Shown: one piece after another, positions 1 to 42,165 of the stretch
Layout of the letters: the number at the start of each line of letters is the position of its first letter
How positions within the stretch are numbered: position 1 is the stretch's first letter
IMG/VR virus record: IMGVR_UViG_3300017782_000047
Coordinates: 1-42,165 of that record
Direction: 5' to 3' (one strand)
From: a virus
Length of the DNA: 42,165 nt
Notes under the pieces: model-generated
Told to the model about the DNA's origin: nothing
The model's database searches: none
The model's input: only the letters and a program-made list of their open reading frames with translations
Translations under genes and position numbers: made by a program

Positions 1-247
1 GTCCTCTAACCAGACTGTGAATATCTTCGGTAATACATCGATCACTGGAAATCTGGACGTATCCGGATATACACATTCCGTCGGTGATGTTTCGACCACA
101 GCCGGTAATGCGATCACGCTGGCCAGCCATACACATACCGAAGTACCTGGAACTGGTGGTGCTTCTTCTCCATCGCCTGGAACACAAGAAACATCTGCGG
201 GTAATGGCGAAGGTGGACCAGTAACAGGTGATGAACCAGCCGAATAA
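1..247 (+). CDS. 5: Baseplate central spike protein, gp5/gpV-like, C-terminal end (5' truncated)
   Basis: This is the last 81 codons of a gene that begins before the window. The frame is open from base 2, so the GTG at 17 is an internal codon and not a start. The visible part has short beta-repeat sequence (NIFGNTSITGNLDVSGY), typical of a trimeric beta-helical spike. It is followed by SHTHTEVPGTGG and a Ser/Pro/Gly-rich tail. An HxH motif before a GTGG stretch is known in gpV/gp5-type spikes, where the histidines bind a metal ion at the spike tip. The product would sit under the tail tube and help pierce the outer membrane. The next gene, gp25, fits a T4-like baseplate cluster. Whether the missing N-terminal part carries a lysozyme domain, as in T4 gp5, cannot be seen. 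Confidence 0.72.
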   Translation, partial: SSNQTVNIFGNTSITGNLDVSGYTHSVGDVSTTAGNAITLASHTHTEVPGTGGASSPSPGTQETSAGNGEGGPVTGDEPAE

Positions 248-251
248 GGAG

Positions 252-259
252 TATAAATA
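252..259 (+). promoter_or_regulatory. T4-type late promoter upstream of gp25
   Basis: Exact TATAAATA octamer between the gp5-like stop and the gp25 ATG. In T4 the octamer covers about -13 to -6, which would put +1 at base 265, the A of the gp25 ATG. An AAGGAG Shine-Dalgarno-like sequence lies immediately before it at 246-251, so it would not be in a transcript started here. Confidence 0.6.
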
Positions 260-264
260 CTAGT

Positions 265-789
265 ATGTCTATTAAAACAATTAACTCAAGTTCCGATCGA
301 TCTGCCCAGCCGTATGATAGCCAAACGATAACACTCGGCGATGGTACGAAAGTTGAGCAATCTACTGGTATTATTGGTGATCTGCAAAAAGCATCAAGAT
401 CGGCAAGACTAAAGCCATGGACTGATCTTGATTTAAGCTTAGTCCTTCATCCAATACGTAAAGATATTATTCCACTTAGGGATGATCAGGCAATCAAGTA
501 CTCAGTACGTAATTTGTTATTGACTAACTTTTATGAGAGACCATTTAACCTGGGTATAGGCGCCAATATGAGAGCCCTATTGTTTGAACCAGCAGATGAA
601 ATTACAAAGGCGACACTACGTAAAAATATCGTACGATGTCTTACTACAACAGAGAGTCGAGTGACACCGATCTTTGTAAACATAGTCGATGAGCCAGATA
701 CGAATACATATCGTATTCTGGTAAAATTCAGAATAAAAGAGGATGATTCTGCAGATGAAGTAGAAATTGTTCTCAGACGTTTAAGGTAA
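265..789 (+). CDS. 25: Baseplate wedge subunit gp25-like
   Basis: 174-residue protein recognised as the gp25/TssE family, a core baseplate wedge subunit. In T4, gp25 forms the inner wedge core with gp6 and gp7 and primes sheath polymerisation. The family core starts near residue 45: the PWTDLDLSLVLHP region, then VRNLLLTNFYERPFNLGIGA, where ER-P matches the conserved motif of gp25 and TssE, then MRALLFEP. The C-terminal half (TPIFVNIVDEPDTNTYRI) is the usual beta sheet. Residues 1-44 are a polar extension compared with the about 132-residue T4 protein. The gene follows the spike gene and is separated from gp6 by 5 nt. The start is the only ATG that includes the whole family core and its extension; AAGGAG lies 13 nt upstream. 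Confidence 0.9.
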   Translation: MSIKTINSSSDRSAQPYDSQTITLGDGTKVEQSTGIIGDLQKASRSARLKPWTDLDLSLVLHPIRKDIIPLRDDQAIKYSVRNLLLTNFYERPFNLGIGANMRALLFEPADEITKATLRKNIVRCLTTTESRVTPIFVNIVDEPDTNTYRILVKFRIKEDDSADEVEIVLRRLR

Positions 790-794
790 ATAAT

Positions 795-2657
795 ATGGCA
801 ACTAATTTAAATGTAACAGAACTAGATTTTGATCAAATCAAAAAAAATCTAAAGAACTATCTCAAGTCACAGACTCAATTTAGTTCACACGATTTTGAAG
901 GATCAGGTCTTTCCGCACTCTTAGATGTGCTGGCTTATAATACACATTACAATGCGATGGCGGCACACTTTGCCTTAAATGAAGCCTTCCTTGACTCTGC
1001 ACAGATTCGTGGTAACATTGTAACTCGAGCTAAGTTGCTTGGCTACATTCCAAGATCTGTCCTTGCGCCAAGAGCAATTGTAGATCTTATTGTTGATGTC
1101 AGCGGAGAGAGTAATGTTCCTAGTTCTCTTACACTAGAACGTGGTACTAAGTTTACTACACAGGTTGACGGTAGAAATTATCGTTATGTTGTAATTAACG
1201 AACAGTCTGCATTGATTGATCAGGCCACTAATACATTTACATTCTCAAACGTAACTCTTGTTGAAGGTACAAGGAAGAAGCTTTTATATAGAGTGGACAA
1301 CGATATTGAAAATCAGAAGTATCAGATTTCAGATGATGACGTTGATACTTCTACACTTAAAGTGCTTGTACAGGCAAACGAGCAATCAACAGCATTTGAC
1401 AACTATACACAATTCGAATCACTGATTAACGTTGATTCTTCAAGTCGTGTATACTATCTACAAGAAAATTCAAATGAATATTTTGAAGTATACTTTGGTG
1501 ATGGTGTGACTGGTAAGCAACCGCTTAATAATAACATCATAACACTAGACTATATTTTCACTCATGGCCCAGATTCGAATGGTGCAAACAACTTCACAAA
1601 GGTAGATAATATCGGTGGATTTGCTAACATCACTGTTAACACATTAACTAAAGCCCAGGGTGGTACTGAAAGAGAAACAAATGAATCAATACGATTCAAT
1701 GCTCCTTTGACTTTTACTTCACAGAATAGAGCTGTAACATCAGATGACTATAGAGCTATTATTAAGAAAGAGTTTACGAATATTAATTCTATTTCAACAT
1801 GGGGTGGTGAGGATAATGATCCACCGGATTATGGTGCAGTATATATTTCAATTAAGCCTATTGTAAATGAGACTTTATCAGAAGGTGAGAAGACTGAAAT
1901 TATTAATACTATTTTAAAGGGTAAAAGTGTTGTATCAATTACCCCTGTTATTGTAGATCCTAACTTTACATATTTAGAATTGGATGTCGCATTTAAATAT
2001 AACCCGAATCTTACAGATAGATCTAGAGTAGAATTAGAAGCTGTTGTAAGAGATACTATTTCAGATTATAACTTTAACGAACTAAATAAATTTGATGGAG
2101 TGTTTAGACATTCTCAGCTGCTAAGAGCAATTGATAATGCAGATCCTTCTATTCAGAATAGTAGTGTAAGACCATATATGTTTATGGAGATTACTCCTAA
2201 TTTAGCTGGTAGCGAAATAGATAATAACTTCCAACTAAACTTTACATCTCCGTTTTACGATACTGGTTCTTCCGATAAACATGTTATCACATCTACTAGG
2301 TTTAAAGTTAATGGGGAAGATTTATATTTTGGCGATATCCCTATTCCTGGTTCTACTAACAGAAAAGTTATAGCATACAAAATCGTCGATAACACTAATA
2401 TTACTGTATTAAGTGATTGTGGTGTTGTTGATATATCTAAAGGATCTATAACATTAAATAAATTTATTCCTGATAGCGATTCGGATACTAAGATTAGAAT
2501 TACGGTTGTACCTAATTCTCTTGACTTAGCTCCTAAGAGAGATCAGTTAATTGCAATTGATCCTCTCAGAGTTGTTATTGCACCAAGTGTAGATACCATC
2601 TCTGTATCTGGTTCTTCTGGAACAATTAATTATACAACGACCTCAAGGCTGAGATAA
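795..2657 (+). CDS. 6: Baseplate wedge protein gp6-like
   Basis: 620 residues, close to T4 gp6 (660). gp6 is the J-like wedge protein that dimerises into the inner ring of the baseplate. The N-terminal region is highly characteristic: TELDFDQIKKNLKNYLKSQ, then FEGSGLSALLDVLAYNTHYN and AFLDSAQIRGNIVTRAKLLGY at residues about 5-85. The middle (residues about 290-340) has GGTERETNESIRFNAPLTF and the RAVTSDDYRAIIKKEF region shared with gp6/gpJ proteins. The C-terminal 150 residues are beta-rich. AAGG at 783-786 lies 8 nt before the ATG and overlaps the end of gp25, so the two are probably co-translated. No disruption is seen. Confidence 0.92.
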   Translation: MATNLNVTELDFDQIKKNLKNYLKSQTQFSSHDFEGSGLSALLDVLAYNTHYNAMAAHFALNEAFLDSAQIRGNIVTRAKLLGYIPRSVLAPRAIVDLIVDVSGESNVPSSLTLERGTKFTTQVDGRNYRYVVINEQSALIDQATNTFTFSNVTLVEGTRKKLLYRVDNDIENQKYQISDDDVDTSTLKVLVQANEQSTAFDNYTQFESLINVDSSSRVYYLQENSNEYFEVYFGDGVTGKQPLNNNIITLDYIFTHGPDSNGANNFTKVDNIGGFANITVNTLTKAQGGTERETNESIRFNAPLTFTSQNRAVTSDDYRAIIKKEFTNINSISTWGGEDNDPPDYGAVYISIKPIVNETLSEGEKTEIINTILKGKSVVSITPVIVDPNFTYLELDVAFKYNPNLTDRSRVELEAVVRDTISDYNFNELNKFDGVFRHSQLLRAIDNADPSIQNSSVRPYMFMEITPNLAGSEIDNNFQLNFTSPFYDTGSSDKHVITSTRFKVNGEDLYFGDIPIPGSTNRKVIAYKIVDNTNITVLSDCGVVDISKGSITLNKFIPDSDSDTKIRITVVPNSLDLAPKRDQLIAIDPLRVVIAPSVDTISVSGSSGTINYTTTSRLR

Positions 2658-2658
2658 G

Positions 2659-5600
2659 ATGGCTGGAACTCATAAAACTAATAATACTTTATTTAGCTCG
2701 GATATATCTTCACCTGGATATATCCAGTCTGTCGCTTCTTCGAAGAGTAAGACTAAAGAGCATTTAAGAACTCCAGAGCTTATACCATCTGAGATACTAG
2801 ATGTATCTGGTGGTATTGAATTATTATTAGAAGCATATTATGACTATATGAACTTACAAGAGTTTATATATCAAGAAAACGAAACGTACCAAGATATTGT
2901 ATTAGACGGTAAAGCCGTTTTTAGGGTTGTAGATCCTAGAAATGAAAATGACCACTTCTTTACAGATGACGATGGTGCTAATTCGACTCTTACACTAACA
3001 GATGACCGTGGGATTATTAAAACATTTAACTTGCAAAATTTAAATGTTGCGATTTCAAATGGTAATAATCTCCCAGGATCTCTTGCTAATTCTACTTCGG
3101 ATATTGGTAAGACACTTACGGTTCATGGTTTAGATCAGGTCGTATTAGTAAACGGAGCAGTAACAAATAGTGTAGATGTAGTATTAGCTACATCAGATTC
3201 TACAATTACTCCCGGTCAACCAGTCAGTGGAATTGGAATACCTGCTAATGTAACTGTTGATGAGATTAATGGTACTAGCTTAAAGCTAACACAACCGGTA
3301 TCATTAGATGATGAAGTTGCTCTTACGTTTTCTAACAATACTAAAACAGCCACTATCACAACCCCAGTAAAATACTGGGCTGGCCCTGGTGCATCCTACA
3401 CTCTTAACACGATTGAAGAGTCATTGGATATTGATAGCACAGCCGCATCTTACTTAGAATTAATTCAAAAAGAAATTGCGGCTGTTGTTCCACGTTCGAT
3501 ACAGGTTAATAAAAGAAATCTATATAAGGCTATTACAGATTATTATAAAATTAGAGGTTCGTCAGATTCTATTGAAGTATTCTTTAGACTATTATTTGAT
3601 GATGAAGTTGAGGTAGAATATCCATGGAATGAAACATTAATTCCATCTTCTGGTAATTGGGAAGTAAATCCTTCTTTACCTAAAGGCGGTGTATACTTAG
3701 ACAAAAAAGGATTTTTATCAGACACAATTAAAATCCAAGATAGTTTAAAATACCAAAAGTTTTCTTATTTAATTCGTACTGGTCAAAGCTTGTCTGCTTG
3801 GGATTTTTTCTATAATAGACTAGTTCACCCGGCTGGATTTAAATACTTTGCTGAAATTCTTATTCAGTTATTTGGAACGCGTGATGAATTAGGTGATGAT
3901 CAGAAAATTGCTGGTCCTATTAATTTTATAGGTGGACCAAACCACGGCTTGCCTACTGGAGAATCTTTCGAAGGTTATGGAAGACAAAATAGAATTACAT
4001 ATTCATCAATGCCCGATTTACAGCCTGGGGTTATTGGTCTAGAAGATGTTCCTTTACTTGTAGATCTATTCGCTTCTCTATTCTTACCATTTACTGAAGT
4101 TAATATTCATCAGTCTGCCAAAATTGCATTAACTGTAGAACAAACAAGCACTGATGCAAATTATGGTAAAGTAGTTTCTGCAGAAATTGTAGACAGCGGT
4201 TTTGGATATACCTCAGCTCCAAGCGTTATAATTAACGGTGTGCCTCAAACCGGACAAACGATTACTCAGGCAGTTATTACAACAACGATTGATTCACTCG
4301 GTAGAGTTACAGGTACTAATATAACAAATCCTGGTGATAATTATAACTCTGCATTTGCTAACGTTTCAGCTAATCCAAACTTGTCTAAAGTTGCATCGGT
4401 ATCAATTGTTCCATCCACTACTAAAAAATATAGTACTCCTCCAGAAGTTATATTTACAGATCCTACTTCTATTGGAGATAACGGACTTCCATTACAAACT
4501 AATGTAACTGCTACTGGAAAATATATATTAGAACCTACTTCGGTTAATTCAGTCGAAATGACTTCAGTTGGTTCTAACTATACTATTCATCCGGATATTG
4601 CATTTTCAGATCCAGACGTATTCTATACTGCTCAGCCATTCTTTAGCGATAACTTTGAAAATGCTGCTATAGGAGATTGGGATAATAATTATTGGCATAT
4701 AGTAGGCACCGATGATCATACTGCGTCTATTCAAACTGTAGATGGATCTAAGGTATTAAAAGTACAAACATCCACATTAGACACAAGTGCTTCAGGAAGT
4801 ATTGGTGGTGCAGTATATCAATTAGAATTAGCTAATCCTGAGTTCACAAATAGACTGCCAGGAAATACAATTAAAGTAAAATGTAGAGCGAAGAAGGCAA
4901 CTTCAGGTGGAGCAAACACATTTAGGATGGCGTATTCAACATCACAACACGGTAACTCTGGTTGGTTTACTAAAAACTTAACAACTGATTGGCAAGACTT
5001 TGAGTTTGAATATAATATTGTAACTGATACTCCTACTAATGTAGATTACGTAGGATTCCAAGGTGATGGTAATGATGGTATAGTATATATCGATGATGTT
5101 TCTATTACTGTTAAAAAGGATTTCCCAAGAGTTATTAGTGACATTGAAGATGGAAGATTAAATTCAATAACAGTTTTATATAAAGGATCTGGATATAAAG
5201 AAGTTCCATCAATATCTATTTCTGGTAATGCAACTGCAGTTGCTCAGTTAGTTCCTTCTAAAGTTGAAAGCGCAGTTATAGTAAATCCAGGATTTGGTTA
5301 TGTGTTTGATCCACTAATATATATTAGCTCTAAAGCTAAAAACGAAAACCGGGCAAAAGCACAGCCAGTTAAAAAAATCATAGAGTTAAATCATACCGAC
5401 GTAGATCCCTTATTTAATAAGGTAAATAATCCAGTTCAGACTAATCCTTCAGTGAGAGGAAGACAATTATATAATGGCGGGTTATTACAGAAGGGCGTTC
5501 TTAGTTCAGGTCAGAACTGGACTATAACTCAATCGACACCGGCTACTGATAAAACTATGGGTGGTTATGATGTTACGGTAGTGGCTGCTGGATATAGAAC

Positions 5601-5766
5601 ACAAGTTAGTAACAATTATTATAATCAAAAAACAAACATATTAGAAAATAGTATGCTTTACGACTTTAACGAAACTTTAGAGGTATTAGGTGATGTAGAA
5701 TTGCAAAGTACTTCTATAAGTGATATAAATAAATATAACGTGAATTCTTTTATTCATAACAATTAA
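2659..5766 (+). CDS. 7: Baseplate wedge protein, gp7-like, with inserted carbohydrate-binding-like domain
   Basis: 1035 residues, between gp6 and gp8, where T4 has gp7 (1032 residues). The N-terminal part (LLEAYYDYMNLQEFIYQ) and residues about 270-415 (DYYKIRGSSDSIEVFFRLLF, then YLIRTGQSLSAWDFFYNRL) resemble the gp7-position proteins of marine T4-like phages; homology to T4 gp7 itself is inferred from synteny. Residues about 505-660 and 835-900 carry GxGY(x)nP beta repeats (DSGFGYTSAPSVII, YKGSGYKEVPSISI, NPGFGYVFDPLIYI). Between them, residues about 660-820 form a jelly-roll-like segment beginning FFSDNFENAAIGDWDNNYWH and ending with GIVYIDDVSITV, the pattern of CBM4/9-like or galactose-binding-like domains. 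The ATG follows the gp6 stop by 1 nt; AAGG at 2645-2648 is a plausible ribosome site. Confidence 0.75.
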   Translation: MAGTHKTNNTLFSSDISSPGYIQSVASSKSKTKEHLRTPELIPSEILDVSGGIELLLEAYYDYMNLQEFIYQENETYQDIVLDGKAVFRVVDPRNENDHFFTDDDGANSTLTLTDDRGIIKTFNLQNLNVAISNGNNLPGSLANSTSDIGKTLTVHGLDQVVLVNGAVTNSVDVVLATSDSTITPGQPVSGIGIPANVTVDEINGTSLKLTQPVSLDDEVALTFSNNTKTATITTPVKYWAGPGASYTLNTIEESLDIDSTAASYLELIQKEIAAVVPRSIQVNKRNLYKAITDYYKIRGSSDSIEVFFRLLFDDEVEVEYPWNETLIPSSGNWEVNPSLPKGGVYLDKKGFLSDTIKIQDSLKYQKFSYLIRTGQSLSAWDFFYNRLVHPAGFKYFAEILIQLFGTRDELGDDQKIAGPINFIGGPNHGLPTGESFEGYGRQNRITYSSMPDLQPGVIGLEDVPLLVDLFASLFLPFTEVNIHQSAKIALTVEQTSTDANYGKVVSAEIVDSGFGYTSAPSVIINGVPQTGQTITQAVITTTIDSLGRVTGTNITNPGDNYNSAFANVSANPNLSKVASVSIVPSTTKKYSTPPEVIFTDPTSIGDNGLPLQTNVTATGKYILEPTSVNSVEMTSVGSNYTIHPDIAFSDPDVFYTAQPFFSDNFENAAIGDWDNNYWHIVGTDDHTASIQTVDGSKVLKVQTSTLDTSASGSIGGAVYQLELANPEFTNRLPGNTIKVKCRAKKATSGGANTFRMAYSTSQHGNSGWFTKNLTTDWQDFEFEYNIVTDTPTNVDYVGFQGDGNDGIVYIDDVSITVKKDFPRVISDIEDGRLNSITVLYKGSGYKEVPSISISGNATAVAQLVPSKVESAVIVNPGFGYVFDPLIYISSKAKNENRAKAQPVKKIIELNHTDVDPLFNKVNNPVQTNPSVRGRQLYNGGLLQKGVLSSGQNWTITQSTPATDKTMGGYDVTVVAAGYRTQVSNNYYNQKTNILENSMLYDFNETLEVLGDVELQSTSISDINKYNVNSFIHNN
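5724..5731 (+). promoter_or_regulatory. T4-type late promoter upstream of gp8
   Basis: Exact TATAAATA inside the last codons of the gp7-like gene. Predicted +1 is about 5737, giving a leader of about 42 nt to the gp8 ATG at 5779, with TAGGAAA just after the upstream stop as ribosome site. Placement close to a core baseplate gene favours a real promoter over chance in AT-rich DNA. Confidence 0.55.
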
Positions 5767-5778
5767 TAGGAAATAAAA

Positions 5779-7203
5779 ATGACGGCAATAGTAACCTCTA
5801 AATTCAGAACGTTGAATGCAGAAAACTTTAAAGAGGACATAGCATCTGCTGGCACGAGCGTATACGTAGCCATTGGTAAAAGTGATGCTTGGTCTTATAC
5901 AACTTCTGATACAACAGATCAAGAACCATTTACACCATACGATAACTTAGACTCCTTAACAGAAGCTAGGGAAAACATCTTCGCTATGAAACTACTAGGA
6001 GCGGCTGATGTTACGCATGTTGTACCAAGGCATACCTGGACAACTGGTAATACTTATGTTGCCTGGGATTCAGATGATCCCGACATTTTTGATAAAAAGT
6101 TTTACGTGATTACTTCTGAGTTTAAAGTTTATAAGTGTATATACTCTCCAGGTACTGGATCGACTCAAGAGCCAACACAAACTCTAACAGACCCTACAGC
6201 TGAATCAGATAATTATATTTGGAAATACATGTATACGGTAGCCGTTGCTGATGCTGAAAAGTTCCTTACTACATCTTATATGCCTGTAAAAACCGTTGAT
6301 CCTAGATCTGGTGATCCTGCTCAAGCCTCGGATTACCTTAGCGATTCTGCAGCCGAACAGTTTTTGAGTGAAGGTGCTTACGCACAATATCTAAACCAAA
6401 AAGCTTCAGTCAACTCTACTACTGCTGGAGGAATTCAAAGAATTGAAGTGACTGCTGGTGGTACTGGATATACTTCTGCTCCTAGTGTAATTATTACTGG
6501 TGCTGGAAGTAATGCTACAGCAACTGCTACTATATCAGGTGGTTCAGTTACCGCTATTAACGTAACAGCGAAAGGAACAGATTATTCTTCAGCTCACATT
6601 GTACTTTCTGGAGGCGGTGGTTCTGATGCTACGGCTAGAGCAGTACTTTCTCCTGAAAATGGTCATGGTACTGATCCTGTAAAAGAACTAGGTGGATTCT
6701 TTGTTGCAGTTAATACACTGCTAGATGGTACTGGTGGTGAAGAAGACGATCTTACAGTAGGTAACGATTTTAGGCAGATACTACTAATAAAAAATCCAGT
6801 AAACTACGGAACTACTAATATCTCAACTAGCGCAACGCGTAAAGCTATGCATGGTATTAGCTTTGCTTCTGTTAGTGGAACGTTACAAGTCGATGAACTT
6901 ATTTTCCAAGGTACTGGAGCAAATAGAGTAGAAGCATTTATTACTGAAATTGATAGCGATGCAGGTGTTTATTATCTTACACAGAATAATAAGACTGGAT
7001 ATGGTAATTTTGCACATACTAACGGCGTTGTGACTGGAGCAACATCTGGTGCACAAGGAACTCCTACGTCTGCTGCAAATACATTCTCAACAAATCCGGA
7101 TATTGATGTACATTCAGGAGATATTATTTTCTTAGAAAACAGAAATCCAATTGATAGAATTTCTTCACAAATTGAAGACATTAAAATTATTATAGAATTC
7201 TAA
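5779..7203 (+). CDS. 8: Baseplate wedge protein gp8-like
   Basis: 474 residues; T4 gp8 is 334. gp8 is a dimeric wedge protein that joins the gp10/gp7 arm. Recognised from the N-terminal SKFRTLNAENFKEDI and YVAIGKSDAW, the middle region with FYVITSEFKVYKCIYSPGTG and NYIWKYMYTVAVADAEKFLT, and the late part IDVHSGDIIFLENRNPIDR followed by SSQIEDIKIIIEF at the extreme end; the end is strongly conserved in marine T4-like gp8. Residues about 215-297 are an extra beta segment of GGTGYTSAPSVIITGAG-type repeats, which explains most of the added length. The same repeat type occurs in the preceding gp7-like protein. A late promoter overlaps the end of gp7 and a ribosome site lies before the ATG, so expression may be partly independent of gp6-gp7. 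Confidence 0.88.
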   Translation: MTAIVTSKFRTLNAENFKEDIASAGTSVYVAIGKSDAWSYTTSDTTDQEPFTPYDNLDSLTEARENIFAMKLLGAADVTHVVPRHTWTTGNTYVAWDSDDPDIFDKKFYVITSEFKVYKCIYSPGTGSTQEPTQTLTDPTAESDNYIWKYMYTVAVADAEKFLTTSYMPVKTVDPRSGDPAQASDYLSDSAAEQFLSEGAYAQYLNQKASVNSTTAGGIQRIEVTAGGTGYTSAPSVIITGAGSNATATATISGGSVTAINVTAKGTDYSSAHIVLSGGGGSDATARAVLSPENGHGTDPVKELGGFFVAVNTLLDGTGGEEDDLTVGNDFRQILLIKNPVNYGTTNISTSATRKAMHGISFASVSGTLQVDELIFQGTGANRVEAFITEIDSDAGVYYLTQNNKTGYGNFAHTNGVVTGATSGAQGTPTSAANTFSTNPDIDVHSGDIIFLENRNPIDRISSQIEDIKIIIEF

Positions 7204-7211
7204 TATAAATA
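7204..7211 (+). promoter_or_regulatory. T4-type late promoter upstream of the DUF4815-type gene
   Basis: Exact TATAAATA starting immediately after the gp8 stop codon. Predicted +1 is about 7217, giving a 20-nt leader with a purine-rich ribosome site (AAGAGAG) before the ATG at 7237. This is the cleanest promoter layout in the window. Confidence 0.72.
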
Positions 7212-7236
7212 TTAGTAAATATACAAGAGAGAACTT

Positions 7237-10200
7237 ATGACTACAACCAATATAAAAGTTTTTCCTGAAGGACCATATAACGACGACTATTTAAAAACAC
7301 AGTCAGATGGTTCTACTGTAGAAACTAAAAATTATCATAGAATATTATTTCGCCCTGGCTATGCAGTTCAGGCTAGAGAGCTTACTCAAATGCAAACTAT
7401 GTTGCAGGCTCAAATAGATAGACATGGCCAATATGCTTTTAAAGATGGTTCTAGAGTAGTTAATGGTGAATTATCTCTTAATGTAGAATATGATTTTATT
7501 AAATTGGAATCTACAACTGAATTAAGTTTGTTTGAGAATACTGTTATTACTGGAACAAATGGAGTTAAGGCTCGTGTGATACAAGCCGTATCAGCAGTTG
7601 ACGCTTCAAATCCAGATACTTTATATATTAAATATTTAAAAGCCGACGCAGCCAGTAAAACTATTAGCGTGTTTGCTGCAGGAGATAACTTTTCTTCTAA
7701 TGCATCTTCATCAAAATCTGGTCAAGTTAGGACTACAACTTCTGAATCAGATCCTGCTGTTGGAAAGGGCTCTAGTGTATCAATATCAGAAGGCGTTTAT
7801 TTTATTTCCGGATGCTTTGTATATGTTGCTCCTACTACTATTATATTAGACAAGTATACAAACAATCCGTCTTATATTATTGGCCTACAGGTTATTGAAG
7901 ATATTGTATCTTCAGGTGAGGATGGAACACTTGTTGATAATGCTCAAGACGTTCCTAACACTTCTGCTCCTGGTGCTAATAGATATCAGGTTAAAACTCA
8001 ATTAATTAAACAGCCCATTGATATTAATTCTAGAACAGTGGATAATTATATCACTCTACTTACTGTTAATAATGGCGAAGTATCTATAGACAAGACTGAT
8101 AAAACTGAAGATACTGGACTTACATTAAGACTGGCGCAAAGGACACACGACGAATCTGGCGATTATGTAGTAAAACCATTCGAGTTGGAAATACTAGAAC
8201 ATCTAAACGACACTACAAATTTTGGTAAATACCTACAGTCTGACGGTGGCGATATAGACAAAATCGCAATTGGTGTTGAACCATCTACTGCATATGTTCA
8301 AGGTTATAGGAATCAGAAAGTTGGAACAACATATGTAGAGATTGATAAGCCTCGTGGAGCAGATGCAACAGGATTTCTAAATGAATCTAACACTCAAATT
8401 AATTTTGGTAACTATATTAAACTTAACGCATCTAACTTTGCTAGAGTTCCAGATTTAGAAGGATTTGAAACTATTAACTTAGTAGATACCACTTCGGGTA
8501 CTACCACGGTCGGTACTGCTAGAGTTCGTGGTATGGAATTCTTTGCAAATCCAGATCATATTAGACTATATTTATTTGATATTAATATAACGCATGGTTC
8601 AAAAACATTTTCAGATGTAGATAAAGTTACTGGATCGGGTAGCTTTTCGGCAAACTTTTTAGCTGGTTCTGAAGGAACTCGATTTGATGTCGGTAATAAT
8701 GTTGCGGTGTTTAAGTTACCACAATCAGCAATTAAAACTTTAGCAGATCCTTCTAGAGATACAACGTATTCTATAAAAAGAAAATTTAATCAGACTACAA
8801 GTGCAACTGGAGAATTATCGTTTTCAACAGCTGTTGGACTTTTTACTGATCATGACGATGTTATTATTGCTCCGAGTAATGGTCCAATTAAGACAGACGT
8901 AAGTAGTAGCATTGTAACAGGAACTGGTAACGGTACAAACGGTTTAGAATACACAAACGCTATAGGCATTGGTAATAATATTGCTTGTGAAATTATCGCA
9001 ACGATTAAAAAAACTATAGCGCCTAAAACAAAAACAAAAACTACATTTGCTAAAACTATTAATGTTACAAATGGGGATACTGCATCATATGACTTAGGCC
9101 ATTCAGATGTTATTGAGGTTGTGTCTATTGTAGATTCAACATCGGCCAATATCACTGAAGACTTTACTTTAGATAACGGTCAAAGAGATAATTTTTATGA
9201 CACAGGCAAAATAGTAAAAAACGGTGGTACAGGAACTGTACCTACTGGAAATATGATAGTAACTTTTAAATATTATACTCATGGAGCTGGTGATTATTTT
9301 TGTGTTGATTCATATCCTGCTCAAGATTACGCAGATATTCAATCTTTCTCTAGCTCGGCTGGTTCAGTCGATTTAAGAGATTGTATAGACTTTAGACCGA
9401 GAAAAGATAATACAAGTTCTAATTTCTCTGGTACTGGTTCCAGCTTGTCTGGTGCACCAAAGGTAGGACATGCATTAACAGCAGACATTAATTACTACTT
9501 ACCTAGAATAGATAAACTCGTCATGAAAAGAGACGGTGGATTTGAAGTTATTAAAGGAGTTCCATCAGAATATCCACAGCCTCCTTCTGATAAAGAAGAT
9601 GCATTGACATTATATCAGCTAAAGCTTAAACCATACGTGTTTACGTTAAACGATGTTATTCCTGTAATACAAGATAACAAACGATATACTATGAAAGATA
9701 TTGGTAAGCTTGATAAAAGAATTAAAAACCTTGAATACTATACTTCGTTATCGTTACTAGAACAATCTGCCGCTGATGTGCACATGGTTGATGGTAATGG
9801 ATTAACAAGGTTGAAAAATGGTATTATAGTAGATTCATTTAAAGATCACACTATAATAGATTCTGCTCATAAAGAAACTAGTGAATCTATTGACAAAGAA
9901 AATGGATTGCTTAGACCAGAATGCCCTAGTAAAAATATAAACTTAATTACAGATCCATCTCAAAGCGGGTCAAGTATAGCACAGAAACGTGGATCAAACT
10001 GGATACTAAATTATTCTGAAGTAGCCCATACTGTTCAGCCTTATGCGTCTGTCGCAATTAACGTAAATCCATATAATGTATTTACTTGGGACGGTAGAGT
10101 TCAATTATCTCCTGAGTCAGATGAATGGAAAGAAACTGACGTTAGGCCAGATGTAGTTATAGACGATGATGGTCAATACGAACAGTTTGTAGCTAGAGCT

Positions 10201-12459
10201 GAAGAGGACGGTATCTTAGGAACTGTTTGGAACGAATGGCAGACTAACTGGACCGGTAGACAAGTAGAAGAAGAAGTTCAACAAAATAGAGGGATTAGAG
10301 CTGGTGGTGATTTCTGGTGGAATAGAAGACTTTTCGGAAGACCAAATCAACAACAAACTATAACAACAACTACTGTAACTTCTAATCAATCTAGATCAGG
10401 ACTAAGAACCGATGTAGCCTTTGATACGGTAACAAGGGAGAGCAGTAACCGAATTGTTGAAGTTAACTTTGTTCCATTTATGAGATCAAGGAAAATTTAC
10501 TTTAAAGCTTCTAGAATGAAGCCTAACACCAAGGTATATGCTTTCTTTAACGATGTTAATGTTACTGCATTTTGTAGAGAAGAAGCGTATCAAGAGTGGT
10601 CTGATACTAGTACTGTTCTTAATTATGCAGGAGCTACATCACACCCAGGAGGAAGTTCTGGTGTATTAAATACAGATAATCAGGGTAAAATTAGTGGCAC
10701 GTTTATTATACCTAGAAACACTAGTACTAAATTTAAAACTGGTGTAAAGGAATTTAGATTATCAGATTCACAAACTAATGATAAGGCAGCAGAAAATACT
10801 TCAGCTGAAACTTTATTCCACGCTCAAGGTTTAATTGAATCTACTGAAAGAACTATTACTAACACTAAAGTTCCAAGGTTAGAAACCTCTAGATTAAGCG
10901 ACTCGCGGGTTATCAGTGAAACATTCAATAGAACAACGACTACATGGTCAGATCCACTTGCTCAATCTATTTTAATTGAAAAGTCAGGCGGTATCTTTGT
11001 AACTTCTGTTGACTTGTTCTTCAAATCTAAGTTTACAATTAAGACTGGAGATGATACTGACATTCCAGTATCAGTAAGTATTGTCGCGAATGAAAATGGC
11101 ATACCGACTCAGGTCACTATACCTGGAACAGAAGTTGATAAATATTCTGCCAGCGTAAACGTGGATGCAGTTAATGCTACAGCCGCCACACGATTCACTT
11201 TCGATCATCCGGTTTATTTAATGCAAGATCAGGAATACTCAATTGTAATTCAATCACAGTGTGATGAGTACGAAGCCTGGGTTGCTGAAATGGGAGGCTT
11301 TGATGTTGCTAATACGGAAACTAGAATTAATAAGCAACCTCATGGAGGTTCATTCTTTACATCTCAGAATGCATCTACTTGGACTCCAGATCAAAGTAAA
11401 GATCTTAAGTTTACACTTAATCGTGCAGAGTTTAGTTCATCTCAAAAAGAACTATATTTAGTAAACGACGTTATACCGGTTAAAAGTCTAAAATCAGATT
11501 CACTTGCAACAACTTCTGGATCTAATGTAATTACAGTAAGACATAAGAATCATGGGTTACATGGAGCATCTTGTAAAGTTACAATTGCAGGAGCAACTGG
11601 TTTTAATAATATTAATGCCAGTGATATTAACGGAACACACACAATAAGCGGTGTTAAACATGATTCGTATAATATAACAGTTGGGAGTACTAATGCAGAT
11701 GCTACTGGCTCTGGCGGAGGAAGTTCAATTACTGCAACTGAAAATTATCATTATGACTTATGTCAATTAGTAGCAGCAACTACTATTGTACCTGGAACTG
11801 ATATAAGATTCTATCTTACTCCATGTTCAGGAAAATCTATTAATGGTAATGAAGTGGCGCATACTATGGATAATAGTAATCCAATTGAAATATTGCCAAA
11901 TATGAATAACATTTTTAATGCGCCCCAAGTAGTTGTTTCTGGTAATAACGAAAGCTTAGTAACTGGAGCTGGAAAATCATTTAAGGTTAAAGCAGTACTT
12001 ACATCAAATAGTACTCACTTAACTCCGGTTTTAGATGCTAATAGACTTTCAGCTATTCTAGTTCAAAATAGAGTTGGTGATAATGGAGATGTAGCAGAAA
12101 CAAATGCTTATGGCGGATCAGAACTTTGTAAATATATAACTAAGAAGATTGACCTAGCTGAAGAGGCAGATGTTATTGATCTTTATCTTTCGGTTAATAG
12201 ACCTTCAGGTTCTAATGTAGATGTGTATTATAAGACATCGCCTGCAGGATCTGATGTAGACTTTAATTCACTGGCATGGCAAGAAGCTAATCCTGCAGCA
12301 TCGATACCTATTAATAACGGTGATGTTTATAGTGAGGTTAAATATAATATTGATCCAACTGGAAGTTTTGGTTCACTAGCATTTAAATTAATTTTAAGAT
12401 CTAACAATTCTTCTACGCCTCCAACGGTAAAAGACTTACGAGCGATCGCAGCTACATAA
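7237..12459 (+). CDS. Giant virion structural protein, DUF4815-type
   Basis: 1740 residues. The first about 80 residues (FPEGPYNDDYLKTQ, then ILFRPGYAVQARELTQMQTM, then QIDRHGQYAFKDGSRVVNG) are the signature of DUF4815, a large virion protein family known from T4-like marine phages. The centre has a W-rich stretch (VWNEWQTNWTGRQ and GGDFWWNRRLFG, residues about 997-1030). It is followed by FVPFMRSRKIYFKASRMKPN then TKVYAFFNDVNVTAF, a motif common in these proteins. Residues about 1418-1510 resemble a small beta module found in many marine phage virion proteins (VRHKNHGLHGASCKVTIAGA, then NGTHTISGVKHDSYNITV). It sits directly after gp8, where T4 has gp9/gp10, so a role as outer wedge or fibre adaptor is inferred from position. 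Exact function is unknown. Confidence 0.8.
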   Translation: MTTTNIKVFPEGPYNDDYLKTQSDGSTVETKNYHRILFRPGYAVQARELTQMQTMLQAQIDRHGQYAFKDGSRVVNGELSLNVEYDFIKLESTTELSLFENTVITGTNGVKARVIQAVSAVDASNPDTLYIKYLKADAASKTISVFAAGDNFSSNASSSKSGQVRTTTSESDPAVGKGSSVSISEGVYFISGCFVYVAPTTIILDKYTNNPSYIIGLQVIEDIVSSGEDGTLVDNAQDVPNTSAPGANRYQVKTQLIKQPIDINSRTVDNYITLLTVNNGEVSIDKTDKTEDTGLTLRLAQRTHDESGDYVVKPFELEILEHLNDTTNFGKYLQSDGGDIDKIAIGVEPSTAYVQGYRNQKVGTTYVEIDKPRGADATGFLNESNTQINFGNYIKLNASNFARVPDLEGFETINLVDTTSGTTTVGTARVRGMEFFANPDHIRLYLFDINITHGSKTFSDVDKVTGSGSFSANFLAGSEGTRFDVGNNVAVFKLPQSAIKTLADPSRDTTYSIKRKFNQTTSATGELSFSTAVGLFTDHDDVIIAPSNGPIKTDVSSSIVTGTGNGTNGLEYTNAIGIGNNIACEIIATIKKTIAPKTKTKTTFAKTINVTNGDTASYDLGHSDVIEVVSIVDSTSANITEDFTLDNGQRDNFYDTGKIVKNGGTGTVPTGNMIVTFKYYTHGAGDYFCVDSYPAQDYADIQSFSSSAGSVDLRDCIDFRPRKDNTSSNFSGTGSSLSGAPKVGHALTADINYYLPRIDKLVMKRDGGFEVIKGVPSEYPQPPSDKEDALTLYQLKLKPYVFTLNDVIPVIQDNKRYTMKDIGKLDKRIKNLEYYTSLSLLEQSAADVHMVDGNGLTRLKNGIIVDSFKDHTIIDSAHKETSESIDKENGLLRPECPSKNINLITDPSQSGSSIAQKRGSNWILNYSEVAHTVQPYASVAINVNPYNVFTWDGRVQLSPESDEWKETDVRPDVVIDDDGQYEQFVARAEEDGILGTVWNEWQTNWTGRQVEEEVQQNRGIRAGGDFWWNRRLFGRPNQQQTITTTTVTSNQSRSGLRTDVAFDTVTRESSNRIVEVNFVPFMRSRKIYFKASRMKPNTKVYAFFNDVNVTAFCREEAYQEWSDTSTVLNYAGATSHPGGSSGVLNTDNQGKISGTFIIPRNTSTKFKTGVKEFRLSDSQTNDKAAENTSAETLFHAQGLIESTERTITNTKVPRLETSRLSDSRVISETFNRTTTTWSDPLAQSILIEKSGGIFVTSVDLFFKSKFTIKTGDDTDIPVSVSIVANENGIPTQVTIPGTEVDKYSASVNVDAVNATAATRFTFDHPVYLMQDQEYSIVIQSQCDEYEAWVAEMGGFDVANTETRINKQPHGGSFFTSQNASTWTPDQSKDLKFTLNRAEFSSSQKELYLVNDVIPVKSLKSDSLATTSGSNVITVRHKNHGLHGASCKVTIAGATGFNNINASDINGTHTISGVKHDSYNITVGSTNADATGSGGGSSITATENYHYDLCQLVAATTIVPGTDIRFYLTPCSGKSINGNEVAHTMDNSNPIEILPNMNNIFNAPQVVVSGNNESLVTGAGKSFKVKAVLTSNSTHLTPVLDANRLSAILVQNRVGDNGDVAETNAYGGSELCKYITKKIDLAEEADVIDLYLSVNRPSGSNVDVYYKTSPAGSDVDFNSLAWQEANPAASIPINNGDVYSEVKYNIDPTGSFGSLAFKLILRSNNSSTPPTVKDLRAIAAT

Positions 12460-12474
12460 TGAGGAATAAAAGTA

Positions 12475-12702
12475 ATGCCTAGAAAAAAGAAAGTTGAAAA
12501 TAATCCTAGCTTAGTGAGGGATACCACCAATCAAGCTATTATAAATACTAATACAGATGCTTTTGTCGCAAGACGAGCTCAGATTAAAGCAATAGAAAAC
12601 AAAATAAAACTTGATGAGCAGCAATCGATTGATATAGATAATCTTAAGAGCGATGTTGCTGACATTAAGAAAATGTTACAGAAACTAATTGGTGGGAAAT
12701 AA
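12475..12702 (+). CDS. Small coiled-coil protein of the fibre locus, function unknown
   Basis: 75 residues. The N-terminus is basic (MPRKKKVENN), the centre is polar (AIINTNTDAFVARRAQ), and residues about 35-72 form a predicted coiled coil with hydrophobic heptad positions (IENKIKLDEQQSIDIDNLKS, then DVADIKKMLQKLI). GAGG at 12461-12464 gives a ribosome site 10 nt from the ATG. The last base of its TAA stop is the first base of the next ATG (TAATG), so it is translationally coupled to the 2830-residue fibre. Small proteins of this shape occur beside fibre genes in other marine T4-like phages. A role in fibre assembly or attachment is inference only. Confidence 0.75.
   Translation: MPRKKKVENNPSLVRDTTNQAIINTNTDAFVARRAQIKAIENKIKLDEQQSIDIDNLKSDVADIKKMLQKLIGGK
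12540..12547 (+). promoter_or_regulatory. Possible T4-type late promoter inside the 75-residue gene
   Basis: Exact TATAAATA, followed by CT as in the gp25 promoter. It lies 155 nt upstream of the 2830-residue fibre ATG, within codons for IINTN. It could drive that fibre gene separately, but its distance and coding location make it the weakest of the octamers listed. Confidence 0.3.
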
Positions 12703-15700
12703 TGGCTAACAAAGAAACTAGAATTTATAAAACGGATACACTGGAAACTCTTAGGCAAAAGTCTAATGAAATTTCGTTGCACTTAGGAGATAACGAACAG
12801 CTTAATTCGTTAATGGCTGATAAGACTTATGTTTATTCTGCAGCTGCAGGTGATACTTTATTTGCTGGTGCTGATACTTCAAGTCCAGCTAAAACAGCAC
12901 GGTTTGAAGTAAGTCCTACACACACTGTAGATAATACCGGCGGATATATTGTTCTTAAGAGCGTATCTTCACTAGATAGTTCATACATTCCAGGAAATAT
13001 TATTTATCAAGGTACTTCTGGATCTGCTAGTTATTCCGCTACTATTGTTTCAGCGTCAACGGATAGAATTTTAGTTAGAGATTCTTCAGGAAATTTTAGC
13101 ACTTCTACTGACTTAAAAGTTGGAACAGGATCTCCAGACGTAATTGCACATGCAAATATTGAAAGAATAGTTATTGAAGCAAATCCAGTTGGAATTGTTA
13201 GAGTTTATAAAAATGGAACAGAACTAAATCAAGCAATGGTAACTAATGGTTTCCATGTAGCTGATATTAGAGCAACGATTACACATACTGGATCTCCAAC
13301 ACTTACGGATTTTACAAGAGGCGTTACTATTTACCAAGGTAGCTCTCAATCAACTCAAGCTGGAGTTGAAGCAAATGCTGATTGGTATGGTACTCTACAC
13401 TCAGTTTCTGGTGGAGTTATTAGAGTAAAAACTTACAACGGAAACTTTATTACATCTGGCGCTGGTTCATCTATAAGAGCTTTAGGTTCTAGTAATACAA
13501 TTACTTCGCACGGAAGTCTTACTGCAATAGATAATACTTACGGATCTTATATCGAGTTAACAACACCTGCTTCATCGTCTGATCAGATTAAAGTTTTTTC
13601 ACTAGATGTTGTAGCTGCAATTAACGAATTGCAAGATGATATTGGTGGTGTTGAAAGTTTAACAACTGCTGCTAATAACTTAGTTCTAGCAATTAATGAA
13701 CATGATGCAGAACTTGGAACAATTACTGCATCAGCAATGGGTACAGCAGCTTCAACTGTAAGTACTGCTATTAGAGAACATGAGGATCAGATCGGTAATG
13801 AAAGTATTAGTAGTGTCGATGCTGAAGATTCTAATAATACAATTACTGGCGCATTAAATCAATTACATGCTGAAGTAGGTGATGTTACTTCTACTAACTT
13901 AGGAACATCCGCTTCAAACTTAACGGCAGCAATTAGAGAGCATGAAGATCAAATTGGTAATGATAATATTAACGCAATTTCTTCTACTAATAATACAATT
14001 AAAACTGCGCTAAATCAATTACATACTGAGATCGGTTCATCGGTACTTACAGATAATTTACCTACTGATTTTGCCTATAATGTAACCGATCACACTACTG
14101 CAACAAATACAATGTCTTCCTTTATTGGTGATACTTCTATTGCTAATATCGGAACAACGGATACTGTAACAGGTGCATTACAAAAATTACATGCTGAACT
14201 TGGTTCATCTTCAATCACAGATAATCTACCTACTGATATTACATATACAGTAACAAATCATACGACCGCGCTTAACACAATGTCTGCCTTTATCGGTAGC
14301 ACATCGATTAATAATATTGGTGCACCAGACACTCTTACTGGAGCATTGCAATCGTTGCACGGTGAAATTGGTAATATGGTATTTGGATCTTCAGGTCCTG
14401 TAGATACTGTTAATTCGACAACACTAACTGGCGCGGTAAACGTCCTAGATGCTGAAATCGGTAATACAAATTACAACAGTGTGGGTACTGATATTAGTAC
14501 TGCTTTATTAAACTTATATAATGACATTTACACGACCGCTTCTGTAACTGGCTTAAACACAACCGCTACTCATTTGGTTGGAGCAATCAACGAATTAGAA
14601 CAAGATTTGTTTAATGCCGAAGGCGGAACTAAAAGAACTAGATCGAGTTTATTGACTTCAGATAAGACTTCTATTGTAGATGCAATTAATGAATTACACA
14701 CTGAGTTATATACTTCTGGTGCTTCGTTCACTGGTCTCTCAGCTAATAATTTTAAATCTGCTATTAACGAACTAAGAGCAGAACTTGGTGATGTTAATGA
14801 TATTAATAATGCTACTGGATATTCTGCTACAACAGCTGTAACTGGTATCACAGAAATTCAAGGCGATATCGGAAATGTTGATGCATTAACTTTAGAGGCT
14901 GGCACAATTGTCGGAGCTCTTAATGAAATTGAAGCTATCTTCGATGCATCAACAAGAGAAATTAGCGCAAGCAGTGATCCTTTTACTGTTACATCAGGTT
15001 CGTTCCTGATAAATTCATCGGGCAACATTGTATTCGACAATGGAACAAATCACACTGTGTTGAAAAAAGACGGTGTTGAATATGCTAGATTTACAAAGAG
15101 CGGAACAGATTTTCAATTAAAAGCTGGACATTTAGGTGCTTTATTCTTAACAGCATCAGGTCAAAATGCAACTTTTGCTAATAACTTAACAGTAGACAAT
15201 AATTTAGAAGTAGATGGTACTGCTGGAGTTGATGGTAACTTTAGAGTTGGAGTATCAGGCAGTAGCCGCTTTACTGTAGCTGCTTCTAATGGTAATACTT
15301 CAGTCGGTGGTACACTTGGAGTAACAGGAAATACTACTCTCGGCGGAACGCTTGGAGTAACAGGAGCTACAACTTTATCTTCAACATTAAATGTTACTGG
15401 AGCTGCTGAATTAGTTTCATCATTAGGCGTTGATGGTAATTTAAGAGTAGGATCTAATAAGTTTAATGTAACAGCATCTAATGGTAATACACAAATTGAT
15501 GGAACTCTTGAAGTTGATGGCTCTACTGGAATTGATGGTAACTTTAGAGTTGGCGCTGAAGGTGCAAGTAAGTTTACTGTGACTGCTTCCAACGGTAATA
15601 CTACAGTGTACGGAACACTTGGTGTAAGTCAACATACTTCGGTATCTAGTCTTTCAGCTTCTGGTAATGCAAGCGTTGGTGGTACATTAGGTGTTACTGG

Positions 15701-18700
15701 AGCTACAACTTTATCTTCAACATTAAATGTTACTGGAGCTACTGAATTAGATTCAACACTAGGTGTTGATGGCAACTTAAGAGTTGGTAATAATAAGTTT
15801 AATGTAACAGCAACTTCTGGTAATACTCAAATTGATGGCACATTAGAAGTTGATGGCTCAGTTGGAATTGATGGAAACTTTAGAATTGGATCTAACAGTC
15901 CTTCTCCAAAATTTAATGTTACTTCATCAAGTGGTAATACAACAATTGGTGGTACATTAGGCGTTGATGGAAATACTACTATCGCCGGGACTACTACAAT
16001 AACAAATACTACTCAATCATCAGTAAGTAGCGCAACAGACGGAGCATTGATTGTAGCTGGTGGCGTATCGATTGGTAAGAATCTATATGTTGGTGGAAAC
16101 TTACAGGTTGAAGGTACACAAACAATTCTAAACACTGAGACTTTAACTGTTGAAGATACATTAGTTCTTGCAGGTAACAATTTATCATCCGAGCCAACTA
16201 CTGGCGGATTTGGTTTAGAAGTTGGTCCAATTACAAGTCCAAGCGGTGTAGCTTCAAACGTAACTGGTGCTCATAGTATTGTATATAACTATGCTACTGA
16301 TCGATGGGAAGCTGATGGTTCATTAATTCTATCAACAGCGACGCTTGCAACTCCTCAGGTCGAAGGTGTTGATTTTGGTCCATCTGATAACTTAACATTT
16401 AACGCAGGTGTTGGTCTAAGTGAGACTGTTACAAAAACAGGGGCTACAATCGTTACTCAGTATGTTAATACTGATAGAGGTTCTGTTGCGGCAGCTGCTC
16501 TTAATATATTCTCTAGTGTAGTTCCTTCATCAGGTACAACTGCAACAGCTGATAATAATAATGATGCATTGAATCTTACACAAGGTACTGGTATTTCTAC
16601 AGTAGGTGATGGCGATAATGTTATTACTATTACAAATACTGATAGAGGTTCTGTTGCTGCTTCAGCATTAAGAATGTTTAAAACTATCTCTCTTGCCGAT
16701 GTGCCAGATTCAACAAATGCTGATGTTGTAGCTGATTCAAATGCTGATATTCTTAAGTTAAGAGCTCTTGATGCTATCACATTAACATCTGATTCAAATA
16801 ATGATATTATTAGTATTGATCATGATGACTTTGGTACTGCTGGAACATATGGTCCAGACGTTCAAGACGGCGAATATATTAAATCGATTACTGTAAATTC
16901 TCAAGGTCACGTTACAGCCATAACAACTGATGATTTTGATACAAGATACGAAGCTTCAGATCCTACATGGGCATTATTTAATAATACAACTAAAATTGAC
17001 GATGTTGCAAGTGGAGATACTGTCAAATTTATTGGTGGTAATGCAATTGATTTAGTAAGTTCACACACTTCTGGAACTTCTACTTTACAGTTTAATCATG
17101 CTAATACATCAAGCGTATCTAGTCTATCTTCAGATAATTCAGGCGGTAACGTATTACAAGATATTTCATTAACATTCGATACATACGGTCACGTAACAGC
17201 TAGATCAATTGGAACTGTCAATTTAGATAACAGATATATTAGATCTTTCCAAGTTGAAGATGGAGATGGTACTGAAGTTACGATTAATCAGGCAAATGAA
17301 TGGAAATTTGTAGAAGGTTCTGGCACTGGTGCTACGATTGATATTAATTGGACTGATACATCTAATGGTTCAAATACAGATCCTTATGATTTGACATTTA
17401 CTGTAAATAACACAGACAGAGGTTCTGTTGCTGTAGCACCATTAAGAATATTTAAGTATGTTGCTTCAGATAGCGGAACTGCAGAAGCAGATAGTACTGC
17501 TGATACATTAACAATTGCAGGTGGTACAAATATTAATACAGCTGTTGTAGGTGATACACTTACTATCAATAATGAATATGTTTATAATCACCCAACATAT
17601 AACGGTGATGATTTCAGTATCGATACCGGACTACTTAGCGGTGCAACTGTAATTTCCGATTTAGATATTAATGTTACAACTGATACATTAGGACATGTCG
17701 TTGATGCTAATGGTACAGTAGCTACAAGAACCTTAATACCGGGCGATTTAGGTATTTATGGTTGGGATCTACACGAAAATGGTAGTTCATCACCAATAGT
17801 TAATAACATATTAAATGATCAAGTAGATTTTGTAAATGGTAATCACACAACTGCAGTTGTTACAAATCCATCTGCTAATAATGGCCGTGTAACATTTAAT
17901 CACAACACCTTCACATCAGGCGGAACATTCGTAGGTGGTGCCAATAACGGTATCGTAATTGAAGATTTTTATATTGATTCGTATGGTCACGTTAGAAGTG
18001 TTGGAACAAGAGATCTTGATGGCAGATATGATAAATATGACGAATGGAGAATTCAAGATAACGGTGATTCTACAACACAATATGGTAAAGTAAGTTCTGC
18101 TACAGAAGATAGTACTGGATATGTAAAATTTATCAATGGTACTAATACAACAACGGAGAGAGGTGGTTCTGGTACTGTATCCGATCCGCATACAATCAAA
18201 GTTAACTTTGTAAATCCAGGATATATATCATCTCAAAGATCTGCTACATTCGATGCAACACAAAGCACAGCTAACAGTAATAATAATCCATACTTAACTA
18301 TGAGTGATGCAGGCCCGCATAACGTAAAAATCGTTGGTGGTACTAATGCTACTGTTACAAGAAATAGCGATAATCAAATTACTATTGCGGCCACTGACAC
18401 AAACGATGATGTAAATGATACTAACTTGAGAGCAAAGCTTGAAGCATTAAATCCAGATCAAGGTATTGTTTATATTGGAGATACCGGTAACGATCTAGAT
18501 CTTAAAATCAGAGGTAATCTGACAGTTCTAGGCACTCAGACGATCATGAATACTGAGACTGTTACTACTCATGATAATAAGATTGAGCTTAACTCAAATG
18601 CTGCTTCTACTCCTACTGAAGATGCTGGTATAATCGTTAATAGAGGATCATCAACGAACGCACAAATTTACTGGAGTGAAGCAAGCGATAGATGGTATCA

Positions 18701-21194
18701 CACTTATGGTGATGGCGGTACTGCATATGTAATTCCGCTTCCATCAGAAAGTATGAGTGGGTTTACTATTCACGATGGTGATGGTACACAAAGACCAATC
18801 GCTGATAGTAAAGAAATAAAATTCCAAGAAGGTACTACTTCTGCAGTTAGAAGTGGTGATGATTATATTCAAATTAATTGGACTGACACATCTCATGGTT
18901 CAGATACCGATCCTTATGATTTAACATTTGCCCATAAACTTACTACTCGTACTGATCCAGCTTTAGGTTCAGCTTTACTTGCTTTTGGAGGTAATTTTAC
19001 TGCTGTTACTGGTGTAACCACAAATCCTACAGGTCACGTTACTGCGATTAATACTACTCAGTTTACTTTACCTACAGAAACAGCACGTAATAATGGTCTA
19101 TTGACCATGTCCACTTTAGCTGGACTTGATGGTAGTGCAACGTTTTCAGCTGATCAGGCCGGTCCCTCAACATTTACAGTTTCACTAGACTTATCTGAAC
19201 TTACTGATATGACACCTGATGTTGATGGTGCGGTTGATGAACTTATCTTACTTGACAATAGTGTAGAAAAAAGAAAGCGCATTGGAGAAATTAAGCTAGG
19301 TCAGTTTGTTAATGACCAAGGTTGGACGGATAATGAAGGTGATATTACACAAGTTAATATTACAGCAGGTAACGGTTTAACAGGTAGTAAAAATACTACA
19401 TCTGGTAATCACGTACAAACTATTCACGTTGGTGCTGGTGCTCTTATTGATGTTCGAGCTGATCATGTTGATGTCGATCTAAACGAACTTAGCGACATGG
19501 GCGATTCCACTGCAGTTGTTGGAACAACAGATTATTTACCAATTCTTGATAGTGGTGTACAGAAGAAAAAGAAAATTAGTACAATTACACTAAGTGACTT
19601 TGACAATGATAATGGTTGGACGGATAATGACGGTACTGTGACAAGTGTGGGAATAACTCCCGGTACAGGATTAGATGTAAGTAATACACCGATTACAACT
19701 AGCGGTAATATAAGTATCTCTTTAGACTTATCAGACCTTACTGATATGACTGCAACGGTTAATAGAGATCAAGACGAACTTATATTGCTTGATAATGGAG
19801 CCGAACGTAGAAAGCTGACTAAGGAAATTGGACTGTCAGTCTTTAACAATGACCTTGGAAACTATGGAGGTTTCTCTACAACCGATACATTCTTAAGTGA
19901 TGTAACAGCTATCACTGATAATACAACCGATATTAAATTGGTTCACACAATGTCTAACGCCGCTACCCACGATATTGTTATAGAAGCTGGATCTGGTATT
20001 ACACTAACAGATAATGCTAATAATGATTATGCGTTTGAAATCTCTGTTAATGAATCTGATCTTGACTTTGATAACTATGCGCATTGGAGATTTAAGGAAG
20101 GTAATGGTACTGAGACTGGTATTATTACTTCAGAAGATACTTTACACTTCGCTCAAGACGGTATTACTACTGTTGAAAAGACCGCTGATGATCAATTGAC
20201 GATTAGTACTCCAGGCACAGATTTATCTAATACTACTACCACTACTAAAGTCACTGTTGCATCGAGTACTGGTAATAATACTGATATATTAGAAGCCACG
20301 GGTTCAAGAGCTGGTGTAATGACAGTTGCGCATCATGATAAACTTGATGCTATTGCACCAAGTGCTGAAGTTAACCAAAATGCATTTAGTAATCTCATGG
20401 CGAATACATATGATTCTAGTACTCAGACTGGAATAAATGTTGCAGTACTTTCTGCAGATAGTAAAACAGATACATTTACTATTGAAACTGGTCATGGATT
20501 TACAACTACAGCAACTTCTTCTTCTGATTCAATGACAATCAATAGAAATAATGATTGGAGAACAAAATACGATAACGATAATGCTTACGTAGGTAATAAG
20601 AGTAAAGAATACATATACTTTGATCCAGCTGGAGAAGTTAAGTTATACTCTCATGGCGTAGAAAATGTAAGATTTTATAACCCTAGCGGGACCGTAAATA
20701 GTGTCATGTATTTCCCGCATTCAATGGGCCCAGCTATGGGTATTAAAAGTAATGAGGGTACTGGAAGTAATAAGTTAGAGATATTTGCTGAAAACACTGG
20801 TAACCTAGATGCGAAATTTATATTTACTCATGCTGGAGCGTTACATGTACATGATGATATTACAGCTTTCTCATCATCAACTGCCTCTGATGTTAAACTC
20901 AAAGAAAATATTGAAAGAGTTGAAGGTGCATTAGATAAAGTATCACAATTAGATGGCGTAACATTTACTTGGAAGAGAGACGGAAAAGAATCTGCTGGTG
21001 TTATTGCACAAAATGTAGAAGAGGTATTACCATCTGCAGTAAAAGAAGTTGAGACAGTAGATGGTGAAGAAATTAATAAGCATGTTGATTATACACAATT
21101 ATCGGCATTGTTCATCGAAGCAATTAAAGAATTAAAAGAAGAAAATAAATTACTTAGAGCTGAGATTGAAAGCTTAAAAGATATAAATAGTTAA
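12702..21194 (+). CDS. Giant tail fibre protein with C-terminal Peptidase_S74 chaperone
   Basis: 2830 residues. The N-terminus (ETRIYKTDTLETLRQKSNEI, then SLHLGDN) matches the attachment end of marine T4-like fibres. Residues about 302-750 are some 16 copies of a xxAINELHxEIG motif, a likely trimeric stalk. Residues about 826-1130 are beta repeats of the GTLGVTGATTLSSTLNVTG kind. Later parts carry GHV-type repeats (NSQGHVTAITT, DTYGHVTARSI), three TDRGSVA repeats and three LTDM...DELILLDN repeats (about 2163-2390). The last about 102 residues are an intramolecular chaperone: SDVKLKENIERVEGALDKV, then AGVIAQNVEEVLPSAV. The family's Ser-Lys dyad fits Ser2729 and Lys2734, so self-cleavage before Ser2729 is expected after trimer folding. 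A terminal coiled coil (IKELKEENKLLRAEIESLK) follows. The ATG overlaps the upstream stop by 1 nt. Confidence 0.9.
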   Translation: MANKETRIYKTDTLETLRQKSNEISLHLGDNEQLNSLMADKTYVYSAAAGDTLFAGADTSSPAKTARFEVSPTHTVDNTGGYIVLKSVSSLDSSYIPGNIIYQGTSGSASYSATIVSASTDRILVRDSSGNFSTSTDLKVGTGSPDVIAHANIERIVIEANPVGIVRVYKNGTELNQAMVTNGFHVADIRATITHTGSPTLTDFTRGVTIYQGSSQSTQAGVEANADWYGTLHSVSGGVIRVKTYNGNFITSGAGSSIRALGSSNTITSHGSLTAIDNTYGSYIELTTPASSSDQIKVFSLDVVAAINELQDDIGGVESLTTAANNLVLAINEHDAELGTITASAMGTAASTVSTAIREHEDQIGNESISSVDAEDSNNTITGALNQLHAEVGDVTSTNLGTSASNLTAAIREHEDQIGNDNINAISSTNNTIKTALNQLHTEIGSSVLTDNLPTDFAYNVTDHTTATNTMSSFIGDTSIANIGTTDTVTGALQKLHAELGSSSITDNLPTDITYTVTNHTTALNTMSAFIGSTSINNIGAPDTLTGALQSLHGEIGNMVFGSSGPVDTVNSTTLTGAVNVLDAEIGNTNYNSVGTDISTALLNLYNDIYTTASVTGLNTTATHLVGAINELEQDLFNAEGGTKRTRSSLLTSDKTSIVDAINELHTELYTSGASFTGLSANNFKSAINELRAELGDVNDINNATGYSATTAVTGITEIQGDIGNVDALTLEAGTIVGALNEIEAIFDASTREISASSDPFTVTSGSFLINSSGNIVFDNGTNHTVLKKDGVEYARFTKSGTDFQLKAGHLGALFLTASGQNATFANNLTVDNNLEVDGTAGVDGNFRVGVSGSSRFTVAASNGNTSVGGTLGVTGNTTLGGTLGVTGATTLSSTLNVTGAAELVSSLGVDGNLRVGSNKFNVTASNGNTQIDGTLEVDGSTGIDGNFRVGAEGASKFTVTASNGNTTVYGTLGVSQHTSVSSLSASGNASVGGTLGVTGATTLSSTLNVTGATELDSTLGVDGNLRVGNNKFNVTATSGNTQIDGTLEVDGSVGIDGNFRIGSNSPSPKFNVTSSSGNTTIGGTLGVDGNTTIAGTTTITNTTQSSVSSATDGALIVAGGVSIGKNLYVGGNLQVEGTQTILNTETLTVEDTLVLAGNNLSSEPTTGGFGLEVGPITSPSGVASNVTGAHSIVYNYATDRWEADGSLILSTATLATPQVEGVDFGPSDNLTFNAGVGLSETVTKTGATIVTQYVNTDRGSVAAAALNIFSSVVPSSGTTATADNNNDALNLTQGTGISTVGDGDNVITITNTDRGSVAASALRMFKTISLADVPDSTNADVVADSNADILKLRALDAITLTSDSNNDIISIDHDDFGTAGTYGPDVQDGEYIKSITVNSQGHVTAITTDDFDTRYEASDPTWALFNNTTKIDDVASGDTVKFIGGNAIDLVSSHTSGTSTLQFNHANTSSVSSLSSDNSGGNVLQDISLTFDTYGHVTARSIGTVNLDNRYIRSFQVEDGDGTEVTINQANEWKFVEGSGTGATIDINWTDTSNGSNTDPYDLTFTVNNTDRGSVAVAPLRIFKYVASDSGTAEADSTADTLTIAGGTNINTAVVGDTLTINNEYVYNHPTYNGDDFSIDTGLLSGATVISDLDINVTTDTLGHVVDANGTVATRTLIPGDLGIYGWDLHENGSSSPIVNNILNDQVDFVNGNHTTAVVTNPSANNGRVTFNHNTFTSGGTFVGGANNGIVIEDFYIDSYGHVRSVGTRDLDGRYDKYDEWRIQDNGDSTTQYGKVSSATEDSTGYVKFINGTNTTTERGGSGTVSDPHTIKVNFVNPGYISSQRSATFDATQSTANSNNNPYLTMSDAGPHNVKIVGGTNATVTRNSDNQITIAATDTNDDVNDTNLRAKLEALNPDQGIVYIGDTGNDLDLKIRGNLTVLGTQTIMNTETVTTHDNKIELNSNAASTPTEDAGIIVNRGSSTNAQIYWSEASDRWYHTYGDGGTAYVIPLPSESMSGFTIHDGDGTQRPIADSKEIKFQEGTTSAVRSGDDYIQINWTDTSHGSDTDPYDLTFAHKLTTRTDPALGSALLAFGGNFTAVTGVTTNPTGHVTAINTTQFTLPTETARNNGLLTMSTLAGLDGSATFSADQAGPSTFTVSLDLSELTDMTPDVDGAVDELILLDNSVEKRKRIGEIKLGQFVNDQGWTDNEGDITQVNITAGNGLTGSKNTTSGNHVQTIHVGAGALIDVRADHVDVDLNELSDMGDSTAVVGTTDYLPILDSGVQKKKKISTITLSDFDNDNGWTDNDGTVTSVGITPGTGLDVSNTPITTSGNISISLDLSDLTDMTATVNRDQDELILLDNGAERRKLTKEIGLSVFNNDLGNYGGFSTTDTFLSDVTAITDNTTDIKLVHTMSNAATHDIVIEAGSGITLTDNANNDYAFEISVNESDLDFDNYAHWRFKEGNGTETGIITSEDTLHFAQDGITTVEKTADDQLTISTPGTDLSNTTTTTKVTVASSTGNNTDILEATGSRAGVMTVAHHDKLDAIAPSAEVNQNAFSNLMANTYDSSTQTGINVAVLSADSKTDTFTIETGHGFTTTATSSSDSMTINRNNDWRTKYDNDNAYVGNKSKEYIYFDPAGEVKLYSHGVENVRFYNPSGTVNSVMYFPHSMGPAMGIKSNEGTGSNKLEIFAENTGNLDAKFIFTHAGALHVHDDITAFSSSTASDVKLKENIERVEGALDKVSQLDGVTFTWKRDGKESAGVIAQNVEEVLPSAVKEVETVDGEEINKHVDYTQLSALFIEAIKELKEENKLLRAEIESLKDINS
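13605..14950 (+). repeat. Coiled-coil-like AINELHxEIG repeat array in the 2830-residue fibre
   Basis: About 16-17 degenerate copies of a 12-13 residue core, including AAINELQDDIG, LAINEHDAELG, TAIREHEDQIG (twice), GALNQLHAEVG, TALNQLHTEIG, GALQKLHAELG, GALQSLHGEIG, GAINELEQDLF, DAINELHTELY and SAINELRAELG. Cores are separated by 15-45 residue linkers rich in Thr, Ser and Asn. Protein-level repeat; DNA copies have diverged, so this is an old expansion. Likely a rigid or segmented stalk. Confidence 0.85.
15178..15980 (+). repeat. Internal duplication of beta-stalk modules in the 2830-residue fibre
   Basis: Tandem GTLGVTG / TTLSSTLNVTGA / LGVDGNLRVG / KFNVTASNGNTQIDGTLEVDG / GIDGNFRVG blocks appear twice. 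At DNA level, 15363-15404 and 15699-15740 are an identical 42-nt direct repeat, offset by 336 nt (112 codons). Flanking blocks are near-identical. This points to a recent in-frame duplication or recombination between modules. Confidence 0.85.
21182..21189 (+). promoter_or_regulatory. T4-type late promoter overlapping the end of the S74 fibre gene
   Basis: Exact TATAAATA in the last codons of the 2830-residue fibre (DINS-stop). Predicted +1 is about 21195, the base after the stop, giving a 12-nt leader with GAGG before the ATG at 21207. This would start a separate unit for the 116, 81 and 557-residue proteins. Confidence 0.6.
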
Positions 21195-21206
21195 AGGAAT
21201 TGAGGA

Positions 21207-21557
21207 ATGGCGATATATTCTAACTTAACAGTAGATCAAGGTTCAACATTTTCAGTCGAGATTGACGTAACAGACTCGGCTGGAGATCCATTAAACCTTA
21301 CTGGTTATCAAGTTGCAGGGCAGATAAGAAAAACTTATAGCTCTAATACATTTACCAATTTTGCTGCATCTGTTTACAACAATATAGGTGGAGTAGTAAA
21401 AATAGAATTAAGCGCTGCTACTACGAACGCGATGAAAGCTGGAAGATATGTCTACGATGTAGAAATATCAAGAACTATTAATAGTGTTGATGAAGTTACT
21501 CGTATAGTAGAAGGGCAGTTAGAAGTTAAACCAGGAGTTACTAAGGTAATAGAATGA
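21207..21557 (+). CDS. Small virion structural protein, beta-sandwich-like
   Basis: 116 residues, nearly all predicted beta strand: YSNLTVDQGSTFSVEIDVTD, then GDPLNLTGYQVAGQIRKTY, then AGRYVYDVEISRT and VEGQLEVKPGVTKVIE. This pattern is recognisable from fibre loci of T4-like marine phages and looks like the N-terminal beta-sandwich of baseplate upper proteins (BppU-like). That relationship is a fold-level guess. The gene follows the fibre by 12 nt, with GAGG at 21202-21205 close to the ATG, and overlaps the next gene by 4 nt (ATGA). It may be an adaptor or cap of the following fibre. No signal peptide or membrane segment. Confidence 0.75.
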   Translation: MAIYSNLTVDQGSTFSVEIDVTDSAGDPLNLTGYQVAGQIRKTYSSNTFTNFAASVYNNIGGVVKIELSAATTNAMKAGRYVYDVEISRTINSVDEVTRIVEGQLEVKPGVTKVIE

Positions 21558-21799
21558 CTATAAAGGCTAAGATAAGGCAGACCGGAAAGTTAATAGGTAA
21601 GGCACAGACACAGAATGAAATTGTAGCTACTTCAATGAAAATCCAAGCTGGTGAATTAAGGCTTGGAGATTTGGCCGATGTTGACGCATCTCAACAAGCA
21701 GATGGAACTATGATGATTTACGATGCTGCATCAGGCACATATAAAATTACAACTCAGATTGAAAATGAGAATCTGAATATAATAGGAGGCACGTACTAG
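21554..21799 (+). CDS. Small fibre-module protein, function unknown
   Basis: 81 residues. Residues about 34-62 (LRLGDLADVDASQQADGTMM, then IYDAASGTYKI) match a unit used repeatedly in phage fibres: a short DL-D-V/M stretch followed by D-G/E-x-hydrophobic-x-YD/LD. The S74 fibre upstream has three related copies (LSDLTDM, then DELILLDNGAERRK). It ends NLNIIGGTY, similar to the end of the next protein, NIIDGGEY. It is coupled to the upstream gene by ATGA and to the downstream GTG start by a 1-nt overlap, and its last codons contain the AGGAGG ribosome site of that gene. It may be an accessory fibre subunit. Confidence 0.7.
   Translation: MTIKAKIRQTGKLIGKAQTQNEIVATSMKIQAGELRLGDLADVDASQQADGTMMIYDAASGTYKITTQIENENLNIIGGTY
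21784..21789 (+). promoter_or_regulatory. Ribosome binding site deciding the GTG start at 21799
   Basis: AGGAGG, the strongest Shine-Dalgarno sequence noticed in the window, lies 9 nt before a GTG codon. It is inside the GGT-Y end of the 81-residue gene and supports the non-ATG start of the 557-residue fibre. Confidence 0.8.
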
Positions 21800-23472
21800 T
21801 GGCTAATTTGACAAGAATAAAAATCTTAACTACGGGGTCAACCACTACCGCTCCTAGTAATCTAAAAACTGGTGAGTTAGCGTACTCCTACGTAGCTGGA
21901 ACACAGGCAAATAATGGTGACAGATTATATATCGGAACAGGAGCTGAAAGCGGAAATCCTGCAGTTGCATCAACAGTTGATATTATTGGCGGTAAGTATT
22001 TTACTAGCTTATTAGCTCATGAGCACGGAGTACTAACTAATAATAGTGCAGTGATTGTTGGACCAACTGGAAAGGTTGATCAATTTAATGTAGACAATTT
22101 AAAATTAGATGGAAATTCTATTACTTCTACCAACACTGATGGTAATATAGTAATTAATCCAAATAATAATGGTAAAACCGTATTGCATAATACGTTTATT
22201 GGTGGGACAAGTGTAAGTTTAGAAGAATTTATTTATGATACAGTTGGAGGAGCAGTAACTGCAGGGACAGGAATTACTGTTACTAACGACGATGCTGGTA
22301 ACTCATCAACAGTTTCTATTACAAACACTGGAGTATCTGCAGGAACATATGGTTCGGCTTCTAAAATTCCAGTACCTGTCGTAAATGCTCAAGGTCAAAT
22401 CACATCTATTACTGATGTTCATCTTCCAGACTTAGCATTTTCTGGTGATTCTGGCACAGGAGCAATTGATCTTAATACTGAAACGTTGACATTTTCTGGC
22501 GATACCGGAATTACTACAACAGTAAGTGCAAACGATGTTAATATTGATTTAGACGATACTACTGTTAGTGCGGGTCAGTACGGTTCAGCAACTCAGATTG
22601 CACAGTTTACAGTCGACGTTCAAGGTAGGTTAACACAAGCTGCCAATATTAATATTGCTACAACTCTTAATATCGCCGCGGATAGCGGGACAGATGATGG
22701 AGTTGCTCTATTAACTGATACGCTTACTATTGCTGGTACAACTAACGAAATTGAAACATCTGTTACAGGCGATACAATTACAGTCGGACTACCTAACAAC
22801 GTAGAAATTGGCAACAATCTTGTTGTTGGTGGCAACTTAACAGTTGAAGGTACAACTACTACTGTCGAATCTACTATTATTGCGCTATCTGATCCTGTTA
22901 TTGCTCTTGCAGACGATACTACATCAGTCACTTCAGACGGATTTGATCGTGGTGCTAGATTTAAGTGGGGTAATGGAACAGCCGTTAAAACTGGTTTCTT
23001 TGGTTTTGACATTCAAACAGAAAGATTTGTATTTACTAAAGACGAAACAGTTACGTCCGATGATTTCTCATCGCCTTGGGGTGACGCTGAATTTGGAAAT
23101 GTTTATGGTACTGGTGCTGACTTTGGTAATGTACAAGTTGGATTAGGCGACAATCAGACAATTACTACTGCATCTGGAAAACTAGTTCTAGACGCGTCAA
23201 CCAATGAAGTTGAAGTAAATGCTTTCCTAGATGTTAATGGTAATGCTGACGTAAGTGGTACTTTAAATTCTACAACCCTCACTCTTACAAATGACCTCGC
23301 TGTTACTCATGGTGGTACTGGATTAAGTTCTTTCACCGGCAAAGCGGTGTTTATTTCTAACAATGCTGGAACTGCAGTCTCATTCCTAACTGGAACCGAA
23401 GGTAACATTATACAATTTAACAATCAAGGTGAACCTATTTCATCAAATATAATTGACGGCGGAGAATATTAA
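21799..23472 (+). CDS. Tail fibre protein, short modular type (GTG start)
   Basis: 557 residues. The N-terminal MANLTRIKILTTGSTTTAPS, then LKTGELAYSYVAG and DRLYIGTG, is a variant of the fibre attachment module with a GELA motif, also seen in the 2602-residue protein. The middle has QGQITSITDVHLPDL and QGRLTQAANI units, relatives of the GHV repeats of the S74 fibre. Residues about 340-416 are the NLVVGGNLTVEGTTTTVEST module shared with the other fibres, followed by FGFDIQTERFVFTKD. The C-terminus has LAVTHGGTGLSSFTGKAVF, common in marine phage fibres, and ends NIIDGGEY. No S74 domain is present, so trimer folding may need another factor. The start is set by AGGAGG 9 nt upstream. Confidence 0.82.
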   Translation: MANLTRIKILTTGSTTTAPSNLKTGELAYSYVAGTQANNGDRLYIGTGAESGNPAVASTVDIIGGKYFTSLLAHEHGVLTNNSAVIVGPTGKVDQFNVDNLKLDGNSITSTNTDGNIVINPNNNGKTVLHNTFIGGTSVSLEEFIYDTVGGAVTAGTGITVTNDDAGNSSTVSITNTGVSAGTYGSASKIPVPVVNAQGQITSITDVHLPDLAFSGDSGTGAIDLNTETLTFSGDTGITTTVSANDVNIDLDDTTVSAGQYGSATQIAQFTVDVQGRLTQAANINIATTLNIAADSGTDDGVALLTDTLTIAGTTNEIETSVTGDTITVGLPNNVEIGNNLVVGGNLTVEGTTTTVESTIIALSDPVIALADDTTSVTSDGFDRGARFKWGNGTAVKTGFFGFDIQTERFVFTKDETVTSDDFSSPWGDAEFGNVYGTGADFGNVQVGLGDNQTITTASGKLVLDASTNEVEVNAFLDVNGNADVSGTLNSTTLTLTNDLAVTHGGTGLSSFTGKAVFISNNAGTAVSFLTGTEGNIIQFNNQGEPISSNIIDGGEY

Positions 23473-23489
23473 TTCAAGGTTTCTTCTAG

Positions 23490-23497
23490 TATAAATA
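23490..23497 (+). promoter_or_regulatory. T4-type late promoter upstream of the 2602-residue fibre
   Basis: Exact TATAAATA in the longest intergenic gap (97 nt). Predicted +1 is about 23503, giving a leader of about 67 nt that contains two perfect palindromes and an AGGAG ribosome site. Confidence 0.7.
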
Positions 23498-23504
23498 GAA
23501 TAAA

Positions 23505-23518
23505 GGTTTATATAAACC
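23505..23518 (+). repeat. Perfect palindrome in the fibre leader (first)
   Basis: GGTTTATATAAACC, a 14-nt perfect inverted repeat starting about 3 nt after the predicted +1. It could be a short 5' hairpin or a protein-binding palindrome; no U-tract follows, so it is not a typical terminator. Confidence 0.7.
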
Positions 23519-23535
23519 ATTAGAATTTTATACAG

Positions 23536-23547
23536 CTCTATATAGAG
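23536..23547 (+). repeat. Perfect palindrome in the fibre leader (second)
   Basis: CTCTATATAGAG, a 12-nt perfect inverted repeat 17 nt after the first and 8 nt before the AGGAG ribosome site. With the first palindrome it gives a leader of two possible weak stem-loops sharing a central TATATA. Confidence 0.65.
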
Positions 23548-23555
23548 ATTGACAT

Positions 23556-23560
23556 AGGAG
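23556..23560 (+). promoter_or_regulatory. Ribosome binding site deciding the TTG start at 23570
   Basis: AGGAG lies 9 nt before TTG. An in-frame TAG at 23555-23557 rules out an upstream start, and the next in-frame ATG would delete the conserved N-terminal LRRS...GELA module, so TTG is the likely start. Confidence 0.75.
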
Positions 23561-23569
23561 AAGCCTAAA

Positions 23570-26500
23570 TTGGCCAGAAAGACAGACATTAGACTAAGGC
23601 GTTCTAATACAGAAAACGCTATACCAACTCACACCAATTTGAATGATGGCGAACTCGCCATGAACACCTATGACGGTGCTCTTTATTTCAAAAAATCTGA
23701 TAACACGATAATTACTGCACACGATAATACTATTTTACATCTTAATAGTAATACAAGTCGTGTCGGTATTGGAACAACATCTCCGGCCGGTAATCTTCAT
23801 GTCAAATCTGTAGGTGATGTCGGCGATGCTTTACTTATCGTTGAAGCAGATGCAGATAATAATGTTGAAGGCGATAATCCAAAAATTGAATTAAGACAGG
23901 ATTCTGGTTTTGTTACAGGCGCTATGTATTTAGAAGGTAATGCCGCCTCACAAGCAACTAACTCATTACAAAACGGTTTTTTACTAGACGCAAAAGGAGC
24001 CTCAAGCGATGGAGGCACAATACAATTTGCTACTGGTGGATTAGCCGCTAATCAAAGTGGCGGACCGACCAATAGTGCTGTGAGAATGACAATTCTACGG
24101 GACGGAAACATAGCCATTGGTCAAATCACATCTAGCCATAAACTTACAGTAGCAGGAAATACTTTCTTATCAGGCGATAACAGACATGTATATTTTGGTG
24201 GTAATAATACTTTTATTGGAGAAAATTCTAGTTCTAGTAAACTAGAATTAAGAGGCGGCGGGTCTAGCTCATCAGAAACAGTTTATGTCAATAGTAATGG
24301 AGCAGTCGGTATTGGGATAATTGCACCTACTGAAAAGCTTCATGTTGTTGGTAATGCAATTTTTCATTCTGGTGCGGCATACGGCGATTTAGTCGTTGGG
24401 CGTGGCTCCAACCAAGAAATTAAATTATACGTTAGTGACGCAAATACACAAATTATTGGATATCAGGATAGTGACAGTGATGGAAATCATTCTTTCGATA
24501 TAATCAGAGAATTTGATGGTGCTGGTGAAAATGATTTTACTATTAGAAAGGGGTCAGGATCAGTACAATTTGATATTAATAAAGATGGTAATATTACATT
24601 TAATAATGCATTTACTTTTCCAAATGCAGATGGACAAGCTGATCAGATATTAAAAACAAATGGAAGTGGTACCTTAACTTGGGCAAATGATTCTGGTGGT
24701 GGATCTTCAGTTAGTCTATCCGATAGTGATAACGACACTCTTATTCAAGTAGAAGAAAGCAATGACGAAGATATAATTAGATTTGATGTTGCGGGTTCTG
24801 AAGTTGCTCAAATGACTGACGACGGCCTTATATTGAATGATGGATATAATTTTGAAGGCGATGTTATTGGAGCTATTAAATTTAAGGCACAAGCTGGTGA
24901 AGCTTTAACAAAGGGTGATGTAGTTTATATATCTGGTATATCAGGTAATACAACAGTAGTATCAAAGGCAGATGCAAATGACGCTGCTAAAATGCCGGCG
25001 TTTGGATTAGCTGCAAGTACAGTAAGTTTAAATGCTGCGGTACAAATTGTCACATTTGGTACTTTACAAGGAATAGACACATCATCATATTCAGAAGGTG
25101 ATGAACTATACGTTAATGTATTAGCCGGCACACTCACAGATAGCGCTCCTACAGGTTCTAGCTCTGCGTTACAAAAAATAGCAAAGGTCACTCGATCAGA
25201 TGCAAGTGCTGGTTCAGTAAAAGTTTCAGGAGCTGGAAGAACAAACGCTACTCCTAATCTTGATGAAGGTAAGATATTTGTAGGTAATGCTTCTAATAAG
25301 TCTGTTCAAGGCGATGATACACTTCATGTTGATATGGCTAATAGCCGTGTTGGTATTAATAAAGCTTCTCCCGACCGTTCACTGCATATTGATGGAACTG
25401 TTAGAATCGACGGGGGAACAGGAGTAGTTTCGACTGGTGTTTTAGAAGTAATGCAAAATGGCGATACTGCCAATAACGCAATCGCTCTAACAAGCAGTAA
25501 TGCCGTTTCAACTAGGATATGGAAAAATGGTAGTGGAACATTTTTTATTGGATCGTCTAGTGCTAATAACGCTTTTCAACAATTAGTAAATGGCAATACT
25601 ACTATCAATGCTCAAGAGTTTACTATAGCACATGCCAACCCAACTCTTATATTAAAAGACACAACTGACGACGATGATCATAATATATTATTTAAAGACA
25701 GCTCCGATAATACTATTGCTAAAATAAGTACAGCTTTACCAGTAATGGATGATTTAAATATTGGTACTGTTACTGCTAGGGAATTTAATCTATTCACAAA
25801 TAACACCACCGCGATGTCAATCGACACATCTCAAAACTCAGTATTTGCAGGTGATGTTTCTATTTTAACCGGCACAAGCGCTAAGCAAGCTAGTGATATG
25901 TTATATATTGGCGGATCCGGTTTAGGTAGCACTGATGCAGCAATTTATCTAGGAAATGCCGGTGACGGAACTGGATATGGATGGAGATTTTTCTATAAAG
26001 GTTCTGGTGATGGTAATGAAAATAGATTAATTATTAGATCTGAAAATTCCGGATCGCCAGTCGATGCATTGTCGTTTACCCAAAATGGCCAGGCATTATT
26101 CGGCGATAGCATTGTAATGGGTAATAGTGAGAAGATATACTTCTTATCAAATGGTGACGCGAATACTGGATCATCGTATTGGTATAGAGCTGGTGGTAAT
26201 GCTACTAGATTGCTTTATAGAGATAATGTTTTAGTGTTTGATGCATATCAAGATCATTCTGCTGAATTTAGAAACTCTAACGATGATATTATATTTAAAG
26301 TCACTCCAAATGCAACTGCTACTAATAGTGCAACAATAGTTAGTAATGGTAACTTTTCTATCGCTAATGGAGCATTAAATATTGGAGGATCTGAGCTTTC
26401 TGACAATAATAGAAATGTAACAACTAATAATTTAACTGTTGGTGGTAATTTAACAGTTAATGGTTCTGTGACAACATTAAACACTGCCACGCTTACCGTT

Positions 26501-29500
26501 GATGATTTAAATATTACAATCGCTGATGGAGCCGCTAATGCAGCTGCCGCAAATGGTGCTGGAATTACGGTTGATGGTGCAAATGCTACAATTACATATA
26601 CATCAGCCCAAGATGAATGGAACTTTAATAAAAATGTAGTAATCGGCGGAAAGGACACAACTGCTTCTTTCCCACTTATGATAAGATCTGATTCTGCGCA
26701 TAAGGGACTTCATATAGAAGAAAATGCTGGCGCCGAAAGTTGGCAGATGGGCGTTAGTGTTACTGGCGATTTACACTTTTATAATTCTGGTTCTAATACT
26801 GCTTCTGTTACTTTTGAAGATAGTGGTGATGTTGGTATTGGGGTATCAGCACCAGGCCAAAAATTAGATGTTGCAGGTAATGTTCGAGTTACAAATAACG
26901 CAGCATTTATGGGAACAAATGTCGCTGGAAGTTCTAGGTCGCTTGTGCATTTGGGCAATGATAATATTCTAAGAATAAAGGGTAACGATTCAGAAGGTTC
27001 TGCTAATGTAATGTCTATGATTGCTGGCGGTAGTGTTGGTATTGGAACTACTGCGCCAATCGCTAAGCTTGATGTGAACGGAAGTATTAATGTAAAACAA
27101 GCTACTTCTATTGCATTAGCTCAAGACACTTCTAGTACTGTTGCTATTCTAATTCCTAGAGGTTTAAAAATTGCAAGTAATACCACAGGAGATTATATTA
27201 GAAATATAATTGAACACGGTGGTACGACCGGTAATGGTCCTATTAATATTGGCCAACAAGGAACGGCCATTATTACTGATATTAATTTATATCCTGGAAG
27301 TTCAGGAAAAATGCAGGTTTTCTCTGATGGAACTTCAACAGCTAAAGTTGTAATTGATTCCGCAGGTAAAATGAGCATAGGAAATAATAATCCAGAATAT
27401 AATCTTGATATTCGTGGCGATAGCCCAGTTTTAAGAATTGCCGATGACAATTTAAATAACGTAGAAGATGCTGCAGCAATTTGGTTTGGTGAAAATGATA
27501 CAAGTGAATCCAGAGGGGCTGGTATAACATATGACGGAGCTAATAACGCTTTACATTTTAGAACGAGTAATAACGGTGCAACTTTAACAGATCCATTTGA
27601 TTCAGAAAAACGTATGACAATACTTGAAACAAATGGTAATGTCGGAATAAACATAACAGACCCAGATGAAAAATTAGAAGTCAACGGATCTATTAAAGTA
27701 GACTACAGTAGCACAAATGCTAATATGTTTAAGCAAGGAAACGCTTTTGGTGGTGGGTCTATTACTCCTTTTAATAACAGTGGACATTTTGTTTTTAATG
27801 TAGAATATACAGCTGGAGATTCTGATTACATCTGGAGAGTAAACGATACAACTGAGCTGATGAGACTTGAAGAACAAGGACAGCTTGGTATCGGAACGAA
27901 TAACCCAACTGAAAGACTGCACGTATCTAATATAACCGGTGGTGAAACTAAAATACGAATCGATTCACTAGACAATGCTAGAAACAATTATATTGGTATT
28001 ACTGGACATGATAACTTAGTATTGTCTGCAGATGCTGGTCAAGAGGGCGCGGACAGTTCTATTAGATTTAATGTTGATAATGCAGAAGTTGGTAGATTTA
28101 CGCACCATGGCAGATTTGGAGTTGGAGGAATTATTCCAGCTACTACTTTAGAAATTTCTGATAGTGCGCCTAAACTAAGAATTACAGATACTAGAAATAT
28201 TTCATGGACCGTAGGTGATACTATGGCGTCAATTGAATTTGATAGTGACGATTCATCAGGTGGAGCAGGGACCTCAGCTGAGCCTAGAGCGGCAATTACA
28301 ATGTATGCGGCCAGCACTTTTGGTTCATCAACAGGCCTAGCCTTCTATACTAAGTCTGATACTACTGACTATCCAACTAGGCAAATGGTTATTACTAACG
28401 ACGGCAAGGTTGCTATCGGTACTTTAACAGCAAATGCTAAGCTTCATGTATCAGATGCGTCTGCACCAACATTTAGACTTTCAAGAACTGGCACAGGTCA
28501 AATTTGGCAACAGTCTATTGATTCAAGCGGTAGATTTCTTTTACAAGAAGGAGCAAGTGAAGGCGGTACAAAATATACTAGATTCGCAATAGATGATGAT
28601 GGAAACGTAGGTATCGGCACAGGTGATCCAGGAAGGAAATTGCACGTTGAAGGGGACAACAATACTGCTATAACTGTTGTATCACCAAATACAAACTATG
28701 CTCAATTAGCTTTAGGTGATACAGATGATGATAATTATGCTCAACTAATATTAGATAATGCTACTAATAAACTACAACTTCAAAATGGCGGCGGAGGAGT
28801 TGTAGGCGAAAGAGGAATTACATTAGATAGTTCAGAAAAAGTCGGTATTGGAACGTCTTCTCCAAGAGAAGAGCTGGAAGTTAATGGTACTATATTCGCA
28901 ACTCCGGCCAGCTATGCATCAAATCAGAATACGTATGTCTTAAAAGTAGGAGCTACTAATAATACTGCCTGGGATGGAATGGGCTTTAAGTTGAAGTCTT
29001 TATCTGGTGGATCGCCGTATCTAAGTGTTATGGGAAGTCCTTCTGTTGAAACAATGGTCTGGAAAAGCCAGCATGTAGGCATGGGAATTGCTGATCCATC
29101 TGTAAGCGGATCTAGAACTACTTTACACATTGATAATGTAAGTAACGGCTCAGCAATTAGACTATCACAAAATGACTCAGGGGCGTTATTTAGATATGAT
29201 ACGACTGCTGGCTTAAAAATAGGAACCATTTCTACTGAAAATTTAACACTTGAAACTGACGATGTCGCTAGGTTGGTAATTGCTGCAGATACCGGTAATG
29301 TTCTTATTGGCACTAATACAGTACAGCCTGAAAAGCTTTATGTAAATGGTGCTACAAGAATTGTCGGCCAAGGCAATACGCAACCTGCGTTTGAAGTATT
29401 TACTAGTCAAGATAATGACGCCACTGATGATTACAATGCTATGGTTATTGATTATAATGTTACCGGTAGCCAAACGATTGTTTCTGATGATACACTTCAT

Positions 29501-31378
29501 AAAGCTTTATTCATTGATGTAGATTCTACTGCAACCGGAGGCACCACAGCAGACGAGCATAGACTTTATGGAATGCATATTGATATAGATTTTAGTGGCG
29601 ATAGCGATATAGTTTACGGTTCTTTAGTTCAAGCCGAATCTAATACGACTGCTGGCCAGGTGACTAGTTTATATGGTGTTTACGGCCAGGCCGTAAACGA
29701 TACTTCAGGCACTGGTAAAGTACTAAACTCATATGGCGGATATTTTAATGCACAGTTTCAGCATAGCTCTACAAATACAACTAGAGATCAAAATATAATA
29801 GGTGCTTACGCACGTGCCGCAGTCGTAGCTTCAGCTGATGGCGGTGGAATGAATGATGTTACTGGCTTATTTGCTGAAGTTGAAATTGATGATATAGGCC
29901 AGGCCGGAGTAATGGATAATATATATGTTGTAAGAGCATATTATGACAATGATGATACAGCTAATAATTATCTGGATATGGGATCCACATATCTATTTCA
30001 TGGAACATACGCTGGCGGAATTCCTGCTAATGCAAATAGTGCTTATGGTATGTACATTAGCACTAATGTTAATAACTACTTATTGGGCTCTTTAGGAATT
30101 GGTATTCAAACAACCGGTCAGAGCTGGCCCTACAAATTAGACGTCCAAGGAGAAGCTAATAAAGCTGCAACTAGAATAAGAAATAATACTGTTACTAGCT
30201 CTGATTGGTGGTCAAATTCACAAGCTGCATTACTTATAGGAAATGTTGATACAAGCCAATCAGCTATACTAAAGTTTGATCGTGCATCAAGCAGAATCGT
30301 ATATGGTTCCAGCAGCACTGATGATAGATTAGTTTTCTCGTCACGTCATTCAACTTCAGCTAGTTCTGATCAAGTAGTATTTGACAATAACGGAAACGTA
30401 GGTTTAGGAACTACAGCTCCGGGTCAACAGCTTCATATTAAGAAAACTGTAACTGCTACAACAACTGCAGGTTTGGCTGGTATTAGATTGCAAAATGATG
30501 ATACAAATACTAATTCTAAAACTGGTATTGTATTTCAAAAAGCTAGGCCAACATCTGGAACTTCTACTTCATACTTGTATCAAGACTCATATAATGTGAC
30601 TATGGACTGCGATGAAGCATTCACTGTTAAGACTAACGGTAGTAATTCATTACACATAGCCGGAACAGGCCTCATCGGGATTAACAATCCTGGTCCAGAT
30701 TATAGACTGGATATTGGAAATCAATCGTCTCCATCTACTACTAACACTATAAGAATTGGACAGCAGAATAGTGGAACAGCAATTCGTATTGGTGCAGGTG
30801 GCGGCTCTTCAGATGTAGTACTACTCAGAGTTGATGGTGATAGTACTGATAATAAACATGATGGTACAACAGATGCTGGAGCATATGGATTTTCGCTAAA
30901 GTATATGGGCTCTAGATCAGGAAATGAAAATGCACTTGCGATCATGTCTGATAATGGCGGTAATGTTACTCAGGTAGAAGCATTGACGGTATTACAGGCC
31001 GGTGAAGTTGGAATATTTAATGCATCACCTAAAGCTAGATTCCAAGTAGAAGAATACGGAATTGATACAACAGAAACATCGTCTTCGGCTACTACTGAAA
31101 TTGCTATACACACTTTCCCAATTGCTGACTTTAGAAGCGCCAGGTTTACAGTTCAAGTTACTAATTCAACTGATAATACATATCACACAACTGAGTTATT
31201 GGCTTTACATGATGGAACAACTGCAAATATTACGGAGTTTGGAACAGTATTTACCGGATCAGCCATTGAAGCTCAGTTTGACGCGGACGTAAATTCTGGA
31301 AACTTTAGACTATTAGCAACTCCTTCTTCTACAGATAGCATGGAATTTAAAGTTGTATGTCATAGTTTGACAGTTTAA
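23570..31378 (+). CDS. Giant tail fibre protein with VGIGT repeats (TTG start)
   Basis: 2602 residues. The N-terminal KTDIRLRRSNTENAIPTHTN, then LNDGELAMNTYDGALYFKK, is the classic fibre attachment module. About 18-19 copies of a VGIGTTSPxxKLHVxG repeat follow. Residues about 438-566 are a distinct beta module (ALTKGDVVYISGISGNTTVV, then SSYSEGDELYVNVLAG) found in many marine phage structural proteins and resembling capsid-cement-type barrels. Residues about 956-1022 hold the NLTVGGNLTVNGSVTTLNTA module shared with the other fibres. Residues about 1977-2180 have YG-rich repeats (YGMHIDIDF, SLYGVYGQAV, NSYGGYFNAQF). The C-terminus (FPIADFRSARFTVQVTNSTD, then LLALHDGTTANITEFGTVFT) is a tip domain widespread in marine T4-like fibres. 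No S74 motif. Probably a side or long fibre contacting the host surface. Confidence 0.85.
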   Translation: MARKTDIRLRRSNTENAIPTHTNLNDGELAMNTYDGALYFKKSDNTIITAHDNTILHLNSNTSRVGIGTTSPAGNLHVKSVGDVGDALLIVEADADNNVEGDNPKIELRQDSGFVTGAMYLEGNAASQATNSLQNGFLLDAKGASSDGGTIQFATGGLAANQSGGPTNSAVRMTILRDGNIAIGQITSSHKLTVAGNTFLSGDNRHVYFGGNNTFIGENSSSSKLELRGGGSSSSETVYVNSNGAVGIGIIAPTEKLHVVGNAIFHSGAAYGDLVVGRGSNQEIKLYVSDANTQIIGYQDSDSDGNHSFDIIREFDGAGENDFTIRKGSGSVQFDINKDGNITFNNAFTFPNADGQADQILKTNGSGTLTWANDSGGGSSVSLSDSDNDTLIQVEESNDEDIIRFDVAGSEVAQMTDDGLILNDGYNFEGDVIGAIKFKAQAGEALTKGDVVYISGISGNTTVVSKADANDAAKMPAFGLAASTVSLNAAVQIVTFGTLQGIDTSSYSEGDELYVNVLAGTLTDSAPTGSSSALQKIAKVTRSDASAGSVKVSGAGRTNATPNLDEGKIFVGNASNKSVQGDDTLHVDMANSRVGINKASPDRSLHIDGTVRIDGGTGVVSTGVLEVMQNGDTANNAIALTSSNAVSTRIWKNGSGTFFIGSSSANNAFQQLVNGNTTINAQEFTIAHANPTLILKDTTDDDDHNILFKDSSDNTIAKISTALPVMDDLNIGTVTAREFNLFTNNTTAMSIDTSQNSVFAGDVSILTGTSAKQASDMLYIGGSGLGSTDAAIYLGNAGDGTGYGWRFFYKGSGDGNENRLIIRSENSGSPVDALSFTQNGQALFGDSIVMGNSEKIYFLSNGDANTGSSYWYRAGGNATRLLYRDNVLVFDAYQDHSAEFRNSNDDIIFKVTPNATATNSATIVSNGNFSIANGALNIGGSELSDNNRNVTTNNLTVGGNLTVNGSVTTLNTATLTVDDLNITIADGAANAAAANGAGITVDGANATITYTSAQDEWNFNKNVVIGGKDTTASFPLMIRSDSAHKGLHIEENAGAESWQMGVSVTGDLHFYNSGSNTASVTFEDSGDVGIGVSAPGQKLDVAGNVRVTNNAAFMGTNVAGSSRSLVHLGNDNILRIKGNDSEGSANVMSMIAGGSVGIGTTAPIAKLDVNGSINVKQATSIALAQDTSSTVAILIPRGLKIASNTTGDYIRNIIEHGGTTGNGPINIGQQGTAIITDINLYPGSSGKMQVFSDGTSTAKVVIDSAGKMSIGNNNPEYNLDIRGDSPVLRIADDNLNNVEDAAAIWFGENDTSESRGAGITYDGANNALHFRTSNNGATLTDPFDSEKRMTILETNGNVGINITDPDEKLEVNGSIKVDYSSTNANMFKQGNAFGGGSITPFNNSGHFVFNVEYTAGDSDYIWRVNDTTELMRLEEQGQLGIGTNNPTERLHVSNITGGETKIRIDSLDNARNNYIGITGHDNLVLSADAGQEGADSSIRFNVDNAEVGRFTHHGRFGVGGIIPATTLEISDSAPKLRITDTRNISWTVGDTMASIEFDSDDSSGGAGTSAEPRAAITMYAASTFGSSTGLAFYTKSDTTDYPTRQMVITNDGKVAIGTLTANAKLHVSDASAPTFRLSRTGTGQIWQQSIDSSGRFLLQEGASEGGTKYTRFAIDDDGNVGIGTGDPGRKLHVEGDNNTAITVVSPNTNYAQLALGDTDDDNYAQLILDNATNKLQLQNGGGGVVGERGITLDSSEKVGIGTSSPREELEVNGTIFATPASYASNQNTYVLKVGATNNTAWDGMGFKLKSLSGGSPYLSVMGSPSVETMVWKSQHVGMGIADPSVSGSRTTLHIDNVSNGSAIRLSQNDSGALFRYDTTAGLKIGTISTENLTLETDDVARLVIAADTGNVLIGTNTVQPEKLYVNGATRIVGQGNTQPAFEVFTSQDNDATDDYNAMVIDYNVTGSQTIVSDDTLHKALFIDVDSTATGGTTADEHRLYGMHIDIDFSGDSDIVYGSLVQAESNTTAGQVTSLYGVYGQAVNDTSGTGKVLNSYGGYFNAQFQHSSTNTTRDQNIIGAYARAAVVASADGGGMNDVTGLFAEVEIDDIGQAGVMDNIYVVRAYYDNDDTANNYLDMGSTYLFHGTYAGGIPANANSAYGMYISTNVNNYLLGSLGIGIQTTGQSWPYKLDVQGEANKAATRIRNNTVTSSDWWSNSQAALLIGNVDTSQSAILKFDRASSRIVYGSSSTDDRLVFSSRHSTSASSDQVVFDNNGNVGLGTTAPGQQLHIKKTVTATTTAGLAGIRLQNDDTNTNSKTGIVFQKARPTSGTSTSYLYQDSYNVTMDCDEAFTVKTNGSNSLHIAGTGLIGINNPGPDYRLDIGNQSSPSTTNTIRIGQQNSGTAIRIGAGGGSSDVVLLRVDGDSTDNKHDGTTDAGAYGFSLKYMGSRSGNENALAIMSDNGGNVTQVEALTVLQAGEVGIFNASPKARFQVEEYGIDTTETSSSATTEIAIHTFPIADFRSARFTVQVTNSTDNTYHTTELLALHDGTTANITEFGTVFTGSAIEAQFDADVNSGNFRLLATPSSTDSMEFKVVCHSLTV
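23755..31055 (+). repeat. VGIGTTSPxxKLHVxG repeat series in the 2602-residue fibre
   Basis: About 18-19 degenerate copies, for example VGIGTTSPAGNLHV, VGIGTTAPIAKLDV, VGIGTGDPGRKLHV, VGIGTSSPREELEV, VGLGTTAPGQQLHI and IGINNPGPDYRLDI. Each is spaced by roughly 50-250 residues of other beta-rich sequence. Repeat type is known in long phage fibres and adhesins. Confidence 0.85.
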
Positions 31379-31382
31379 TATG

Positions 31383-31390
31383 TATAAATA
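31383..31390 (+). promoter_or_regulatory. T4-type late promoter upstream of the 2192-residue fibre
   Basis: Exact TATAAATA five nt after the preceding stop. Predicted +1 is about 31396, giving a 34-nt leader with ACGGAG (31419-31424) before the ATG at 31430. Confidence 0.7.
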
Positions 31391-31429
31391 GTATTATAAT
31401 TTAACCGTGGACAGTGAAACGGAGTACAC

Positions 31430-34400
31430 ATGGCAACAGATCATAACTTTAAGGTCAAAAACGGCCTTGCCGTAGAAGGCGCAGATTTAAAAATAACCGG
31501 GGACGGAAACGATACTCGAATAGAATCAGGTGGAGAAATCAGATTTCGACCTGAAGGTTCTTCATCGAATAAAGTCAGAATTACGTTAAACGAACTTGAA
31601 GTCTCAGGTTCCATTGACGCATCTGCAGATCTAAAAACAAATAACACAACTCGTATTAATTCTTCCGGAGGCTTTACTCTAGGCAGTGGATCCATGACTG
31701 GTCCGGTTACAATTTCACCTCCAAGTGGACAAAATACCGTATTAAATCTAAACGGAGCATTAGATACGTTCTTAGAAAAGGACACTGGTAGCCACTTTTA
31801 TATTGCTAATAATGTTGAAGATAAAGACATAAAATTTAGAATTAATAACGGTGGAACTCAAAAAATTCCATTAACAATACACGGACAATCTGGCACAGTA
31901 GATTTAACTGGCGATTTAGATGTGTCTGGAGATCTCGCAGTTTCCGGCGATTTAAATATTACAGGTGATATCAATTCAGTTAGCACTACTGATTTGGATA
32001 TTACAGATAAGACTATTACATTATCAAAGGGATCAACTAGTTCTTCAACCTCTGATGGCGCAGGTATTATTATTGAAGGTCCGTCACCTGCACCTGAACT
32101 AAAATACCAACATTCGAATGCCAGATGGACGTTAAATAAAGAAGTATTTACTCCGTCAGGATTTATGATTGGTACAACATCTACTGATGTTGGATTGATG
32201 AGAAATAGTTCAGGCGTATTTGATTTCCAAGCTCAATCAGGTCGTGAAATTTCATTTAGTAATGCTACTAATGGTGAACATGTAAGAATTGATGCTGACG
32301 GCAAAGTTGGTATCGGAACAGATAACCCAGGTGTTAATTTACAAATTAATGATAGTACTACTACTCAAACTAATTCCGAATTTAGAATTTACGGATATGA
32401 TACGGGAACTAGTGATGCAAAATATGGTAGAATTTTTATTGATAGTGGCGGTAATTTAAATGTTGCGGCTCAGGATAGTTATTTAATATTGACCTCAGGA
32501 AATTATATCCAAGCAAATGATACGCTCTACGCATTAGAATCTATATTAATGCGCAACAACAAAAAGATTCAGATGGCTGGTAGTGATGGTGGCTTTAATG
32601 GAGTAATGAATGTTAGCACAAGTGACGTCGTTCAAGTTGGAGGTGTTAGTGGTTGGGGTGGTACAATTGGCCAGCTAGCTCTTTATAGTAATGATGGCGA
32701 AGCTGTTCGTATAGATGAAAATCAATGGGTCGGAATAGGAACTAATGATCCATCTAGAAAGCTTCATGTTTATCAGAACAATGGAACTAATGTAGTTGCA
32801 GCATTTGAGTCAAACGACGCGCAAGTGTGGATTGATTTACGTGACTCTAATAGCACTAGTTATGGCGGAAGTGCTTATGGATGTTTACTGGGTCATGATC
32901 CTGTTAACGATCATTTGTTTATAGTTGCTGACGGCAACGTAACTAAACATTTTGTAGTAGATAATACAGGAAATGTTGGTATAGGAACTAGCGACCCTAA
33001 AACAGATTTGCACGTATTAGGAGCTTCGGGAAATGCTCAAGCTACAACTGTCCGATTAGGCGGCGATGGCGCAAATGGAAATCATACTCCTAAGCTAGAA
33101 TTTACAGAAGGTACAACCGGCACAAGCATGAATTTTGGATTTTCGCTTTTAGCCGATGGCAATAGCAGTAATAATTTCCTTATAAGGAATCATAATAGTA
33201 GCACTGGCGGAGCTGTTGCAATTTGTGTTGACCGTGCAACAGGATTTGTTGGAATAGGAAATAATTCGGGATCACCTAAGTCCAGGCTTGATATTAACTC
33301 AAGTGGAGATAATTTTGTATATTTAAATTATACAAGAAGTACTGGTGGAACAAATGAAAAGTATTGGAGATCTGGAATTGAAACAAATCACAGGTTTGCA
33401 ATTGGTAAAGTTAACGACGCATATAATAGCTTATCCGAGTATCTAACAATACTTAGTGGTGGTAATGTTGGTATTGGCATTAATAATCCATCTGAAAAAT
33501 TAGAAGTCAATGGAAATATAAAGGCTGATACATTAAAAATCGATAATATAGTATTTGAAGATGAAGATGGATCTCCTACTGATAGTATTACCGCATCTAC
33601 GGAATGGGATGGAACAAATTCAACACTTTCATTCGAAGGTTCGGCTGGACAATTATTTGCCATTAGTAATAACTTAACTGGAACTATATTCTCTGTAAAT
33701 GACATTTCAGGTATTCCAAGTATTGAAGTTGAAGATGACGGAGAAATTCGTTTTGCTGAGTTTGGTGGATATGTAAAAATCGGACATGACTCATCAGTTC
33801 CCGGCCAAGAAGCGCCTCTCATCGTAACTAAAACACAGGGAACTTTACCACCGGCTCCAGACACTCCAAGTAAAAACGTTGCAGTGTTTCAAAATAATTC
33901 AACTGCCGGAGAATATTCAATTATTTCGATTATTGGTGGTAATACCGGTAGATCATCTATTCATTTAGGTGATACTGATGACGATAATGCTGGAGCTATA
34001 TACTATACACATAACGATAACAAATTACATTTTAGAACTAATAGTTCCGGTGATGATGTTCAAATAGAAAGTGATGGCACGTTAAATATTTCAACCGGTG
34101 ATTTACGTTTAGGCGTTGGTAAAAAGTTTTATATGGGCGGTAGTAATCATACATATATCAGCGAAGACATCGATGACAGATTACGATTCTTCACTGGTGG
34201 CCAAGAGTTTATGAGATTCACTGAGGCTGGAACAGACACAGTAAACTTCTACACGCCAGTTTCTTCATCAGGTACTATTACCGCTCCGGCTCTAAACGGT
34301 ACGGATAGTACAAATAATGTCGGGTTTAATATTGCAACAGACAGCACTAGTAACGGTAGAGCATTTATAATTTTAGATAGTGATTCAACCGATGGCGTTG

Positions 34401-37400
34401 GAGTTGGAAGTGATTATACGTATATTGGTTCAGATTATGCTTCCTTTAGAGGCTGGGTAAGTGCCGGACAAAATGGTGCTTCAGGCGGCGTAAGGGTTTC
34501 TGACGGAAGTGGCACAGCTCCTACATTGTCATTTGCTGATAGAACTGACACTGGTTTATGGGCTCAAGATTATAGTACCGGCGAAGACAGAGTAATGATA
34601 AGTACTGGAGGTTCTATTAGAGCTGAGGTTCAAAGTGCGGGTGTTTATTCATATGCAAATGTATATGCTGTTAATGAGTTTAGAAATATTACTAATACCT
34701 GGAAAGCAACTACGTCTCAAGTTTCCCAAGATTTTCAGTTTATAGGTAACACAAGCAATACTCCTGTGACAATAATGCATTTAGATACCGGCAACGCAAA
34801 CGTTGGTATTGGCACGACTAGTACAGATTCTACGTATAAACTTCAAATTGCTGGAGCTCAGCGTACTACAGTTACTGGTTCTAACACGGTGGCCGGTTGG
34901 TTTGAAAATACAGACGATCATGATTATAATATTAGAATTGTACCAAAGCTTTCATCGGGAGGTTATAATCCAATAACTTCTACTGGAGACTCTGGAATAA
35001 TTTTCTCAACCGATAACGACCATACTAATGCTGTTGATAATAATGGATTAATTATTGCGCCACATAGTGATGAAAAAGGTGGGTTGTATATTGCGGAAAG
35101 CGGTAACGTTGGTATTAATGTAAGAAATACTGGGTCTCAGGCTTTATGGGTAGAAATTCCAACTGCGCAGCAAAGTGATACAAATCTAGTAGCATATTTT
35201 AAATCTCACAATAATAAAGCGTGTATTCAAATTACAGATAATGATACAACTGCAGTTGTATCAGCTGAAGGCACTAGGATGTCTTTAGGTGGTCAACAAG
35301 GTGTTCATGCAAATAACGTAAATATTAACACTTCAAATGCAAATACAGGAATAGGTATTATTACTGGTAGTGATGGTGATTTAAGCTTAAATGTGCCGCG
35401 GCTTCATGTAAAAGCTGATACTCAGCAGGGTGTTAATGCGTTAGTCGCTAGATTTGAAGCTGGTAATGATAATGATAATACCGGCGCAGCAATTCTCATC
35501 AACCATTCAAATGATAGAGGATTGTTAATTGAAGGCGGTAGATCTAACTCGGATAGAGCAATAGCACATTTGGGTCTTGTCACTTCAGGTGGTGATCACA
35601 ATCGCGTTTTGACAATTAGACAAGACGGAAGTAATTACTGGGCAGGTATTGGCACAGAAGTTCCTGAAGCGCTTTTACACGTAAAGGCTGCTAGTGGAAC
35701 TACAGCAACTATAAGAATCGAAGGCGGCAGCAACACTGTTTCTGCAAGCGGCGAAATAAATTCTCAACTTGACTTTGGTTCAAATGATGGTTCTGTAAAC
35801 AGCGCTGGCCAAGTTGGAGGTAGAATAGCAAGTGTTACCGAAAATACAAACGGCGCTTACACTGGAATGGCGTTTTATACCTTCACACAAAGCGGGTCTC
35901 CTGATTTAGCTGAGAAAATGCGAATCAGGTACGATGGTAGTGTTGGAATTGGAGAGGCCTCTCCAACAACTGGAAAGCTTGTAGTAAATGGTAATACTAA
36001 TCAGTATACACTTAGACTAAATGGTGGAACTTCATCCGGAACTAGCTATGGTGCTAGGATACGTGCCGGAACTAATACTTCTGATTATGGATTAATAGTT
36101 GAAAATACAAGCGCGGGCCCGCAGTTTGCTGTTAGAGGTGATGGCCATGTAGGTATTGGAACTAATGACCCTATCGATCAATTTCATTTAAAAAGTTCCA
36201 GTGGTGATGCAAGGATGGTTCTTGAATCTCCAGTAGATTCCGATTGTGAAATTAAACTTTCAGAGAATGGAACGGTAAAATTCACTGTTGGATTTAATGC
36301 AGCAGATGATACATTTAGAATAGGAACTACTAACGTAGACACAAACCCAAGGATGGCTATCACTTCGGCCGGTAAAGTTGGATTTGGTAGAGAAAATCCG
36401 CATAATAAATTTCATGTAATTGGCGATGGACGTTTTGAAGGAAACCTAATGACGGGAAGTGCCTCGTATACTAACGTTCCCGCTAAGGCAATTCATATTA
36501 AAGATAGTGGCGATAACGCATGTCTAAGAATAGAAGACTCTACTGGCAGTAATAAAGTTTATGATTTTAGAGTAAATACTGGAGCTGGTTTAAAAATTAT
36601 TGACCAAGGGACAGTAGGAACGGGGAATAACGTAAGATTTAGAATTGAAGACGATGGTAAGGTTGGTATTGGCAACTTCCCAACAACTAATAACAATTCT
36701 AATAATCATGATTCAATTGCTCCTGCGGCAAGGCTTCACGTATATGATACTGGTGGCGGTGGAACAGAAAAGCCATTAATGATATTAGAAAATTATATCG
36801 GCGATCATGGTACTACACCTTCTAAAGTAAGTATTGATATAAGAAACCAAGACAGTAATAATAATCCTAACAGAGTATCATTAAAAAATGTCACCGTCAA
36901 TTCTACGACTTATGGAGTAAACGATGAAGCTGCTGCTCACTTTGTTATTGGACTAAGTAAAGGTGGAAATGTTATAGAAAGAGCAATGTTCCATGCTGAC
37001 GGTCATATGTCTATTGGTACTTCAATGTTTAATCCGTATACTCACGTGAACACCGGATCTTACTTTAAACCAAAAACAAATGTAACTAGTAATAGAACTT
37101 TATCAATCGGGGGTGGTGATGCAGGCGCTGATATTAGTTTAGTTTCTAGTACTACATCTGATGATGGACACGTTGGTGGATTATTTTTTACTTCTACTGC
37201 TGGTGCAACTGATGCGCATAAACAATTAGCCGGTATAGATTGTGTATATGATAAACATGCAACTAGTGACGCGGTAAGTGGTGGTCATTTAAGATTCTTT
37301 ACTAAACCTACTGGATCTGGTATTAATAGTCCAAGAATGTGGATACACCAAAATGGTAATATCTACATGAAAAATCAGAGTGGTTCAGATGTGGTAGCAT

Positions 37401-38008
37401 TTGATGCACAAAACTCTAGATTTAACTGTGATTGGTTTGGTGGTTATCAATATGCAGCCAATTCGTTCCTAGATTTTGATAATGACTCACCTGGTAGTAG
37501 TGGAACTAATGGTGTTCATTTGGCGTCAGTTGCTGGTATGGACTTTACTATTGACTCAAATAACAATGGGTCCGTTGATGAATTTACCTGGCGCGTCAAC
37601 TCGCCTACAGCGTCAACCGGTACTGAGTTGATGAGCTTAGACAGCGACGGTGATTTAACAGTTACTGGAGCTCTTGCCGCAACAACAAAATCATTTGATA
37701 TTGAGCATCCAACAAAAGAGGGTAAGAGATTACATCATGGTGTTCTTGAAGGACCCGAGCATGCAGTATATATTAGAGGAAAAACAAAAGAATCAATCAT
37801 TCAATTGCCTGAATATTGGAATGGGCTAGTTCATGAAGATACTATAACTGTTCAGCTTACAGCAATTGGCCGGTCAGAATATCTTTATGTCGACGGCATT
37901 AAAGATAACACTGTAAGTATTTCTAATGACACTGAATATTTTTACTTTATACAAGCCGAGCGTAAAGATGTCGAAAGGTTTGAGGTAGAATATGACGACG
38001 TCGACTAA
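31430..38008 (+). CDS. Giant tail fibre protein with VGIGT repeats, second copy type
   Basis: 2192 residues. The N-terminal TDHNFKVKNGLAVEGADLKI is a fibre start module seen in marine phages. Residues about 169-240 carry the shared module (VSGDLNITGDINSVSTTDLD, then DGAGIIIEG). About 13-14 VGIGT-type repeats follow (VGIGTNDPSRKLHV, VGIGINNPSEKLEV, VGIGTNDPIDQFHL and others). The last about 107 residues are a distinct C-terminal domain: KSFDIEHPTKEGKRLHHGVL, then EGPEHAVYIRG and LPEYWNGLVHEDTITVQLTA. This domain type recurs at fibre ends and in large-virus structural proteins, and is different from the ends of the other two giants. No S74 dyad is seen. The gene overlaps the first lectin-like gene by 17 nt. 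Confidence 0.85.
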   Translation: MATDHNFKVKNGLAVEGADLKITGDGNDTRIESGGEIRFRPEGSSSNKVRITLNELEVSGSIDASADLKTNNTTRINSSGGFTLGSGSMTGPVTISPPSGQNTVLNLNGALDTFLEKDTGSHFYIANNVEDKDIKFRINNGGTQKIPLTIHGQSGTVDLTGDLDVSGDLAVSGDLNITGDINSVSTTDLDITDKTITLSKGSTSSSTSDGAGIIIEGPSPAPELKYQHSNARWTLNKEVFTPSGFMIGTTSTDVGLMRNSSGVFDFQAQSGREISFSNATNGEHVRIDADGKVGIGTDNPGVNLQINDSTTTQTNSEFRIYGYDTGTSDAKYGRIFIDSGGNLNVAAQDSYLILTSGNYIQANDTLYALESILMRNNKKIQMAGSDGGFNGVMNVSTSDVVQVGGVSGWGGTIGQLALYSNDGEAVRIDENQWVGIGTNDPSRKLHVYQNNGTNVVAAFESNDAQVWIDLRDSNSTSYGGSAYGCLLGHDPVNDHLFIVADGNVTKHFVVDNTGNVGIGTSDPKTDLHVLGASGNAQATTVRLGGDGANGNHTPKLEFTEGTTGTSMNFGFSLLADGNSSNNFLIRNHNSSTGGAVAICVDRATGFVGIGNNSGSPKSRLDINSSGDNFVYLNYTRSTGGTNEKYWRSGIETNHRFAIGKVNDAYNSLSEYLTILSGGNVGIGINNPSEKLEVNGNIKADTLKIDNIVFEDEDGSPTDSITASTEWDGTNSTLSFEGSAGQLFAISNNLTGTIFSVNDISGIPSIEVEDDGEIRFAEFGGYVKIGHDSSVPGQEAPLIVTKTQGTLPPAPDTPSKNVAVFQNNSTAGEYSIISIIGGNTGRSSIHLGDTDDDNAGAIYYTHNDNKLHFRTNSSGDDVQIESDGTLNISTGDLRLGVGKKFYMGGSNHTYISEDIDDRLRFFTGGQEFMRFTEAGTDTVNFYTPVSSSGTITAPALNGTDSTNNVGFNIATDSTSNGRAFIILDSDSTDGVGVGSDYTYIGSDYASFRGWVSAGQNGASGGVRVSDGSGTAPTLSFADRTDTGLWAQDYSTGEDRVMISTGGSIRAEVQSAGVYSYANVYAVNEFRNITNTWKATTSQVSQDFQFIGNTSNTPVTIMHLDTGNANVGIGTTSTDSTYKLQIAGAQRTTVTGSNTVAGWFENTDDHDYNIRIVPKLSSGGYNPITSTGDSGIIFSTDNDHTNAVDNNGLIIAPHSDEKGGLYIAESGNVGINVRNTGSQALWVEIPTAQQSDTNLVAYFKSHNNKACIQITDNDTTAVVSAEGTRMSLGGQQGVHANNVNINTSNANTGIGIITGSDGDLSLNVPRLHVKADTQQGVNALVARFEAGNDNDNTGAAILINHSNDRGLLIEGGRSNSDRAIAHLGLVTSGGDHNRVLTIRQDGSNYWAGIGTEVPEALLHVKAASGTTATIRIEGGSNTVSASGEINSQLDFGSNDGSVNSAGQVGGRIASVTENTNGAYTGMAFYTFTQSGSPDLAEKMRIRYDGSVGIGEASPTTGKLVVNGNTNQYTLRLNGGTSSGTSYGARIRAGTNTSDYGLIVENTSAGPQFAVRGDGHVGIGTNDPIDQFHLKSSSGDARMVLESPVDSDCEIKLSENGTVKFTVGFNAADDTFRIGTTNVDTNPRMAITSAGKVGFGRENPHNKFHVIGDGRFEGNLMTGSASYTNVPAKAIHIKDSGDNACLRIEDSTGSNKVYDFRVNTGAGLKIIDQGTVGTGNNVRFRIEDDGKVGIGNFPTTNNNSNNHDSIAPAARLHVYDTGGGGTEKPLMILENYIGDHGTTPSKVSIDIRNQDSNNNPNRVSLKNVTVNSTTYGVNDEAAAHFVIGLSKGGNVIERAMFHADGHMSIGTSMFNPYTHVNTGSYFKPKTNVTSNRTLSIGGGDAGADISLVSSTTSDDGHVGGLFFTSTAGATDAHKQLAGIDCVYDKHATSDAVSGGHLRFFTKPTGSGINSPRMWIHQNGNIYMKNQSGSDVVAFDAQNSRFNCDWFGGYQYAANSFLDFDNDSPGSSGTNGVHLASVAGMDFTIDSNNNGSVDEFTWRVNSPTASTGTELMSLDSDGDLTVTGALAATTKSFDIEHPTKEGKRLHHGVLEGPEHAVYIRGKTKESIIQLPEYWNGLVHEDTITVQLTAIGRSEYLYVDGIKDNTVSISNDTEYFYFIQAERKDVERFEVEYDDVD
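32300..37055 (+). repeat. VGIGT repeat series in the 2192-residue fibre
   Basis: About 13-14 degenerate copies of the same repeat type as in the preceding giant fibre, from VGIGTDNPGVNLQI to MSIGTSMFNPYTHV. The protein-level pattern is shared but the copies are not close DNA duplicates. Confidence 0.8.
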
Positions 38009-39269
38009 TCAAAAAATAGTTACCAGGGGATTAAAATACGCCTGGGATATGAATAATAAAAAGTCGTGGAAAGGTAAACCGACTACTAACTTATTAAGTA
38101 ATCCTGATTTTAGTAATGGAACTACTGGCTGGACTCTAACTTCAAGGTCGTCATCGACACACAACGATACTATGGAAATTAGATACGAGCCTAATGGTAC
38201 ACCGTATCTTAACATGCATTTGGAAAGAACTTCCGGCAGCGGGAATAGTTGGTCTCACTTAAGACAAGGCTCTGTATTCTCCTCGACTGGAAATTATGCA
38301 ACTTCAGGACAATTTAGAGTTAATGCGTATTCGGTATCTAGTGGGAGCACATTGTCACAGTTTAGAGGGTCCGCCTTTTATAATGATTGGTGGTCAGCAA
38401 ATAGACCTATTAGAAATATATCTGCAAGTGATATAGGTCAGGGATGGTTGGATTTAGAATTAAATAGAGATTACGTGTCCTCATATACTGATAGTAACGG
38501 AACAGTTTATAATTTAGATGGGTGTTTTGAATTTTATACTGGAAGTATGCCAGCCGTTGGAGATCTTATTGATATCGATATAAGATTAATTCAAATAGAG
38601 TCAGGCACTTTTGCCACGCCTTTTGTGAATGGCACTAGAACGAATACGAACTCATTACGCGATATGACTTCTAGTAATACTCTTACACTAAGCGCGCTTA
38701 CATATAATTCTGACGGGACTTTTGAGTTTGATCAAAGCGCTTCAAATAGAATTACATCTGATAAACTTATGAGAACTCTTATGGATAGTGTAGACACTTA
38801 TACGTATTCATGTGTTATAAAAAGAACAGCGTCTATGCCTGACGGTCACGGGATTGCTTTAGGACTTCAAGGATATAACTGTGGTATTCTTTTAAAGAAC
38901 GATGGTATTATTGCAAGTAATTGGTATAATAATGGGTCGGGGTATTCTGTTAAACAAAGCGGAACTGCAACTTTAGCAAATAACACTTGGGCCCATGCGA
39001 CTATGACTTGGAATTGTAGAGAAAACATGAAGCTGTATATTAATGGCGAACTAACACATACTGTATCGGTTTCTGCTCAAACTGGTAGTAGCAATAATGA
39101 ATGGTATGGAGTAACGTCTGCACACAGTAATCCAATAATGGCTGGCGGTGGTTCGAGTCATTGGGAAACAAATTCTGTAATAAAAGAAGCTCAGGTGTAT
39201 GATAGAGAGTTAAGTGCAGAAGAAGTAAAACAAAATTTTATTGCGGTGAGAGGTAAATACGGTCTATGA
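37992..39269 (+). CDS. LamG/concanavalin-like lectin-type virion protein, first of three
   Basis: 425 residues. The N-terminus (LKYAWDMNNKKSWKGKPTTN) begins a LamG-like pattern, which is then interrupted by a jelly-roll segment (LLSNPDFSNGTTGWTLTS, through IDIDIRLIQIESGTFATPFV) typical of carbohydrate-binding-like modules. After TNTNSLRDMTSSN the LamG fold resumes, residues about 244-425: FEFDQSASNRITSDKLM, NNTWAHATMTWNCRENMKLYI, NGELTHTV, and the end VYDRELSAEEVKQNF. LamG/Laminin_G_3 domains bind glycans or surface polymers. The gene overlaps the upstream fibre by 17 nt and the next gene by ATGA, so all are probably translated together. Likely a receptor-binding tip or decoration; no catalytic motif seen. 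Confidence 0.78.
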   Translation: MTTSTNQKIVTRGLKYAWDMNNKKSWKGKPTTNLLSNPDFSNGTTGWTLTSRSSSTHNDTMEIRYEPNGTPYLNMHLERTSGSGNSWSHLRQGSVFSSTGNYATSGQFRVNAYSVSSGSTLSQFRGSAFYNDWWSANRPIRNISASDIGQGWLDLELNRDYVSSYTDSNGTVYNLDGCFEFYTGSMPAVGDLIDIDIRLIQIESGTFATPFVNGTRTNTNSLRDMTSSNTLTLSALTYNSDGTFEFDQSASNRITSDKLMRTLMDSVDTYTYSCVIKRTASMPDGHGIALGLQGYNCGILLKNDGIIASNWYNNGSGYSVKQSGTATLANNTWAHATMTWNCRENMKLYINGELTHTVSVSAQTGSSNNEWYGVTSAHSNPIMAGGGSSHWETNSVIKEAQVYDRELSAEEVKQNFIAVRGKYGL

Positions 39270-40402
39270 TTTCTCATAACAGCAAAATTACTCTTGATGG
39301 TTTAGAACTATATTGTGACGCAACAAATCCTAAAAGTTTTGAAGGTGAGGCTACTACAAATCTATCAAATACTTCGGCCGGAGTAAAGGATTGGACTATC
39401 GGCAATCTTGTGGCAAGTGTTTCTTTATCTACGGTTACAACTAATAGCGTATATAGGATTACTAGTGGGTCTACGGCTGGGGCTTTTAGATTTTATTTTA
39501 ATGTTAGTAATTTAACGGACGGTGAAACGTATACTATGAGTTTTAGAAATAAAATTATCAGTTCAACTGGTGGAGTAACTCCTAATTTTACTCCTACAGA
39601 TTGGAACGATCAATCTATAACAAAGACACAAACGTTAAATAACGATCATTGGTATCATACCGCAACTGGTTCAAGAAGTACATATACAAATACGTATAGA
39701 TTTATGGATTTTTATATTACTGCAAATACAGTAGTTGAGATATACGACGTTCAATTAGAAGAAAAAGATCATGCTACGCCGTACGTGGCGTATCAGAGAA
39801 ATACATGGAAGGACTTGACTAAAAACGGTTATGATTTAAATTTTGTCAGTGGAACTCCGGAGTATTCATCTACTAATAACGCGGTGTCCTTTAGAAGCGC
39901 TGATACAGAATATAGTACGGCAACTATTGACAAAGGAATACTAAAAGCTACTAACGAACTTGGAGAGTGGTCGTTAGAATGTCTATTTAAACAAATAAGT
40001 GATTCTAATGCCAATGAAGCCGTAATTATAGGAAGAAGCGGACATCACGGCGGAATATTAGTTCAGACAAATCATATACGCCATCAAATAAGAACTGTTG
40101 ATGGTAGTACAGGACAGTTATCTGAATCGGCTGGAAACATGACAAATGGAAATTGGTATCATAGCGTTATGACATATGAAAATGGTTTAGTAAATTCGTA
40201 TTTAAATGGCGTATTAGTTTCTTCCGATCAGTTCGACAAAAATACTTATAATATACGCGCGTACGATAACACCTTATATGTTGGAGGTATTAGTGGTAGA
40301 TATCCTAATATTGATTTATCGCTAGTTAGGGCTTACTCTAAAGCTTTAAATAGCTCTGAAGTTCTTACTAATTATCACGCGACAAAGGGAAGAATGATAT
40401 GA
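39266..40402 (+). CDS. LamG/concanavalin-like lectin-type virion protein, second of three
   Basis: 378 residues, a divergent paralogue of its neighbours. It shares the N-terminal pattern GLELYCDATNPKSFEGEATTN, an internal beta segment ending DVQLEEKDHATPYVAYQRNT (compare QIESGTFATPFV in the first copy), then WKDLTKNGYDLNFVSG. The LamG part is residues about 206-378: AVSFRSADTEYSTATI, GEWSLECLFKQ, NGNWYHSVMTYENGLVNSYL, NGVLVSSDQF, and LSLVRAYSKALNSSEVLTNY at the end. The central jelly-roll is shorter than in copies one and three. Coupled on both sides by ATGA overlaps. Function as a glycan-binding adsorption factor is inferred. Confidence 0.77.
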   Translation: MISHNSKITLDGLELYCDATNPKSFEGEATTNLSNTSAGVKDWTIGNLVASVSLSTVTTNSVYRITSGSTAGAFRFYFNVSNLTDGETYTMSFRNKIISSTGGVTPNFTPTDWNDQSITKTQTLNNDHWYHTATGSRSTYTNTYRFMDFYITANTVVEIYDVQLEEKDHATPYVAYQRNTWKDLTKNGYDLNFVSGTPEYSSTNNAVSFRSADTEYSTATIDKGILKATNELGEWSLECLFKQISDSNANEAVIIGRSGHHGGILVQTNHIRHQIRTVDGSTGQLSESAGNMTNGNWYHSVMTYENGLVNSYLNGVLVSSDQFDKNTYNIRAYDNTLYVGGISGRYPNIDLSLVRAYSKALNSSEVLTNYHATKGRMI

Positions 40403-41736
40403 GTTTATTAGTTGCCATTGATGCCTATAATCCGTCTAGCTGGAAGGGTAGACCTACTAACAATTATTTAGCTACTTCTACTTGGGGCCAGGCCAATAGT
40501 GTTGGAAGATCTGACAAAAAGCCTTTTGCCAGTAATAGCCACTCTGCTAGTGGTCAGTTGGCTTCTGATGCAAACTGGTATGTTGGTCCAATTATAAACA
40601 TTCCAGAATTGCCTGTTGAAGATTGTAATATATTTTATGTGGAAGATAGTAATCCAGACAATTATTCTAGATGGAGCCCCCACGCTGGGTTTGACATTGA
40701 CGAATTAGATACACTAGATGTTACTCACGTTTTAAGTTGTTATGTTTATATACCTCCAGGAACAACGGTAGGTAATAGCACATTTTCTACGGTCACGCAA
40801 AATAGCACAGGTGCGGATTGGCATACACAAAATTCAACCGCTTCTTCGGCAGTATATAATAGCCAATATAATTATTGGAATTTTACCGCAGATATAAATC
40901 AAACTGAGGTACTGGCAAACACTAGCACTCGTGGTTCATGGCAACGAATACACGTTCCTTTTGTTCCTAAAAGCACTATTAGAGATCAGGAAAGTGATAG
41001 TCCTAGGATAGATAAACTAGGCGGATATTTAAGGCCTAATTTAGTAGGACAGTCTAACTATAATTATCTGTACATTGCAGCCAGTCAGCTAGAAGAAGGT
41101 AGCTTGCCTAGTCCGTACATTAGAGGCGAAAGATCTAATACAGAATCTATATTAGATTTGTCTTCTTATAAGCGAACGGTTACTGCTACATCATTAACAT
41201 ATGGATCCAATGGCAAATGGGAATTCACGAATACGTCAAACGATAAAATAACAATAGATAATAACAACGATCTACATCCAGATGGAGACTTTTCAGTTGA
41301 GTGGTGGTTTTATTGCGATTCTTCTCAAAATAATCCATATCCAAGAGTTTTTGATAAAACCAATCCGTTATGCCATATAGGACAGACGTTTCCTACTTAT
41401 GTAGCATTTAATAAAACAATTGCCGGAAGCACGTTAAGACAAACAACTGCTTCAAGTCCTATTAATCACAGCACTTGGTACCATATAGCATTTACATATA
41501 ATGGTAGATACGCAAAAATATATATTGATGGAGTATTAGTCGTAGATAAAGACTGGACCACTGTAGAATATTTAAGCTCAGGTGGAATTGGGACTGATAT
41601 GACTATTGGTGGAAACAGCGGAACAAGCAGAAGTTTTAATGGTAAGATAGAGATGTTTAAATTCTATAAGGATGAGATATTATCAGCCGCTGAAGTAAAA
41701 CAAAGTTATTTAAGAGGAAGAGGGAGATACCTATAA
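40399..41736 (+). CDS. LamG/concanavalin-like lectin-type virion protein, third of three
   Basis: 445 residues. The N-terminus LLVAIDAYNPSSWKGRPTNN parallels SWKGKPTTN of the first copy. A long inserted beta segment ends AASQLEEGSLPSPYIRGERS, then NTESILDLSSYKRTVTA. The LamG domain spans residues about 273-445: WEFTNTSNDKITIDNNNDLH, DFSVEWWFYCDSSQNNPYPR, HSTWYHIAFTYNGRYAKIYI, DGVLVVDKDW, DMTIGGNSGTSRSFNGKIEM, and the end AAEVKQSYLRGRGRYL. EVKQ-F/Y is shared with copy one (AEEVKQNFIAVRGKYGL), so copies one and three are the closer pair at their C-termini. Last gene of the coupled cassette. Confidence 0.78.
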   Translation: MSLLVAIDAYNPSSWKGRPTNNYLATSTWGQANSVGRSDKKPFASNSHSASGQLASDANWYVGPIINIPELPVEDCNIFYVEDSNPDNYSRWSPHAGFDIDELDTLDVTHVLSCYVYIPPGTTVGNSTFSTVTQNSTGADWHTQNSTASSAVYNSQYNYWNFTADINQTEVLANTSTRGSWQRIHVPFVPKSTIRDQESDSPRIDKLGGYLRPNLVGQSNYNYLYIAASQLEEGSLPSPYIRGERSNTESILDLSSYKRTVTATSLTYGSNGKWEFTNTSNDKITIDNNNDLHPDGDFSVEWWFYCDSSQNNPYPRVFDKTNPLCHIGQTFPTYVAFNKTIAGSTLRQTTASSPINHSTWYHIAFTYNGRYAKIYIDGVLVVDKDWTTVEYLSSGGIGTDMTIGGNSGTSRSFNGKIEMFKFYKDEILSAAEVKQSYLRGRGRYL

Positions 41737-41738
41737 GG

Positions 41739-41746
41739 TATAAATA
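41739..41746 (+). promoter_or_regulatory. T4-type late promoter upstream of the 64-residue gene
   Basis: Exact TATAAATA two nt after the preceding stop. Predicted +1 is about 41752, the A of the next ATG, the same geometry as at gp25. AAGG lies just before it at 41735-41738. Confidence 0.6.
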
Positions 41747-41751
41747 GAAGC

Positions 41752-41946
41752 ATGCAAGCTAATTTTAAGTATAATAAATCAACTGGAGAACTTACAATCG
41801 TAGATAAAGATGGTGAGGAAATGTCAGTACACGCAGAAATTACATCTGATACACCGACTAGAGTATTGTTTTATGTGCAATGCGACGTCGAAGATGATTT
41901 TAGTTTATATCCATATTTAGAACCAGGAGTTGACGATGGCGACTAG
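41752..41946 (+). CDS. Small acidic protein of unknown function
   Basis: 64 residues, not assigned to a family. It opens NFKYNKSTGELTIVDKDGEE, a short beta pattern, and ends with an acidic stretch (CDVEDDFSLYPYLEPGVDDGD). It overlaps the next gene by 11 nt, so the two are likely co-expressed from the late promoter directly upstream. The only clear ribosome-site-like sequence, AAGG, lies 13 nt before the ATG and overlaps the promoter. Presumed virion or fibre accessory protein because of position only. Confidence 0.62.
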   Translation: MQANFKYNKSTGELTIVDKDGEEMSVHAEITSDTPTRVLFYVQCDVEDDFSLYPYLEPGVDDGD

Positions 41947-42165
41947 AACATCATCCCAGTCAGGAAATTTTAATTCTACCTCAACTTGGGGAGGCTCTGC
42001 AGTTCCCGTAGATGGAGATCAATTTGTGGTTTCTGCCGGTCATATAGTAACCGTTAGCGATGATCGCAGAACTACTAACGGTTATCATGATTCTACGTGT
42101 TATGGAAAGCTTCATATTACTGGTTCTGGCAAAATACGAATGAACGGCAATTTTACAGTTGATCA
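41936..42165 (+). CDS. Beta-rich virion structural protein, N-terminal part (cut by window end)
   Basis: The frame from ATG 41936 runs open to the window end (76 codons). The start is MATRTSSQSGNFNSTSTWGG, then AVPVDGDQFVVSAGHIVTVS, then KLHITGSGKIRMNGNF. The pattern W-G-G-x-x-P-x-x-G-D-x-hydrophobic-x-x-x-A/G-H-x-V-T is found at the start of G8-like and parallel beta-helix proteins of phages and secreted bacterial proteins. The start overlaps the upstream gene by 11 nt. Probably another fibre or decoration protein; full length and domains lie outside the window. Confidence 0.68.
   Translation, partial: MATRTSSQSGNFNSTSTWGGSAVPVDGDQFVVSAGHIVTVSDDRRTTNGYHDSTCYGKLHITGSGKIRMNGNFTVD

Follow-up and report, generated by a model that had tools for sequence, protein, structure and literature searches.

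Three consecutive genes of a T4-like phage probably encode glycan-binding adhesion proteins of the tail or baseplate, in each of which a jelly-roll of the carbohydrate-binding-module (CBM) type is nested within a LamG domain and which would be used as portable, swapped units. The host domain would be a LamG (concanavalin-type) jelly-roll, broken after its first strand (GLxxxxDxxNxxSxxG) and before the segment that comes next (xxDLSGN), and the insert would itself be a CBM-type jelly-roll, so that one small protein would offer two sugar-binding-type folds. Each gene may act as a unit with a conserved start and end that carries the ribosome-binding site of the next gene in its C-terminal codons. 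Units and inserts would be gained, lost and swapped by phages in rows of one to nine genes, and this swapping probably tunes attachment to host-surface polysaccharides.

The window, that is the whole stretch of DNA analysed (42,165 nucleotides), is a viral contig of 42 kb; it comes from an environmental metagenome and belongs to a T4-like phage that is also present in an 83,652-bp IMG/VR contig. T4-like markers were giant tail-fibre genes, baseplate wedge genes (265-7203) and, on the 83,652-bp contig, gp23; the nearest isolates of the gp6-type wedge protein were Pelagibacter and Methylophilales phages (~41% identity). No close relative at the DNA level was found among phage records, and scans of viral contigs with single proteins returned only the same phage in the longer contig. 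Rfam gave 0 matches in the window and no tandem repeats were found in the cassette. The cassette lies within the T4-like structural cluster, directly downstream of a 2192-aa tail-fibre ORF (Table 1), inside whose end ORF1 starts by 17 nt and not via an ATGA. Two giant tail-fibre genes lie further upstream at 12702-21194 (2830 aa, with a C-terminal endosialidase-type chaperone domain, Peptidase_S74) and 23570-31378 (2602 aa). Past the cassette, positions 41930-42165, running on in locus L005 (7179-9737), encode an 852-aa protein with a start that looks G8- or beta-helix-like by eye and a weak match to a capsule-lyase rider domain, a possible tailspike.

The presence of three LamG-type ORFs here was borne out by the ORF calls and by matches to Laminin_G_3 (PF13385; cut-off 27.6 bits) of 53.2, 43.8 and 69.0 bits for ORF1, ORF2 and ORF3, respectively; nothing in their N-terminal halves scored above the Pfam cut-offs. 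Sialidase and neurotoxin receptor-binding domain identities were rejected, as these Pfam scores were below cut-off and reflect only the shared LamG fold. All three proteins have in common an opening, a segment end and a closing RG-type motif. The openings quoted in the first-pass annotation were located, but their order is MNNKKSWKGKPTTN (ORF1), NPKSFEGEATTN (ORF2) and YNPSSWKGRPTNN (ORF3). Its motif for the segment end, QxExGxxxxPYV/PFV, is present and slightly too strict, because the ends read QIESGTFATPFV in ORF1, QLEEKDHATPYV (without the Gly) in ORF2 and QLEEGSLPSPYI (Ile, not Val) in ORF3. The ORFs had also been called related but diverged, in agreement with BLASTP among the three (24-30% pairwise identity; E-values 7e-12, 1e-15 and 8e-8), which indicates that they are homologous, old paralogues. 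A recent triplication was ruled out by this identity and by the lack of any supported sister grouping on the tree.

Table 1. Coordinates of the cassette, its parts and its junctions in the window.
Feature	Coordinates	Strand	Evidence
2192-aa tail-fibre protein	31430..38008	+	ORF; phrog_9942, phrog_18345; last 17 nt overlap ORF1
GAGG, Shine-Dalgarno-like, ahead of ORF1	37982..37985	+	sequence
ORF1, 425 aa	37992..39269	+	ORF; Laminin_G_3
ORF1 putative LamG opening, residues 1-29 (first strand 14-19)	37992..38078	+	opening-segment model 6.7 bits; strand in model
ORF1 inserted CBM-like jelly-roll (predicted), residues 30-214	38079..38633	+	model pLDDT 82, pTM 0.80; PDB matches
ORF1 LamG body, residues 215-425	38634..39266	+	PF13385 53 bits; uninserted-form profile from position 28
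GAGG, Shine-Dalgarno-like, in ORF1 C-terminal Arg-Gly codons	39250..39253	+	junction survey
ATGA start/stop overlap ORF1/ORF2	39266..39269	+	sequence
ORF2, 378 aa	39266..40402	+	ORF; Laminin_G_3
ORF2 putative LamG opening, residues 1-28	39266..39349	+	12.0 bits by opening-segment model, higher than any of 3200 shuffles
ORF2 insert, residues 29-175	39350..39790	+	alignment with common insert type
ORF2 LamG body, residues 176-378	39791..40399	+	PF13385 44 bits; profile match from position 31
AAGGG, Shine-Dalgarno-like, in ORF2 C-terminal codons	40385..40389	+	sequence, junction survey
ATGA start/stop overlap ORF2/ORF3	40399..40402	+	sequence
ORF3, 445 aa	40399..41736	+	ORF; Laminin_G_3
ORF3 short putative LamG opening, residues 1-18	40399..40452	+	paired with ORF1 opening by BLASTP, E 0.001
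ORF3 longer insert, residues 19-242	40453..41124	+	both ends align with common type, middle diverged
ORF3 LamG body, residues 243-445	41125..41733	+	PF13385 69 bits; profile match from position 32

Structure models were computed for the whole chain of ORF1 and for its insert alone. The isolated insert (32 aligned sequences) gave a compact all-beta domain of the CBM type, the result of the structure prediction that the first-pass annotation had proposed as a check, here for ORF1 only. Its best PDB match was the Tuc2009 baseplate tripod (5e7t, TM-score 0.60), followed among CBMs by CBM4 (0.53), CBM16 (0.49) and CBM22 (0.49), with CBM27 also matched (range 0.44-0.53); phage tail-fibre and tailspike domains were matched as well. 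A search of PDB with the insert profile returned phage proteins, namely the RcGTA head-spike fibre (E-value 9e-9), baseplate proteins (6e-6) and the Tuc2009 minor structural protein (1e-4), together with CBM22 (5e-4) and the CBM-type laminarinase module 1gui (6e-4). The ORF1 insert is thus predicted to be a CBM4/16/22/27-type jelly-roll. We call it CBM-like and not a member of CBM_4_9 (PF02018), because ORF1-ORF3 gave no match to that family (cut-off 25.9 bits) and the best insert of a relative reached 19.9 bits. The inserts of ORF2 and ORF3 align with the ORF1 type at both ends. The whole-chain model of ORF1 (pLDDT 76, pTM 0.75; about 90 pLDDT for strand 14-19) matched, from end to end, proteins of comparable length from uncultured phages (TM-score 0.67), and its PDB matches span about half of the chain.

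Relatives were gathered from several dozen viral contigs by an alignment search and three DNA-pattern searches. Genes with a single LamG fell into two size classes, short (200-290 aa) and long (370-520 aa), with the LamG body starting at residue 4-70 (near 25) or 170-313, respectively, and none in between. Short forms carry GLVLCLDAGNPRSYPGTGTNWFDVSGNNNTGAL uninterrupted; long forms carry GLVFAYDMDNAAKSFKGKP, then about 130-280 residues, then ATPFVNGTRSNTQALLDMS. The opening and the LamG body are 147-224 residues apart in ORF1-ORF3. Uninserted LamG genes (51 intact) occur in related phage loci, often adjoining inserted ones, and the carrier, with or without insert, is widespread in phage contigs and not special to this phage. 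Copy number and divergence, which the first-pass annotation had proposed comparing among related phages, gave rows of one to nine LamG genes with short and long forms mixed and the insert state varying; the longest rows were in L043 (nine), L069 (nine), L061 (eight) and L067 (eight). The nine-gene row of L043 spans 1400-9688, and that of L069 is on the reverse strand, adjoining a tail-fibre C terminus. A tree of LamG bodies requires 24 changes of the inserted state (36 with shuffled labels), at least eight of these changes being forced by starred branches; the tree is a quick one with long branches, which makes the count rough. A single origin of the insert was therefore not supported, and the insert has been gained or lost repeatedly.

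These data bear on whether ORF1-ORF3 could instead be structural adaptors, proteins for assembly or decoration by which tail fibres or other baseplate parts are held, with no binding of glycans. The genes lie between tail-fibre genes, the family they match (phrog_8510) is labelled virion structural protein, and jelly-roll domains are often structural parts of phage baseplates. Against a fixed role of this kind, a copy number of one to nine and an insert that is repeatedly gained, lost or replaced would be unusual, and by structure the insert is most closely related to host-binding modules; we consider the adaptor role unlikely. We infer a virion location, glycan binding and a role in attachment for ORF1-ORF3, which most likely serve the tail or baseplate as accessory adhesion proteins. 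The LamG-CBM unit looks like a portable, swappable adhesion module: portable because its inserted state changes at least eight times and other domains use the same site, and swappable, and no peculiarity of this phage, because it is found in many phages, with the insert or lacking it, in rows that reach nine genes.

The same relatives served as controls for the nesting. A profile was built from short forms only and run on both size classes: it matched 51 short proteins from position 1-8 (5 others, truncated by a locus edge, are without their starts), and in 56 of 56 long proteins, ORF1-ORF3 included, its main match began at position 23-77, mostly 28-35. The missing first positions of the profile were usually found at the N terminus of the long proteins, ahead of the insert. 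A second model, covering the first 30 residues and trained on uninserted relatives only, placed at the N terminus in 30 of 32 long proteins. Shuffled proteins (3200) reached no more than 8.3 bits with this model, a value exceeded by 24 of the 32; ORF2 scored above every shuffle and ORF1 above all but two. The shorter opening of ORF3 was undetected by the model and is paired with that of ORF1 by BLASTP. Together, the profile starts and the N-terminal opening matches indicate that the insert breaks the LamG chain at a single site, with the ORF3 opening as the weakest case, and strand 14-19 of ORF1 would pack on the LamG body.

Were the two domains instead simply sequential, a CBM-like domain would precede a LamG lacking its first strand and the N-terminal segment would be a leader or assembly peptide. 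Laminin_G_3 matches the body only, as this arrangement would have it, and the packing of the first strand in the LamG sheet is deduced from sequence. In the uninserted paralogues, however, the segment is contiguous with the body and the flanks of the insert join exactly there; a leader would be unlikely to keep GLxxxxD...SY...G, nor would several unrelated inserts be expected to part it from the body at a single site, which makes the sequential arrangement quite improbable. The first-pass annotation, which had read each LamG as split at the same place by an inserted domain of the carbohydrate-binding type, was right on the cassette and very probably right on the nesting, given the profiles, the opening model and the fold of the ORF1 insert. 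LamG and CBM folds bind carbohydrates in general, so that ORF1-ORF3 could be glycan binders without a role in virion attachment (for example secreted or surface lectins that block superinfection, or adhesion to particles or mucus); this is very improbable, as the genes sit in a baseplate and tail-fibre cluster and homologues in Flavobacterium phage immuto and S-PM2 are annotated as structural.

Other domains were found at the same LamG site. A second insert type of about 215 aa ends in PRxDxCDGxEPSI (in full PRxDxCDGxEPSIxELL); it was seen in L041, L043 (7164-8489), L055, L061 (8980-10317) and L069, and Pfam was blank for the one member scanned. A third type, with an end close to LHPKYWPD, is present in L042, L057 and L061 (3316-4554). 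In L069 (1688-3229, reverse strand) the CBM-like insert is replaced by a glycine-rich domain (PF21722, 56 bits, cut-off 24). In gp187 of Synechococcus phage S-H9-2 (L054, 4020-8570), 378 residues (about 947-1324) seemingly occupy the same site; this insert is repeat-like with the look of a beta-propeller by eye, confirmed by no tool. The LamG loop after the first strand may be a general docking site into which phages plug unrelated domains, shuffling whole carriers as cassettes, a tentative reading that we hold slightly less probable than its opposite. The plugged domains would be CBM-like, glycine-rich, at least two further unnamed ones and perhaps a propeller, and with the last codons of one carrier acting as the ribosome-binding site of the next, the whole would be a plug-in system for combinatorial adhesion sets.

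The ATGA overlaps said to join the cassette are present at both internal junctions. From them the first-pass annotation had taken equal production of the three proteins to be likely; the overlaps and the Shine-Dalgarno-like words suggest that translation of ORF1-ORF3 is coupled, and nothing more. The survey took in 34 distinct ATGA junctions, those of the window (39242-39269 and 40375-40402) among them and almost all the others from related loci. At 28 of the 34, a Shine-Dalgarno-like word was present within the final codons of the preceding gene (shuffled mean 10.9, maximum 19). Within the closing motif, glycine is encoded by GGA or GGG in 28 of 30 ATGA-junction genes compared with 48% elsewhere (p 2e-7), and by GGG in 17 of 30 compared with 9% elsewhere. 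As judged from codon choice, the RG-motif codons likely also provide the Shine-Dalgarno site for the LamG gene that follows; this dual role is likely and unproven because genes without the overlap share a similar, weaker bias. If true, it would make each LamG gene a portable cassette.

A scan of a genome collection identified a relative with 90% nucleotide identity over 6.5 kb, near to the whole cassette (L078, 2346-6090; FZLS01000034.1), on a contig binned with a Rhodobacteraceae genome. Genome bins often pick up phage contigs, so this is a weak hint at the host. The relative keeps ORF1-ORF3 all in frame, with dN/dS of 0.04-0.15 in every insert and body, and the ORFs are therefore real genes. 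The opening segments had zero amino-acid changes, and constraint was weakest on the ORF1 insert (p 0.001 versus all other domains pooled, a comparison chosen post hoc). Relative to this nearest relative, ORF1-ORF3 are under purifying and not diversifying selection. No match to a reverse transcriptase (RVT_1) was found in the 83-kb contig, which may be incomplete, and on this basis a target of a diversity-generating retroelement was rejected. An invertible tail-fibre cassette was likewise rejected, as the same contig had no match to a serine recombinase (Resolvase) and no inverted repeats flank the cassette, the only inverted match being one of 21 nt (81%) inside the genes. The earlier suggestion that three diverged binders may widen or switch host range is not supported here, in view of the absence of a recent duplication, of the reverse transcriptase and serine recombinase matches above, and the purifying selection.

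Receptor-binding sets of uncultured phages are mostly unannotated, and in domain libraries that model the LamG body only, neither the split opening nor the domain inserted after it comes to light. Beyond this cassette, the LamG carrier and its single insertion site prove to be a module common among phages, with and without insert in the same genomes. The carrier, its uninserted controls and a cultured relative make it testable whether attachment is built by adding and swapping sugar-binding modules. That relative, Flavobacterium phage immuto (an isolate), has LamG genes in tandem beside tail-fibre genes, as in the cassette: gp051 and gp050 are short and annotated as structural, and gp049 is long. 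It differs in host and phage group, and two of its three genes lack the insert.

Laminin G3 domains have been described on tail fibres and virions of jumbo phages (PMC7824862). These and the LamG domains matched in cyanophages share the LamG fold on virion proteins, with no description there of a LamG split by an insert or of rows of small genes. The RcGTA head-spike fibre Rcc01080, the top sequence-profile match of the insert in PDB, binds capsular polysaccharide (PMC10218006); unlike ORF1-ORF3 it is located on the capsid, without a match to a LamG body. BppA of lactococcal phage Tuc2009 (5e7t), the best structural match of the ORF1 insert, is an accessory baseplate protein that raises host-binding specificity or affinity (PMC7291167); its CBM is joined to a titin-like domain, whereas here the CBM-like domain is nested in LamG. 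A comparable arrangement is that of evolved Dit proteins of the adhesion device, in which a CBM jelly-roll, often of the BppA kind, is inserted in a loop of the galectin-type domain, in siphophages of lactobacillus and in 936-group lactococcal and streptococcal phages, and absent in some relatives (PMC7291167, PMC6669499). No Dit family was among the Pfam or PHROG matches of ORF1-ORF3, and we found no paper on CBM-in-LamG nesting in the open-access literature searched. Both systems place a CBM-type jelly-roll inside another beta-sandwich domain, present or absent among relatives; the receiver is the galectin domain of Dit in one and LamG, in small tandem proteins of a T4-like phage, in the other. 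Insertion of a CBM into a phage fold is therefore known from evolved Dit, and the LamG version is new.
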